Shown here one piece after another: positions 1 to 44,444 of a DNA stretch of 44,444 bases. How positions within the stretch are numbered: the stretch's first letter is position 1; each line of letters opens with the position of its first letter. A program made the position numbers and the translations under genes. The stretch lies in the IMG/VR virus record IMGVR_UViG_3300028025_004664, positions 1 to 44,444 of that record. One strand, 5' to 3'. The notes below the pieces were generated by a model. It was given only the letters and a program-made list of their open reading frames with translations. It ran no database searches and was not told where the DNA came from. This DNA comes from a virus.

Positions 1-15
1 CTACCATTTTTTCTA

Positions 16-44
16 TTGACAACATGATGAAAAAATGATATAAT
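16..44 (+). promoter_or_regulatory. Sigma-70 promoter for the replication block
   Basis: A perfect TTGACA (16-21) and a perfect TATAAT (39-44) are separated by 17 bases. Transcription would begin near 51 and run into the gene at 109. The -10 box lies between short inverted arms AATGA (34-38) and TCATT (47-51), which may be chance. The leader has an AAAAGGA ribosome binding site just before the ATG at 109. Confidence 0.85.
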
Positions 45-108
45 GCTCATTCAACTCAAACTATATAATTATTTATGTGGTGTAACATATTAACACAAAA
101 AGGATATT

Positions 109-420
109 ATGAAAATTCTTGCTTTTAAACTAATCACTAATGAAGAAGTACTTGCCGAAGTTGAATCGGAATCCGAAACTGAATTTGTATTATGCAATCC
201 TGTCGGTATTGCGGTTGTACGTGGTAAAGATGGTCAACCAAACGTAGGTTTTGCACCATTCCCATTACATTCCGAACAAAAGAGTGGTTCTACTCTTGCC
301 ATCGCTAAGAAGAATGTAGTATACTCCTATGTTCCTGCTGAAGATTTTGTATCTAATTACAATCAGATTTTTGGCACAGGTATTATTCTTCCAGGCCAAC
401 AACAAATAATTACAGGTTAA
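109..420 (+). CDS. Small conserved phage protein, possibly Sm-like beta-barrel
   Basis: This 103-residue protein is the first gene after the promoter at 16-44 and directly precedes DNA polymerase, whose ATG overlaps its stop codon (TAATG). The N-terminus reads as K-L-I-T-x-E-E-V-L-A-E, followed by a short strand-rich stretch, an NPV turn and a conserved C-terminal F-x-x-N-Y-N-x-I-F-G helix. This pattern recurs in small proteins next to replication genes in marine T4-like phages and looks like a small beta-barrel of Sm/LSm type. That fold is an inference from strand pattern; no catalytic residues are visible. An RNA-binding or regulatory role is possible but unproven. Confidence 0.75.
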   Translation: MKILAFKLITNEEVLAEVESESETEFVLCNPVGIAVVRGKDGQPNVGFAPFPLHSEQKSGSTLAIAKKNVVYSYVPAEDFVSNYNQIFGTGIILPGQQQIITG

Positions 421-2954
421 TGACAAGTTTCTATACAAATGTCCAGTCTATTGCTGGACACATTCTCTATCGTGGTGTTCTAGATGGTAAAAGAGTCAAA
501 CAAAAGATTGAATACTCACCATCTTTATACATCTCAACCAATAAGAAAACTGAATATCGTTCATTAGATGGCGAGCCGTTGCAACGCAAGTTGTTTGGTA
601 CCATCTATGAAGCCAAAGATTATTTGGATAAATTCAAAGATGTTTCTAATTCCAGAATCTTTGGTAATACAAGGTATGAATATGCCTATATTGCCGAACA
701 TCATCCTGACATGGTTGAATGGGACCAAGATAAGATTCTTGTGGCTGTCGTTGACATTGAGGTGGGTTCGGAGAATGGTTTCCCTGACCCCTACGATGCG
801 AATGAACCAATCACAGCCATTGCTATCACCTATATGGGTAGTCCACCTATCGTTCTTGGATGTGGTGATTATGTGGTTCAAGGTGATGAGACTTATATCA
901 AGTGCCGTGATGAATGGACTCTTTGTAAGAAGTTTATTGAAATCTGGTCTCGTAAATGTCCAGATGTTATCACTGGCTGGAACACCAAGTTCTTTGATAT
1001 CCCATATCTGATTAACCGATTCAATAAAATTCTCGGTGAAGATGATACTAAGAAATTATCTCCATGGAACTTCATTAAAAATCGTACAACTAACATCAAC
1101 GGCCGTCAACTGATTGCATATGAAATTGTTGGTGTTGCTTCACTTGACTACATTGAACTATACAAATGGTATGCTCCTGGCGGAAAGTCACAAGAGTCCT
1201 ATCGTTTAGATAACATCGCACAAGTGGAACTTGGTGATGGTAAAATCTCATATGATGAATATGAAAACTTACATCAACTTTACAGACTGAATTATCAAAA
1301 GTTTATTGAATATAACATCAAAGACGTTGACTTGATTCTCCGTTTGGAAGATAAGTTGAAGTTGATTGAATTGGCTTTGACTTTGGCATATGACACTAAA
1401 TCAAACTACGAAGATGTATTTGCACAGACTCGTATGTGGGATTCTCTGACATATTCCTATCTGTTGAAACAGAACATTATTGTACCACCAAAAGTCATTC
1501 AAGAAAAAGATGCAGCATTTGAAGGTGCATATGTTAAAGAAGTACAAGTTGGTCTACATGATTATGTGGCCAGTTTTGACTTGAACAGTTTGTATCCACA
1601 TTTGATGATGCAATACAATATCAGTCCAGAAACTCTGATTGAACCAGAAAACTATACAGAAGAAATGCGTAAAGTTATTTCCTCTGGTGTTACTGTTGAT
1701 AAACTCTTGAACTGTCAAATTGACACCTCAAGATTAGAGGGTGTGACATTGACACCTAATGGCCAATTCTTTAGAACTGACATTCAAGGTTTCTTGCCTA
1801 AGATGATGGAAGAAATGTATGAAGATAGAAAGAAATTTAAGAACCTAATGATTCAGGCCAAAAAAGAATATGAGGTTGAAAAAGATGAATCTAAAAAATA
1901 CGAAATCGAAAAACGTATTGCCAGATATGACAACCTACAGTTAGCTAAAAAGGTATCGCTTAACTCTGCTTATGGTGCTTTGGGTTCTCAATATTTCAGG
2001 TTTTACGATTTGCGTATGGCCTTGGGTGTCACCACTGCTGGTCAATTAAGTATCCGTTGGATTGAAAATAAAATTAACGGTTACATGAACAAACTATTAT
2101 CTACAGAAGAAATTGATTATGTTATCGCCTCGGACACAGACTCTATATATCTCAAGCTTGGTCCACTTGTTGATAAAGTGTATTCTAAAAAGACGGATGT
2201 TAATCAGATTATCGCCTTCATGGACCGTGTCTGTGAAGATAAGATTCAACCGTACATTGACAAGAGTTATCAGGAGCTTGCTACGTATGTCCATGCGTAT
2301 GACCAAAAGATGCAAATGAAACGTGAAGGTTTGGCGAACAAAGGTATTTGGATTGCCAAGAAGCGTTACATTCTAAACATCTACAATAATGAAGGTGTTC
2401 AGTATGCAGAACCTAAGATGAAAGTCATGGGTCTTGAAATGGTTAAATCATCCACACCTGCAGCAATCCGTGTTAAGATGAAAGATTCTATCAAGTTGAT
2501 TATCAATGGTACAGAAGAAGATATCCATAAATTCATTGCTGACTTTAGGGAAGAATTCAGAAAGATGCCACCAGAAGAAATCTCCACACCTCGTGGTATG
2601 AATGGTTTGAAAACCTATACTGATGCGGTATCAATGTATAAAAAAGGTACACCAATCCATGTGAAAGGTGCCATTCTGTATAATCACCACTTGAAACAAC
2701 TTGGTTTAACCAAGAAATATGAGTTGATTAAAGAAGGTGAGAAAATCAAATACACGTATTTGAAGATGCCAAATCCATTTAAAGAAACCGTTATTTCATA
2801 TCCATCCAGATTACCAAAAGAATTTGAGCTTGACAAATATGTAGATTATGATTTACAATTCGATAAAACTTTCTTAGACCCAATCCGTGGCATTTTGGAT
2901 TGTATTGGTTGGAAAACTGAGAAGGGTAATTCTTTAGAGGACTTCTTTTCATGA
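420..2954 (+). CDS. 43: DNA polymerase, family B (T4 gp43-like)
   Basis: Replicative DNA polymerase of 844 residues, close to the roughly 900 of T4 gp43. The 3'-5' exonuclease motifs are present: Exo I with D112 and E114 (VDIEVG), Exo II around N188 and D193 (GWNTKFFDIPY), and Exo III around Y298 and D302 (YNIKDVD). The polymerase motifs are motif A DLNSLYP with D387, motif B KKVSLNSAYG with N515, and motif C SDTDS with D572 and D574. All catalytic acids are therefore intact and the protein should polymerise and proofread. It starts inside the stop codon of the previous gene and ends with an ATGA overlap into the next one, so it is translated as part of the replication operon. I see no intein or split, although gp43 is split in some T4 relatives. 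Confidence 0.98.
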   Translation: MTSFYTNVQSIAGHILYRGVLDGKRVKQKIEYSPSLYISTNKKTEYRSLDGEPLQRKLFGTIYEAKDYLDKFKDVSNSRIFGNTRYEYAYIAEHHPDMVEWDQDKILVAVVDIEVGSENGFPDPYDANEPITAIAITYMGSPPIVLGCGDYVVQGDETYIKCRDEWTLCKKFIEIWSRKCPDVITGWNTKFFDIPYLINRFNKILGEDDTKKLSPWNFIKNRTTNINGRQLIAYEIVGVASLDYIELYKWYAPGGKSQESYRLDNIAQVELGDGKISYDEYENLHQLYRLNYQKFIEYNIKDVDLILRLEDKLKLIELALTLAYDTKSNYEDVFAQTRMWDSLTYSYLLKQNIIVPPKVIQEKDAAFEGAYVKEVQVGLHDYVASFDLNSLYPHLMMQYNISPETLIEPENYTEEMRKVISSGVTVDKLLNCQIDTSRLEGVTLTPNGQFFRTDIQGFLPKMMEEMYEDRKKFKNLMIQAKKEYEVEKDESKKYEIEKRIARYDNLQLAKKVSLNSAYGALGSQYFRFYDLRMALGVTTAGQLSIRWIENKINGYMNKLLSTEEIDYVIASDTDSIYLKLGPLVDKVYSKKTDVNQIIAFMDRVCEDKIQPYIDKSYQELATYVHAYDQKMQMKREGLANKGIWIAKKRYILNIYNNEGVQYAEPKMKVMGLEMVKSSTPAAIRVKMKDSIKLIINGTEEDIHKFIADFREEFRKMPPEEISTPRGMNGLKTYTDAVSMYKKGTPIHVKGAILYNHHLKQLGLTKKYELIKEGEKIKYTYLKMPNPFKETVISYPSRLPKEFELDKYVDYDLQFDKTFLDPIRGILDCIGWKTEKGNSLEDFFS

Positions 2955-3946
2955 TATTTTTGACATTTCTAACTGCAATAGCCTTGTCGGCTGTTGCGGC
3001 ATATTATTCTGTTATTGGTTTGGCCGAAATCTTTCCGGGTTCTTATCTACCCGTTATTGTTATGGGTTCAGTACTTGAAGTATCAAAGCTTGTAACGGTA
3101 TCATGGCTATATAATAATTGGAAACAATGTCCGATATTGATTAAAACATATCTGTGTATGGCAATAACTATTCTGATGCTTATTACATCCATGGGTATTT
3201 TTGGTTTCTTATCAAAGGCACACTTGGAACATTCAGCAGATAATGCACCACTTGTCGATAAGATTGCGTTGCTGGATGAAAAGATTAAAACGGAAAAAGA
3301 AAATGTCGAAGCCAACCGTAAGGCAATTAAACAGTATGATGAGGTTGTGGACCAAACTATGGGTCGGTCAACTGACGAAAAAGGTGCCGCTACAGCGCAA
3401 ACAATACGCCGTTCCCAACAGAAAGATAGGACTAGAATACTACAAGAAATTCAACAGTCACAGGCCGTTATTGCCAAGTACTCCGAGGAACGTGCACCTC
3501 TTTCTACAGAGCTTAAAAAGGTCGAAGCGGATATCGGGCCAATCAAATACATTGCAGCCTTGGCATACGGTTCGGAGGCTTCTGTTGATATTATCGACAA
3601 AGCGGTAAGACTTGTTATTCTATTAATTATTGTTGTATTTGATCCATTGGCTGTGTTATTATTGATTGCTGCCAATATGTCAATGAGAAAACCTGAATTG
3701 CCAAGACCAGTTGTGAAACCAGTTGAAACAACACACGATATGGACATTCCAGTCTTTGTTCCAAAGGATACAAAAGATGATTCAATTCATGTTGAGAAAG
3801 ATAACTTGGCAAATATTGTTATAGATGAAGCTTCAGGTGAAAGTATTCCAGCAATCAATGTAACTAAAAAGCTTGAACCTAAGTATGATTATAGTGAACC
3901 TTTCTCTTTCAAAGAAAAGAAAGATTCAAATGACGGTAAAATTTAA
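2951..3946 (+). CDS. Coiled-coil inner-membrane protein between gp43 and UvsX
   Basis: This 331-residue protein has hydrophobic segments near residues 1-20, 33-52, 66-88 and 218-243, consistent with four membrane spans. Between spans 3 and 4 lies a long charged helical region (about residues 95-205) rich in E, K, Q and R, predicted to be a coiled coil. The C-terminal 85 residues are acidic, proline-containing and probably cytoplasmic. It overlaps the polymerase stop codon by four bases and precedes uvsX by a few bases. The same position is occupied by membrane coiled-coil proteins in related marine T4-like phages. A role in tethering replication to the membrane is possible, but I recognise no characterised function. 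Confidence 0.8.
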   Translation: MIFLTFLTAIALSAVAAYYSVIGLAEIFPGSYLPVIVMGSVLEVSKLVTVSWLYNNWKQCPILIKTYLCMAITILMLITSMGIFGFLSKAHLEHSADNAPLVDKIALLDEKIKTEKENVEANRKAIKQYDEVVDQTMGRSTDEKGAATAQTIRRSQQKDRTRILQEIQQSQAVIAKYSEERAPLSTELKKVEADIGPIKYIAALAYGSEASVDIIDKAVRLVILLIIVVFDPLAVLLLIAANMSMRKPELPRPVVKPVETTHDMDIPVFVPKDTKDDSIHVEKDNLANIVIDEASGESIPAINVTKKLEPKYDYSEPFSFKEKKDSNDGKI

Positions 3947-3955
3947 AGGATGAAA

Positions 3956-5023
3956 ATGAGTATATTAGATAAAATTAAAAAGAACAGCAGTATCAAAGAT
4001 TCTGCTATCTTGGCTAAATCAAAATTCTTTAATGATAAAGATATGATTCCAACCGCAGTGCCAATCATTAATGTGGCACTTTCTGGTAAGTTAGATGGTG
4101 GTCTAACACCAGGTCTTACAATGTGGGCAGGTCCATCGAAACACTTTAAGACAGCATTCAGTTTGTTGATGGCCAAATCTTATTTGGACAAATATCCAGA
4201 AGCAGCACTTCTATTCTATGATTCAGAGTTTGGTACTCCACAATCATATTTTGATTCTTTTGGTATTGATACTGAACGTGTATTGCATACTCCTCTTACC
4301 GATATTGAACAATTAAAATTTGACATTATGGCTCAATTGACACAACTGGAACGTGGTGATAAATTGATTATCGTTATTGATTCGATTGGCAACTTGGCAT
4401 CTAAGAAAGAAGTTGAAGATGCTTTGGCTGAGAAGTCGGTTGCTGATATGAGTCGTGCAAAACAAGTTAAGAGTTTATTCCGTATGGTAACTCCACACTT
4501 GTCTCTGAAAGACATTCCAATGATTGTTGTTAACCACACATACATGGAAATTGGCATGTTCCCGAAAGCAATCGTTGGTGGTGGTACAGGTTCTTATTAC
4601 TCTGCCGACAATATCTTTATCATTGGTCGTCAACAAGAAAAAGACGGCACAGAAGTTACCGGTTACAATTTTATTATCAATGTGGAAAAATCTCGTTATG
4701 TTAAAGAAAAATCTAAAATACCAGTTAGTGTATCTTTTGATGGTGGCATCAGCACTTGGTCTGGCTTACTTGACCTTGCTCTTGAATCTAAACACGTAGT
4801 TAAACCAAAGAATGGTTGGTATCAACGTGTCGATTCTGATGGCGTGATTGAAGAAAAGAATTACCGTGAGAAAGACACCGATACCAAAGACTTCTGGATG
4901 CCTATCCTTAAACAAAAATCATTCCGTGATTTTATTGAGGACAAATACCGTGTGGCATCTGGTGAAATTATGACAAGCAACATTGATGAAACATTTGATG
5001 TTGAAACTATGAACGGAGTTTAA
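3956..5023 (+). CDS. uvsX: UvsX, RecA-like recombinase
   Basis: Strand-exchange recombinase of about 355 residues that forms filaments on single-stranded DNA and drives recombination-dependent replication. The Walker A variant GPSKHFKT spans residues 59-66, the form typical of T4 UvsX rather than bacterial RecA. A Walker B-like IIVIDSIGNL segment follows, then a conserved VVNHTY segment. I chose the ATG at 3956 because AAGGA at 3946-3950 then has five bases of spacing; the ATG at 3950 would overlap that site. It lies between the membrane protein and the gene at 5025, within the replication operon. Confidence 0.96.
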   Translation: MSILDKIKKNSSIKDSAILAKSKFFNDKDMIPTAVPIINVALSGKLDGGLTPGLTMWAGPSKHFKTAFSLLMAKSYLDKYPEAALLFYDSEFGTPQSYFDSFGIDTERVLHTPLTDIEQLKFDIMAQLTQLERGDKLIIVIDSIGNLASKKEVEDALAEKSVADMSRAKQVKSLFRMVTPHLSLKDIPMIVVNHTYMEIGMFPKAIVGGGTGSYYSADNIFIIGRQQEKDGTEVTGYNFIINVEKSRYVKEKSKIPVSVSFDGGISTWSGLLDLALESKHVVKPKNGWYQRVDSDGVIEEKNYREKDTDTKDFWMPILKQKSFRDFIEDKYRVASGEIMTSNIDETFDVETMNGV

Positions 5024-5024
5024 A

Positions 5025-5345
5025 ATGGTTGAAGGAATAGATTACTGCTACATCTATCCAAAGGATGATAATACGGCAGTTAACATTAAATTTTTGGAAG
5101 GTCCTTATAAAGATACCATATTCAAATATGGTAAAGTGAAATTTAAGGAAGAAAACGAACAGGTCTATTTACTTTTTGCTTATGATGTGTTAGAATCACC
5201 AGTGATGAAGCCAGCAAAACTGGAAAAGAACGATACATTTAAAAATTATATTGGTGACTTATTGGTAGAAATAATGTCATCTAACATTGAACAGGAAGTA
5301 ATTGATGAAGCTGGAACAGACGATATTAAAGAACCTAATCTATAA
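5025..5345 (+). CDS. Small conserved protein between uvsX and gp41
   Basis: A 106-residue acidic protein whose ATG lies one base after the uvsX stop codon. It contains a beta-rich N-terminal half (I-x-F-L-E-G-P-Y-K-D-T-I-F-x-Y-G-K-V-K-F) and a conserved N-x-I-G-D-L-L helix. Proteins of this size and pattern sit at the same place in related phages. Its last 41 bases are also used, in another frame, by the start of the helicase gene. I do not recognise a function; position suggests a recombination or helicase accessory role. Confidence 0.78.
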   Translation: MVEGIDYCYIYPKDDNTAVNIKFLEGPYKDTIFKYGKVKFKEENEQVYLLFAYDVLESPVMKPAKLEKNDTFKNYIGDLLVEIMSSNIEQEVIDEAGTDDIKEPNL

Positions 5346-6699
5346 TGATGATTACCTACGTAAAGTATTACCATTTCTAAAGACAGATTATTTTACGGAT
5401 AGAACCGACAGGACACTTTTTGATGAAATTACATCGTTCACAGAAACTTACAATTCTCCGCCAACGGTTGAAGCACTTGTATTGGCCGTCAAAGAAAAAC
5501 GAAATCTCACAGATGATGAAGTGGAGAAGTGTCAAACTTATCTACAAGAGATTGAACAAACTAAAGATACAGAATCCAAGATTCAATGGCTTGTTGACAA
5601 AACCGAACAGTTCTGCCAAGAGAAAGCCATATACAATGCAGTACTGGGGTCCATTTCTATTCTCGATGGAAAAGACAAAACCAACGACAAAGGTTCGATT
5701 CCCAAAATACTATCGGATGCCTTGGCGATAACCTTTGATACATCCGTTGGTCACGATTACCTTGAAAATTCCGATGAACGATATGAATTCTATCATAGAA
5801 AAGAAGAAAGAATTCCATTTGACCTCGACTTATTCAACAAGATAACCAAAGGTGGTTTACCTAAGAAAACATTGAACATTGCTTTGGCAGGAACTGGTGT
5901 TGGTAAATCATTGTTCATGTGTCACGTTGCTGCAGGTGCCATGGTACAAGGCAAGAATGTTTTGTATATTACCATGGAAATGGCCGAAGAAAAGATTGCT
6001 GAACGCATTGATGCTAATATGTTGAATGTCACTATTGATGACCTTATGAGTTTACCGAAAGAAATGTATGATAAGAAAATTACTAAACTACGTGAAAAGA
6101 CTGTTGGCAAACTTATCATTAAAGAATATCCAACAGCATCTGCAAGCAGCATACATTTTCGTACCTTACTCAACGAGCTCAATCTTAAAAAGTCTTTTGT
6201 ACCTGATATCATTTTTATTGATTATCTTAATATCTGTTGCAGTTCTAGGATCAAAGCAGGAGCCAACGTCAATTCATACTCTTATGTCAAATCAATCGCA
6301 GAAGAATTGCGAGGTCTTGCAGTTGAGTTCGGAGTACCAATTGTTTCTGCTACACAAACCACAAGGAGTGGTTTTACAAGTTCCGATCCCGGACTTGAGG
6401 ACACAAGTGAGTCTTTTGGTTTGCCAGCAACCGCTGACTTGATGTTTGCCTTGATTTCTTCCGAAGAACTGGAAGAACTTGGTCAGATTATGGTTAAGCA
6501 ATTAAAGAATCGTTACAATGATCCAACATTTCATAAGAGATTTACTTTGGGTATTGACAGGTCAAAAATGAGACTGTATGATATTGAACAATCAGCACAA
6601 CAAGGTTTGGCTGATGCTGGTCACACAGATAAACCACTAAACACATTTGGTGACCGTGAACGACCACAGAAAAAACAATTTACTGGATTTAAAGTATGA
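5305..6699 (+). CDS. 41: Replicative DNA helicase (T4 gp41-like, DnaB family)
   Basis: Ring helicase of about 464 residues that unwinds DNA at the phage fork and pairs with the primase encoded at 29093. An N-terminal helical domain precedes a RecA-like motor with Walker A GTGVGKS at residues 196-202, an ITMEMAEEKIAERID segment typical of DnaB-family helicases, a Walker B FIDYLN, and a SATQTTRSG motif. The ATG at 5305 is preferred because AGGAAG at 5293-5298 is suitably spaced and the encoded start (M-K-L-E-Q-T-I-L) resembles gp41. A TTG at 5302 is also in frame. The start lies inside the preceding gene, giving a 41-base out-of-frame overlap and probable translational coupling. Confidence 0.96.
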   Translation: MKLEQTILKNLIYNDDYLRKVLPFLKTDYFTDRTDRTLFDEITSFTETYNSPPTVEALVLAVKEKRNLTDDEVEKCQTYLQEIEQTKDTESKIQWLVDKTEQFCQEKAIYNAVLGSISILDGKDKTNDKGSIPKILSDALAITFDTSVGHDYLENSDERYEFYHRKEERIPFDLDLFNKITKGGLPKKTLNIALAGTGVGKSLFMCHVAAGAMVQGKNVLYITMEMAEEKIAERIDANMLNVTIDDLMSLPKEMYDKKITKLREKTVGKLIIKEYPTASASSIHFRTLLNELNLKKSFVPDIIFIDYLNICCSSRIKAGANVNSYSYVKSIAEELRGLAVEFGVPIVSATQTTRSGFTSSDPGLEDTSESFGLPATADLMFALISSEELEELGQIMVKQLKNRYNDPTFHKRFTLGIDRSKMRLYDIEQSAQQGLADAGHTDKPLNTFGDRERPQKKQFTGFKV

Positions 6700-7805
6700 T
6701 TTTAACTAGAGATGATGCACTATATTGTGCTAAAGCTTTCCATGATTATTTTAGTGACATTGGAAGTATTGAACAATACATGCGTGATGAGAAATTAAAA
6801 TCACTTGAAGATTTGGAGACTTCATTGTTTCCACCAGAAGATGATTTGTTTTCTGATTTCTTAATGCACCCAAATGATATGGATATTGAAGTATGTGAAA
6901 TACCAAATAACACTTGGGAAACATTGTTGAGTATTACTTCATCTCATGTTAACAAAGCACCAGTTGGAAAAAATATACAGTTGGCTGTAAAAGAAAAGAA
7001 CACAGGAAAGATTCTAGGTTTTATTCGTTTGGGTTCACCAGTAATCTATATGAAACCACGTAATGAATTGCTTGGTCAGGTTTGGATTCAGAATCCTGAT
7101 ACATCCAAACGATTCAATGAATCCACTATTATGGGTTTTGTAATTGTGCCAGCACAGCCATTTGGATTTAATTATCTTGGTGGTAAACTTCTTGCTGCAA
7201 TTTGTACTTCACATACTGTCAGAGAAATAGTAAACAAAAAATACAATTCAAATATTTGTTTATTTGAAACTACTAGTTTATATGGTACTGCTAAAACTGT
7301 ATCACAATACGATGGTATGAAACCATATATTCGATTCAAAGGTCTAACAGAATCAGATATGGTGCCGATGATGCATGGACCAAGATATATTGCTTTAAAA
7401 GATTATGTTGAAAGTAGAGTTGGAGATTTGTTGGCTGGAGATACATCAACCACAAGCCGTAAGCTAAGAACTTTTACCAAGATTATAGCTTTGACTAAAG
7501 CAGCACTTAAAGGTACTACTGAAGGAGAGGCATTCCATTTAACGATTGAGAACGCTAAAAGGTTGACAGAAAAGAAAAGATATTATGTTTCTGATTTTGG
7601 ATACAGTAATATGGTAGACTTCATGGCATGTAAAACTGATAAATTATTACCTGGTGAAAATTATCACAAACATGAATTGAATAACATCGTATCGTGGTGG
7701 AAACAAAAAGCATCTAACAGATATGATACACTTAAACAAGAAGGTCGATTGAGAACAGAACTTGAAATCTGGACTTCAGGAAAAGAGATTCAAATTATCA
7801 GATAA
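6696..7805 (+). CDS. DruA/DUF4338-like protein
   Basis: A 369-residue protein starting in an ATGA overlap with gp41. The core, about residues 105-235, begins with LGFIRLGSP and continues with a segment at about 146-164 (MGFVIVPAQPFG, then NYLGGKLLA), followed by FETTSLYG, a Q-Y-D-G-M-K-P loop and RFKGLTESD. This order (small-hydrophobic IVP, LGGKLL, ETTSLYG, G-T/GLT) resembles proteins annotated DUF4338, the family that includes DruA of the Druantia anti-phage system. Related proteins occur in many phages and their biochemical activity is not established. The C-terminal third is basic and helical and could bind nucleic acid. It follows the helicase directly, so it is probably expressed with replication genes. 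Family assignment is from memory of the motif pattern. Confidence 0.7.
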   Translation: MILTRDDALYCAKAFHDYFSDIGSIEQYMRDEKLKSLEDLETSLFPPEDDLFSDFLMHPNDMDIEVCEIPNNTWETLLSITSSHVNKAPVGKNIQLAVKEKNTGKILGFIRLGSPVIYMKPRNELLGQVWIQNPDTSKRFNESTIMGFVIVPAQPFGFNYLGGKLLAAICTSHTVREIVNKKYNSNICLFETTSLYGTAKTVSQYDGMKPYIRFKGLTESDMVPMMHGPRYIALKDYVESRVGDLLAGDTSTTSRKLRTFTKIIALTKAALKGTTEGEAFHLTIENAKRLTEKKRYYVSDFGYSNMVDFMACKTDKLLPGENYHKHELNNIVSWWKQKASNRYDTLKQEGRLRTELEIWTSGKEIQIIR

Positions 7806-7808
7806 ATA
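7801..7808 (+). promoter_or_regulatory. Late promoter motif GATAAATA
   Basis: GATAAATA immediately follows the stop region of the previous gene and lies 22 bases upstream of the ATG at 7830. It matches the NATAAATA form of the T4-type late promoter read by a gp55-like sigma factor. Downstream, ACTCC (7808-7812) can pair with GGAGT (7820-7824), which contains the ribosome binding site of the next gene. Confidence 0.55.
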
Positions 7809-7829
7809 CTCCTTATTTGGGAGTTAATA

Positions 7830-8567
7830 ATGGCCGGTGCTTCAGCTGAACGACAAGAAATGGGTGTTATTGATAGTGTCAATTCATCCATCAAAAAAAA
7901 TAAAAATAATCCAATAACAGTTATTGCAGGAAAGACTAAAATAGTTGGTGTTATTGGTGCTAAAAAGTTTACAGGTCGCCAAACAGGTGGATCTGAGCCA
8001 TATACAGATGTTGTATTTGAAGTTGTAAAAGGTAAAAAAATCGAAGAATTAAATCTTTCTTTGAAAGGTGAATCTGCTCCTTCTTTGGCTGGTGGAGGAT
8101 TAAAAGGATTGGAATTAGCTGTTCCTGGTATTGCCAAAAAATTTATGAAAACTGCATACGAACATTTAGTAAAAAAAGAAAAGTTGACGATTGGCGATAA
8201 AGTTCCTGATGTTTATGGTAAAATAGGAAATACCGATAAAATTAAAATAGTTGTTGGTAATGAGAAGATGGGTGGTCCAATAGATTATATGTACATTGGA
8301 CCTATGAATGTTTCTGGTAGATATGATGATAAAAAAAATCAATTGATTCTTAATGGTGTATTAACAGAAGCCAATGAATATGCAAAAACACATGAGTTAT
8401 ATTTTAGATTGAGAGCAAGAAGGGAAGACCAAAGGTTTGATCCCGAAGTTAAAGATAATCAAGGAACTCCAAAAATTTATGGTAAATCTCCATCAAAAGG
8501 AGATTCCGCCGGTCGTATTGTTGTTACAGATAGTACTCCATCAAATGCAGTAATAGTGAGGATGTAA
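7830..8567 (+). CDS. Conserved phage protein, possible PD-(D/E)XK-like fold
   Basis: A 245-residue basic protein with a clear ribosome binding site (GGGAG, 7819-7823). The N-terminal half contains GRQTGGSEPYTDVVFE, then NLSLKGESAPSLAGGG. The spacing of an acidic residue in P-Y-T-D-V-V-F and a lysine in S-L-K-G is compatible with a PD-(D/E)XK nuclease core, but the family is usually left unnamed in marine T4-like phages. The protein at 16740 shows a similar P-T-D-V-A-V / I-S-A-K-S pair. The C-terminal half (PMNVSGRYDD, LYFRLRARRED) looks beta-rich. The late-type promoter suggests expression with virion genes. Function is not established. Confidence 0.75.
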   Translation: MAGASAERQEMGVIDSVNSSIKKNKNNPITVIAGKTKIVGVIGAKKFTGRQTGGSEPYTDVVFEVVKGKKIEELNLSLKGESAPSLAGGGLKGLELAVPGIAKKFMKTAYEHLVKKEKLTIGDKVPDVYGKIGNTDKIKIVVGNEKMGGPIDYMYIGPMNVSGRYDDKKNQLILNGVLTEANEYAKTHELYFRLRARREDQRFDPEVKDNQGTPKIYGKSPSKGDSAGRIVVTDSTPSNAVIVRM

Positions 8568-8569
8568 TT

Positions 8570-8851
8570 ATGCCATTAACAGACTTTGACAAAGTTATGA
8601 AAGAATACCAAAATCTAGATGATGATTTTGGTTTCTCTGCTGTATCTGAAGAAGAATACAATTCAGTAATCAACAAGACAGCTGAGACTGCTGATGATTA
8701 CAAACAACGTTTAATGGAAGTGGAGAAGATGATTGTCCCTTTCCTAAACAAACTACATAGTACAGGTGATAAGGAATACATCTACTGGCCTAACCGTAAA
8801 CCTGCAATTGAAAAACAAATAGAGAAGATATTAAAACTGACTAGAGGTTGA
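8570..8851 (+). CDS. Small conserved phage protein
   Basis: A 93-residue charged, mainly helical protein two bases downstream of the preceding gene. It begins with an acidic F-D-x-V-M-x-E-Y stretch and ends with a well conserved G-D-K-E-Y-I-Y-W-P-N-R-K-P-A-I-E-K-Q-I segment, a signature I associate with small proteins near replication genes of marine T4-like phages. No catalytic motif or membrane span is visible. It is probably co-transcribed with the gene at 7830. Confidence 0.75.
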   Translation: MPLTDFDKVMKEYQNLDDDFGFSAVSEEEYNSVINKTAETADDYKQRLMEVEKMIVPFLNKLHSTGDKEYIYWPNRKPAIEKQIEKILKLTRG

Positions 8852-8853
8852 TA

Positions 8854-9564
8854 ATGAATGCTACTGTGATTATACCAACTACGGGTTCACCGGAGTTGAA
8901 AGATGCTGTTCAATCCGTACTTGAACAAACCTATGAAACAAAATGTTATGTGGTTTCTGATGGTATGAAACACCATTCAAAAACAAGAATCATTACTGAT
9001 GACTTTCTTTCCAGAAAAAATTTAGAAAGATGTTATCTACCCATCAATGTCGGTGCCAACGGATTCTATGGCCACCGAGTCTATGCTGCTTTCACACACT
9101 TAATTGATACTGAATATGTTCTATATTTGGACCAAGACTGTTGGATGGAACCAGAACACGTAGAAACATGTATCAACACCATGAAAGAAAAGAAACTTGA
9201 TTGGACGTATTCACTTAGAAAAATTTGTGATAAAGATGGCAACTACATAACAAATGATGATTGTGAATCACTTGGTAAATGGCAAACTTACCATGGAGTT
9301 AATCATATAGATACTAATTGCTATTGCCTTAAAACAGAAATTGCGATAAAATTGGCACAAGTTTGGCATGGCGGTTGGGGTCAAGATAGAGTTTGGTTAC
9401 AAGCTCTCTCACAATACTTCCCCAACTTTGATTGTACTGGTAAATATACAGTAAATTATAGAGTAGATGGAAATCCAGGTTCTGTTAACGCAGACTTCTT
9501 CCACAATGGTAATAAAATAATGAATGACAAATACAATGGAGTTTACCCATGGCGAAAAATTTAA
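8854..9564 (+). CDS. Glycosyltransferase family 2-like protein
   Basis: About 236 residues, with a GT-A start (N-A-T-V-I-I-P-T-T-G-S-P-E-L-x-x-A-V-Q-S-V-L-E-Q-T-Y) typical of family 2 glycosyltransferases. A DxD motif, YLDQDCWM with D93 and D95, would bind the metal and nucleotide sugar. The ATG at 8854 is preferred over an in-frame TTG at 8848 because the conserved motif starts right after it and AGAGG precedes it. This is the first gene of a nine-gene accessory cassette (8854-15439) apparently devoted to surface glycans. The likely role is transfer of a sugar to a host or phage surface molecule; donor and acceptor are unknown. Confidence 0.85.
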   Translation: MNATVIIPTTGSPELKDAVQSVLEQTYETKCYVVSDGMKHHSKTRIITDDFLSRKNLERCYLPINVGANGFYGHRVYAAFTHLIDTEYVLYLDQDCWMEPEHVETCINTMKEKKLDWTYSLRKICDKDGNYITNDDCESLGKWQTYHGVNHIDTNCYCLKTEIAIKLAQVWHGGWGQDRVWLQALSQYFPNFDCTGKYTVNYRVDGNPGSVNADFFHNGNKIMNDKYNGVYPWRKI

Positions 9565-10409
9565 TCATCGGTGCTTTTTCAGGATACAACTACAATCAAT
9601 TAAAACCTTGGGTTGAATCTATTGAAACTTGTGGTTTCAAAGGCGACAAAGTAATGGTTGTCGGTGATGCAACGGATGAAACTTGTATAGAACTTGTAAG
9701 ACACGGTTTTGAATTACACGTTATGCCGAAAATCAATGCACCAATTCATGTTGCAAGATTCTGGTCAATATATGATTTCTTGTATCATAACGGATCAAAA
9801 TATGATATTGTTGTAACCACCGATGTTAAAGATGTTTATTTCCAAAGAGATCCATGTAAATGGATTACTGATAACTTGGGTGATAAATCTTTGGTGGCCG
9901 GTTCTGAATCCATGAGATACAAAGATGAACCATGGGGTAATGATAACTTACTCCAAACTTACGGCAGAGGTGTTTATGATAGGTTCAAAGATAATATAAT
10001 CTATAATGTAGGAACCTTTGGTGGTAAATCTGACTATGTTAGAGATATGTGTTTCAACATATTCACCAATTCAATCAACAGGCCAATTCCTATCGTTGAC
10101 CAGGCGGTCTATAATGTGTTACTGAACACACAACCTTATAAAGATAGTGTATTGTTTACCGACCAAGAAGATGGATGGGCAGTACAACTTGGTACTACTG
10201 GTGACCCATCTAAAATGGATCAATTCAGGCCGTTTCTGACAGAACCAGAACCTATCTTTGATTATGATAATAAAATTATTACAACAACGGATTATATACT
10301 ACATTGCATCGTACATCAATATGACCGTGTTCCAAAATGGAAAAATTTGGTCATGGAAATGTACAATCAAGAAGAACCGACTCAATTTTTTACATATAGG
10401 ACTACATGA
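9549..10409 (+). CDS. GT-A-type glycosyltransferase-like protein
   Basis: A 286-residue protein overlapping the preceding gene by 16 bases. The first strand (N-L-I-I-G-A-F-S-G-Y-N-Y) and the central V-V-T-T-D-V-K-D-V-Y-F (D92, D95) are typical of GT-A nucleotide-sugar transferases in which the acidic pair binds the metal. A later IYNVGTFGG segment and VDQAVYN fit the acceptor side of such folds. It is part of the glycan cassette, and the overlap implies coupled translation. Substrate is unknown. Confidence 0.75.
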   Translation: MAKNLIIGAFSGYNYNQLKPWVESIETCGFKGDKVMVVGDATDETCIELVRHGFELHVMPKINAPIHVARFWSIYDFLYHNGSKYDIVVTTDVKDVYFQRDPCKWITDNLGDKSLVAGSESMRYKDEPWGNDNLLQTYGRGVYDRFKDNIIYNVGTFGGKSDYVRDMCFNIFTNSINRPIPIVDQAVYNVLLNTQPYKDSVLFTDQEDGWAVQLGTTGDPSKMDQFRPFLTEPEPIFDYDNKIITTTDYILHCIVHQYDRVPKWKNLVMEMYNQEEPTQFFTYRTT

Positions 10410-10972
10410 TGAGTGATACAATTACATTTAATACAGAAACACAAGCATTCGGAATGCAAAGACCAAAATGTTCGGGTTACGGACTTGGTGCCATGATTGC
10501 AAAGATGGAGAAACCACAAGTACTAGAAATCGGTTGTGATATTGGTGATACAACACAATTTTTATTGGATAGTAATCCAACTTGTGTTTTACTTGGTATT
10601 GATCCATATGAAAACTATATTGATTGGAATGGAAACAATCTAAATGAACGTGAAGTTGTTTATGACAAATTTATATCTCGTTTGGATGGTTATTCTAATC
10701 GTTTTGATTTGATACGTGACTATTCCGATAACTGTGTTGATAATGTTGAAGATAACCATTTTGATTTAATCTTTATTGATGGTTTACATACTTACGACCA
10801 GTTGACAAAAGACTGTGCCAACTATTATTACAAATTAAAAGAAGGTGGCATCTTTGCTGGTCATGATTACAATGCCATTCCGGGTGTTCGTAAAGCTGCT
10901 GATGAATTTGCAGCGAAAGTTGGTAGAGAAATTCATTTTACAGAGTGTGACGTTTGGTACTGGATTAAATGA
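10406..10972 (+). CDS. SAM-dependent methyltransferase (class I)
   Basis: A 188-residue Rossmann methyltransferase. Motif I is LEIGCDIGDTT at about residues 40-50, a post-I acidic segment GIDPYENY follows, and motif IV is LIFIDGLHTYDQ. The end (G-G-I-F-A-G-H-D-Y) is characteristic of the Methyltransf_24 group, often found in polysaccharide and cephalosporin-hydroxylase-like clusters. ATG codons at 10406 and 10409 are both possible starts. It overlaps its neighbours by four bases on both sides. In this context it probably methylates a sugar or glycan intermediate; this is inferred from neighbours. Confidence 0.85.
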   Translation: MMSDTITFNTETQAFGMQRPKCSGYGLGAMIAKMEKPQVLEIGCDIGDTTQFLLDSNPTCVLLGIDPYENYIDWNGNNLNEREVVYDKFISRLDGYSNRFDLIRDYSDNCVDNVEDNHFDLIFIDGLHTYDQLTKDCANYYYKLKEGGIFAGHDYNAIPGVRKAADEFAAKVGREIHFTECDVWYWIK

Positions 10973-11646
10973 AGATAGCAATATGTTTTTTTGGTGTATT
11001 GCACGGTGAAGTTGGCAGACCTTATGATGTAAGGCACTGTTGGCCAAATCTATCTCGTATGGTTGCTGAACCTTTTAAAGAAGAACATCAGGTTGATATT
11101 TTATTATCAACTTATAAAGTCGATGATGAGATGATTGAAAAAGAAATCTATGATATGATTAATCCGAATCATGTACAAATTTCCAATATACAAAATTCTA
11201 ATTCTAAGACGACTAAATTGGCTACGTTCAAATTGTTGGAAAATAAAGATTATGATTTTGTTATAATGACAAGAACTGACCTTCATTTTTCGGAAGTATT
11301 AATAGATAAGATAGATTATGATAAATTTAATTTTTTATTCCACGAAAGTGGCCGTAAAAAAGAAAGTTTAACTTGTGATAATTTTTACGCATGGCCATAT
11401 AAATTTACCGAACAGGTTAAGAAATCATTTGAAGAATGTCCTAAGATAAATGACCACGATACACATAAATTGTTCGAATCATTATCAAAAAATATTTCCA
11501 CCGATGACATACACTATATTGCCGGTGAAGAAGAATATTATAGTGATGTGAATAAGTATTTTACAATATGTAAAGTATTCTCAAATAGTAGAATAGAACA
11601 TGGTCTACATGAAGAAGTGATGGAAAGGTTTAATATTAAAAAATGA
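10969..11646 (+). CDS. Glycosyltransferase-like protein, paralogue 1 of 3
   Basis: A 225-residue protein with a start K-I-A-I-C-F-F-G and a central MTRTDLHF (R102, T103, D104). The same plan, a first strand ending in C-F-x-G or L-S-G followed about 100 residues later by an arginine and [TY]D motif after a hydrophobic strand, recurs in the next two genes. This pattern is seen in GT-A-like proteins of phages and capsule loci, where the aspartate would bind the nucleotide sugar. It is joined to its neighbours by four-base overlaps. Activity and substrate are not demonstrated. Confidence 0.65.
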   Translation: MKIAICFFGVLHGEVGRPYDVRHCWPNLSRMVAEPFKEEHQVDILLSTYKVDDEMIEKEIYDMINPNHVQISNIQNSNSKTTKLATFKLLENKDYDFVIMTRTDLHFSEVLIDKIDYDKFNFLFHESGRKKESLTCDNFYAWPYKFTEQVKKSFEECPKINDHDTHKLFESLSKNISTDDIHYIAGEEEYYSDVNKYFTICKVFSNSRIEHGLHEEVMERFNIKK

Positions 11647-12332
11647 AAGATTGTATAGTATTATCAGGTCAATATAGGACCTTTGACGAAACATGGGGAA
11701 ATATCAAACAATTCATTGAGTTAAATGATTTGGATGTTTATTGCCATTTATGGTCTACAGATGAAAATGAAATTGAAAATGTTCGTGATAGATTAAATCC
11801 AATTAAATTCTTACATGAAAATTACAAAGATTATGTGGATGTATTTGATGGTATAGATGAACGAATTCGTATGACACATCCAAAAGGGCCTAATCAAGAC
11901 AAATTGGCTGGCAACGCATCAATGAACTTTGGTCGTAAACAGGCCTTCAATCTAGTTGATAAAGAATATCGTAATTTGATTTATTGTAGGTATGATATAT
12001 CCTTTAATCCTGTTTTCAAATTCGATTATATTGATTGCCTTTTAACACCATTAGAAGAATCGTACAATCTAATTTCGGATATTTTTGCCATTATGCCGTT
12101 TAGTGATGCAAAGCATTATTTCATTTATAATGAATATGAAAGATTACATTCGACACAATTTGAAACAGAGTTTGAAAATTATTTGAGAAATGTTAGAATG
12201 TATGGTGATGAAAATATAAGAATACACAAATATGAGAGATACTGTCCACACATGATGTTATTGCGTAATATATACATGAACAACATAAAGAATGTTGCAA
12301 CAAATCAACTTACAGTATCCTTACGCCGATGA
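11643..12332 (+). CDS. Glycosyltransferase-like protein, paralogue 2 of 3
   Basis: A 229-residue protein beginning C-I-V-L-S-G-Q-Y-R-T-F and carrying the central Y-C-R-Y-D-I-S-F motif (R116, Y117, D118). The start strand, the Q-x-R after it and the R-x-D position match the neighbours at 10969 and 12329, indicating tandem duplication followed by divergence. An H-L-W-S segment after a D-V-Y-C strand matches the I-H-T-W of the next paralogue. It overlaps both neighbours by four bases. Confidence 0.65.
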   Translation: MKDCIVLSGQYRTFDETWGNIKQFIELNDLDVYCHLWSTDENEIENVRDRLNPIKFLHENYKDYVDVFDGIDERIRMTHPKGPNQDKLAGNASMNFGRKQAFNLVDKEYRNLIYCRYDISFNPVFKFDYIDCLLTPLEESYNLISDIFAIMPFSDAKHYFIYNEYERLHSTQFETEFENYLRNVRMYGDENIRIHKYERYCPHMMLLRNIYMNNIKNVATNQLTVSLRR

Positions 12333-13006
12333 AAATAGCATTATGTTTTGCTGGCCAAGCCAGAAGTTTTGAAAAAGGTTATGAATATTACAAGCGTAAT
12401 CTTTTTGACCATTATGATGTGGATGTATACATTCATACATGGAAGTTTTTGAAACAAAATGATTTGGTTGCATTATATAAGCCAAAGGCTTGTGAGTTTG
12501 AAATACCACCACAAGGCGATTACAACTCAAAATATACCAATACACCAAATGCCCAAAAATATCCTCCAAAAAATACATACAATCAATTCTATTCACTCTA
12601 TCATGTTAATCAATTGATTCAAGGGGAGTATGATTGGGTTATTCGGAGTAGAACCGATTATGCTTTAAATACATTCATTCCTTTTTCAGAATTGGATAAT
12701 ACCAAGTTGTATATACCAAATTGTCGAATGGTACCAGAAAGAGATTTTGGCAATGACCAGTTTGCTTTTGGTTCACAAGAAACTATGATAAAATATATGT
12801 CAACGTTTGTCAATGGTGATAAGTATTATTATGCTGGAACACAATTTATTGGTGAAGATTTGATGAGAGCCAATTTACATGAACACAATTTACATGGTGA
12901 AAATCTTGTTTATGTTGATATGAATAATCCTTTTCCTCCAGGTCCACATAATGGCACATGGCATTCTTTGATACGAGATGATGTTGACCAATGGAACAAA
13001 TTATAA
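12329..13006 (+). CDS. Glycosyltransferase-like protein, paralogue 3 of 3
   Basis: A 225-residue protein with K-I-A-L-C-F-A-G-Q-A-R-S-F at the start, D-V-Y-I-H-T-W in the second strand and W-V-I-R-S-R-T-D-Y (R108, T109, D110) at the putative active site. It shows the clearest version of the motif plan shared with the two preceding genes. A Q-F-A-F-G-S segment follows, similar to the acceptor loop of capsular transferases. It overlaps the kinase-like gene by 16 bases. Function is inferred from motif plan and cassette context. Confidence 0.7.
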   Translation: MKIALCFAGQARSFEKGYEYYKRNLFDHYDVDVYIHTWKFLKQNDLVALYKPKACEFEIPPQGDYNSKYTNTPNAQKYPPKNTYNQFYSLYHVNQLIQGEYDWVIRSRTDYALNTFIPFSELDNTKLYIPNCRMVPERDFGNDQFAFGSQETMIKYMSTFVNGDKYYYAGTQFIGEDLMRANLHEHNLHGENLVYVDMNNPFPPGPHNGTWHSLIRDDVDQWNKL

Positions 13007-13743
13007 AAGAACTTAAAGGACATTCAGGTGCTCAGATTTTTTTAATGAAAAATGAAAGTGGTCTTTTTGTTCGTAAAACAGATAATATAGAAAGAAATAT
13101 AGAACGATTGACCGTATTACATAGTGTTGGTTATCCTGTTCCTACTATTTACAGTCATACAAAAACTCAAGTTGATATGCAGTACATACATGGTTTAGAT
13201 ATGAAAACATATTTGACACACAATAATATTGGTGATTTGTCAAAGTTTATTATTGCGACATTCAAAGCATTTTCATCCGAATCTATTGAAAAGGATTATA
13301 CCGAAACATATCATCAAAAGTTGAAATGGTTGGAATCAAATACAGATTTACCTTTTACTAAAGATGAATTGATAGATAAACTTCCAAAATTATTACCATC
13401 ATCAATATATCATGGTGACTTGACTTTAGAAAACATCATACATTCAGATAGTGGATTCTACATGATTGATCCAGTAACAACTGATTATGATTCATATATT
13501 TTTGATATTGGTAAAATGAGACAAGATATGGAGTGTAAATGGTTCTTACGTGGAACTGACATTATGTTGGACACCAAACTACAACAATTACAGGACACAA
13601 TCAAAGAATCTTTTCCATATGCGTTTGATGATTCTATATTGATTGTAATGTTACTGAGAGTATTATCACATTGTCAAAAAGGTGATGATGATTATAAATT
13701 TTTAATGAAGAATATAAAAAAATTATGGGAGAATTTGAAATGA
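12991..13743 (+). CDS. APH / choline-kinase-like phosphotransferase
   Basis: A 250-residue small-molecule kinase of the aminoglycoside phosphotransferase fold. The Brenner motif Y-H-G-D-L-T-L-E-N (H141, D143, N148) supplies the catalytic base and metal ligand, and M-I-D-P-V with D160 is the DFG-like metal site. The N-lobe is short. It is directly followed, in an ATGA overlap, by a nucleotidyltransferase. The kinase-plus-nucleotidyltransferase order matches LicA-LicC (choline phosphorylation, then CDP-choline synthesis) and other capsule-decoration pathways. I infer that it phosphorylates a small alcohol, amino-alcohol or sugar destined for nucleotide activation; the substrate cannot be read from sequence. 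Confidence 0.8.
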   Translation: MEQIIKELKGHSGAQIFLMKNESGLFVRKTDNIERNIERLTVLHSVGYPVPTIYSHTKTQVDMQYIHGLDMKTYLTHNNIGDLSKFIIATFKAFSSESIEKDYTETYHQKLKWLESNTDLPFTKDELIDKLPKLLPSSIYHGDLTLENIIHSDSGFYMIDPVTTDYDSYIFDIGKMRQDMECKWFLRGTDIMLDTKLQQLQDTIKESFPYAFDDSILIVMLLRVLSHCQKGDDDYKFLMKNIKKLWENLK

Positions 13744-14768
13744 GAGTAATTGTACCAGCAGCTGGATTGTCAACACGGTTTCCTGATATGAAACCGAAAT
13801 ATCTTCTTTATGATTACAAACATGAATTGATGATTGCCAATTCTATCAGACCATTTTTACGTGAAGGTTATAAAGTTACAATTGGTATACTTAAAGAACA
13901 CGATGAGAAATATAATGCAACACAATTTATCAATTATGAATTTGGTGATTCTGTAGATGTTGTTGTTCTGGATGTACCCACAAAAGGTCCTGCTGATACA
14001 GTGTTTCAGATTATTGAAAAACTTGGTCTATACTCAGAACCAATATTCATCAAAGACTGTGATAGTTTCTTTGAACATGATATCTCAGAAGGCAATTATG
14101 TCTGTGTTTCTAAAATATCAGACCATGAGTTTCTAAAGAAAATTGCTTCTAAGAGTTTTACTGTGGCCAACAATCAAGGTATAATCACCGACATTGTAGA
14201 AAAAGAAGTAGTATCAGATACATTCTGTGTTGGTGGTTACAAGTTCTCATCCGCTTTGATGTACAAAGAAGCCTTTAAACGATTGAGTAGTGAACGTGAA
14301 GTCTTTGTTTCGGATGTAATTAGTGTTTGTATTGGTGATATGAATATCTTCAATGAGAAGAAAGTACGTGATTATACTGATGTTGGCACGGCACAAGATT
14401 GGTTTGAATATAACGACAAACCTGTAATCTTCTGTGATATTGATGGTACAATCATTATCAACCAAGGTCGAGTTGGTACTAACAGTTATACGGACAAACC
14501 TATACCACTAGAAAAAAATATCAAAAGACTTCTGGAACTACAAGACAAAGGTGCTCAGTTTGTTTTTACTACAGCAAGAAAGAATGAACACAAAGCACTA
14601 ACAAGAGATATGTTATATGATTTGGGATTCAAAAGTTTTGATTTGATTACTGGACTACAGAATTCAAGACGTATTTTGATTAATGATTACAATGAAGCTA
14701 ATCCATTTCCGAGAGCAGAATCAGTCAATATCAGAAGAAACTCAGACAATCTAAGTGACTTTCTATGA
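13740..14768 (+). CDS. Nucleotidyltransferase-HAD fusion protein
   Basis: A bifunctional protein of about 342 residues. Residues 1-225 form a sugar-phosphate or phosphocholine nucleotidyltransferase: V-I-V-P-A-A-G-L-S-T-R-F (3-14) with the K-P-K-Y motif (18-21), then K-D-C-D-S for the metal site. Residues 228-340 form a HAD-superfamily domain with F-C-D-I-D-G-T (D233, D235) and a later F-T-T-A-R. The ATG at 13740 is preferred (GGGAG just upstream, ATGA overlap with the kinase) over the in-frame ATG at 13725. A transferase fused to a phosphatase or kinase-like HAD domain suggests one polypeptide that processes a phosphorylated intermediate and activates it as CDP or NDP. Substrate is unknown. 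Confidence 0.85.
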   Translation: MRVIVPAAGLSTRFPDMKPKYLLYDYKHELMIANSIRPFLREGYKVTIGILKEHDEKYNATQFINYEFGDSVDVVVLDVPTKGPADTVFQIIEKLGLYSEPIFIKDCDSFFEHDISEGNYVCVSKISDHEFLKKIASKSFTVANNQGIITDIVEKEVVSDTFCVGGYKFSSALMYKEAFKRLSSEREVFVSDVISVCIGDMNIFNEKKVRDYTDVGTAQDWFEYNDKPVIFCDIDGTIIINQGRVGTNSYTDKPIPLEKNIKRLLELQDKGAQFVFTTARKNEHKALTRDMLYDLGFKSFDLITGLQNSRRILINDYNEANPFPRAESVNIRRNSDNLSDFL

Positions 14769-15439
14769 TACCTGATAAGAACCTATTCATCATAACATCC
14801 TCATTGAAACCAAATTCGGGTGCTTTTAGTGATGACCAGAGATTTGCACAGACAGTTGCCACTTTAAAATCTGTTCGGAATAAAGTACCAGAAGGAATTA
14901 TTGTATTTACGGATGTATCATTAAGAACAGTTTCCGATTTAGAACGACAAACAATTGCTGGTTTATGTAATGCTTATATTGATTTAAGTACTCAACCCGA
15001 TGTTAGGTCACTTTCTATGAATGGCCAAAAGAGTGCAGCTGAAAATGCTTTATTATTCTTTACATTACATACACTGAAACAAAATAATCTACTGAAAGAT
15101 GTTAAGAGAATCTTTAAATTCTCAGCAAGGTCTGAACTGGAAGATACTTTTGATATTAGGGAATATGACAATTTATTTGGTAAATATGTCTTTAAGAAAG
15201 CAATTCCCACTTGGATGCCCAATGGACCAGAAAAATTGTTTATTACCAGATTGTTTTCTTTTTGTTCATCATTAGTAGATAATTACTTATCAGTAATAAA
15301 CAAAAATATACCTATAACAAATCAAATGGATACTGAACATGCTCATTGGGTAAACATACCAAAAGAGTATTTGGTTGAGTTTGACAAAGTACATTGCTGG
15401 GGTTGGTTGGCTGGTAATGGCCAGATTGAACATTATTGA
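14765..15439 (+). CDS. Putative glycosyltransferase-like protein, end of glycan cassette
   Basis: A 224-residue protein overlapping the preceding gene by four bases. It contains L-F-I-I-T-S-S-L-K-P at the start and R-I-F-K-F-S-A-R-S-E-L-E-D-T-F-D in the middle. The K-F/I-S-[GA]-R-x-x-L-x-D-x-F pattern occurs in viral and capsular glycosyltransferase-like proteins, where it follows the nucleotide-binding strands. The C-terminus has conserved tryptophan and glycine residues (W-G-W-L-A-G-N-G). It is the last gene before a 110-base intergenic region containing a late promoter, so it closes the cassette. Confidence 0.6.
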   Translation: MIPDKNLFIITSSLKPNSGAFSDDQRFAQTVATLKSVRNKVPEGIIVFTDVSLRTVSDLERQTIAGLCNAYIDLSTQPDVRSLSMNGQKSAAENALLFFTLHTLKQNNLLKDVKRIFKFSARSELEDTFDIREYDNLFGKYVFKKAIPTWMPNGPEKLFITRLFSFCSSLVDNYLSVINKNIPITNQMDTEHAHWVNIPKEYLVEFDKVHCWGWLAGNGQIEHY

Positions 15440-15495
15440 CCGCTATATATCTGTCCCAATATTTCTTCAGGTTGTATAAGTCTGGTGAAATCCTT

Positions 15496-15503
15496 TATAA
15501 ATA
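15496..15503 (+). promoter_or_regulatory. T4-type late promoter TATAAATA
   Basis: A perfect TATAAATA octamer lies 46 bases upstream of the ATG at 15550 in a 110-base intergenic region (15440-15549). It matches the T4 late promoter consensus recognised by a gp55-type sigma factor with the sliding clamp. It marks the start of the block of putative internal head proteins. Nothing else is evident in this intergenic region apart from an AAGGG ribosome binding site. Confidence 0.8.
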
Positions 15504-15549
15504 AGCCCATTGGCAACCAAAGTGTGTTGCATATCTAAGGGTAAAATCA

Positions 15550-16743
15550 ATGTTGACATTTAAATCATTCCTAACAGAAGAATCCGAAGGTTCGGAACTT
15601 AAGCACATTCACCATGCGGAAGACCGTCCTTTGATGCACGGACATGCAGGTTTCGAACACGCACATGAAGCACTAATGAAGGCTCATGCTCATATGACTT
15701 CTGGTGCAAATAGTAGTAACTTGACTATGAAATATGATGGTTCTCCATCTCTTGTCTTTGGTCATCATCCTAAGAATGGTAAGTTCTTTGTTGCAACTAA
15801 GTCTGCTTTCAATAAAGATCCAAAAATTAATCACACAGAAAAAGATATTGACCGAAACCACGGTCACTCACCTGGTCTGGCAAAGACACTTAAGCACGCA
15901 TTGAAACATCTACCAAAAGTTACACCTAAGACTGGTGTTTACCAAGGTGATTTGATGCACCATGCAGAAACCAAACACCTACATGAAGGTGTTATATTAG
16001 AAGCAAAAGGTAGTAAAGTATCATTCACACCAAATACAATCACTTATACACCTAAAAGTAAAGAAGATGTTGATAAAATAAAAAGGTCTAAAGTTGGTAT
16101 TGTAGTTCATCAGAAATATAGTGATGACATGAAAAGTGCTTCACCTCATGTTGACCACCAAAACTTTAAAGAACATCCAGATGTTCATATACATGGTGCA
16201 GAACATGACACCAGTAAAGTTAAACATTCAGCAGAGAACGAAAAGAAATTCCAGTCTCACATGGCTGCCGCCAAAGAAATCCATGATACACATGGTCACA
16301 AAATGTATGATGCAGTTCACCACAAACATGGTGGTGAATCTGGCCACTTATCTACATACATCAATAAAACTGTAAGACACGATGAAGTTCCGTCTGTTAA
16401 GGGTTTCAAAGAACATATAAAAGATGTGCACGAAAAACAGGCTGCCAAAGTTAAAACAGATAAAGCCAAGGCAGAAAAAACTAGTGAAGGCAATTCACAA
16501 ATTGCTCACATCGAAAAGAATAAATCTCATTATGGAAATTTGTTTGCAATGCACCATCACTTACACCAAGCCAAGAATGCTTTGGTGAATTCTTTGGAAA
16601 CACATGAAGGTCGTTACGAACACCACATTGAAGGTAAGAAATCTAAACCAGAAGGTTTTGTTGTACACCACGATAATCAACCAACTAAATTAGTTAATCG
16701 TGCTGAATTTGCTAAACAAAATTTGTTAAAGGTAAGAAAATGA
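15550..16743 (+). CDS. Ligase-fold nucleotidyltransferase-like protein with capsid-targeting-like N-terminus
   Basis: A 397-residue, histidine-rich basic protein. The first ten residues (MLTFKSFLTE) match the pattern of the T4 internal-protein capsid-targeting sequence with an [LI]-x-E cleavage site at 8-10. The body carries the signature of covalent nucleotidyltransferases: K61-Y-D-G64 (motif I, adenylated lysine), V-Y-Q-G-D around 130-134 (motif III-like), P-E-G-F-V-V with E368 (motif IV) and K380-L-V-N-R (motif V). Between motifs III and IV is a long His/Lys-rich insertion. This architecture is widespread in marine T4-like phages and usually left as a domain of unknown function (I believe DUF6267). 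A DNA or RNA end-joining or capping role is inferred. It is the first gene after the late promoter. Confidence 0.8.
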   Translation: MLTFKSFLTEESEGSELKHIHHAEDRPLMHGHAGFEHAHEALMKAHAHMTSGANSSNLTMKYDGSPSLVFGHHPKNGKFFVATKSAFNKDPKINHTEKDIDRNHGHSPGLAKTLKHALKHLPKVTPKTGVYQGDLMHHAETKHLHEGVILEAKGSKVSFTPNTITYTPKSKEDVDKIKRSKVGIVVHQKYSDDMKSASPHVDHQNFKEHPDVHIHGAEHDTSKVKHSAENEKKFQSHMAAAKEIHDTHGHKMYDAVHHKHGGESGHLSTYINKTVRHDEVPSVKGFKEHIKDVHEKQAAKVKTDKAKAEKTSEGNSQIAHIEKNKSHYGNLFAMHHHLHQAKNALVNSLETHEGRYEHHIEGKKSKPEGFVVHHDNQPTKLVNRAEFAKQNLLKVRK

Positions 16744-17516
16744 AGGGCTTTAAAAGTTGGATATCAGAAGAAATAAAAAAAGGTAATATCACTTTTTATC
16801 ATCCATCTAAGGGTTTATATAAAATGACTCACCATGCAGATGATAATGTTTATCATCTTCATAATAAATTTGGTGATTTGACACATACTTTTTCTGGACA
16901 TATGTCACCAGAAGATGTAAAGCAAGAATTGAAAAAAAATCATGAAATGGTTTTAATAGATAAATTACATGAAGAATTAATTACAGAATTAAAGAAACCC
17001 ACTTTATCTGACGAACATAAAGCAAATGTTGCAGCTGCCAAAAAAGAATCTAGAGCAATCAATAACAGTCGTGGTGGTTATAATGAAACACAATTAGCTA
17101 AACATTTAAATGGTGGAAAATATATTGATAAACAACACGAAACGGAAGATAAACACCACAAATCTGTATTGAGTGCTCATGACAAAAAACACGGTACACA
17201 AGAAGTAAAAAATCAACAAGTTAGAGCAAAAGAACAAGCTCATGTGTTTCATGAACATGCAAAGAAAAAAGGTTATGAAGGTGTACATGAAGTGCATTTA
17301 ACATCAAAACCTGGAGATATTGAAAGAAAAACAGGAATTAAAGCTACTCAACAAGAAAATCCAACAGATGTTGCTGTTAAATTTCATAAAAAACCAAAAA
17401 ATGCTGAACATCCTTACCTGGGTATCTCAGCAAAATCTAGCAAATCTAGTGCTATTGGATTCCACAATGGTGGAACACAAGAAGTTGGTAACTTTTTAAC
17501 GAAGCATTTAGGATAA
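16740..17516 (+). CDS. PD-(D/E)XK-like protein, N-terminal part of a split gene, with capsid-targeting-like N-terminus
   Basis: A 258-residue His/Lys-rich protein overlapping the previous gene by four bases. The N-terminus MKGFKSWISE has the shared targeting pattern with I-S-E at 8-10. Near the C-terminus is N-P-T-D-V-A-V-K-F, then L-G-I-S-A-K-S-S-K-S-S, which fits the D...(E/S)-x-K core of PD-(D/E)XK nucleases. The TAA at 17514-17516 is followed after one codon by the ATG of the next gene in the same frame. Related phage proteins, as I remember them, continue without a break from the S-x-K-S motif into the region encoded by the next gene. I therefore read the two as halves of one ancestral gene. 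Nuclease activity is inferred only. Confidence 0.72.
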   Translation: MKGFKSWISEEIKKGNITFYHPSKGLYKMTHHADDNVYHLHNKFGDLTHTFSGHMSPEDVKQELKKNHEMVLIDKLHEELITELKKPTLSDEHKANVAAAKKESRAINNSRGGYNETQLAKHLNGGKYIDKQHETEDKHHKSVLSAHDKKHGTQEVKNQQVRAKEQAHVFHEHAKKKGYEGVHEVHLTSKPGDIERKTGIKATQQENPTDVAVKFHKKPKNAEHPYLGISAKSSKSSAIGFHNGGTQEVGNFLTKHLG

Positions 17517-17519
17517 AAA

Positions 17520-18131
17520 ATGAGCGAAGATAAAAAAATTAGTGAATATGATATTCACGGCCACGTAAACCAGCGTCACCAAGAATTTATGGATAAACAT
17601 AAACTTGGTACAAATAAAGCTGCGGCTATTAGAAACATCAAAGGACCTAAACACCTAGACGATGCTAAAAAAATATTAAATCCACTTTATAAGACAAGCG
17701 CCACTTATCACAAAGGTGTTGAACATTCAAAACAAATTAATACCGAAGTCAGAGATAAGTTACATAAAGGCTATTCCGAAATGGCTAAATCACACCATGA
17801 AGAATTGAAACATCACATTTTACATACCTACATAAAAGGTAATTCAAAACATGCTTTGCCTTATGTAAAAGTTCATGGCCAAGGTGGTTATGACCATGAA
17901 TCTGATACACATAAGCCTGTACACGCACACGCAACAGATCCATCAGATAATGAAATGTATCACAAGGTTAGAAATGCACATCATTTGTCTTTCCACAAAT
18001 CCGGCCAAGGTAATATAACTGTTAAAGCACATGAACATAAAAATGATGAACACGGTAAAAAAGTTATGAGTTTACAAGTTAAACATGTGAATGGCCCATT
18101 AACTGGAGTAAGTGTTCTTGCAGGACATTAA
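17520..18131 (+). CDS. C-terminal part of split PD-(D/E)XK-like protein
   Basis: A 203-residue histidine-rich basic protein in the same frame as the preceding gene, separated from it by TAA and one AAA codon. It has its own ribosome binding site (AGGA at 17510-17513, six bases before the ATG), so it is translated independently. The sequence R-H-Q-E-F-M-D-K-H-K-L-G-T-N-K-A-A-A-I-R and the later P-Y-V-K-V-H-G-Q-G-G resemble the C-terminal region of large single-chain phage proteins whose N-terminal region carries the S-x-K-S motif. No catalytic motif is visible here alone. It may bind the upstream product to form a two-subunit enzyme. Confidence 0.68.
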   Translation: MSEDKKISEYDIHGHVNQRHQEFMDKHKLGTNKAAAIRNIKGPKHLDDAKKILNPLYKTSATYHKGVEHSKQINTEVRDKLHKGYSEMAKSHHEELKHHILHTYIKGNSKHALPYVKVHGQGGYDHESDTHKPVHAHATDPSDNEMYHKVRNAHHLSFHKSGQGNITVKAHEHKNDEHGKKVMSLQVKHVNGPLTGVSVLAGH

Positions 18132-18134
18132 AAT

Positions 18135-19931
18135 ATGAAATCATTTTTAGATATATTACAAGAAGAAAAGGGTGGTGAAAAGCACCATGTCTTTACTTTT
18201 GGTAGAATGAATCCGCCTACAACCGGACACTTGAAGTTAATTGATAAGGTTAAAGATGTTGCTGCAAAACATAATGCAACACATACTGTTGTTACTTCTC
18301 ATTCCCAAGACACAAAGAAGAATCCTTTGTCCGCTTCTGAAAAAGTTAAACACCTAAAGAGATATTCTCCAGGTACTAATTTTCAAGCATCTTCAAAAGA
18401 ACATCCTTCATTTTTACATCATGCAGCTGAACTACACAAAAAAGGTGTAACACATCTTCACATGGTAGTTGGTTCTGACCGTGTACACGAAATGAAAACT
18501 ACATTAAACAAATATAATGGACCACATGAAGGTGCATTGTATAACTTTAAAAAGATTCATGTTCATTCTGCTGGTCACCGTGATCCGGACGCAGAGGGAA
18601 CAGAGGGTATGTCTGGCACCAAGATGCGTGAACATGCCAAGAACAAAGACCTCTCAAAGTTCAAACAAGGTGTTCCTAGTCATGTTTCTGGTGCTCATGT
18701 GAAAGAATTGATGCATGATACTCGCAAAGGCATGGGACTAAACGAATCACACAATCGTGGTGTTTTTAAAGCCATCTTTGTGACAGGTGGACCAGGTTCT
18801 GGTAAAGATGTTATCATTCGTGAAGCAATTGCTGAATCAAGAGCAGTAGAGTTGAATTCAGTACAGGCTTTTGATTATCTGATGGACAAACAGAAGTTGG
18901 CTGAAAAGACCAGTGACTTCCGTAGAGAAGCAATTAGAAATCGTGGACCGTTAATCATTAATGGTCCTGCCGATGACCATTCACGTATCATTACAATCAA
19001 AGAAGAACTGGAAGAACTTGGTTACGAAACAATTATGATATTTGTTAATACTACAGACCAAGCAAGCCAAGAAAGAAACCAACGTTTGACAAAGATGGTT
19101 TCTGAATCAATCAGACGAGAAAAGTGGGAATTGGCACAATCTTGTAAAGAATCTTACGTTCAAAATTTTGATAACTTCATATATTTTGACAATAGTTCAG
19201 GAATTGAATCTATTGAGGAAGATATTACTGAGACCTATGGAAAAATAAATACATTCATAGACAGTAAAAACTATGGCGAAATTTCTTATTCGTGGTTGGA
19301 AAATCATGGTAGACTGAATGCCAATGAACCATTTAATTATTTTAAGGAAAATTATTATGCTAAAAACAGTACTAGATTGGTTGAAGCTAAAACCAAAACA
19401 CCAAGAATCCACAGTTCAGGAGGCCCAAAAGCCGATGGACCAGACGATATCAGTCCCGACAATAGAGCCAGTGACGCCAATGCCGGAGATATCAAGTGGA
19501 ACGGAGGTAAAAAGCGAGGAAGTTATATCTTCAAAACCTACAGTGAAGAAAACAAGAACCCCAAAATCGAAATCCACCCCAGCCCTAAAGAAAGTAACTT
19601 CTCCAAAGACAAAGAAAAAGTAAATAAGAAGAGGTTTTCCGATGTTCCTACAGTAAGCCAAAGACTTAGAAATGTAACGACCATCGGACAAGAATTTGAT
19701 ACACGCCAACAGGGAACAGTATACCCTATGTCTGGTCTAGGCGATGTAACATATAGAGAACAAGTAGACTTTAAGAATTTCAGAAGTAAGGTTAAAGAAG
19801 CAATTGACGATCCAGGTGCCATCGACATGGGTGTTGCAGGTGTTTTGAGTGGCGCTGGAAATAAAGAACCTATGCAATCTTATAAAGACCCCGACAGAAA
19901 TGTCACCATAATTAAAAAGAAAAAGAAATGA
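18135..19931 (+). CDS. NMN-adenylyltransferase-like / P-loop kinase fusion with capsid-targeting-like N-terminus
   Basis: A 598-residue multidomain protein. Residues 1-10 (MKSFLDILQE) fit the shared targeting signal with L-Q-E at 8-10. Residues 17-190 are a cytidylyltransferase-like domain: F-G-R-M-N-P-P-T-T-G-H (TxGH at 29-32) and M-S-G-T-K-M-R (160-165), as in NMN and pantetheine adenylyltransferases. Residues 210-395 are a P-loop domain with G-G-P-G-S-G-K-D (218-225). The remaining 200 residues are low-complexity, rich in K, P, D and G, and contain a possible prohead-protease site (L415-V-E417). The adenylyltransferase-then-kinase order recalls NadR, which makes NAD from nicotinamide riboside; the actual substrate is uncertain. 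Phage homologues are often labelled cytitidyltransferase. Confidence 0.82.
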   Translation: MKSFLDILQEEKGGEKHHVFTFGRMNPPTTGHLKLIDKVKDVAAKHNATHTVVTSHSQDTKKNPLSASEKVKHLKRYSPGTNFQASSKEHPSFLHHAAELHKKGVTHLHMVVGSDRVHEMKTTLNKYNGPHEGALYNFKKIHVHSAGHRDPDAEGTEGMSGTKMREHAKNKDLSKFKQGVPSHVSGAHVKELMHDTRKGMGLNESHNRGVFKAIFVTGGPGSGKDVIIREAIAESRAVELNSVQAFDYLMDKQKLAEKTSDFRREAIRNRGPLIINGPADDHSRIITIKEELEELGYETIMIFVNTTDQASQERNQRLTKMVSESIRREKWELAQSCKESYVQNFDNFIYFDNSSGIESIEEDITETYGKINTFIDSKNYGEISYSWLENHGRLNANEPFNYFKENYYAKNSTRLVEAKTKTPRIHSSGGPKADGPDDISPDNRASDANAGDIKWNGGKKRGSYIFKTYSEENKNPKIEIHPSPKESNFSKDKEKVNKKRFSDVPTVSQRLRNVTTIGQEFDTRQQGTVYPMSGLGDVTYREQVDFKNFRSKVKEAIDDPGAIDMGVAGVLSGAGNKEPMQSYKDPDRNVTIIKKKKK

Positions 19932-20410
19932 AATCTTTCAAACAATTTTTAGATGAAGCGAATGCTCAAACAATACAACAAGACGCCGAAGAAATTAAGC
20001 GTCAGAAAAAATATTTAGCTGATAAAGCTCAAGAGTATAAAGACCAGGCCGAAAGAGAAAAAATGTATGGCCATGGTGGTGCAGCTGAAGCAAAAGGCGA
20101 AACATTCGAATTAGCATCTAAAAATATTGAAGAATCTTCACCAGCATGGCAACGTTCTGCTGGAAAAGATCCAGAGGGTGGCTTAAATAGAAAAGGTATT
20201 GCTTCTTATCGTAGAGAAAATCCAGGTTCTAAACTTTCAATGGCTGTTACAACAAAGCCATCTAAATTAAAACCAGGAAGTAAAGCTGCAAATAGAAGAA
20301 AGTCATTTTGTGCCAGAATGTCTGGTATGAAAAAGAGATTAACGTCTGCTAAGACAGCTAATGATCCTGATTCAAGAATCAATAAATCGTTGAGAAAATG
20401 GAATTGTTGA
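19928..20410 (+). CDS. Basic DUF6321-like protein with capsid-targeting-like N-terminus
   Basis: A 160-residue protein beginning MKSFKQFLDEA, the closest match here to the T4 internal-protein signal (L-D-E at 8-10, then A). A charged helical region (20-60) is followed by a strongly conserved basic C-terminal domain: S-P-A-W-Q-R-S-A-G-K-D-P-E-G-G-L-N then K-G, R-R-E-N-P-G-S-K-L, and R-R-K-S-F-C-A-R-M-S-G-M-K ending in K-W-N-C. I associate this domain with DUF6321, shared by marine phages. The basic charge suggests DNA binding in the head. The last codons (K-W-N-C) form the left copy of a direct repeat flanking the HNH gene that follows. Confidence 0.82.
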   Translation: MKSFKQFLDEANAQTIQQDAEEIKRQKKYLADKAQEYKDQAEREKMYGHGGAAEAKGETFELASKNIEESSPAWQRSAGKDPEGGLNRKGIASYRRENPGSKLSMAVTTKPSKLKPGSKAANRRKSFCARMSGMKKRLTSAKTANDPDSRINKSLRKWNC

Positions 20411-20827
20411 TGCCTGCACCTAGCAAAAAACCAAATGAACAAGGTAAATATGAGTGTAGCATGTGCCATACTTGGAAATTACCAGAAAATTTTAATAAGA
20501 ATAAGAAACAAAAATCCGGATTAAGTTACGCTTGTAGAAAATGTACAACAGAACATACAAGAAAATTTAATCTACCATCTAAATATAATATTACAGTCGC
20601 AAGATATGCTGAAATGTTATTGGAACAAGGTTGTAAATGTGGTTGTTGTGGAATGAGTTTTGAAATTGAGGGTAAACAAATCAATAGGCCTCATGTTGAC
20701 CACAACCACAAAACTGGAGAAGTTAGAAATTTACTTTGTGGAAATTGTAATCTTGCTGCTGGTAAAGTTAAAGATAGTTCTGCTTTTGCGGAACAATTAG
20801 TCAATTATTTGAAAAAATGGAATTGTT
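20390..20827 (+). repeat. Direct repeats flanking an HNH endonuclease gene
   Basis: Two 19-base direct repeats at 20390-20408 (TTGAGAAAATGGAATTGTT) and 20809-20827 (TTGAAAAAATGGAATTGTT) differ at one position and lie 419 bases apart. Each encodes the last codons of a gene ending K-W-N-C. The left copy ends the basic protein at 19928, and the right copy ends the HNH gene. This is the pattern expected if the endonuclease gene inserted at the end of the upstream gene and rebuilt its 3' end. Confidence 0.8.
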
Positions 20828-20829
20828 AA
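20410..20829 (+). CDS. HNH endonuclease VII-like (putative homing endonuclease)
   Basis: A protein of about 139 residues of the endonuclease VII (His-Me finger) type. Zinc-ligand pairs are visible: C-S-M-C and C-R-K-C near the N-terminus, then C-G-C-C and C-G-N-C around the active site. The core H-V-D-H-N-H-K-T-G-E-V-R-N-L-L-C is the His-Me signature. The ATG at 20410 overlaps the stop of the preceding gene (TGATG); an in-frame ATG at 20398 would add M-E-L-L from the repeat. T4 gp49 of this family resolves Holliday junctions, but the small size, extra N-terminal zinc pair and flanking direct repeats favour a free-standing mobile endonuclease. Confidence 0.88.
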   Translation: MPAPSKKPNEQGKYECSMCHTWKLPENFNKNKKQKSGLSYACRKCTTEHTRKFNLPSKYNITVARYAEMLLEQGCKCGCCGMSFEIEGKQINRPHVDHNHKTGEVRNLLCGNCNLAAGKVKDSSAFAEQLVNYLKKWNC

Positions 20830-20842
20830 ACGGAGAACAACA

Positions 20843-21709
20843 ATGATAAATTTAAAGAAAAACGATCCAGTTGCTGATGCAGTTAGAGGCATTATGGAAA
20901 AAGAACTGGTGGGCAATCAACATAAGATTGACAAAAATAAAAATAATAGGATTGATCCAGAAGATTTTAAGATTCTTCGTGGTGAAAAGAAAGCTGTCAA
21001 AGAAGAAGAAACAGTTGAAGAAAATGCTTTTGATTATAAAAGTCCTCGTCCAATAGAACCAAGGGGTGGTTCTGGTGTAAAACAAGGTTCACGTTATGGT
21101 GGTTCTAAACAAAAAGAAAAACCAGAACAAGAAGAACCAAAAGAAAAGAAAGAAGAAACTTCTTACTTTAAAGAACGCTTAATCGAAAGAGCAATGTTGA
21201 AAATGGCTGCTAAGAAAGCCTTCAAAGCATTGACTGGTGGTTCTGATGAGGACCAACGTAAAGACCTACAACGTAAGATGGGTGTGCCACAAACTGGTCA
21301 GAAACCAACTCAAAAAGAAGAAGTTGAACAAATTGATGAACTATCAAAATCAACTTTAGGTTCTTATGTAAAAGGTGCAGCAAGAGATGTTGATGTTTCT
21401 CGTAAACTTAGTGCTGACTTTGAAAATAAGGCAAATAAGTCTAGAAATGCTAGCACAAAGACAGCAAATTCTAGTATTTCCAAAAGATTCAATGACATAG
21501 CCAAAAAACGTCAGGCCGGCATCGGCCAAGCAGTCGAACGTTTAACAAAAGAAGAAAATGAGTTAGATGAAGTTGCACCTCCAGGTTTTGAAGGTACAGT
21601 TAAAGCCATGAAGAAGTACAAGAAGATTGATAATCCATTTGCACTTGCATGGTCAATGAAGAACAAGGGTTATAAGTCACACAAAAAGGCAGATGGTTCC
21701 GATAAATGA
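20843..21709 (+). CDS. Putative internal or structural protein with EF-hand-like loop
   Basis: A 288-residue charged protein with an AACGGAGAACAAC leader and good spacing. Near residues 30-42 is D-K-N-K-N-N-R-I-D-P-E-D-F, an EF-hand-type calcium loop. Residues 159-167 carry E-E-V-E-Q-I-D-E-L, a motif also present in the protein at 21888, and residues 241-244 read L-D-E-V; both fit the [LI]-x-E specificity of a T4-type prohead protease. The C-terminus (P-P-G-F-E-G-T-V-K-A-M-K, F-A-L-A-W-S-M-K-N-K-G-Y) is a conserved module in marine phage proteins. Lack of membrane or catalytic motifs and its place in the late block suggest a head core or internal protein. Confidence 0.75.
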   Translation: MINLKKNDPVADAVRGIMEKELVGNQHKIDKNKNNRIDPEDFKILRGEKKAVKEEETVEENAFDYKSPRPIEPRGGSGVKQGSRYGGSKQKEKPEQEEPKEKKEETSYFKERLIERAMLKMAAKKAFKALTGGSDEDQRKDLQRKMGVPQTGQKPTQKEEVEQIDELSKSTLGSYVKGAARDVDVSRKLSADFENKANKSRNASTKTANSSISKRFNDIAKKRQAGIGQAVERLTKEENELDEVAPPGFEGTVKAMKKYKKIDNPFALAWSMKNKGYKSHKKADGSDK

Positions 21710-21891
21710 AAACATTTAAGGAATTTAAATCATATGTGGTAGAAGGTCGTCCACCGACAACTCAGATGGACGAACCTTTTATTACTGATGCAGAAAATAA
21801 ACCTTTGAATTATGCAAAAGATTTGGCTACTAAATCTTTAAAAAAAATCAAAAGTGATATGACTGGTAAAGAAACTAAGGTAGAAAAATGA
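21706..21891 (+). CDS. Small protein with capsid-targeting-like N-terminus
   Basis: A 61-residue protein in ATGA overlap with both neighbours. It begins MKTFKEFKSYVVEG. The first seven residues match the shared signal, and the possible cleavage position is shifted to V-V-E at 11-13, followed by G. The rest is charged, with a lysine-rich end. Small size and position suggest a packaged internal peptide or core component. No other feature is recognisable. Confidence 0.65.
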   Translation: MKTFKEFKSYVVEGRPPTTQMDEPFITDAENKPLNYAKDLATKSLKKIKSDMTGKETKVEK

Positions 21892-23540
21892 GTACTAAAT
21901 CAGATTTACTAAAATCAATTATCAAAAATCCGTCCGATATTATGGAAGATGCTGCTCTAGACAAATATCTATTGTCAAAGGGTATTAATCCAAAGTTTGC
22001 AACCAAAGACCAAAAGGTTGCACATTCTAAGACGAATGCTTTTATTACTTGGAAAAACAGTAGAGTAATAGAAGATACATTAGATGAGGCAGTTGATAAA
22101 AGAGATACTGTTACAATGGATATTCCTTTGTTGATTCGTGTTTTGGAATTATCCAGAGAAACAATCAAATCTGATATGGATTTACACCGTGTTGTGGAGA
22201 AGTTGATTAATATACGTAAAAAAGGTATGTTGACAATGAAAGATTACAATTACATTGCTAAAATTCATGAAGATATTATGTCGCAAATATCTACAGATGT
22301 TATTGAAGAAGCAATGAAAACACCAAAAGACGAAAAAGAATGGGATAAAGTAGCTCAGACTCGTTCTGAAATTTGGCGTAGAAAACAACTCAAGAAAATT
22401 GACGAGAACCATATTGCTGTTGCCATGGGTAGAGAAATAGACGATGAAGGCAGTATGATTATGAATCAGTTGGATCAGATGGATCGTTCTATCAACATGA
22501 TGCGTGGTGTGGTGAAAGATCCAAATATGCAGATTCCTGCTTGGGTTCAATCGAAAGTAACTTTAGCTGCTGATTACATTGAAACAGTTGCTAGTTATAT
22601 GTCCAGTAAAAATGAAGAATCTTCTCATGATCCTTGGAGAGACAAACATTTTGGTCCAACTAAAATAGTTAAACAAAAATATCATGTTAAGACTGACACT
22701 AAGTCATATAATGTTAAAGCAGATAATGAAGAACACGCACATAAACTGGTAACTAAACATGCTCCTGGTTCTAAGATTGTTTCTATTGAACACAAAGGTC
22801 GCATAATGGAAGAAGTCGAACAAATTGATGAAATTTCAACTGATGGATACTACAAAGCTGCTAACAAGAGCAGACTAGATGCAGCTGTTAAAGTAGCATC
22901 TAGCATGGGTGCTGATAAGCAAGCAAGAACAAAGTTAGATGCTCGTAACAGAGGCCTTAAAAGACTAAGTGATAGAACATCAGCTGAAATGAAAAAGGCA
23001 AACTCTGGTCCACAATTACCACCACCAGAACATAAACCTCCTACTGAAGCTGAACGCCGTGGTTATGGACAAGGTCGTTACATGGGTGATTCTGTTGAAC
23101 ACGATGAATCATTGGTAGAAGCACAATCTGCTGCAATTAGATTCCAAAAAGCATTACAAAATGCTAAAAAGAAACGTGAAGAAGAAGAAAAAAGAAATGC
23201 AGAAAATGCCAAACGGGCTCTTACACCAAAACCTGTAACAGAAAGTAGAATGTCTGGATTATCCAAATCTGCTCGTATGATTAAATCAATCTACAAGAAA
23301 AAGGGCATGAAAGAAGAAATGTACGACCACGAAAAAGAAGATAAGTCTGTGGCAACATATGGTAAAAAACCAAAAATGGTAACAGTCAAAAAAGAAGCTA
23401 GTTTCGGAGAAAAAGTTCCTGGAGCAGCTGCTGTACTAAAAGGTGGAACAACATTAACGGGTCAACCTAGAGATACAGTTGAAATTGACCCGACCATGAG
23501 AAAGCGTCCTGGACCTGATAACACTGGCAGAAACAAATAA
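21888..23540 (+). CDS. Large putative internal or core protein with repeated protease-site motifs
   Basis: A 550-residue, charged, mostly helical protein. Residues 1-250 include a conserved D-K-Y-L-L-S-K-G-I-N-P-K-F-A-T-K segment and a D-Q-M-D-R-S-I-N-M-M then I-P-A-W-V-Q-S-K segment found in marine T4-like virion proteins. About 255-305 looks like a small alpha/beta module. M-E-E-V-E-Q-I-D-E-I follows at 307-316, nearly identical to the motif in the protein at 20843. Candidate prohead-protease sites [LI]-x-E occur at L65-D-E67 then A, I313-D-E315 then I, and L409-V-E411 then A. They would cut the chain into four fragments near domain borders. The tail is K/E-rich and disordered. It is probably a head core or internal polyprotein. 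Confidence 0.72.
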   Translation: MSTKSDLLKSIIKNPSDIMEDAALDKYLLSKGINPKFATKDQKVAHSKTNAFITWKNSRVIEDTLDEAVDKRDTVTMDIPLLIRVLELSRETIKSDMDLHRVVEKLINIRKKGMLTMKDYNYIAKIHEDIMSQISTDVIEEAMKTPKDEKEWDKVAQTRSEIWRRKQLKKIDENHIAVAMGREIDDEGSMIMNQLDQMDRSINMMRGVVKDPNMQIPAWVQSKVTLAADYIETVASYMSSKNEESSHDPWRDKHFGPTKIVKQKYHVKTDTKSYNVKADNEEHAHKLVTKHAPGSKIVSIEHKGRIMEEVEQIDEISTDGYYKAANKSRLDAAVKVASSMGADKQARTKLDARNRGLKRLSDRTSAEMKKANSGPQLPPPEHKPPTEAERRGYGQGRYMGDSVEHDESLVEAQSAAIRFQKALQNAKKKREEEEKRNAENAKRALTPKPVTESRMSGLSKSARMIKSIYKKKGMKEEMYDHEKEDKSVATYGKKPKMVTVKKEASFGEKVPGAAAVLKGGTTLTGQPRDTVEIDPTMRKRPGPDNTGRNK

Positions 23541-23548
23541 GATAAATA
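23541..23548 (+). promoter_or_regulatory. Late promoter motif GATAAATA
   Basis: GATAAATA directly follows the stop codon of the core protein gene and lies 31 bases upstream of the ATG at 23580. It is followed by a strong AAGGAG ribosome binding site (23568-23573). The motif, strong leader and downstream terminator mark the single virion gene at 23580 as highly expressed late. Confidence 0.65.
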
Positions 23549-23579
23549 CAACATAACCCTCGGTTAAAAGGAGAATAAA

Positions 23580-24449
23580 ATGTCATCTTGGGGAAATAAC
23601 GATAACGCAGCTAACGCACCTTACTGGGCTGTTGAGACAGTAGTTTCAACAAATGCGCCGACTGCATCCGCACCAACAGCTGCAAACGTTGCATTGCTGT
23701 ATGGTAATACACAATTCCAGGCATATACACAAAATATGACTGTTGGATTGTTCTTGGTAGATGCTATTGAAACCACTTCTGGTGGTGATAATGTAGTAGA
23801 TATCTCATTGTCAAATCAAGGTTCTGGATATGTTGAAGCACCAGGTGTAACAATTGCATCTAGTGGTGGTGCATATAGTGCAAGTGCAACCGCCAGTATT
23901 GCTGCTGGTAAAGTAAGTAATATAGCAGTTGCAAACACAGGTGTTGGTTACACATCAGATCCAGCGGTTACAATTCAAGTTCCCGTTCTAACTGTTCCAA
24001 CAGCTACAGTTATTGCAGCCAACGATACTATTATGTACACAGGTCACGGCCAAGCAAACGGTGCCGCACTGGTATTTAATTGGGGTGGTACTGCAAACAT
24101 CACTGGTTTGTTAAATGGTACAACATACTTCACTGCACCACTTGATGCAAACAGATTTCAATTGTCAACTACTGCCGCCAACGCAGCTAATGCCGTTGTA
24201 ATCAATCTAACCAGCACTGGTGAAACTGGCCAATTCTTTACTATTGTTGATGGTGTACGTGCAACAGCGGTTGCAAGTCGTGGTTTAAGTCAAAGTGTTG
24301 GTGGTGCAGAACATGCAACACATATTGGTTGGAACTTGAAAACAGTTGGTTCAGGTGGCCGTGCAGGTCGTGTTCAGTATGAAACACTAGTTGCTTTGGC
24401 AAATCCAATTGGTGACGGTTCAGACGATATTTCTTTACCTGACGCTTAA
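23580..24449 (+). CDS. Virion structural protein with GSGY beta repeats
   Basis: A 289-residue protein that is rich in A, G, T, V and N and poor in charge, as expected of a surface-exposed virion protein. It begins M-S-S-W-G-N-N-D-N-A. Two copies of a repeat, N-x-G-[SV]-G-Y-[VT]-x-x-P-x-V-T-I, occur near residues 78-92 and 120-135, linked by alternating small-residue strands. This GSGY repeat occurs in fibre-like and decoration proteins of marine phages. The C-terminus carries H-I-G-W-N-L-K-T-V-G-S-G-G-R-A-G-R. It has its own late promoter, an excellent ribosome binding site and a terminator, so it is probably abundant. Head decoration, neck or fibre roles are all possible. Confidence 0.8.
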   Translation: MSSWGNNDNAANAPYWAVETVVSTNAPTASAPTAANVALLYGNTQFQAYTQNMTVGLFLVDAIETTSGGDNVVDISLSNQGSGYVEAPGVTIASSGGAYSASATASIAAGKVSNIAVANTGVGYTSDPAVTIQVPVLTVPTATVIAANDTIMYTGHGQANGAALVFNWGGTANITGLLNGTTYFTAPLDANRFQLSTTAANAANAVVINLTSTGETGQFFTIVDGVRATAVASRGLSQSVGGAEHATHIGWNLKTVGSGGRAGRVQYETLVALANPIGDGSDDISLPDA

Positions 24450-24453
24450 TAAA

Positions 24454-24478
24454 AAGGGGCTTCGGCCCCTTCTTTAAT
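24454..24478 (+). terminator. Rho-independent terminator
   Basis: A perfect GC-rich hairpin, GGGGC (56-60 of 24456) with loop TTCG and GCCCC, is extended by AA/TT pairs and followed by a T-rich tail (CTTTAATAT). It starts five bases after the stop codon of the structural gene at 23580 and is the strongest terminator in the window. Confidence 0.92.
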
Positions 24479-24865
24479 ATGTTTGATGATTTGAATGAAG
24501 AAAACTTTATGATGTATGCAGTCAAATGCTATACCTCACCCCATTGTATTATGTCGGAATTTGAAGGAGACATTAAAAGAACAAAATACCTGAAAAGGTT
24601 ATTTCGTAGATATAAGGTCACCAAAACAATCAAAGAAAGACTTATTCTAAATCACATCATTTTATTGAATAATGTTTTTGGTTCAGAAGCAACAGCAAGA
24701 ATATTGTTCTATAAGACTGATGAACGAGATTATGATATTTTGAAAACATTTTTATCATACTTAAATATTGCACCAGATATGGTGTATGGCATAAGGGGTA
24801 AAAATATTTTAGTTTCAAGAATACCATTGGATGAAAATGTCACAGAGATATTACTAAAAATATGA
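24479..24865 (+). CDS. Conserved phage protein (DUF7207-like)
   Basis: A 128-residue protein just after the terminator. It contains M-M-Y-A-V-K-C-Y, then R-T-K-Y-L-K-R-L-F-R-R-Y, and L-I-L-N-H-I-I-L-L-N-N-V-F-G, a very recognisable combination in T4-like marine phages, probably the family called DUF7207. No ribosome binding site is evident before the ATG at 24479. An internal ATG pair at 24509 and 24512, which begins the conserved M-M-Y-A-V motif, could be the real start. It overlaps the next gene by four bases. Function is unknown. Confidence 0.75.
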   Translation: MFDDLNEENFMMYAVKCYTSPHCIMSEFEGDIKRTKYLKRLFRRYKVTKTIKERLILNHIILLNNVFGSEATARILFYKTDERDYDILKTFLSYLNIAPDMVYGIRGKNILVSRIPLDENVTEILLKI

Positions 24866-25365
24866 AAACACTCAAACAATACTTAGATGAAAAAGGAAGA
24901 TGCTGGCCAGGTCATAAACCTGTACCAGGTAAAAAGCCTTATTCTCCAGGTAGTTGTAAAAAAGAGGACCATGTAAGAGAATTGGAAAGTGGTTTAAAAC
25001 AATTAGATAGTCACAGTTATGATACTATCAATAAATTAATGATGAAAATATCCAAAGAACATGGTATAACAGGTAAAGAATTACACAACGATTTCAAATC
25101 CAAACATGGAAAAACTCCTGATGACTGGATCAATGAAGATTTGAGACAATGGTTCAGGCAAAAGTGGGTTCGTATGGACACCAAAGGAAACATTAAAGGT
25201 GACTGTGCTCGTGAACCAGGAGAAGGCAAGCCAAAATGTCTTCCACAAGCAAAAGCACATTCACTAGGTAAAGAGGGAAGAGCTTCAGCGGCACGAAGAA
25301 AACGTAGAGAAGATCCGAATCCAGAACGCAGAGGCAAACCAATATTTGTTAGGACAAAGAAATGA
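24862..25365 (+). CDS. Basic conserved protein with capsid-targeting-like N-terminus
   Basis: A 167-residue protein beginning MKTLKQYLDEK (L-D-E at 8-10). A short Cys-containing segment (G-R-C-W-P-G) is followed by a helical middle. The strongly conserved basic domain has R-Q-W-F-R-Q-K-W-V-R-M-D, then G-D-C-A-R-E-P-G, K-C-L-P-Q-A-K-A-H and A-A-R-R-K-R-R-E-D-P-N-P then R-R-G-K-P. This last domain also occurs in proteins of large eukaryotic viruses and many phages; its function is unknown. The four conserved cysteines suggest a small zinc-binding or structural domain. Its signal and basic charge support packaging with DNA. Confidence 0.78.
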   Translation: MKTLKQYLDEKGRCWPGHKPVPGKKPYSPGSCKKEDHVRELESGLKQLDSHSYDTINKLMMKISKEHGITGKELHNDFKSKHGKTPDDWINEDLRQWFRQKWVRMDTKGNIKGDCAREPGEGKPKCLPQAKAHSLGKEGRASAARRKRREDPNPERRGKPIFVRTKK

Positions 25366-25730
25366 AATCATTTAAAAAATTTACCGAAGAATATTTGAAC
25401 GAAAAGAATGTGCCAACAAGTCCTGAAAAATGGGCTAGAGCTAAAGCAGCTGCAAAATCTAAATTTGCTGTATATCCATCAGCATACGCCAATGGTTGGG
25501 CTTCTAAGAAATATAAAGCTATGGGTGGTGGTTGGAGAGCAACATCAGAAGAAGTTGTAAAAGAAGATGGTATGGGTGGAGGTGCCATGAGTGCTGCACC
25601 GACCAATACTGTTGGTGCTGGAAACGTTGCTGGAACTGGCGGCCAAGGTGGTGAACCTGGTGTCAATCCAAAAAAGAAAAAAGGTCCTGTACTAATACAG
25701 ATGGCCAAACGTAATACACCAAAGATGTAA
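25362..25730 (+). CDS. Small protein with SAYANGWA motif and capsid-targeting-like N-terminus
   Basis: A 122-residue protein beginning MKSFKKFTEEYLNEK. The signal is slightly altered: position 8 is T, and an L-N-E site lies at 12-14. A conserved helical motif follows: W-A-R-A-K-A-A-A-K-S-K-F-A-V-Y-P-S-A-Y-A then N-G-W-A-S-K-K-Y-K. It is known from phages and giant viruses (I believe DUF5872). The C-terminal part is glycine-rich and lysine-rich. It overlaps the preceding gene by four bases and ends the block of targeted proteins. Function is unknown; internal head location is inferred from the signal. Confidence 0.75.
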   Translation: MKSFKKFTEEYLNEKNVPTSPEKWARAKAAAKSKFAVYPSAYANGWASKKYKAMGGGWRATSEEVVKEDGMGGGAMSAAPTNTVGAGNVAGTGGQGGEPGVNPKKKKGPVLIQMAKRNTPKM

Positions 25731-25732
25731 TC

Positions 25733-26188
25733 ATGTGGATGTTGCAATGGTTACCAAATTGGATTTTTTACGCCGTGTTAATAGCCGGCGTTTTTGGTTT
25801 GGTCGTTTCATATTTCATACGATTCTTTAGTTTCATTCCTTTTCTTTATGTCTACAAAACTCCCATACAACTTGGTTCTATTATTGCAATTGCAATAGGT
25901 ACTTTCATGTCTGGTGCAATATATGATAATGATGCATGGGAAGCAAGAGTTAAAGAGATGGAAGAAAAAGTTGCTATAGCTGAAGTACAATCCAAAGAAG
26001 AAAATGTAAAGATTGTAGAGAAAGTGGTAAACAAGACACAAATTATCAGAACCCGTGGCCAAGACATTGTTAAATATGTGGATAGAGAAGTCGTTAAGTA
26101 TGACACAAAGTTTGCACCTGGTGGTATTTGTGAGATACCTAAAGAGTTCATCAAAGCACATAACGATGCGGCTGAGGCACCAAAATGA
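25733..26188 (+). CDS. Putative inner-membrane spanin (Rz-like)
   Basis: A 151-residue protein with two hydrophobic segments (about 8-30 and 40-62) and then a long charged coiled coil to about residue 125. A membrane anchor plus periplasmic coiled coil, directly followed by an overlapping lipoprotein gene, is the arrangement of i-spanin/o-spanin pairs that fuse inner and outer membranes at lysis. Classical i-spanins have one N-terminal span, so the second span here is unusual. It ends with a G-G-I-C-E-I-P segment. It starts the lysis block. Confidence 0.75.
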   Translation: MWMLQWLPNWIFYAVLIAGVFGLVVSYFIRFFSFIPFLYVYKTPIQLGSIIAIAIGTFMSGAIYDNDAWEARVKEMEEKVAIAEVQSKEENVKIVEKVVNKTQIIRTRGQDIVKYVDREVVKYDTKFAPGGICEIPKEFIKAHNDAAEAPK

Positions 26189-26442
26189 AATATCTTTTAC
26201 TTTTATTGATGGTCGGTTGTTCAACCACTGTTCCAGTTACAATGAAGTTCCCTGAAGCACCAGGTACTGTTGCAATGACACCATGTCCACAACTACAAAA
26301 AGTGGAAGATGATGCTAAATTAACTGATATAACTAAAACTATAACAGTTAATTATGGAACATACTATGAGTGTGCTGTTAAAAATGATGCATGGATTGAA
26401 TGGTATCAGAAACAAAAAATTATATTTGAAGGTGTAAAATGA
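26185..26442 (+). CDS. Putative outer-membrane spanin lipoprotein (Rz1-like)
   Basis: An 85-residue protein overlapping the i-spanin candidate by four bases. It has a short signal peptide ending in the lipobox L-M-V-G-C12-S, so C12 would be lipidated. The mature part carries P-E-A-P-G-T near the start and C-P-Q-L-Q-K and Y-Y-E-C-A-V-K-N later. The latter pattern is typical of outer-membrane spanin partners in marine T4-like phages. It would pair with the upstream coiled coil across the periplasm. The lipobox and context are the main evidence. Confidence 0.78.
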   Translation: MKYLLLLLMVGCSTTVPVTMKFPEAPGTVAMTPCPQLQKVEDDAKLTDITKTITVNYGTYYECAVKNDAWIEWYQKQKIIFEGVK

Positions 26443-26960
26443 CTGAAGAACAAGAAATTACAAAAGAACGTACTGGTTGGATTATTACATTCTTGGCTGC
26501 ATTTTTGGCCATCACTTCATTACTTGATGGTGGTAACTCTGCACAAATTTTAGATAATACAATTCAATCAAATAATGTTTGGGCTTTCTATCAGGCAAAA
26601 AGTATCAAAGGCACACTTGCTGAAATGGCATATGATGAAGCTGTTGAACGTGGTGATAAAGATAAAGCAGAAAAGTTAAAGGCTAAGATAGAACGGTATG
26701 AATCTGATCCTGTAAAAGGTGAAGGTAAAAAAGAATTAATGGCCAAAGCTAGAGGAATTGAAGCTGAAAGAGCAGTAGCGGAGATGAAAAGTCCTTGGTA
26801 TACATATTCCAATGCTGCATTTCAAATTGCAATCGTCATACTGGCTGCATCTATGTTGACAATGAGTAAGAGGATGTATTGGATTGGCATCGGACTTGGT
26901 GCATTTGCAATACTATTGATGACTCAAGGTGCTTTGTTATGGTTACCGATAACAATATAA
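26439..26960 (+). CDS. DUF4337-like membrane protein
   Basis: A 173-residue protein with membrane spans near residues 13-32, 125-144 and 148-170. The first span is followed by N-N-V-W-A-F-Y-Q-A-K-S-I-K, a motif I associate with DUF4337 proteins, then a charged helix. It overlaps the o-spanin candidate by four bases and precedes the endolysin. Its function is not known; the position suggests a role at the envelope during lysis or infection. Confidence 0.75.
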   Translation: MTEEQEITKERTGWIITFLAAFLAITSLLDGGNSAQILDNTIQSNNVWAFYQAKSIKGTLAEMAYDEAVERGDKDKAEKLKAKIERYESDPVKGEGKKELMAKARGIEAERAVAEMKSPWYTYSNAAFQIAIVILAASMLTMSKRMYWIGIGLGAFAILLMTQGALLWLPITI

Positions 26961-26969
26961 GGAACTGAA

Positions 26970-27593
26970 ATGGAATTAACAAAACAACAATTAAAAGAAT
27001 TACTTCCTAAAAACCCATACATTGACCAGTGGCACCATGCACTGTCAATTCTATTGCCTGATTATGAAATCAACACACCAAAAAGAGTAGCAGCATTTGT
27101 TGCTCAATGTGCTCACGAATCTGGTGGTTTCATGGTTCTTAAAGAAAATCTAAATTATAAAGCAGCATCACTACGTAAGTTGTTTAGTAAATACTTTCCA
27201 ACCGATGAACTTGCACAACAGTATGCATCCAAACCAAATAAACAAGCTGCCATTGCCAACCGAATCTATGCCTCTCGTATGGGCAACGGAGATGAAGCAT
27301 CTGGTGATGGTTATAAGTATTGTGGTCGTGGACTGATTCAGTTGACTGGTAAATCTAACTATGTTGCATTTGCCGATTCTCTAGAAATTTCTCCAGAAGA
27401 AGCATCTGAATATCTATCAACATTTGAAGGTGCAGCACAATCAGCTTGTTGGTTCTGGGAAACAAATAACTTAAATCAATGGGCTGATAAAGGTGATATT
27501 GTGACATTAACCAAACGTATCAATGGTGGTACAATTGGACTTGAAGATAGAATTAAACATTATGAACACGCCTTACATGTACTTGGTGCATAA
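26970..27593 (+). CDS. Endolysin, glycoside hydrolase family 19 type
   Basis: A 207-residue peptidoglycan hydrolase of the GH19 (chitinase-like) fold used by many Gram-negative phages. The motif C-A-H-E-S-G-G-F places the catalytic acid at E50, and K-E-N-L-N-Y places the second acidic residue at E59. G-D-G-Y-K-Y-C-G-R-G-L-I-Q-L-T-G-K-S-N-Y is the family signature further on. There is no signal peptide, so it depends on a holin; the small two-span protein directly after it (one-base TAATG overlap) is the candidate. A good ribosome binding site (AAGGAAC) precedes the ATG. Confidence 0.93.
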   Translation: MELTKQQLKELLPKNPYIDQWHHALSILLPDYEINTPKRVAAFVAQCAHESGGFMVLKENLNYKAASLRKLFSKYFPTDELAQQYASKPNKQAAIANRIYASRMGNGDEASGDGYKYCGRGLIQLTGKSNYVAFADSLEISPEEASEYLSTFEGAAQSACWFWETNNLNQWADKGDIVTLTKRINGGTIGLEDRIKHYEHALHVLGA

Positions 27594-27811
27594 TGTCTTT
27601 TCTAAGAGATATGTTAACTGATATTGATGGTGGTATCAGTTCAAAAAGAGTAATAACATTTCTAGCGTTTTTATTATGTTCAGTTGCTTTTATTTCAAAT
27701 ATTTTTTGGAATTATGAAGTAAATAATACACTCTTTGAAAATATGATGTATATTGTGGTTGCCGGATTGGGATTCACAGCATCTGAAAAGTTTTCAGTAA
27801 AGAAAGAGTAA
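27593..27811 (+). CDS. Holin candidate
   Basis: A 72-residue protein with two hydrophobic segments (about 20-40 and 49-66), charged ends and a lysine-rich C-terminus. Size, topology and position directly after the endolysin fit a class II holin, which would open the inner membrane for the enzyme. Its start overlaps the endolysin stop codon (TAATG). Several other small membrane proteins lie nearby, so the holin assignment is provisional. Confidence 0.65.
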   Translation: MSFLRDMLTDIDGGISSKRVITFLAFLLCSVAFISNIFWNYEVNNTLFENMMYIVVAGLGFTASEKFSVKKE

Positions 27812-27812
27812 A

Positions 27813-28043
27813 ATGAATATAAAAATAATAACACTAATTGCATTGATGAGTTTGGTCGGTTGTAGCGACCGTTTTAGATATTCTTGCCAAGACCCATCAA
27901 ATTGGGAATCAGCAGAATGTAAAAAACCTGGATGTGAAGTAACTAGAACTTGTCCTGATTTGCTACTCAAGGAAAAGAATATAAGTACTGCACCAGTTAC
28001 ACCAGTTGAAAAGAAAACTGATAAAAAAGGAGATTGTAAATGA
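27813..28043 (+). CDS. Small lipoprotein
   Basis: A 76-residue protein with a signal peptide and lipobox S-L-V-G-C17-S. The mature part contains four more cysteines (S-C-Q, E-C-K, G-C-E, T-C-P) and ends in a lysine-rich tail. A disulphide-stabilised periplasmic lipoprotein is likely. It follows the holin candidate by one base and overlaps the next gene by four. It could affect superinfection or lysis timing, but nothing in the sequence shows this. Confidence 0.7.
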   Translation: MNIKIITLIALMSLVGCSDRFRYSCQDPSNWESAECKKPGCEVTRTCPDLLLKEKNISTAPVTPVEKKTDKKGDCK

Positions 28044-28480
28044 TTAGAGATTTGTTTGTGGAGTCACCACGATACACTGGCCAAGAATTAATGGACCGTT
28101 TGAAGTTCTTCATCGGTATTATTCTTGCATTGACATTGTTTGGTATTGTGTTTGTTGTGTTATACAGTTTAATCTTTGTTACACAACCACTAGATGCAAT
28201 TAGTCCGGTTGATAATAAGTTCTTTGAATTGATTATTCCAATTGCAACATTCTTAACAGGTACCTTATCAGGTATTATGTTGGCTAGTACACCAGAAGCA
28301 CAAGCAAAGGCACTAGAAGCAGCTAATAAAGGATGGGACAAACCCCCATCTCCACCACCTGCACCAACAACACGTAGTATCTCAGTTACACCATCAGCTG
28401 ATGCACCAGTAACAGCACAAGTAGTAACAGGTTTTGGTGGTAAACCAGCACCTGCACCAGCACCTCAACCAGAAATCTAA
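28040..28480 (+). CDS. Membrane protein with proline-rich tail
   Basis: A 146-residue protein with two membrane spans (about 22-46 and 63-83) and a C-terminal region rich in proline, alanine and threonine (P-P-S-P-P-P-A-P and P-A-P-A-P-A-P). The span pair and the G-T-L-S-G-I-M-L-A-S loop recall small phage envelope proteins. The proline-rich tail could extend through the periplasm. No characterised family is recognised. It lies within the lysis and envelope block. Confidence 0.7.
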   Translation: MIRDLFVESPRYTGQELMDRLKFFIGIILALTLFGIVFVVLYSLIFVTQPLDAISPVDNKFFELIIPIATFLTGTLSGIMLASTPEAQAKALEAANKGWDKPPSPPPAPTTRSISVTPSADAPVTAQVVTGFGGKPAPAPAPQPEI

Positions 28481-28489
28481 GGAGTTATT

Positions 28490-28711
28490 ATGAAAAACAT
28501 TTTTTGGTCAATATGCCTAGTAGTAGGCCTTTGGTTCCCAGTATACAATAATCATGTATTTGCTGCCGAAATAAAAGAAGTTTGCCGTGACAAAGTGGAT
28601 AAGGCAGGTAAACCAGTTATGGACAAGAAAACTGGAAAACCAGTACAAGATTGTAAGAAAATCAAAATTCACAAAAAACTAGAAGGCACAGAAGTACCTG
28701 TGAAAAAATAA
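28490..28711 (+). CDS. Small secreted protein
   Basis: A 73-residue protein with a signal peptide and a probable signal peptidase I site V-F-A then A-E near residue 25. The mature part is short and very basic, with two cysteines (V-C-R-D-K-V-D and Q-D-C-K-K) enclosing a duplicated G-K-P-V segment. A periplasmic location is likely. The ribosome binding site AAGGAG is strong. Function is unknown. Confidence 0.68.
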   Translation: MKNIFWSICLVVGLWFPVYNNHVFAAEIKEVCRDKVDKAGKPVMDKKTGKPVQDCKKIKIHKKLEGTEVPVKK

Positions 28712-29020
28712 ATGGCAACTACAGTAGAGAGAATAGGTATTGTTGAGACTAAGGTCGAAAATCTTAATGAAAAGATGGATGACCTGAAAGTTGATGTAAA
28801 AGATATGCATGATTGTCTTGATAGGACCCGTGATGATATCAAAACACAATTGCAAGAGATGTATGATGCTTCATGCACTCAACATGCCTCTTTAGCCAAG
28901 GAAATTTCCAACATTAAATCTCAAAGAGATAAATTGATTTGGACATTTGCCGGCGTTGTTGCGGCTGGAGGTTTCTTTGCTGGCCATGCCGACAAGATAC
29001 TAAAAATACTTGTCGGTTAA
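28712..29020 (+). CDS. Coiled-coil protein with C-terminal membrane anchor
   Basis: A 102-residue protein whose ATG immediately follows the preceding stop codon. Residues 5-75 form an amphipathic helical region with heptad-like spacing, followed by a single hydrophobic segment (about 77-98) at the C-terminus. The layout resembles XhlA-type hemolysin or tail-anchored proteins found beside holins. It closes the lysis block. Role unproven. Confidence 0.7.
   Translation: MATTVERIGIVETKVENLNEKMDDLKVDVKDMHDCLDRTRDDIKTQLQEMYDASCTQHASLAKEISNIKSQRDKLIWTFAGVVAAGGFFAGHADKILKILVG
28989..29016 (+). terminator. Possible weak terminator at end of lysis block
   Basis: A perfect 8-bp inverted repeat, CCGACAAG (28989-28996) and CTTGTCGG (29009-29016), with a 12-base AT-rich loop spans the last codons of the preceding gene. 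Only TTAAAT follows, so it is a poor intrinsic terminator, but it lies 20 bases upstream of a new promoter and could insulate the two operons. Confidence 0.4.
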
Positions 29021-29035
29021 ATACCAAATCTCTAC

Positions 29036-29078
29036 TTGACACAATATTAAAGTTCTGTTACAATAGCGGAACTTTAAT
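29036..29078 (+). promoter_or_regulatory. Sigma-70 promoter with embedded palindromic operator
   Basis: TTGACA (29036-29041) and TACAAT (29059-29064) are 17 bases apart, a near-consensus promoter for the primase gene. A perfect 10-bp inverted repeat, ATTAAAGTTC (29046-29055) and GAACTTTAAT (29069-29078), flanks the -10 box symmetrically with a 13-base spacer. It covers the spacer, -10 and start-site region. This is the geometry of a repressor operator. An RNA hairpin is less likely because most of the left arm lies upstream of the expected start near 29071. Confidence 0.8.
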
Positions 29079-29092
29079 CACATGGTTTCGTT

Positions 29093-30103
29093 ATGTCCGT
29101 TTATATTGATAGAACATTTTTGCTGAGGCTTTCTCCAAAGCTGAACAAATTCACACAGAAGAAAGATGACCTGTATAACTTCAGGTGTCCTCTTTGTGGC
29201 GACTCACAAAAGAACAAATCCAAATCCCGTGGTTACGTTTACCGCAAGAAGAATGACTATTTCTATATGTGTCATAATTGTGGTGTCTCTACCACTTTCT
29301 ATAACTTGCTTGACAAAGTTGATCCAAACTTGTCGAAAGAATATTCATTAGAACGTTATAAGGATTCAGCCAGTGCAAACAACTATGTCAAACCAACCTT
29401 TGAAGAATTTAAAACTGAATTACCGAAGTTTAAGAAATCTTTGGGCATCCCATCAATCAAGTCTTTACCAAAAGAACATTATGCTAAAGTGTATGTTGAG
29501 TCACGCAAGATACCCGAGGGATTTCATTCGGAGTTATACTTTGCAGAAGATTTCAAGGGTTTCGTGGAATCCTTACAGATTGAAAAAGAAGGCCTCAAAG
29601 AGGATGATCCAAGACTCGTAATACCATTCTATGATGCCGATAAAAACTTGATTGCATTTCAGGGTAGGGCACTTGGTGAATCCAAACTAAGATATATAAC
29701 TGTCAAGCTATCTGATGACAACAGTAAGGTCTTTGGTCTTGACCGAATCAATCAGGAAGAGACTATTTACGTAGTGGAAGGTCCTATTGACTCCATGTTC
29801 TTGGAGAACGCTGTGGCAACTGCGGATTCTAACTTGTCATCAATCAGTAAGTTATTCGACAAGACTAAAGTGGTTTTGGTATATGATAATGAACCACGGA
29901 ACAAAGATATCTGTAAACAGATTGACAAATGTATTGAAGAACATTATAATGTAGTGATTTGGCCTGAGTATATTGAAGAAAAGGATATTAATGACATGAT
30001 ATTAAATGGATTCTCACCAGATGAAATCCAAGAAATCATAAGTAACAATACCTTTGTGAATCTTAGAGCTAAGATGGAATTTATTAATTGGAAAAAGGTT
30101 TAA
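29093..30103 (+). CDS. 61: DNA primase (T4 gp61-like)
   Basis: A 336-residue DnaG-type primase, matching the size of T4 gp61 (about 340). The N-terminal zinc-binding domain has C32-x-x-C35 and C60-x-x-C63. The Toprim catalytic core has V-V-E-G-P-I-D-S with E229, followed by an L-V-Y-D-N-E acidic strand. The protein makes RNA primers for lagging-strand synthesis together with the gp41-like helicase encoded at 5305. It has its own regulated promoter, apart from the other replication genes. Confidence 0.95.
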   Translation: MSVYIDRTFLLRLSPKLNKFTQKKDDLYNFRCPLCGDSQKNKSKSRGYVYRKKNDYFYMCHNCGVSTTFYNLLDKVDPNLSKEYSLERYKDSASANNYVKPTFEEFKTELPKFKKSLGIPSIKSLPKEHYAKVYVESRKIPEGFHSELYFAEDFKGFVESLQIEKEGLKEDDPRLVIPFYDADKNLIAFQGRALGESKLRYITVKLSDDNSKVFGLDRINQEETIYVVEGPIDSMFLENAVATADSNLSSISKLFDKTKVVLVYDNEPRNKDICKQIDKCIEEHYNVVIWPEYIEEKDINDMILNGFSPDEIQEIISNNTFVNLRAKMEFINWKKV

Positions 30104-30105
30104 TT

Positions 30106-30756
30106 ATGAATGTAAAATTGATATCATACACACAGGGAACAGACGGTAAGAATTTGTTAGAACAAGTTGCTTTTGCAGCTAGAGTCTCAAATCCTGCCAA
30201 TCAAAATAATACCGAAACATCTGAAAAGTTGGTTCGGTATCTTATCAAAAACCAACATTGGTCACCACTAGAAATGGTGAGCATTTGTTTAGAGGTAGAC
30301 ACAACAAGAGATATTGCAAGACAGATTTTAAGGCATCGTTCATTTTCCTTTCAGGAATTTAGTCAGCGGTATGCTGATGCGTCCCAGTTAGGATTTGAAA
30401 TGAAGGAGTGTCGGTTACAGGATACAAAGAATCGTCAGAATAGTATTAAAATAAATGATAATGATGCTTTGGTTGAAATGTGGAAAATTAAGCAAGATGT
30501 AATACTTACACATGCCAAAGAAACATATCAATGGGCTTTAGATAATGGTATTGCTAAGGAACAAGCGAGAGCAGTATTACCAGAAGGTATGACTGGTTCA
30601 CGTTTGTATATGAATGGAACGCTTCGTTCTTGGGTTCACTATATACAACTCAGGTCAGCGAATGGTACACAGAAAGAACATCAAGACATTGCACTAGCTT
30701 GTGCTGATGCCATTGAACCAATCTTTCCAATGATTAAGGAATATGTAAATGTATAA
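30106..30756 (+). CDS. thyX: ThyX, FAD-dependent thymidylate synthase
   Basis: A 216-residue flavin-dependent enzyme that methylates dUMP to dTMP with methylene-tetrahydrofolate. The signature R-H-R-x7-S is present (R76, H77, R78, S86 in R-H-R-S-F-S-F-Q-E-F-S), followed by Q-R-Y and, later, the substrate-binding R-S-A-N-G-T-Q-K-E-H-Q. The ATG at 30106 is chosen; an in-frame TTG at 30088 would extend the protein back into the primase gene. It is close to the usual 220-250 residue size. It sits next to a dNTP-pool cluster (MazG-like, NrdA, thioredoxin, NrdB). Confidence 0.96.
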   Translation: MNVKLISYTQGTDGKNLLEQVAFAARVSNPANQNNTETSEKLVRYLIKNQHWSPLEMVSICLEVDTTRDIARQILRHRSFSFQEFSQRYADASQLGFEMKECRLQDTKNRQNSIKINDNDALVEMWKIKQDVILTHAKETYQWALDNGIAKEQARAVLPEGMTGSRLYMNGTLRSWVHYIQLRSANGTQKEHQDIALACADAIEPIFPMIKEYVNV

Positions 30757-31096
30757 TGATGTAGTGAAATTTATTGAAGCGTGTGACCAAGAACGTAATG
30801 AAAAAAATGTATTACTTTATTATGACTTAATTAAAGAAGAATATACAGAATTTTTAGAAGCAGTTATTGCTGAAGATGATGTAGAACAACTTGATGCTTG
30901 TATGGATATGATTTGGGTTATTCTAGGTTACTGTTACATGAAAGGTTGGAATGTTGATGGTGCATGGAATGAAGTTGCAACATCTAATCTTTGGAAAATT
31001 GATTCAAAGACTGGTAAGGTAAACAAAAGAGAAGATGGTAAAGTGTTGAAGCCAGAGGGATGGACACCGCCACAATTAGAACAATTTACAAAATAA
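30749..31096 (+). CDS. MazG-like nucleotide pyrophosphohydrolase
   Basis: A 115-residue all-alpha NTP pyrophosphatase. The metal-binding E30-E31-x-x-E34 helix and the second acidic helix with E46-x-x-D49-x-x-x-D53 match the MazG/HisE fold. A conserved C-terminal tail (G-K-V-x-K-R-E-D-G-K-V-L-K-P-E-G-W) contacts substrate in the phage versions. Such enzymes hydrolyse non-canonical or excess dNTPs, such as dUTP, or alter (p)ppGpp. It overlaps ThyX by eight bases and precedes NrdA. Confidence 0.85.
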   Translation: MYNDVVKFIEACDQERNEKNVLLYYDLIKEEYTEFLEAVIAEDDVEQLDACMDMIWVILGYCYMKGWNVDGAWNEVATSNLWKIDSKTGKVNKREDGKVLKPEGWTPPQLEQFTK

Positions 31097-31113
31097 TAAT
31101 AAGGCAAAAAAAT

Positions 31114-32907
31114 ATGGAAGAGTATCTAGGTATTAGAATAGATTTAGAAAAGGATAAACTGTTTGATGAGTTAGGAATTAAAAGACTCAAAGAAAGTTAC
31201 ATGAAAGAAGATGAACAATCACCGCAACACCGATTCGCCTTTGTGGCAAAACAGTTTGGAACTGATACTGAACACGCTCAGCGCCTTTACGATTACGCCT
31301 CTAATCATTGGCTTAGCTTTAGTACTCCAATCCTTTCTTTTGGTCGTTCTAAGCGTGGGTTACCTATTTCATGCTTTCTTAACTTTATTGAAGATACAGC
31401 GGAGGGTTTAGTTGATAATCTATCTGAAACAAATTGGCTTAGTATGCTTGGTGGTGGTGTGGGGATTGGCTTCGGGATACGTTCAACAGATGACAAGTCT
31501 ACTGGCGTCATGCCACACCTTAAAATCTATGATGCAAGTTCCTTGGCTTATCGTCAGGGGCGTACTCGCCGTGGTAGCTACGCTGCTTATCTCGATATCA
31601 GTCACCCTGATATTATTGCTTTCTTGGAGATGCGGAAACCAACGGGTGATCCAAACGTAAGATGTTTGAATCTGCATCACGGGGTTAATATCACCGATGA
31701 TTTTATGAACATCATTGAAAAGTGTATGTTAGACCCCGAAGCAAATGATGATTGGAACTTAACGGACCCACATTCAGGTATTGTACGTGAAACAGTATCG
31801 GCTAAACATCTATGGCAACAAATTCTAGAATTACGTATGCACACTGGTGAACCTTACATTCACTACATTGATACAAGTAATAGAATGATGCCTCAGTTTC
31901 TGAAAGATTTAGGTTTACGAATCAACCAATCTAATCTTTGTTCAGAAATTATTTTACCAACGAATGAAGAACGTACCGCAGTATGTTGTTTATCATCATT
32001 GAACCTAGAGAATTATGATGATTGGAAAGATAACGAACTTTTTCTTCGGGACGTGGCTGAGATGCTCGATAATGTCCTTCAGTATTTCATTGATAATGCT
32101 CCTGATAGCATATCACGAGCAAGATACTCAGCTAGCCGTGAGCGGTCTATTGGTGTTGGCGCATTGGGCTTTCATGCTTATCTACAACGAAAAGGTATTG
32201 CCTTTGAAGGTGTGGTGGCCAAGGTCACCAATAATCAAATCTTCAAACATATCAGAAAAGGATTAGATGATGCTAACCAAGTTCTTGGACAAATACGAGG
32301 ACCTGCTCCTGATGCTATCAGCTCTGGCCAGCGCTTCAGTCATCTTATGGCTATTGCTCCAAATGCTTCTTCGTCTATCATTATGGGAAACACTAGCCCT
32401 TCTGTTGAGCCTTACCGTGCTAACGCTTACCGTCAAGACACTCTTTCAGGATCATTTCTAAACAAGAATCGTTGGTTGGATAAAATTATTCAAAAACACG
32501 CAGAGATTCATCCTGAAGGATGGGCTGATGAAGTGTGGAGTAGTATCATGGCGAATGATGGTTCGGTACAACATTTGGAGTGGTTAGATGATAATGAAAG
32601 AGCAGTATTCAAAACATCTATGGAAATTGACCAACGTTGGGTAATTGAATTGGCTGCGGATCGTCAACAGTATATTGACCAAGCACAATCATTGAACTTG
32701 TTCTTCCGTCCAGATGCACACATTAAATACATTCACGCCATTCACTTTATGGCATGGAAAAAAGGATTGAAAACTCTTTACTACTGCCGTTCAGAAAAGA
32801 TTGGTAAGGCAGATAAAGTATCTAAGAAAATTGAGCGACAAGTTATTAAAGAACTAGATATGGTTCAAGTGGCTCAAGGTAACGATTGTATAGCTTGTGA
32901 GGGATAA
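31114..32907 (+). CDS. nrdA: Ribonucleotide reductase class Ia, large subunit
   Basis: About 597 residues, against roughly 750-760 for T4 and E. coli NrdA. The catalytic residues are visible: C87 in P-I-S-C-F-L (E. coli C225), N-L-C-S-E with C276 and E278 (C439, E441), C291 and C292 (C462), a T-L-Y-Y radical-transfer tyrosine pair near the end, and a C-terminal C592-I-A-C595 redox pair. The N-terminus goes straight into the core with no ATP-cone, so overall dATP feedback inhibition is probably absent. I chose the ATG at 31114 because AAGGC precedes it; an in-frame TTG at 31060 would overlap the previous gene. Thioredoxin and NrdB follow. Confidence 0.95.
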   Translation: MEEYLGIRIDLEKDKLFDELGIKRLKESYMKEDEQSPQHRFAFVAKQFGTDTEHAQRLYDYASNHWLSFSTPILSFGRSKRGLPISCFLNFIEDTAEGLVDNLSETNWLSMLGGGVGIGFGIRSTDDKSTGVMPHLKIYDASSLAYRQGRTRRGSYAAYLDISHPDIIAFLEMRKPTGDPNVRCLNLHHGVNITDDFMNIIEKCMLDPEANDDWNLTDPHSGIVRETVSAKHLWQQILELRMHTGEPYIHYIDTSNRMMPQFLKDLGLRINQSNLCSEIILPTNEERTAVCCLSSLNLENYDDWKDNELFLRDVAEMLDNVLQYFIDNAPDSISRARYSASRERSIGVGALGFHAYLQRKGIAFEGVVAKVTNNQIFKHIRKGLDDANQVLGQIRGPAPDAISSGQRFSHLMAIAPNASSSIIMGNTSPSVEPYRANAYRQDTLSGSFLNKNRWLDKIIQKHAEIHPEGWADEVWSSIMANDGSVQHLEWLDDNERAVFKTSMEIDQRWVIELAADRQQYIDQAQSLNLFFRPDAHIKYIHAIHFMAWKKGLKTLYYCRSEKIGKADKVSKKIERQVIKELDMVQVAQGNDCIACEG

Positions 32908-32908
32908 A

Positions 32909-33064
32909 ATGAAAGATTACAAAGACTTTGAAACTCAAAAAGAAATATTGATGGAATATTTACAAGTAATGATTGCAATGCAAGATTGGCATGGTGTTGC
33001 CGATGTTGCAATGGACTTGAGAGAATTAGAGGCAAAAAACAACAACGATTATAAGAGTAAATAA
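32909..33064 (+). CDS. Small conserved protein in the nrd cluster
   Basis: A 51-codon gene one base after the nrdA stop codon. It encodes a helical peptide with a conserved D-W-H-G-V-A-D-V-A-M-D-L-R-E-L-E-A motif, which I remember from small proteins in several marine T4-like phages. It begins M-K-D-Y-K-D-F-E and ends in lysine. The ATG overlaps nothing, and the stop (33062-33064) is followed by one base before the thioredoxin gene. No function is known. Confidence 0.7.
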   Translation: MKDYKDFETQKEILMEYLQVMIAMQDWHGVADVAMDLRELEAKNNNDYKSK

Positions 33065-33065
33065 A

Positions 33066-33311
33066 ATGAAAAAAATAATTAGATTTACAGCATCATGGTG
33101 TGCGCCATGTAAAGCTTTAGCACAAACATTAGAGAATATTGAAACAAATATTCCTATTGAAGTTGTCGATATTGATGTACATTCGGACATTGCATCGGAG
33201 TATGGTATTCGTTCAGTACCAACTTTAGTAATGTTGGAAGATAATATTGAAATGAAAAGAATGACAGGCGTAAGAACAGAAAATCTTATGAGAGAGTGGA
33301 TCAATGGCTAA
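33066..33311 (+). CDS. Thioredoxin-like protein
   Basis: An 81-residue small thioredoxin with the active site W11-C12-A13-P14-C15-K16 and the cis-proline loop R-S-V-P-T-L-V. It is shorter than bacterial thioredoxin (about 108) and closer to phage thioredoxins and glutaredoxins. Placed between nrdA and nrdB, it very probably re-reduces the NrdA disulphide after each turnover. It overlaps nrdB by eight bases, so the three proteins should be made together. Confidence 0.92.
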   Translation: MKKIIRFTASWCAPCKALAQTLENIETNIPIEVVDIDVHSDIASEYGIRSVPTLVMLEDNIEMKRMTGVRTENLMREWING

Positions 33312-34293
33312 AAAAGAAGTACTACAAAAACTAACGGAAGAAAGAAACTATTTTAAACCGTTTAATTATCCATGGGCATATGATGCTTGGTTAAAACACG
33401 AACAATCACATTGGCTTCATACAGAAGTTCCAATGATGGAAGACGTTAAAGATTGGAAGAAAAATCTATCAGCTAGTGAGAAACAATTTCTTACACACAT
33501 CTTCCGATTCTTTACACAAGGTGATATTGACGTTGCTGGTGGATATGTGAAGAATTATCTTCCTTATTTTCCACAACCAGAAGTTCGTATGATGTTAATG
33601 GGTTTTGCTGCTCGTGAAGCGTTACACGTTGCTGCATATTCTCATCTGATTGAAACACTTGGTTTACCAGAAACAACATATAACCAATTCTTAGATTATC
33701 AAGAAATGAAAGACAAACACGATTATGTGTTAGACATTTCTTCTAAGAATGGTGATACCGCTTCAACTGCAACCCACATCGCCGTGTTCAGTGCTTTCAC
33801 TGAAGGGATGCAGTTGTTCTCCTCTTTCATCATGTTGCTTAACTTTCCACGTACAGGCAAGATGAAAGGTATGGGACAAATTGTTACATGGTCTATCGTT
33901 GATGAGACTATGCACGCTGAATCAATGATTAAATTGTTCCGTACCTACATAGAAGAAAACAAAGAGATATGGAACGATGAACTTAAAGGCCGTATTTACA
34001 GCATTGCAGAAAAGATGGTCGAACTGGAAGATAAGTTTATTGACCTCGCCTTTTCTATGGGCGCTATGGACGGTCTATCTAGTGAAGATGTCAAGAAGTA
34101 TATCCGTTATATTGCTGACAGGCGTCTTATATCTCTTGGTCTTAAAGGTATTTTTAAAGTAAAGAAGAATCCTCTTCCATGGGTCGAGGAAATGATTAAC
34201 GCACCAACACATACAAACTTCTTTGAAAACCGAGCAACTGATTATGCTAAAGGTGCATTGTCAGGTGATTGGGGTGATGTTTGGGCTAACTAA
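33304..34293 (+). CDS. nrdB: Ribonucleotide reductase class Ia, small subunit
   Basis: A 329-residue R2 protein that houses the diiron-tyrosyl radical cofactor. Expected iron ligands are visible: D76 in G-D-I-D-V, E105 and H108 in R-E-A-L-H, E167 in F-T-E-G, and E201 and H204 in D-E-T-M-H. The E-to-E spacing (34 residues) matches E. coli NrdB. It is slightly shorter than the E. coli protein (375) but complete. It pairs with the NrdA encoded at 31114. Confidence 0.95.
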   Translation: MAKKEVLQKLTEERNYFKPFNYPWAYDAWLKHEQSHWLHTEVPMMEDVKDWKKNLSASEKQFLTHIFRFFTQGDIDVAGGYVKNYLPYFPQPEVRMMLMGFAAREALHVAAYSHLIETLGLPETTYNQFLDYQEMKDKHDYVLDISSKNGDTASTATHIAVFSAFTEGMQLFSSFIMLLNFPRTGKMKGMGQIVTWSIVDETMHAESMIKLFRTYIEENKEIWNDELKGRIYSIAEKMVELEDKFIDLAFSMGAMDGLSSEDVKKYIRYIADRRLISLGLKGIFKVKKNPLPWVEEMINAPTHTNFFENRATDYAKGALSGDWGDVWAN

Positions 34294-34302
34294 AGGAAAA
34301 TT

Positions 34303-35031
34303 ATGAAGTGGGAAGAAGATTTAGTCGGTGATATACGTACACATACGGCATGGGATGATAAAGACGGTGACCGCCGTATTATGATTGGTGATAATAATCC
34401 ATATTATAAACACGGAGGCTGGAAAGAAACATCCGAATTGAGCCGTGAGGCTTTACTAGAGAGATTCTTAAAGGTACGTGATACTTGTTCGGCAATTTTA
34501 GAAATTGGTGTGAGTAGAAATGGTCCAGATTCTTTCAGTCAGGTCTTTCTGAAAAATAAAAAGAAAGAAACTGTCTACATTGGTATAGATATTGATGATA
34601 AGTCATATCTGAATGATGTTGAAAACAATGTACATACTATTAGAAACAGCAGTTCGAATATTGATGAGAACATGAAATGGATAGATGAAATATTTGAAAA
34701 ATGTAATCTAAAGAGAAAACAATTTGACTTTATCTTCATTGATGGTTGGCATAGTATCAACCAATGTTTGATTGACTGGGAATACACAAAAATTCTAGGT
34801 GAAAACGCTATAGTTGGATTACACGATACAGCTTATCATCCTGGACCTAAAGCATTCGTTTCTGGTTTAAATACGGATATTTGGCACGTTGAGAAGAATG
34901 CATTATCAACACCTAAAGATTGGGGAATCGGATTTGCTTGGAAGAAAAATAATCCATGGACACCTTTTGAAGAAGGTTACATTTGGGATATTGAACCAGC
35001 TGATGCCGATACAATAGCTAATTCAAGATAA
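34303..35031 (+). CDS. Class I SAM-dependent methyltransferase
   Basis: A 242-residue protein with a Rossmann motif I at A-I-L-E-I-G-V-S-R-N-G, an acidic post-I D-I-D-D and a motif IV F-D-F-I-F-I-D-G-W-H-S, as in the Methyltransf_24 group. A later A-I-V-G-L-H-D-T strand resembles the protein encoded at 10406, so the two may share substrate class. An ATGA overlap is absent; an AAGGAAA site precedes the start. Target could be a glycan intermediate or small molecule. Confidence 0.8.
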   Translation: MKWEEDLVGDIRTHTAWDDKDGDRRIMIGDNNPYYKHGGWKETSELSREALLERFLKVRDTCSAILEIGVSRNGPDSFSQVFLKNKKKETVYIGIDIDDKSYLNDVENNVHTIRNSSSNIDENMKWIDEIFEKCNLKRKQFDFIFIDGWHSINQCLIDWEYTKILGENAIVGLHDTAYHPGPKAFVSGLNTDIWHVEKNALSTPKDWGIGFAWKKNNPWTPFEEGYIWDIEPADADTIANSR

Positions 35032-35044
35032 AAAAGGAAATCAA

Positions 35045-35236
35045 ATGACAACAAAAACAATAACAGCAGAATGTCATAATTGTGAATCTAGTTACGACAT
35101 AGTTTATATGGAAGAATTAGTTTCTGAACAGTATCCAGAGATTTGCCCATTTTGTGGTGAACACATTGAAGATTTGTCCGAACAAGAAGAATATATAGAG
35201 GATGATGAACTCAATGATGATGAAAAATGGGACTAA
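35045..35236 (+). CDS. Zinc-ribbon protein
   Basis: A 63-residue protein with two CxxC pairs, C10-H-N-C13 and C34-P-F-C37, forming a zinc ribbon, followed by a strongly acidic tail. Small ribbons of this type are common in phages and can contact RNA polymerase or nucleic acids. It overlaps the next gene by ten bases. Role unproven. Confidence 0.8.
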   Translation: MTTKTITAECHNCESSYDIVYMEELVSEQYPEICPFCGEHIEDLSEQEEYIEDDELNDDEKWD

Positions 35237-35640
35237 ATTGGTTATACAAAGAAGTAGATTTTACAGAAGATTTAATTGGTGATAATTATGGATTTGTTTA
35301 TCGGATTACCAACATGGTAGATGGTAAACAATATATTGGTAAGAAATTCTTTTACACATCCAAAACAAAACAAGTAAAAGGTAAGAAGAAACGTTTCAAA
35401 GTTTCCTCGGACTGGCAAACTTACTACGGTTCTAGTGACATTTTACAAAAAGATGTTATACTACATGGCCAAGATAACTTTAAGAGAGAAATCATCCACT
35501 TATGCAAAAGCAAAGGTGAATGTGGTTACCTTGAGGCAAAAGAACAGTTTGTTAATGGTGTGTTAGAAAGTGATATGTATTACAATAGCTGGATTATGGT
35601 TAGAGTGAGAAAGTCACATATTAAAGGATTACAATGTTAG
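35227..35640 (+). CDS. GIY-YIG-like endonuclease
   Basis: A 137-residue protein with G22-F-V-Y25 and Y36-I-G38, the two-part GIY-YIG signature, plus a basic loop (K-G-K-K-K-R-F-K) and a downstream E-A-K-E-Q-F helix supplying the likely catalytic glutamate. Similar short proteins occur in many T4-like marine phages and are related to Seg/I-TevI endonucleases, though many are fixed rather than mobile. There are no flanking repeats here, unlike the HNH gene at 20410. Confidence 0.78.
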   Translation: MGLNWLYKEVDFTEDLIGDNYGFVYRITNMVDGKQYIGKKFFYTSKTKQVKGKKKRFKVSSDWQTYYGSSDILQKDVILHGQDNFKREIIHLCKSKGECGYLEAKEQFVNGVLESDMYYNSWIMVRVRKSHIKGLQC

Positions 35641-35969
35641 CGTATTTTAAGGACATGACAGACTTTGATGTTTTGTTTTGGTTACCAACAGACAAAGAAG
35701 ATGTTATGAAGGTTGAGAGTTGTAAGTATAAAATACCAGGTGAACAAATCGGTGGAAGTGATTTAGGTCCAGAATATCATATTGTAATATTTAAATTTGA
35801 TAATGAAACTGGAACATATGACCATGATAGATGGGATGCCATTTTGTCGGATCCTAGAGTTTATGTTTCTGGATTAATTCCACAATCATGGTATGGATTT
35901 GTGGCCAGAAAAACCACAGAATCGCAAGATTTTGTTGATGACATACTTGACAAAATTAAGAATATCTGA
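35634..35969 (+). CDS. Hypothetical protein
   Basis: A 111-residue acidic protein overlapping the GIY-YIG gene by seven bases. It contains aromatic-rich stretches (F-D-V-L-F-W-L-P and P-Q-S-W-Y-G-F-V-A-R-K) around a charged centre and no membrane span. The promoter of the RNase H gene begins inside its 3' end. I do not recognise a family. Confidence 0.65.
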   Translation: MLAYFKDMTDFDVLFWLPTDKEDVMKVESCKYKIPGEQIGGSDLGPEYHIVIFKFDNETGTYDHDRWDAILSDPRVYVSGLIPQSWYGFVARKTTESQDFVDDILDKIKNI

Positions 35970-35975
35970 TACAAT
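35947..35975 (+). promoter_or_regulatory. Sigma-70 promoter for RNase H gene
   Basis: TTGACA (35947-35952) and TACAAT (35970-35975) are 17 bases apart, with the -35 box inside the end of the upstream gene. The leader contains a tandem 9-base near-repeat, ATTGAAACT (35984-35992) and ATTGAAAGT (35993-36001), just before the ATG at 36007. Confidence 0.8.
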
Positions 35976-36006
35976 GTTACTTTATTGAAACTATTGAAAG
36001 TTTATT

Positions 36007-36864
36007 ATGATTCTCGTTGACCTCAATCAGGTTTTGTTAGCTGGTCTAATGGCACAAATTGCCAATACAAAAAATGTAAAGTTGGAAGAAAGTCTTATCA
36101 GACATATGATCCTGAATATCATCAGGAGTCACCTAAAGAACTTCCGTAAAGAGTATGGCGAAGTTGTGTTATGTTCTGATAACCGTAAATACTGGCGCAA
36201 GGAGTTCTTTCCTTTCTACAAAGCCGGACGTAAAAAATCACGTAAAAATTCAGACTTGGATTGGCATCTTATCTTTGATATGTTGGCCAAGTTTAAGGTT
36301 GAACTCAAAGAAAATTTCCCATATAAAGTAATTGATGTTGAAGGTGCAGAAGCCGATGATATTATTGGCACTCTTGTTCCCCGTCACATTATGAATGAAA
36401 ACATCTTGATTATTTCAAGTGATGGTGATTTCTTACAATTGCAAATGTATAATGGTCGTAGTAAATACACCGTTAAACAATATAATCCGACACAAAAGAA
36501 ATTTCTCATTTCGGAAAATCCATTGGATGAATTGAAACAGAAAATTATCAATGGTGATAAAGGTGATGGTATTCCAAACATTCTTTCACCAAGTGATACC
36601 TTTGTACGTGAAATACGCCAAAAGGTAATGACAGAAGCCAAACTCACCAAATTTATGTCAGAAAATTATACCGAATATGATGAAAATTCTAAGATTGGTT
36701 TTTCACGTAATCAGACTTTAATTGACTTGCGTAACATACCAGGTGAAATACAGTCTAAAATTATAAATAATTATGAAGAAACAGTTCCAGCTAAAGGTAA
36801 ATTACTGGATTATTTTATAGCAAACAAACTTTTTAACTTAATGGAAGTAATCGAGGAATTTTAA
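36007..36864 (+). CDS. rnh: RNase H / 5'-3' exonuclease (T4 Rnh-like)
   Basis: A 285-residue FEN-1 family nuclease that removes RNA primers during lagging-strand synthesis. Acidic metal ligands are in the expected places: D5 in L-V-D-L-N, E115-A-D117-D118, D139-G-D141 and D184-K-G-D187, followed by the helix-hairpin-helix-like G-I-P-N. Length is close to T4 RNase H (305). It has a dedicated near-consensus promoter. The next gene starts at the last base of its stop codon. Confidence 0.93.
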   Translation: MILVDLNQVLLAGLMAQIANTKNVKLEESLIRHMILNIIRSHLKNFRKEYGEVVLCSDNRKYWRKEFFPFYKAGRKKSRKNSDLDWHLIFDMLAKFKVELKENFPYKVIDVEGAEADDIIGTLVPRHIMNENILIISSDGDFLQLQMYNGRSKYTVKQYNPTQKKFLISENPLDELKQKIINGDKGDGIPNILSPSDTFVREIRQKVMTEAKLTKFMSENYTEYDENSKIGFSRNQTLIDLRNIPGEIQSKIINNYEETVPAKGKLLDYFIANKLFNLMEVIEEF

Positions 36865-37289
36865 TGAAAAATCTTTATGAAGTATTTGATGAATTTGAAA
36901 CTGCTAAAAACAAACAAGAAAGAATGAAAGTGATAGAAAGAAATTTGTCACATAATCTTACCAATGTACTACAATTAACCTTTCATCCAGATTTCAAATG
37001 GAAAGTGAAAGAACTTCCAGATAATTATAAAGTCCCAACTGATATGTTACCTGGATTAACATATGATAGCTTAAATGCACAATTGCGTAGACTTTATATG
37101 TTTAGAGAAGGTGATCCAACAGCTGAATCATTAACAGAAAAACGCCGAACAGAAATATTACTACAACTGCTTGAGGCACTTGAACCCCGTGAAGCAGAAG
37201 TTATCTTGGGAATATTTCAAAAGGATTTAGGCGTTAAAGGTCTTGATTATAAATTTGTTAAAGAAGCATTTCCGGATTTAATTCCATAA
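36864..37289 (+). CDS. Conserved phage protein (DUF6433-like)
   Basis: A 141-residue, helical, soluble protein with F-D-E-F-E-x-A-K-N-K-Q-E-R, L-N-A-Q-L-R-R-L-Y, and L-L-E-A-L-E-P-R-E-A-E-V, a signature I associate with DUF6433 in T4-like marine phages. It usually lies next to replication or recombination genes. Here it overlaps the RNase H stop codon, suggesting a role in replication, possibly as loader or assembly factor, which is inferred from position only. Confidence 0.78.
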   Translation: MKNLYEVFDEFETAKNKQERMKVIERNLSHNLTNVLQLTFHPDFKWKVKELPDNYKVPTDMLPGLTYDSLNAQLRRLYMFREGDPTAESLTEKRRTEILLQLLEALEPREAEVILGIFQKDLGVKGLDYKFVKEAFPDLIP

Positions 37290-37310
37290 TTATATAAAAG
37301 GAGTAAGTAA

Positions 37311-37493
37311 GTGTCAAAGTTTGTGGCTAAGTTTCGCAAGAATGATTATGATGATGATTTTTCACCAAAGCGTAATAGACGTAGGGATGAAAAAGTAGAA
37401 AAGAGAAAAATTAAGCATAATTATGATGAGTATGATTATGATACCAGCCTCGGATCATCAAAAAAGAGTAATAAAGTAAGAAAAAGTTACTAA
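37311..37493 (+). CDS. Small highly charged protein
   Basis: A 60-residue protein with a GTG start chosen for its strong AAAAGGAG ribosome binding site. It is composed almost entirely of K, R, D, E, Y, N and S, so it is probably disordered and could bind nucleic acid or the acidic or basic surface of a partner. No family is recognised. Confidence 0.65.
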   Translation: MSKFVAKFRKNDYDDDFSPKRNRRRDEKVEKRKIKHNYDEYDYDTSLGSSKKSNKVRKSY

Positions 37494-37544
37494 TGTTGTA
37501 ATCCTACAACACCGCTTGACATTCGACTGAAAAAAGAGTATAAT
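37494..37544 (+). promoter_or_regulatory. Sigma-70 promoter with upstream dyad
   Basis: TTGACA (37516-37521) and TATAAT (37539-37544) are 17 bases apart, a perfect consensus, for the gene at 37568. Just upstream, TGTTGTA (37494-37500) and TACAACA (37505-37511) form a perfect 7-bp dyad with a four-base centre, ending four bases before the -35 box. No T-run follows, so an operator or activator site is as likely as a terminator. Confidence 0.78.
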
Positions 37545-37567
37545 TCTTATTCGTTTGGAGTAATATT

Positions 37568-37906
37568 ATGATGTTTCATGTGAATCTACGTAAGTCAAAG
37601 CAAAAAAATGTGACAAAAGCCGCTCGTGAGCAATATGAGCAGTGGTTGGCTTCACACCAAAAACCCATAGTCAAAAAACTACATACACCAAGCACCAAAT
37701 TATCAGGATATTCTTTGTCGGCACCTCCTGGTCGTGAGACAAAGCACTATCCGTCATTAGATACAGGTTTAGGTAACGCTATGAAGGCTGCACCTAAAGT
37801 TTATACAGGCACAAAAGTGATGGGAATTGCAACAATGCACAAATCAAACGCTGTGCCTGTGTTTAACAGCGAAGAAGCTGTAGAAATTTCAAGTATGAGG
37901 CGATAA
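37568..37906 (+). CDS. Hypothetical protein
   Basis: A 112-residue basic protein behind a consensus promoter, with ATG codons at 37568 and 37571. It has an N-terminal basic helix (R-K-S-K-Q-K-N) and a conserved S-L-S-A-P-P-G-R-E-T-K-H-Y-P-S-L-D then H-K-S-N-A-V-P-V-F region. Similar proteins occur in related phages; no catalytic motif is seen. It leads a run of four very small genes. Confidence 0.7.
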   Translation: MMFHVNLRKSKQKNVTKAAREQYEQWLASHQKPIVKKLHTPSTKLSGYSLSAPPGRETKHYPSLDTGLGNAMKAAPKVYTGTKVMGIATMHKSNAVPVFNSEEAVEISSMRR

Positions 37907-37907
37907 A

Positions 37908-38078
37908 ATGAAGAAAAATTTAAAATTAATTCTAGAATTGAAACGTCCGGTTTGCCGTACGCCGATTAAGCCTGTGCAAAAACACAGAATTGAAACAAAA
38001 TTTGACCGCAAAAACGCTAAAAAAGCGATTATGTCGTCAATTTATGAGTTAGGAGACAAAAATGTCGCAAAATACTGA
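37908..38078 (+). CDS. Small basic protein
   Basis: A 56-residue gene, two bases after the preceding stop. It begins M-K-K-N-L-K-L-I-L-E-L-K-R and includes R-T-P-I-K-P-V-Q-K-H-R-I-E-T-K-F. The protein is strongly basic. I remember similar short proteins in marine T4-like phages. Its last 17 bases overlap the next gene. Function unknown. Confidence 0.65.
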   Translation: MKKNLKLILELKRPVCRTPIKPVQKHRIETKFDRKNAKKAIMSSIYELGDKNVAKY

Positions 38079-38220
38079 ACAAATGGTGCCAGCTGACTTG
38101 GTGTGTGATGAACTACAACCTTGGCAAAGACTGGAAAACGTTATGAAAATGTGGGCAGCGCAATCCGGACATGATAATGACCAAGATTGGTATAAGAAAA
38201 TGAAGGAATACTATGAATAA
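38062..38220 (+). CDS. Small acidic protein
   Basis: A 52-residue gene with an AGGAG site at 38051-38055. It contains W-Q-R-L-E-N-V-M-K-M-W and ends with D-W-Y-K-K-M-K-E-Y-Y-E, mainly helical. It overlaps the genes on both sides. Support comes from the ribosome binding site and tight packing; no family is recognised. Confidence 0.6.
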   Translation: MSQNTEQMVPADLVCDELQPWQRLENVMKMWAAQSGHDNDQDWYKKMKEYYE

Positions 38221-38395
38221 GATATACAATTACGAAGAATTATTTCAGGATATTCCTGGAGACCCCGATAATTTCCTTTTTACTATTCCTCCAGAAATGT
38301 TAGAAGAAACAGGATGGAAAACAGGCGACATTTTAAATATATCCACGGAAAACGGATCAATAGTGTTGTCAAAAAAAGACACAACCGTAACATAA
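38213..38395 (+). CDS. AbrB-like small protein
   Basis: A 60-residue protein ending in a swapped-hairpin AbrB/MazE-type segment: F-T-I-P-P-E-M-L-E-E-T-G-W-K-T-G-D-I-L, then G-S-I-V-L-S-K. The N-terminal 20 residues are acidic. AbrB-fold proteins bind DNA as dimers and act as transition-state regulators or antitoxins. Here it could be a regulator of early phage promoters, several of which show palindromes nearby. No toxin gene is seen next to it. Confidence 0.7.
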   Translation: MNKIYNYEELFQDIPGDPDNFLFTIPPEMLEETGWKTGDILNISTENGSIVLSKKDTTVT

Positions 38396-38397
38396 AT

Positions 38398-38427
38398 TTG
38401 ACAATCTAACATTGACTATGTTACAAT
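38398..38427 (+). promoter_or_regulatory. Sigma-70 promoter for the VWA protein gene
   Basis: TTGACA (38398-38403) and TACAAT (38422-38427) are 18 bases apart, 25 bases upstream of the ATG at 38452. ACAATA (38423-38428) and TATTGT (38434-38439) form a short dyad over the -10 and start-site region. An AAGGAAG ribosome binding site follows. Confidence 0.78.
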
Positions 38428-38451
38428 AGGATATATTGTTAAGGAAGTAAC

Positions 38452-40533
38452 ATGGAACTAATCGACTCAAAATCATTATTGGCCAAATTGATGGCCACAG
38501 AAAACCTAACGGTCGAACACCGTAATGTTCGTACAGCATCCTTTGATGTTAAGAACCGTATTTTGGTTATTCCCACACTAGATAAAAACTTATCGGTAGC
38601 TTTGTATGACCTTTTTACTGGTCATGAAGTTGGCCATGCTCTCTACACTCCGATGGACGGAATGATTGAAGCGAAGAAACAAAAAATTAATATGAATGTT
38701 GCCAATGTGGTTGAAGATTGCCGTATTGAACGCAAAATCAAATACAAATATCCAGGTTTGAAATTACCTTTCCTTAAAGCATACCAAGAGTTGCTTGAAA
38801 AAGATTTCTTTGGTACTAGAGGCAAAAACCTAAATCTCTTAAATTTCTTAGACCGCCTAAACCTTTATACAAAAGGCGGCGTATCTTTGGGTATTAAATT
38901 TAATGAGATTGAACGTAGTTTGGTTAATGATGTTGAAAAAACAGAAACCTATGATGATGTTATTGAAGTTTCCAAACGTATCGTTGAATACATGGAACAG
39001 GAAATGGAAGAACAAAAGTCCAAAGAAAAACTACAACCACAAGAAGATGATGAAGATGATTTTGGTGAAGATTTTGATGGTGATTTAAATTATGATCCAC
39101 CAAAAGAATCAGGTTCATCTGATGATGATAATACCGAAGATTCAGACTCCAATGAAGATTTTGATGAATCAGGTGATTTGGCGAATGAAGATGACTATGA
39201 AGATTCTAAAACCAATTCAGAAATCCGTTCTTTCACTGATGAAGCATTCCGTGAAAATGAAAGCCGACTGTTTGATTTTGGCGAAGATTATTTGTATTCT
39301 AATGTTCCTAAAATGGAAGTTGAAAAAGTAATCTATGAATACAAACCTCTATGGAACCGATACAAAGAAGAAGGTCTTTCAGTGCAAACTGATGTTTACC
39401 TAAAACTCCGCCGTGAATCAAACAAAGTTGTTTCTTACCTTGTCAAAGAATTTGAAATGCGTAAGAACGCTGACCAATTGAAACGAGCCACTACTGCAAA
39501 GACTGGTGACTTGGATATCAAGAAACTTTTCTCATATGGTTTCAGTGAAGATATCTTTAAGAAAGTTACAGTTGTTCCTGGTGGCAAATCACACGGCCTT
39601 GTGATGTTCTTAGATTGGTCTGGTTCAATGACCGAACACATTAGTAACACTATCAAACAATTACTTAACCTTACTTTATTTTGTAAGAAAGTAAATATTC
39701 CTTTTGAAGTGTATACGTTTGTTGACGATATTGATTCTGTACAGAATTATCGTCCTAAACCTAAAAAAGGTGATTTGGTCGCCAGACCCTTTGGTATCTG
39801 TAACATTCTTTCAAGCAGAATGTCAGCAGCAGAATTCACTTATGCCGCTTCTGCTCTTGTTTCTATGGCAGGCTGTGGTCCTAATGGTAGAAGAAGTAAA
39901 CAACCATATTGGATGTCTATGGCTGGAACTCCTTTGAATGAAGCAGTTATCGCCGCTATGGAAATTGTTCCGTACTTTCAGAAGAAATACAAATTGCAAA
40001 TTGTGAACACCGTGTTTCTGACTGATGGTGAAGGATCTCCAATTTCTGAAGTATATGAAGATAATTTTGGTAACACCAACTACAATGCAAGATACAACAA
40101 GAAACACCTTATCATTCGTGATCCAATCACTAAACATCAAGAGACAGTGAGAAGCAATGCACATTCATTTGGTCAAACAAGTGCCTTGATTCGTTTATTG
40201 AAGAAACGTACAAATTCCAATATTGTTGGATTCTATGTTCTGAAAACCAAAGACATTAATGGTTCTGCTGGCAATATGTTCTTTCCAGATTATTCTGAAA
40301 GATATAAAGTCAAAGAACAATTCTTAAAAGATAAATTCTTTGTGGTTCAAAACACTGGATTTGATGAGTATTATTTGCTCCGGTCAAACGGCCTAGATAC
40401 AGAAGATGATGTATCCTTTGAGGTTAAGGAAAATGCCACTAAGCGTGGTATCGTTTCCGCATTTACTAAGTATGCAGGTAACCGAATTAACAATCGTGTT
40501 ATCTTGAACCGTTTTATCAACATGATTACATAG
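38452..40533 (+). CDS. HExxH and VWA-domain protein (CobT-like)
   Basis: A 693-residue protein. The N-terminal domain has G-H58-E59-V-G-H62, a zinc-metalloprotease-type HExxH, with a downstream V-V-E-D-C-R-I-E-R helix that could supply the third ligand. Residues 185-265 are an extremely acidic linker rich in D and E. The C-terminal half holds a von Willebrand factor A domain with the MIDAS motif D388-W-S-G-S392. The layout resembles CobT, the VWA partner of the AAA+ protein CobS, and related phage proteins usually labelled peptidase or CobT-like. A MoxR/CobS-type AAA+ partner is not in this window. It has its own promoter. The combination suggests an ATPase-driven metal chelatase or remodelling complex; substrate unknown. 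Confidence 0.85.
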   Translation: MELIDSKSLLAKLMATENLTVEHRNVRTASFDVKNRILVIPTLDKNLSVALYDLFTGHEVGHALYTPMDGMIEAKKQKINMNVANVVEDCRIERKIKYKYPGLKLPFLKAYQELLEKDFFGTRGKNLNLLNFLDRLNLYTKGGVSLGIKFNEIERSLVNDVEKTETYDDVIEVSKRIVEYMEQEMEEQKSKEKLQPQEDDEDDFGEDFDGDLNYDPPKESGSSDDDNTEDSDSNEDFDESGDLANEDDYEDSKTNSEIRSFTDEAFRENESRLFDFGEDYLYSNVPKMEVEKVIYEYKPLWNRYKEEGLSVQTDVYLKLRRESNKVVSYLVKEFEMRKNADQLKRATTAKTGDLDIKKLFSYGFSEDIFKKVTVVPGGKSHGLVMFLDWSGSMTEHISNTIKQLLNLTLFCKKVNIPFEVYTFVDDIDSVQNYRPKPKKGDLVARPFGICNILSSRMSAAEFTYAASALVSMAGCGPNGRRSKQPYWMSMAGTPLNEAVIAAMEIVPYFQKKYKLQIVNTVFLTDGEGSPISEVYEDNFGNTNYNARYNKKHLIIRDPITKHQETVRSNAHSFGQTSALIRLLKKRTNSNIVGFYVLKTKDINGSAGNMFFPDYSERYKVKEQFLKDKFFVVQNTGFDEYYLLRSNGLDTEDDVSFEVKENATKRGIVSAFTKYAGNRINNRVILNRFINMIT

Positions 40534-40541
40534 GAGAGCAA

Positions 40542-40775
40542 ATGAGCAACATATATTCAGAGTATGTTAACTTAAACAAAAAAGCTACAGTAAGTAAAAT
40601 GCAAAACATAGGATATGATCCTATGTTTCAAAAATGGGAAGTTAGTTTATTCATTGATGGTCGGATGATGCAAAAAATCACCACACACAGTGAAGAAAAG
40701 GCTGAACAAGTTGCTGAAGATTTTGTACAGAATGAGAATGGTGGTGCTTCATCACTGTTGAGTGAATATGTCTAA
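40542..40775 (+). CDS. Hypothetical protein
   Basis: A 77-residue soluble protein with a good GGAGAG ribosome binding site. It shows a beta hairpin-like centre (K-W-E-V-S-L-F-I-D-G-R-M-M-Q-K) and a C-terminal helix. It overlaps the next gene by eight bases. The next protein has a similar plan (short strand pair, then E-A-A-L-K-I-A helix), so the two may be distant paralogues. Confidence 0.65.
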   Translation: MSNIYSEYVNLNKKATVSKMQNIGYDPMFQKWEVSLFIDGRMMQKITTHSEEKAEQVAEDFVQNENGGASSLLSEYV

Positions 40776-41019
40776 GAAGGACAAAGATTATCAAGCCGCA
40801 AAAGATGTAGTTGATGACCTTTTGGACAGATGCAGAAATGTAAGAGAGTATAAAATCTCTTGTTACTTAGACGAAGCTTGGATTCCCTCAGGTTCAATGC
40901 CTTTTGATATTATTATCAGAAATGGTGTTGTGACCTGTAGGGTTTTTGCGGAGAGTAAATTGGAGGCAGCATTAAAAATTGCCAACGAATTACCTGTTAT
41001 TATGTTTATTGATGATTGA
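40768..41019 (+). CDS. Hypothetical protein
   Basis: An 83-residue protein with an ATG at 40768; an in-frame GTG at 40762 is an alternative. A charged N-terminal helix (Y-Q-A-A-K-D-V-V-D-D-L-L-D) is followed by alternating strands and a helix. The stop codon is two bases before the ATG of the MazG-like gene. No family recognised. Confidence 0.62.
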   Translation: MSKKDKDYQAAKDVVDDLLDRCRNVREYKISCYLDEAWIPSGSMPFDIIIRNGVVTCRVFAESKLEAALKIANELPVIMFIDD

Positions 41020-41021
41020 TT

Positions 41022-41297
41022 ATGGATAAAAAAACTAAAGAAATTTTTTGTATTACACAGGAAGAATGTGCTGAGGTAACTCAAGCCATTTCTAAAGTGT
41101 TTAGGTTTGGATTTGATTCAGTACATCCTGTTACTAATAAAAGTAATATGGAAAGTTTAGAAGAAGAAGTCGGAGACCTCCTTGCAATGATTGACATTAT
41201 GGTGGAAAAGTGTATAATCTCTGATTCTAATATCAATGCAGCTAGAATTGCAAAGAAAGAAAAATTGAAAATTTGGTCCAGCATTTACAATGACTGA
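41022..41297 (+). CDS. MazG-like nucleotide pyrophosphohydrolase
   Basis: A 91-residue all-alpha NTP pyrophosphatase with E14-E15-x-x-E18 on the first helix and E48-x-x-x-D52 on the second (E-E-E-V-G-D-L-L-A-M). This is the minimal MazG active site. The ATG at 41022 is preferred over an in-frame TTG at 41016. It is the second enzyme of this fold in the window (the other is encoded at 30749), with a different tail, so the two probably differ in substrate. Confidence 0.82.
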   Translation: MDKKTKEIFCITQEECAEVTQAISKVFRFGFDSVHPVTNKSNMESLEEEVGDLLAMIDIMVEKCIISDSNINAARIAKKEKLKIWSSIYND

Positions 41298-41424
41298 TGA
41301 AGAAGCTTTAGCAATCTATGAGGACATGAAACGGATTTACGGACAAAACTTACCGGATCCTGACCATGAACCTATACGATTCAAATATTATTATACATTA
41401 TACAAAAAATATCATGTCAAGTAA
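41290..41424 (+). CDS. Small hypothetical protein
   Basis: A 44-residue gene overlapping the MazG-like gene by eight bases. It encodes an acidic helix (D-E-E-A-L-A-I-Y-E-D-M-K-R-I-Y) and a tyrosine/lysine-rich end. Overlap and codon use are like its neighbours, but there is no independent evidence of function. Confidence 0.55.
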   Translation: MTDEEALAIYEDMKRIYGQNLPDPDHEPIRFKYYYTLYKKYHVK

Positions 41425-41452
41425 GAATCCTAAGGACACTATATAAAGATAA

Positions 41453-41740
41453 ATGAACGAAAAACAAAAAACTATTTTGTTTGTTATGGGTACCTTGCTA
41501 TCTATTCCATTCACAGTATGGTTTATTGTATTCTTTCGTGATTTTCTCTACCTTTTCATTTTCATTATAACTTCATTATCTTGTATTATTATAACCGCAT
41601 ATGGTTTATACAAAGAAGTTCATGGGGAACTTAGCCATCGCCATTATGTACATGAATTGTTGTACCATGGTAAATCTAAAGAATATAAAAAACATTTGGA
41701 TTTTTACTTAGACTATTTTGGAATGAGTGAATATAAATGA
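41453..41740 (+). CDS. Small membrane protein
   Basis: A 95-residue protein with two membrane spans (about 7-25 and 31-52) and a charged C-terminal half rich in H, Y and K (S-H-R-H-Y-V-H-E-L-L). The start lies in a GATAAATGA sequence with no clear ribosome binding site apart from AAGG further upstream. It overlaps the following gene by four bases. Function unknown. Confidence 0.65.
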   Translation: MNEKQKTILFVMGTLLSIPFTVWFIVFFRDFLYLFIFIITSLSCIIITAYGLYKEVHGELSHRHYVHELLYHGKSKEYKKHLDFYLDYFGMSEYK

Positions 41741-42015
41741 AAAAACTACTATTACTTTTAATGTTTGCAATGCCTGCCTTTGCACAACAACAAATTGATA
41801 TGACAAAAAGATTGAAATGTTCAAGTACAGAATATGTATTTAAATTATTCAAAGAACAATTTGATGAGAAACCAGTTTGGCTTGGTAGAGATAAAGGTAC
41901 TGATACTTACATTACACTATTAGAGAACAAAGAAAAGGGTACCTGGTCATTAATACAATATGATGCCGATTTGGCATGTATCTTGGGTGCTGGAGAACAG
42001 GGAAGACCGAGTTAA
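41737..42015 (+). CDS. Secreted conserved phage protein
   Basis: A 92-residue protein with a signal peptide ending in P-A-F-A then Q-Q near residue 17. The mature protein has R-L-K-C-S, W-L-G-R-D and a conserved E-N-K-E-K-G-T-W-S-L-I-Q-Y-D-A-D-L-A-C-I-L-G segment (two cysteines, likely a disulphide). The last region recurs in periplasmic proteins of marine T4-like phages. It probably acts in the periplasm; function unknown. Confidence 0.72.
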   Translation: MKKLLLLLMFAMPAFAQQQIDMTKRLKCSSTEYVFKLFKEQFDEKPVWLGRDKGTDTYITLLENKEKGTWSLIQYDADLACILGAGEQGRPS

Positions 42016-42083
42016 TTGTGACAGGAATATTACGAAGTGTTCATTATTATAGATAATGGAGACACCACAATTAATATTCCAAA
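42013..42083 (+). promoter_or_regulatory. Leader of the PlcP-Agt operon with two mutually exclusive inverted repeats
   Basis: Two perfect inverted repeats share a right-hand region: TAATTGTG (42013-42020) with CACAATTA (42066-42073), and GGAATATTA (42024-42032) with TAATATTCC (42072-42080). The right arms overlap at 42072-42073 and end three bases before the ATG at 42084. No ribosome binding site lies at normal spacing; the nearest, GGAGA (42058-42062), is 21 bases away. Either a translational switch or paired protein-binding sites are possible. Confidence 0.45.
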
Positions 42084-42863
42084 ATGCAAAAAACATACCG
42101 CACCATATTCATTAGTGATGTACACCTTGGCACCAAAGACAGTCAAGCTGACAAACTCAATAATTTTCTAAAAAATAATACATGCGAATCCTTATATCTC
42201 GTTGGAGATATTATTGACGCATGGAGAATCAAACAAAACAAATGGCGTTGGAAACAATCACATACAAATGTGGTTCGCAGAATACTTGGCCATGCCAAAC
42301 GTGGAACTAAAGTCATCTACGTAGCAGGCAACCACGATGAATTCCTTAGACCTTTTATTCAATACAACATTGGGTTCGGTCTGATAGAAGTAGTCAATCA
42401 AACAGAACACGTAGGCGCAGATGGTAAACATTATCTGGTCACACATGGCGACCTATTTGATGGCATTACAAGACTAGCCCCTTGGCTAACACTACTAGGA
42501 GATAAAGCATATGATTTCATTCTTAGACTCAATCGTCAGTATAATTGGATTCGTCATCGTTTTGGTTTTGGGTACTTTAGCCTTAGCCAGTTCCTTAAAC
42601 AACGGGTCAAAAAAGCAGTAGATTTTATATTTCACTTTGAAAAGAATTTATCAGAATATTGTAAGAAACGTGGATTTGATGGTGTAATCTGTGGACATAT
42701 ACATCAAGCTGAGATTAAAGAAATAGATGGTGTTACATACATGAATGATGGTGATTGGGTGGAATCGTGTACCGCACTTGTAGAACACCATAATGGTAAA
42801 TGGGAAATTATAACTTGGACCAAGGAGAGTGATAATGACAAAGACGATATTGATAGTCACTGA
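42084..42863 (+). CDS. plcP: PlcP-like phospholipase C (LpxH-type metallophosphoesterase fold)
   Basis: A 259-residue calcineurin-type phosphoesterase. All metal sites are present: S-D12-V-H14-L-G, G41-D42-I-I-D45, G82-N83-H84-D85-E86, T-H121-G-D and G204-H205-I-H207. Family-specific stretches (Y-L-V-G-D-I-I-D-A-W-R, Y-L-V-T-H-G-D-L-F-D, L-G-D-K-A-Y-D-F, and the end N-D-G-D-W-V-E-S-C-T-A-L-V-E) match bacterial PlcP as I remember it, more than LpxH, which hydrolyses UDP-diacylglucosamine. PlcP removes the headgroup from PE and PG, yielding diacylglycerol, in phosphate-starved alphaproteobacteria including SAR11. The gene overlaps an Agt-like glycosyltransferase by 29 bases, exactly as in bacterial plcP-agt operons. 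PlcP versus LpxH specificity is inferred. Confidence 0.85.
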   Translation: MQKTYRTIFISDVHLGTKDSQADKLNNFLKNNTCESLYLVGDIIDAWRIKQNKWRWKQSHTNVVRRILGHAKRGTKVIYVAGNHDEFLRPFIQYNIGFGLIEVVNQTEHVGADGKHYLVTHGDLFDGITRLAPWLTLLGDKAYDFILRLNRQYNWIRHRFGFGYFSLSQFLKQRVKKAVDFIFHFEKNLSEYCKKRGFDGVICGHIHQAEIKEIDGVTYMNDGDWVESCTALVEHHNGKWEIITWTKESDNDKDDIDSH

Positions 42864-43830
42864 CAATTTACCGGAGCAGATAAATGGTGTCGTTACAACT
42901 TACAAGAATCTGGAAGCGCAGGCTGTTGCTGACGGTTATAATATTGTGTATCTTGACCCCTCTAGATTTCCCCATATTGATGCTCCTCGCTATCCGGAAG
43001 TTAAACTCTCTTGGGTTCGTAAGATTGGTAAGAAGATTAAAGAAATACAACCAGACCATATTCACATCGCAACAGAAGGTCCAGTGGGGCTTGCTTGCCG
43101 TGTGTGGTGTGACCGTAAGAATCTTACTTACAATACCGCTTATCATACTAAGTTTCCCGAAGGCATAAAGAAGTTACTTGGTGTACCTGAGTTTATCACA
43201 TGGGCTTATGTCCGTTGGTTTCATAAACATTCTGGTAAAGTACTCACTACAACAGAAACGATGGTCAATGAACTAAGAGACCACGGGTTCGATGGTAATG
43301 TCATTCCATGGACCAGAGGTGTTGACCGTGATGTATTTTTTCCATTAGAAATTACTGTTGAGAAAAGTCCCGTACTTGTGTGTGTTAGCCGTGTCAGTAA
43401 AGAAAAGAACTTAGAAGATTTCTTTGAACTGGACTTTCCAGGTTCTCACAAGATTATGGTCGGTAACGGACCAATGTTAGAGACATACAAGAAAAAATAT
43501 CCAGATGTAGAATTTGTTGGTTTTAAAACTGGTTCGGCTTTGGCTGACTATTATAGAATGGCTGATGTATTTGTATTCCCGTCCCGTTGGGAAACATTTG
43601 GTATCGTTATGATTGAGGCAATGGCATGTGGTACTCCTGTTGCTGCCTACCCAGCACCAGGTCCTATGGATGTTATCCGAGAAGGTTCTACCGGATTTAT
43701 GGAAAAAGACCTAAGTACAGCAGTATACCGCTGCTTAGCTCTTGACAGAGACAAGGTACTAGAGTATAGTATGGAATGGAGTTGGGAACATTGTTGGAAG
43801 ATATTTAAGGATAACTTAGTACCAGTATGA
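42835..43830 (+). CDS. agt: Agt-like GT4 glycosyltransferase (glycolipid synthase)
   Basis: A GT-B glycosyltransferase of about 331 residues. The N-terminal half has I-L-I-V-T-D-N-L-P-E-Q-I-N-G-V-V-T-T, H-I-H-I-A-T-E-G-P-V-G, Y-H-T-K-F-P-E and R-W-F-H, matching the Agt/SQD2-like family that glycosylates diacylglycerol. The C-terminal half has V-C-V-S-R-V-S-K-E-K-N and the E-x7-E donor motif W-E253-T-F-G-I-V-M-I-E261. The ATG at 42835 is chosen because AAGGAG (42822-42827) precedes it; a GTG at 42829 is in frame. The start lies inside the PlcP-like gene, so translation is coupled. In bacteria Agt converts the diacylglycerol made by PlcP into mono-glycosyl lipids that replace phospholipids. Confidence 0.86.
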   Translation: MTKTILIVTDNLPEQINGVVTTYKNLEAQAVADGYNIVYLDPSRFPHIDAPRYPEVKLSWVRKIGKKIKEIQPDHIHIATEGPVGLACRVWCDRKNLTYNTAYHTKFPEGIKKLLGVPEFITWAYVRWFHKHSGKVLTTTETMVNELRDHGFDGNVIPWTRGVDRDVFFPLEITVEKSPVLVCVSRVSKEKNLEDFFELDFPGSHKIMVGNGPMLETYKKKYPDVEFVGFKTGSALADYYRMADVFVFPSRWETFGIVMIEAMACGTPVAAYPAPGPMDVIREGSTGFMEKDLSTAVYRCLALDRDKVLEYSMEWSWEHCWKIFKDNLVPV

Positions 43831-44444
43831 AGCCAAAGATAGCATTATTTCTACACCAGCCAAAGTGTTCAGTACAATCTGGTAATGGTATAATGCAATC
43901 CCTTTCCCAATATTATGACTTTAAGATATTCACTAAACATAAAGTGGAAGATGATTTCTTTGACGATATCCAAATCACTGCGTTCCCCGGAGGCATTGGC
44001 GATTCCGAATCCTTCAAGTTCCTATTCCGAGAAAACGGAGACACCATAAAACAATTTGTGCGCCGAGGTGGTAAGTATCTCGGTATCTGCATGGGCGGCT
44101 ATTGGGCTGCCAATCACTACTTTGACTTACTTGATGGTATTGAAGCACACCAATACATCACACGTCCCAATACAGACACCAGACGACCTCATGCCAAGAA
44201 CCAACGAGTCCTGTGGTCTGGCGAAGAGCAGAGAATGTTCTTCTACGATGGTCCCGCATTTACTGGTCCTGGTCTTGCTAGGTCAGAGATAATTTCCTTA
44301 TACCCCAATGGCGACCCAATGGCTCTTATACAGGACAATATAGGAGTTATCGGCTGTCATCTAGAAAGTACACCACACTGGTATAATACATACTCATGGA
44401 TGAAGCCTCACTATCATAATGGGAAAGGGATTGCATTATACCAT
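43827..44444 (+). CDS. Class I glutamine-amidotransferase-like protein (BPL_N type), cut by window end
   Basis: At least 206 codons, open to the end of the window. It begins in an ATGA overlap with the GT4 gene, so it belongs to the same operon. The sequence F-P-G-G-I-G, then R-G-G-K-Y-L-G-I-C88-M-G-G-Y-W places a nucleophilic cysteine in an elbow as in class I glutamine amidotransferases and the N-terminal domain of biotin-protein ligases. V-I-G-C-H-L-E-S and H-W near the end may supply the histidine. The downstream domain, if any, is outside the window. Its link to lipid metabolism is only positional. Confidence 0.78.
   Translation, partial: MKPKIALFLHQPKCSVQSGNGIMQSLSQYYDFKIFTKHKVEDDFFDDIQITAFPGGIGDSESFKFLFRENGDTIKQFVRRGGKYLGICMGGYWAANHYFDLLDGIEAHQYITRPNTDTRRPHAKNQRVLWSGEEQRMFFYDGPAFTGPGLARSEIISLYPNGDPMALIQDNIGVIGCHLESTPHWYNTYSWMKPHYHNGKGIALYH

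Follow-up and report, generated by a model that had tools for sequence, protein, structure and literature searches.

Seven proteins of one late block in an uncultured T4-like phage carry a T4-type capsid-targeting tag and are inferred to be packaged cargo

Introduction

Why should seven phage proteins whose bodies have nothing in common begin in almost the same way? The question is raised by one block of late genes in a stretch of 44,444 nucleotides (the window) from an uncultured phage that is related to Kyanoviridae, and of which HTVC008M has a similar gene block. In T4, residues 4 and 7 of the capsid-targeting sequence (CTS) serve in targeting and residues 8 and 10 in processing (PMC9026906). 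The initial annotation proposed that a modular tag of this kind sends diverse enzymes into the head, to be delivered with the DNA, and the evidence given below makes it probable that the seven are the packaged, cut (by a gp21-type protease) and injected cargo of a T4-like phage, although packaging in this phage, cleavage and injection are all inferred.

Results

The tags and their T4 counterparts

The seven N-termini are all starts of open reading frames, and the tags are as follows.

15550..15579, + strand: tag 1, MLTFKSFLTE, with a predicted cut after E10; F4 and E10 without or almost without variation across 26-29 homologues
16740..16769, + strand: tag 2, MKGFKSWISE; F4 and E10 invariant in homologues
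18135..18164, + strand: tag 3, MKSFLDILQE; in homologues M1 and K2 invariant, F4 and E10 at least 90%
19928..19957, + strand: tag 4, MKSFKQFLDE
21706..21744, + strand: tag 5, MKTFKEFKSYVVE, IPI-like
24862..24891, + strand: tag 6, MKTLKQYLDE
25362..25403, + strand: tag 7, MKSFKKFTEEYLNE, IPI-like

As had been claimed, [LI]xE occupies residues 8-10 in five of the seven and comes later in the other two, as VVE at 11-13 (21706) and LNE at 12-14 (25362). The positions that act in targeting are filled by F or L at residue 4 and by F, W, Y or I at residue 7 in every tag, and [LI]xE ends between residues 10 and 19, as a CTS requires, the VVE of 21706 being a relaxed form. The T4 reference itself had to be amended: MKTYQEFIAE, which had been ascribed to both IPI and IPIII, is the start of IPIII, and also of IPII, but not of IPI, which begins MKTFKEFTSTTTPVSTITEA (T4 record). 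This IPI start is a long form of the tag, and it is 21706 and 25362 that resemble it, so the correction helps the tag reading, because the proteins with a later [LIV]xE match IPI.

The bodies behind the tags

The proteins that carry these tags, and one neighbour, are listed below.

15550..16743, + strand: cargo 1, a DUF6267 protein of 397 aa (Pfam PF19782, 1.4e-95)
16740..17516, + strand: cargo 2, a basic protein of 258 aa with no Pfam match and a weak match to phrog_9632
17520..18131, + strand: untagged neighbour, basic, 203 aa, with ISE at residues 7-9
18135..19931, + strand: cargo 3, NadD-like adenylyltransferase, polynucleotide-kinase-like P-loop kinase and low-confidence tail
19928..20410, + strand: cargo 4, a basic protein with a C-terminal DUF6321 module (PF19846, 4.3e-19)
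21706..21891, + strand: cargo 5, a tagged protein of 61 aa
24862..25365, + strand: cargo 6, very basic, with CWPG and DLRxWF modules (phrog_727, phrog_10346)
25362..25730, + strand: cargo 7, DUF5872-like and DGMGGG modules (PF19197 at 0.0048, below the cut-off; phrog_27331)

An all-against-all BLASTP comparison bears out the view that the bodies are unrelated, its best match reaching only E=0.02 (18 residues, 19928 against 24862); such weak local matches are the sole exception. An endonuclease VII (20398) is without a tag and is not counted among the cargo.

The functions proposed for the bodies fared unequally. That of adenylyltransferase-kinase holds for 18135, with PF01467 (CTP_transf_like) at 2.5e-7, above the cut-off, and fold matches in the PDB to NadD and to the polynucleotide kinase of C. 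thermocellum. The ligase fold of 15550 was not confirmed: K61, D63, G64, E368, G369 and V371, which make up KxDG and EGxV motifs, are invariant in the family alignment, but the fold search with the DUF6267 model (built from the alignment minus three rows) gave no significant match, and a nucleotidyl transferase or ligase remains, from its motifs, possible and unproven. In that model the pLDDT is about 45 at residues 1-20 and above 90 directly after. A PDB sequence search with the DUF6267 and 18135 families returned nothing useful. Nor could the PD-(D/E)XK assignment of 16740 be confirmed, there being no Pfam match, although a profile miss does not exclude the fold.

Frequency and conservation of the tag

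In T4-like loci the strict motif stands at 172 of 3,621 gene starts against 5 of 17,269 internal methionines, and in the window at 5 of 68 gene starts; a looser motif is found at 235 of the 3,621 starts against 0 of 928 in T7-like control loci (GC 40%). As the motif was derived from the same seven proteins and related loci repeat one another, the fairer figure is the number of families (clusters) over which the looser-motif starts are spread, 21 of 1,260.

Alignment of starts across relatives, which had been suggested as a check, found F4 and E10 nearly invariant in three cargo families (15550, 16740, 18135), and in two of the three this conservation reaches members at 28-33% identity. About one third of the 18135 homologues fall outside the motif used, for example at residue 7 or 10. 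In HTVC008M no T4-spaced tag was found, only delayed forms, and for this reason the first strict motif had missed it. With regard to the clusters, single linkage fused several proteins of the window that have modules in common; under a stricter rule of coverage some were split, and 19928, 20843, 21888 and 24862 stayed joined.

Late promoter and prohead protease

The late promoter that had been reported is present: a T4-type TATAAATA at 15496..15503 (+ strand) precedes the first tagged gene by 54 b. In 94 of 119 loci of relatives the same sequence stands no more than 120 b ahead of the first gene, nearly always at 50-58 b, against a background of 4.9% of genes. A gp21-type protease was not found in the 44-kb fragment by a PF03420 search, a point that the fragment cannot decide. 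Every long relative (10/10) has the protease (S77), and so do six named relatives; it was not found in P-SSP7 or S-CBWM1, whose NMNAT is without a tag.

Virion proteomes of relatives

In S-CREM2 all five proteins with T4-spaced tags (ORFs 6, 13, 14, 136 and 154, each tagged at its annotated start) belong to the virion proteome, which lists 52 of 221 CDS (P=6e-4); they include a SAM hydrolase, a kinase and the 18135 homologue, while the virion Cas9 has a shifted tag. ORF30, which is tagged if one-residue-shifted tags are counted, is yet undetected in virions. With 1/2 in S-SCSM1 and 0/1 in S-SZBM1, the total is 6/8 (P=1e-3), SCSM1_30 and SZBM1_191, tagged members of one family, not having been detected in the published virion proteomes. 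The 18135 homologues of the three phages are all tagged virion proteins; the virion NMNAT of S-SCSM1 starts MKSFLQFLKE, and one virion protein of S-SZBM1 starts MRFRQFIIEA. In S-CRM01 an annotated Ser/Thr kinase starts MISFDQFLSE, and a Ser/Thr kinase has been reported in the virions. The proteome authors caution that contaminants may co-purify. The presence of tagged proteins in these proteomes indicates that the tag probably marks enzymes that travel inside the particle.

Internal sites at module borders

Sites of the [LIVM]xE type are also found within the proteins of the block.

20126..20134, + strand: IEE site just before the DUF6321 module (SSPAWQR), in the 19928 protein
20843..21709, + strand: untagged block protein, a possible packaged polyprotein, with internal EEVEQIDE and LDE before STLGSY and APPG modules
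21332..21340, + strand: IDE site (EEVEQIDE) before the STLGSY module
21563..21571, + strand: LDE site before the APPGFEG module
21888..23540, + strand: untagged block protein with internal IDE, LVE and VTE sites
22824..22832, + strand: IDE site (EEVEQIDE), in the 21888 protein
25129..25137, + strand: INE site exactly before the DLRQWF module, in the 24862 protein
25557..25565, + strand: VKE site exactly before the DGMGGG module, in the 25362 protein

The [LIVM]xE sequence precedes the STLGSY module in 16 of 16 distinct internal contexts, stands one residue ahead of APPGFEG, with differing linkers, in 8/8 among the contexts listed, and forms the border of the DUF5872 module in 10/10 N-terminal and 19/19 internal cases (background 2%). 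The DLRQWF module follows an N-terminal tag, MKTFQEFINE, in locus L194 and EEVETVEE in locus L011, and a module similar to DGMGGG follows N-terminal tags in loci L088 and L026. What is new here is that one set of modules is found in some cases behind the tag at the N-terminus and in others behind an internal [LIVM]xE, which suggests that some cargo may be polyproteins.

Discussion

Support for the proposed modular capsid-targeting tag comes from the observed tag and its conservation, from the conserved late promoter, from the protease that relatives possess and, as an independent test, from the tagged homologues in published virion proteomes. If T4 is taken as the model, residues 4 and 7 of a CTS at each N-terminus would steer the protein to the prohead core; a gp21-type (S77) protease would then cleave behind [LIV]xE, at E10 or, in the IPI-like forms, at E13 or E14, and the mature enzyme, released within the head, would presumably pass into the host together with the DNA. 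Homology gives good support to packaging, which remains an inference for this uncultured phage, of which there is no proteomics; that the tags are cleaved and the proteins injected is inferred as well, neo-N-termini having been seen in none of the relatives.

Some of the cargo, or of its neighbours in the block, may moreover be polyproteins with modules parted by further [LIVM]xE sites. That heads are loaded with modular polyproteins, which the front tag delivers and the gp21-type protease cuts at border [LIVM]xE sites (often EEVEQIDE), is a proposal that we consider evenly balanced. If true, one gene would give several cargo proteins, and modules could be shuffled freely between genes.

An unlikely alternative is that the tagged proteins are parts of the prohead core or scaffold, trimmed or destroyed by gp21, with no delivery of enzymes to the host. 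In T4, core proteins (gp22 and gp67 among others) are cut into several fragments by gp21, and [LI]xE occurs close to the N-terminus of core proteins of that phage; some of the cargo modules, moreover, are basic and of small size, and the untagged block proteins have many sites; but conserved enzymes, here the adenylyltransferase-kinase, are unexpected in a scaffold, and the SAM hydrolase, kinase and Cas9 of S-CREM2 persist in purified virions. We give still less credence to a role of the N-terminus in tail or baseplate loading, membrane attachment, translation or stability, with the likeness to T4 due to convergence. E10 and residues 4 and 7 show the conservation predicted from T4 mutagenesis, the site falls on the borders of modules and the T7-like controls are without the motif, even if no cleavage has been observed and the SCSM1_30/SZBM1_191 family is missing from virions. 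Finally, starts with MK, F and many K are common in AT-rich genomes, and the window has a GC content of 35.7%, but a product of chance or composition is hardly tenable, contradicted as it already is by the controls, namely the excess at first over internal methionines of the same proteins, the differing codon usage of the seven tags, and the lack of even the looser motif in the control set.

If we accept the reading of packaged cargo, a rule of ten residues may forecast, from the sequence, which proteins the T4-like phages of aquatic bacteria inject with their DNA, and the long-open function of T4-type internal proteins becomes testable across many phages.

Comparison with known systems

With IPI, IPII and IPIII of T4 the cargo shares the M-x-x-F/Y-x-x-F-[LI]-x-E start, in short and long (IPI-like) forms, as well as the T4-type late promoter and, in relatives of this phage, the gp21-type protease. 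In contrast to the three small internal proteins of T4, at least seven tagged proteins lie here in one block, with enzymes among them, and the clustered loci have about 19 further tagged clusters in addition to the two of T4 itself. The clustering found no homology of bodies to the T4 proteins: IPII and IPIII form singleton clusters, and IPI joins none of the tagged clusters listed.

The cyanophages S-CREM2, S-SCSM1 and S-SZBM1 between them carry in their virions an NMNAT/cytidylyltransferase, SAM hydrolase, APH-like kinase and Cas9, reported without a mechanism, and for these the tag offers an explanation of packaging. The block of S-SZBM1 lies, like that of the window, between primase-helicase and primase/NrdA, and that of S-SCSM1 before primase/NrdA. 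The accessible portions of the virion papers report these proteins without mention of a targeting tag, and we found no paper, within open-access text, that describes one on them.

The ejection proteins of the giant phage SPN3US are likewise, according to abstracts, co-packaged with the genome and in some cases cut by a prohead protease during head assembly. The polyvalent proteins of phages and plasmids (PMC5512222) are also multidomain; for many of them packaging in the capsid and injection have been predicted, and their domains are described as freed by embedded peptidases. Unlike them, this phage group has borders of the gp21-type [LIVM]xE, and its modules are exchanged between tagged genes of their own and fused forms.

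Distribution and conservation of the tag

Seven proteins, named here by their start coordinates (15550, 16740, 18135, 19928, 21706, 24862 and 25362), had been proposed to share an N-terminal capsid-targeting tag of the T4 type, with a predicted cut after [LI]xE, on otherwise unrelated bodies; the starts and N-termini are as described, no convincing similarity was found among the bodies (the best match covers 18 residues, E = 0.02), and the codons differ among the seven tags. In T4-like loci the strict motif occurs at 172 of 3,621 gene starts versus 5 of 17,269 internal methionines. A slightly looser form occurs at 235 of the 3,621 starts, and is missing from all 928 starts of the T7-like controls. 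Since homologues repeat, the fairer count is that of families: 21 of 1,260 clusters are tagged, T4 IPII and IPIII being two of the 21.

Among 29 sequences of the DUF6267 family, to which the body of 15550 belongs, E10 never varies and F4 is kept in at least 90%, down to 28% identity; in a 26-sequence set neither residue varies. Both are likewise invariant in the 16740 family, and each reaches at least 90% in that of 18135. Mutagenesis in T4 assigns residues 4 and 7 mainly to targeting and 8 and 10 to processing, and the D10 change blocks cutting but not targeting (reviewed in PMC9026906). D10 is present in some homologues of 18135 (related loci L191, 10001-11803, and L192, 3912-5714), which start MKKFLEKVQDD.

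The late-promoter sequence TATAAATA lies 54 bases upstream of the first tagged gene. Of 119 relatives, 94 have it no more than 120 bases upstream, in almost every case at a distance of 50-58 bases, compared with 4.9% of all genes. The expected gp21-like (S77) prohead protease was not found in the window, which is only a 44-kb fragment, but each of the ten long relatives searched has it; it was also found in six of eight further phage records, the exceptions being P-SSP7 and S-CBWM1. No tag was seen on the NMNAT-like frame of S-CBWM1.

Tagged proteins in published virions

Packaging is supported by T4-like phages other than this one, here three cyanophages, whose published virion proteomes include proteins with the tag. 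In S-CREM2, with 52 proteins detected in virions (PMC10665884) and a gene count taken as 221 annotated features, five ORFs have T4-spaced tags at the annotated start (SAM hydrolase ORF6, ORF13, kinase ORF14, ORF136 and cytidylyltransferase ORF154), every one of which appears in the virion list (hypergeometric P = 6e-4); ORF30 (MNFKKWFKE), with a tag one residue shorter, is absent from that list, and counting it gives 5/6 (P = 0.003). The Cas9 protein ORF12 (4705-7314 of the S-CREM2 locus), also reported there in virions, has its tag shifted inward, MTSRWSNWSTGSDKKPLRFASFMAEAA; an extension of this kind is also present in S-CRM01 g128.

In S-SCSM1 the virion NMNAT starts MKSFLQFLKE, and in S-SZBM1 the virion cytidylyltransferase starts MRFRQFIIEA; the DUF6267 neighbour of the latter is untagged and was not detected in virions. 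One tagged family, SCSM1_30 (716-1036 of the S-SCSM1 locus) and SZBM1_191, with a common tag and SVNISGDFNG body, is missing from both virion lists. Pooling the three cyanophages, six of eight T4-spaced tags were detected in virions (P = 1e-3). The S-CREM2 authors caution that co-purification cannot be ruled out (PMC10665884).

Module borders and [LIVM]xE

A number of cargo modules are found both directly after N-terminal tags and within longer proteins, starting in both contexts just after [LIVM]xE, for which the background is 2-4% per border: (i) DUF5872 follows with zero gap in 10/10 N-terminal and 19/19 internal contexts; (ii) DLRxWF follows in 9/12 and 22/25, respectively; (iii) STLGSY follows in 16/16 internal contexts; and (iv) APPG modules have the site one residue ahead in all eight contexts shown, with differing linkers. 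Examples of such borders in the window are:

24862: INE before DLRQWF
19928: IEE before the DUF6321 module
25362: VKE before DGMGGG

Tag and internal site are directly equivalent in pairs such as MKTFQEFINE-DLRKWF and EEVETVEE-DLRKWF. Occurrences of a motif around EEVEQIDE number 204, compared with 16 after shuffling of the proteins. All these counts are raised by linkers that are homologous to one another, and for that reason they point to a border but do not yet show a cut.

Predicted cargo bodies and neighbourhood

The assignment of 18135 as an adenylyltransferase-kinase was borne out, a NadD-like adenylyltransferase being fused to a polynucleotide-kinase-like domain; one further tagged protein in relatives has a polynucleotide-kinase family match. 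In 15550 the invariant KxDG and EGxV residues are suggestive of a putative nucleotidyltransferase, with no significant fold match. That the cargo would serve nucleic-acid repair or NAD-related functions on entry is a guess.

The 44,444-base virus record contains T4-like replication genes (DNA polymerase, UvsX, helicase, primase, NrdA and NrdB). Other features noted in it are:

8848-14768, upstream of the tagged block: cluster whose matches, to glycosyltransferases and sugar metabolism, are weak
23580-24449: untagged protein, N-terminus MSSWGNNDNAANAPYW, matching virion and baseplate families
24210-24303, same strand, within the preceding CDS: tRNA-Asn called by ARAGORN, probably falsely
24479-24865: untagged DUF7207 protein

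Within the same block, the virion proteins S-SCSM1_95 and S-SZBM1_136 have starts somewhat like that of the 23580-24449 protein, and the DUF7207 look-alikes there (S-CREM2 ORF159, S-SCSM1 ORF96 and S-SZBM1 ORF135) are absent from the virion lists.

Comparison with known phages

The best reading is a T4-type capsid-targeting tag on a diverse cargo set, whose cleavage, injection and function are not shown. Among named phages, Pelagibacter phage HTVC008M is the closest when judged on the 18135 protein, and it has a similar block between primase-helicase and primase. With respect to T4, the initial annotation erred in giving MKTYQEFIAE as the start of IPI: this is the start of IPII and IPIII, whereas IPI starts MKTFKEFTSTTTPVSTITEA. 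The correction strengthens the case for the tag, because IPI, with its site further along, has the same form as the apparent exceptions 21706 and 25362.

Follow-up and report, generated by a model that had tools for sequence, protein, structure and literature searches.

The window analysed here, a stretch of 44,444 nucleotides, is a fragment of a T4-like phage in which a metallophosphoesterase gene (42084-42863) overlaps a gene for a GT4 glycosyltransferase (42835-43830). The relevant features are:

42018..42034, minus strand: degenerate Pho-box-like site CGTAATATTCCTGTCAC, with 1 mismatch to TGTMAY-N5-TGTMAY, reversed in the 68-nt gap before plcP
42084..42863, plus strand: PlcP-like metallophosphoesterase, ATG start, 259 aa
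42822..42827, plus strand: Shine-Dalgarno-like AAGGAG for the glycosyltransferase, within the 3' end of plcP
42835..43830, plus strand: Agt-like GT4 glycosyltransferase, 331 aa from ATG 42835 or 333 aa from GTG 42829
43827..44444, plus strand: BPL_N / class I glutamine-amidotransferase-like protein, ATGA overlap with the GT4 gene, exits the contig

The GT4 open reading frame extends from 42829 to 43830 (plus strand, GTG) and contains the ATG at 42835. From this ATG the 29-base overlap claimed in the first-pass annotation follows, and AAGGAG at 42822-42827 is located seven bases 5' of it. The two overlapping genes are present as described there, with both proteins above the Pfam cut-offs (PF00149: 50.6 bits, cut-off 21.5; PF00534: 89.5 bits, cut-off 26.4). 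The overlap had also been likened to a bacterial operon; such overlaps are frequent in bacteria too, with 23 of 52 plcP-glycosyltransferase pairs (median gap 3 nt with the start codons that we chose). Among the 169 distinct viral plcP loci, 54 have a relative of the BPL_N-type protein in their flanks, in 38 cases on the same strand.

By sequence comparison the phosphoesterase is PlcP-like and resembles characterised PlcP more than it does LpxH. It is 50.2% identical to a Sinorhizobium meliloti PlcP, which we take to be the characterised SMc00171 and whose gene adjoins an AHL-synthase gene and a LuxR gene. Residues D12, H14, D42, N83, H121, H205 and H207 (window numbering), presumably the metal ligands, are kept in all 16 viral and all 23 bacterial rows, apart from two bacterial gaps at D12. 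The same rows without exception carry GNHD in place of GNRD, a motif that is present in E. coli LpxH and that we assume to be diagnostic for LpxH. Scores against the LpxH models are far below the cut-offs (TIGR01854: 39.4 bits, cut-off 190.35; NF003743: 51.3 bits, cut-off 134). On model scores, motif and kinship a true LpxH is rejected, in agreement with the initial assignment. LpxH shares the calcineurin-like fold and the metal site with the phage protein but carries GNRD and differs in family scores; its substrate also differs from that of PlcP. Of the bacterial PlcP relatives, the ten that rank closest (L084-L093), for the most part Hyphomonas-like, all lack an adjacent GT4 gene. Database records name such proteins UDP-2,3-diacylglucosamine diphosphatase or hydrolase.

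Relatives of the GT4 protein were found at E 1e-20 or better in 158 of 385 alphaproteobacterial genomes, with identities of 38-47% among the matches listed and some weaker ones (E 1e-26 to 1e-45). The best 30 matches gave loci, and in 28 of these plcP is directly upstream. By sequence, the window GT4 thus has its nearest cellular kin among the transferases encoded in bacterial plcP operons. SAR11 Agt (GTcp) has a D-x7-E motif and the catalytic dyad His104-Asp256, and its D256E variant loses more than 90% of activity (PMC8231724). The window GT4 keeps His104 and has Glu253 at the position equivalent to Asp256; the dyad (motif FPSxTDTFG) is incomplete. Of the motif sets claimed at first, the PlcP metal ligands and E253-x7-E261 are present, but the Agt set is incomplete. 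Among the 88 distinct viral GT4 sequences that span the catalytic site, 85 have Glu preceded by Trp there and 3 have Asp (three truncated rows removed, 22 identical copies counted once, window kept separate). Glu at this site also occurs in three plcP-adjacent Comamonadaceae. A 44-row GT4 tree, built without E. coli rows, gave two D/E changes, with L133 on a long branch.

Agt residues for UDP-sugar and diacylglycerol were placed on the phage GT4 by motif, and 13 of the 14 residues examined are kept (residue list from PMC8231724). G16, G82, G85, T162, R163, R190, K195, T257, F258, G259, E264 and W320 are kept, 12 of 12, in all 21 viral rows including the window; the bacterial GT4 rows vary (T162 is T in 13 of 23, R163 is R in 18 of 23, W320 is W in 22 of 23). 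Residues assigned to diacylglycerol binding, H104, T160, R161 and W317, are kept in the window GT4. Strict identity with Agt fails at one catalytic residue (Asp256 to Glu), and an Agt-like function is retained as a reading. The proposed membership in the diacylglycerol-glycosylating group is supported by the kinship to plcP-operon transferases but weakened by this one difference from SAR11 Agt. The GT4 of Acinetobacter 'phage' MD-2021a has bacterial-looking gene neighbours and served only as a distant row.

For an unbiased count of linkage we took those loci that PlcP alone had retrieved, 62 distinct viral ones, not the pooled set of 169 (89 with GT4, 74 with GT2, 6 with neither), which includes contigs found via glycosyltransferases; related loci are not independent events. 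Downstream of plcP, 29 of the 62 carry a GT4 gene, 27 an unrelated GT2 gene, none both and six neither, five of the latter being truncated. One of the two families follows plcP in 56 of the 57 distinct PlcP-found loci not truncated there, in the window GT4. In searches from the other side, GT4 alone led to 80 viral loci, 79 of them with plcP upstream, and GT2 alone to 80, of which 77 have it; the remaining four are truncated. In bacteria, a gene for synthesis of phosphorus-free lipids beside plcP is common, not universal. The dN/dS values are 0.041-0.098 in 10 of 11 pairs for PlcP and 0.070-0.179 in 9 of 11 pairs for GT4, with three saturated pairs in both sets together. Because of this purifying selection and the near-perfect linkage across contigs, the pairing of plcP and GT4 is not due to chance.

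At E 1e-15, none of 385 alphaproteobacterial genomes has a relative of the GT2 partner; at E 1e-10, 12 of 398 Pseudomonadota genomes have one, with an identity of 25-35%. No PlcP was found beside the bacterial GT2 in eight loci, taken from 8 of these 12 genomes with flanks of about 1.5 kb. A fatty-acid desaturase gene is near plcP in 28 of the 169 pooled loci. PstS is encoded near plcP in 27 of 169, always on the strand of plcP (27 of 27). Of 26 long records, 8 encode PstS; the window contains no pstS.

The Pho box consensus consists of tandem CTGTCAT-type half-sites with a 4-bp linker and a period of 11 bp (PMC3511308). Pairs of TGT(A/C)A(C/T) with an exact 11-bp period are found upstream of plcP in 52 of 126 non-redundant loci, other spacings giving 0-2, and in 48 of the 52 the box is located 35-58 nt before the plcP start. 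A spacing-11 pair precedes 19 of 1359 other ORFs. In total, 1.42 Mb contain 110 boxes versus 7 in one shuffle, and 84 of the 110 precede plcP or pstS (58 PlcP, 26 PstS). On the reverse strand the 126 loci also show a peak at this spacing, with 11 loci against 0-2 for the others. This TGTMAY repeat, present before plcP in many relatives, looks like the Pho-box pattern and may represent a PhoB-type operator. Pho boxes are known for some bacterial plcP genes (PMC4796936, PMC8528852).

Within the window, six sites with at most one mismatch stand against 7.2 expected by chance, so that the site at 42018..42034 is not significant by itself, and a search confined to the window gave nothing significant. 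The case for an operator is built on the relatives. The stretch around 42018..42034 is similar in L001-L006, and a perfect forward box is found in none of six distinct loci whose PlcP is at least 86% identical to that of the window. At bacterial plcP loci the strict pattern occurs in 0 of 76, and with one mismatch in 9 of 76. Before plcP of phage Mosig no TGTMAY-type site was found with up to two mismatches. A different 11-bp repeat, YTTAAC-N5-YTTAAC, a pattern chosen after viewing this stretch, occurs once in the 141-kb genome, between pstS and plcP. The S-SRM01 gene has only a two-mismatch TGTMAY-type site upstream, on the minus strand. Phage Pho-box predictions were unreliable in a cyanophage (PMC10976474). 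A late-promoter motif, TATAAATA, precedes plcP in 74 of 157 cases compared with 39.8 (sd 5.5) in mononucleotide shuffles, which is too weak to build on.

As host indicators, the window NrdA comes nearest to an Alcaligenes phage (63%), then to a faecal phage clone (62%), with pelagiphages at 53-55%, and the window DNA polymerase to cyanophages (52%). As a sign of the phage nature of the 26 long records, Gp23 was detected in 8 of them and in 0 of 14 control genomes. The family phrog_2, presumably the large terminase, occurs in 18 of 26 (four weak) but also in 11 of 14 control genomes and is not specific. Phage Mosig, which infects SAR11 HTCC1062, encodes PlcP beside pstS; its host is described as lacking plcP in PMC4796936. 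Trees were calculated from subsets of the rows available: for GT4, 28 of 111 viral and 35 of 85 bacterial ones; for PlcP, 23 of 225 viral and 37 of 108 bacterial ones, the window being among the viral rows. The tentative roots, E. coli WaaG, WaaB, WcaI and WcaC for GT4 and E. coli LpxH, gave branches saturated at length 10. Since neither tree is safely rooted, only the split between viral and bacterial sequences was read from them.

Many aquatic phages probably hold a two-gene set that strips phosphate headgroups from host lipids and adds sugar instead. PlcP would take the phosphate-bearing headgroup off host phospholipids and leave diacylglycerol. The GT4 enzyme would glycosylate this diacylglycerol with a UDP-sugar as donor, and the resulting glycolipid would make up for the phospholipid that was lost. 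The envelope would stay intact and phosphorus would be released for phage DNA. A further step would be needed to free phosphate, because PlcP should release phospho-headgroups. Phage DNA is rich in phosphorus, many aquatic hosts are poor in it, and membranes are one of the larger phosphorus pools of the cell. In many related phages the module would lie behind a PhoB-type operator, often together with pstS, and the starvation regulator of the host would switch it on. The idea of a link to phosphate starvation is independently supported by the Pho-box-like sites before plcP and the linked pstS. We consider it quite likely that the locus is a phage phospholipid-to-glycolipid module for phosphate-starved hosts, Pho-regulated in many relatives. 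What the analysis demonstrates is kinship of the families by sequence, linkage, conserved residues, purifying selection, and the enrichment and position of the operator pattern; what the two enzymes do, which glycolipid results, that PhoB binds and that the phage gains by salvaging phosphorus are inferred.

The same chemistry could serve another aim, namely a changed envelope that blocks superinfection, protects against cationic peptides or eases assembly or lysis, with phosphorus salvage being secondary. A review makes the case that phage binding changes with lipid renovation (PMC9804370), protection against polymyxin B is described for glycolipids (PMC8528852), and the desaturase genes near plcP in 28 of 169 loci suggest wider membrane tailoring. 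Pho-box-like sites before plcP and pstS as well as neighbouring pstS, however, tie the module to phosphate status, and we regard this purpose as rather unlikely to be the principal one. A route via LPS, in which an LpxH-type lipid A enzyme and an LPS-core GT4 jointly alter LPS, is highly improbable. The solved structures nearest to the PlcP model are indeed LpxH (18-22% identity), LpxH is also closest among solved structures by sequence, records carry the diphosphatase or hydrolase annotation, and pelagimyophage glycosyltransferases have been interpreted as LPS modifiers (PMC7029224). Yet both LpxH model scores and GNHD in place of GNRD contradict this route, and the operon partner and the nearest kin are plcP-type.

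Slightly less probable still is an action on phage DNA, nucleotides or virion parts by a nuclease-like phosphoesterase and a DNA- or virion-modifying glycosyltransferase. Among the PHROG matches of the phosphoesterase, a family of DNA-repair exonucleases scores 28.6 bits and an SbcD-like one 19.2 bits, which points this way, and phage glycosyltransferases are able to glycosylate DNA (PMC7029224). These scores are low beside 50% identity to bacterial PlcP; moreover, the gene pairing copies a bacterial lipid operon and the residues for diacylglycerol binding are kept.

The preferred lipid module resembles the bacterial plcP-agt operon of SAR11 HTCC7211, Pseudomonas aeruginosa (PA3219-PA3218) and Methylosinus trichosporium OB3b in gene order, both families, the metal site and 13 of the 14 Agt residues compared (PMC4796936, PMC8231724, PMC8528852, PMC9239053). 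In contrast to this operon, the phage version is phage-borne, mostly has Trp-Glu at the catalytic Asp (85 of 88), can have GT2 as alternative partner and is often near phage pstS. In cyanophages, too, a host phosphate-starvation regulator is in charge of phage genes, with pstS and others controlled by PhoBR of the host (PMC10976474). Those are uptake or nucleotide genes with a cyanobacterial Pho box, whereas here lipid genes are preceded by an E. coli-like 11-bp repeat in many relatives. Cyanophage lipid desaturases are known (Roitman 2018, cited in PMC11480375). These also alter host membrane lipids but desaturate acyl chains, whereas a headgroup exchange is proposed here. The first-pass annotation knew of no characterised phage example, which the literature searched did not contradict for PlcP/Agt; no report of a phage plcP was found there.

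A more far-reaching reading, about which we are somewhat doubtful, is a portable cassette for 'membrane mining', derived from a bacterial phosphate-starvation trait and switched by host PhoB. PlcP would be fixed and the glycosyltransferase swapped, either for an altered Agt (Asp to Glu) or for a phage-evolved GT2 without a plcP-linked bacterial counterpart in the sampled genomes. Non-remodelling hosts, e.g. SAR11 HTCC1062 with Mosig, would gain phospholipid stripping only when infected. Mosig, with PlcP beside pstS, in HTCC1062, reported without plcP (PMC4796936), offers a testable case. The annotation 'UDP-2,3-diacylglucosamine diphosphatase' hides phage plcP-type genes in databases. If a host starvation signal indeed leads phages to strip and re-glycosylate phospholipids, viral genes may be part of the environmental plcP counts that serve as a phosphorus-stress marker, and infection would shift how much lipid and phosphorus aquatic bacteria have at their disposal.

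The 44,444-base virus record carries replication genes of the T4 type, and the two overlapping genes that the first-pass annotation had placed at its right end, for a phosphoesterase and a GT4 glycosyltransferase, were both found there:

DNA polymerase, in the window (phrog_262, 1054.5 bits)
DnaB-like helicase and primase, in the window (PHROG matches)
UvsX, RNase H, ThyX, NrdB and NrdA, in the window
42084-42863, calcineurin-like phosphoesterase, 259 aa
42835-43830, GT4 glycosyltransferase, overlapping the end of the phosphoesterase gene
from 43827 and leaving the contig, BPL_N, glutamine-amidotransferase-like, in ATGA overlap with the GT4 gene

An AAGGAG motif lies seven bases ahead of the GT4 ATG, and the two phage genes evolve under purifying selection. 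Elsewhere in the window, the phage carries a DruA-like protein (6696-7805; PF14236, 34 bits, cut-off 27), Druantia being a defence system. At 12991-14768 an APH-type kinase adjoins a protein that weakly matches nucleotidyltransferases and HAD proteins, with a GT2 and a methyltransferase nearby; this region possibly represents a sugar- or choline-phosphate route. A tRNA-Asn called by ARAGORN at 24210-24303, within the ORF 23580-24449, may be false.

The first protein is PlcP-like, as had been proposed, and lies outside true LpxH. Its scores against two LpxH models (39.4 of 190.35 bits and 51.3 of 134 bits) are far under the cut-offs, its motif reads GNHD in place of the GNRD of E. coli LpxH, and it is 50.2% identical to Sinorhizobium meliloti PlcP, which is annotated as a UDP-2,3-diacylglucosamine diphosphatase. 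AHL-synthase and LuxR genes adjoin S. meliloti plcP, a neighbourhood that we take to be the sinI-sinR surroundings of the characterised SMc00171. The best 80 of at least 577 relatives in bacterial genomes are 51-59% identical to the window protein. Its AlphaFold model has a mean pLDDT of 81.9 and is weaker at about 120-190; the best solved-structure matches are LpxH at 18-22% identity, as expected from the shared fold. In a PlcP tree of 64 rows, for which E. coli LpxH was too distant to serve as root, the 23 viral rows form a single clade (SH-aLRT 100); this clade lies, together with phage Mosig and six bacterial rows, of which five are Hyphomonas-like, in a larger supported grouping. The PlcP homologue of the freshwater cyanophage S-SRM01 (L083:6001-6708) shares 38% identity with the window protein and has no GT4 nearby; the available text of PMC4796936 reports PlcP as largely absent from cyanobacteria.

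For the second protein a full Agt motif set had been claimed. This holds for 13 of the 14 examined positions of SAR11 Agt, whose residues have been probed by mutation (PMC8231724), but not for Asp256, which is Glu253 in the window GT4; according to the available text of that study, Asp256 is catalytic and poorly substituted by Glu. Because of this exchange, and despite the retained positions, we infer from the sequences that the viral GT4, which by other signs would work like Agt, is a variant at the catalytic residue and not a strict Agt; perhaps it uses a different sugar donor. Trp-Glu occupies the site in 85 of 91 distinct viral GT4s (22 identical copies merged; the window protein, also Trp-Glu, tallied apart), Asp in three, and three are truncated short of it. 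Glu is also found there in three plcP-adjacent GT4 proteins of Comamonadaceae, and two D/E changes are required on a 44-row GT4 tree. The structure model (mean pLDDT 92.4) matches BshA, MshA and sucrose-phosphate synthase in fold.

Among the best 80 bacterial plcP relatives, 56 have a GT4, 37-46% identical to the phage one, directly downstream; in two the sequence stops within 208 bases, in one the nearest GT4 is 4.3 kb distant, and 21 have none, including the ten closest to the window PlcP (L084-L093, mostly Hyphomonas-like). A GT4 relative occurs in 158 of 385 sampled alphaproteobacterial genomes, with plcP directly upstream in 28 of the 30 best loci. Matches to plcP and GT4 also adjoin each other on the Pseudomonas aeruginosa plasmid records NZ_CP042268.1, CP075839.1 and NZ_CP137508.1. 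HIMB59 phosphate islands hold an 'LpxH' and a glycosyltransferase (PMC10734472, available text), which may be a mislabelled plcP-agt pair.

Scans of viral contigs gave 302 GT4 relatives, 519 GT2 relatives and at least 588 PlcP relatives, of which the best 80 each were analysed. Loci found through GT4 have plcP upstream on the same strand in 79 cases (73 adjacent, six at about 0.9-1.1 kb), and those found through GT2 in 77, 75 of them adjacent; the one and three exceptions are all truncated contigs. Co-occurrence was likewise recovered from PlcP itself: 56 of 62 loci distinct in plcP DNA have a transferase (29 GT4, 27 GT2). Five of the other six end within 216 bases, and only L026 truly has none: of the viral plcP loci examined, it alone lacks a glycosyltransferase although its downstream sequence is complete (5.9 kb). 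Pooling reduced 235 viral loci to 169 distinct ones, GT-enriched through the way of collection, with GT4 in 89, GT2 in 74, both in none and neither in six. The GT2 (about 236 aa, PF00535) belongs to a family distinct from GT4. It was not found among the 385 alphaproteobacterial genomes (E 1e-15); distant relatives occur in 12 of 398 Pseudomonadota genomes, and plcP was not near them in eight fetched loci. Since two unrelated sugar transferases alternate beside one lipase, glycosylation of the lipase product would be the purpose of the pairing. In 28 of the 169 loci, but not in the window, a gene for a membrane fatty-acid desaturase (PF00487, 49.8 bits; L196:8387-8983, minus strand, and relatives) lies near plcP, which suggests that phages modify lipids more widely.

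PstS (PF12849) is encoded in the flanks of 27 of the 169 loci, always on the plcP strand: ten lie 63-130 nt upstream of plcP, eight just behind the GT gene and the others further away. Long records include it in 8 of 26, Mosig among them. A Pho box consists of at least two CTGTCAT repeats separated by 4-bp linkers (PMC3511308, available text). The 150 nt ahead of plcP, in 126 non-redundant regions, were scanned for pairs of TGT(A/C)A(C/T), with spacings from 6 to 23 each taken separately. Such pairs are present at spacing 11 in 52 regions, at spacing 20 in two and at every other spacing in none; 48 of the 52 sit 35-58 nt upstream of the plcP start. Of 1359 other ORFs in these loci, 19 have a spacing-11 pair. 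With one mismatch, spacing 11 rises to 77 of 126, any other spacing from 7 to 22 reaching at most seven. Loci from the PlcP-only search (best 80 of at least 588) have the box in 22 of 61 distinct cases. Perfect boxes number 110 in 1.42 Mb of pooled loci, against seven in one order-1 Markov shuffle: 58 upstream of PlcP, 26 of PstS, 8 of an Ala-rich protein (L062:5790-6371 and similar loci) and 18 elsewhere. We take the enrichment at spacing 11 and the placement before plcP and pstS as strong evidence for predicted PhoB-type control in the viral group.

Against this stand several observations. No perfect forward box precedes plcP in the six distinct loci whose PlcP is 86% or more identical to that of the window; all that the window itself offers there is a reversed site with one mismatch (42018-42034), and the stretch around it is similar in the viral loci L001-L006. 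The strict pattern occurs in 0 of 76 bacterial loci, and with one mismatch in nine versus 0.1 expected. A cyanophage study describes predicted phage Pho boxes as unreliable (PMC10976474, available text). Apart from these points, the only perfect TGTMAY-N5-TGTMAY pair of the window (409-425, minus strand), at the DNA polymerase gene start on the opposite strand, is not significant, since 0.36 are expected by chance.

The pstS and plcP genes of Mosig lie next to each other in divergent orientation, with no TGTMAY-type box upstream of plcP and no GT4 relative within 6 kb. The 150-nt gap between them holds the single copy of YTTAAC-N5-YTTAAC, an 11-bp repeat, in the 141-kb genome (94053-94069; L082, MT647606.1); a reversed control pattern has none. 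The repeat resembles the cyanobacterial Pho-box consensus PyTTAAPyPyT/A (PMC10976474, available text) and is possibly a second type of Pho box, although only a lead, because the pattern was chosen after the stretch was viewed. The host of Mosig, HTCC1062, is without plcP in the available text of PMC4796936.

In the literature searched, which covered few subscription papers so that an earlier mention is possible, no paper joins plcP with 'auxiliary metabolic', and among the papers listed by related searches none was seen to report a phage-encoded PlcP. The lack of a characterised phage example, which had been remarked on, is not contradicted by these searches. The words lipid, phosphate and hydrolase are absent from the Mosig genome note, and the available text of a pelagimyophage survey lists fabF and desaturase as lipid genes (PMC7029224). 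Bacterial precedent exists for the steps of the mechanism we propose (PMC4796936, PMC8231724, PMC8528852 and PMC9239053, available texts). The protein families, residues, linkage, selection and operator statistics are observed, and the following course is proposed. Under phosphate stress, the host regulator would switch on the plcP and GT genes; PlcP would release diacylglycerol and a phospho-headgroup, the GT would form a glycolipid that maintains the bilayer, and host or phage enzymes would recover the phosphate. What we regard as new is the proposed joining of known enzymes to host Pho control, which phages are already known to exploit, together with an altered catalytic residue and an alternative transferase.
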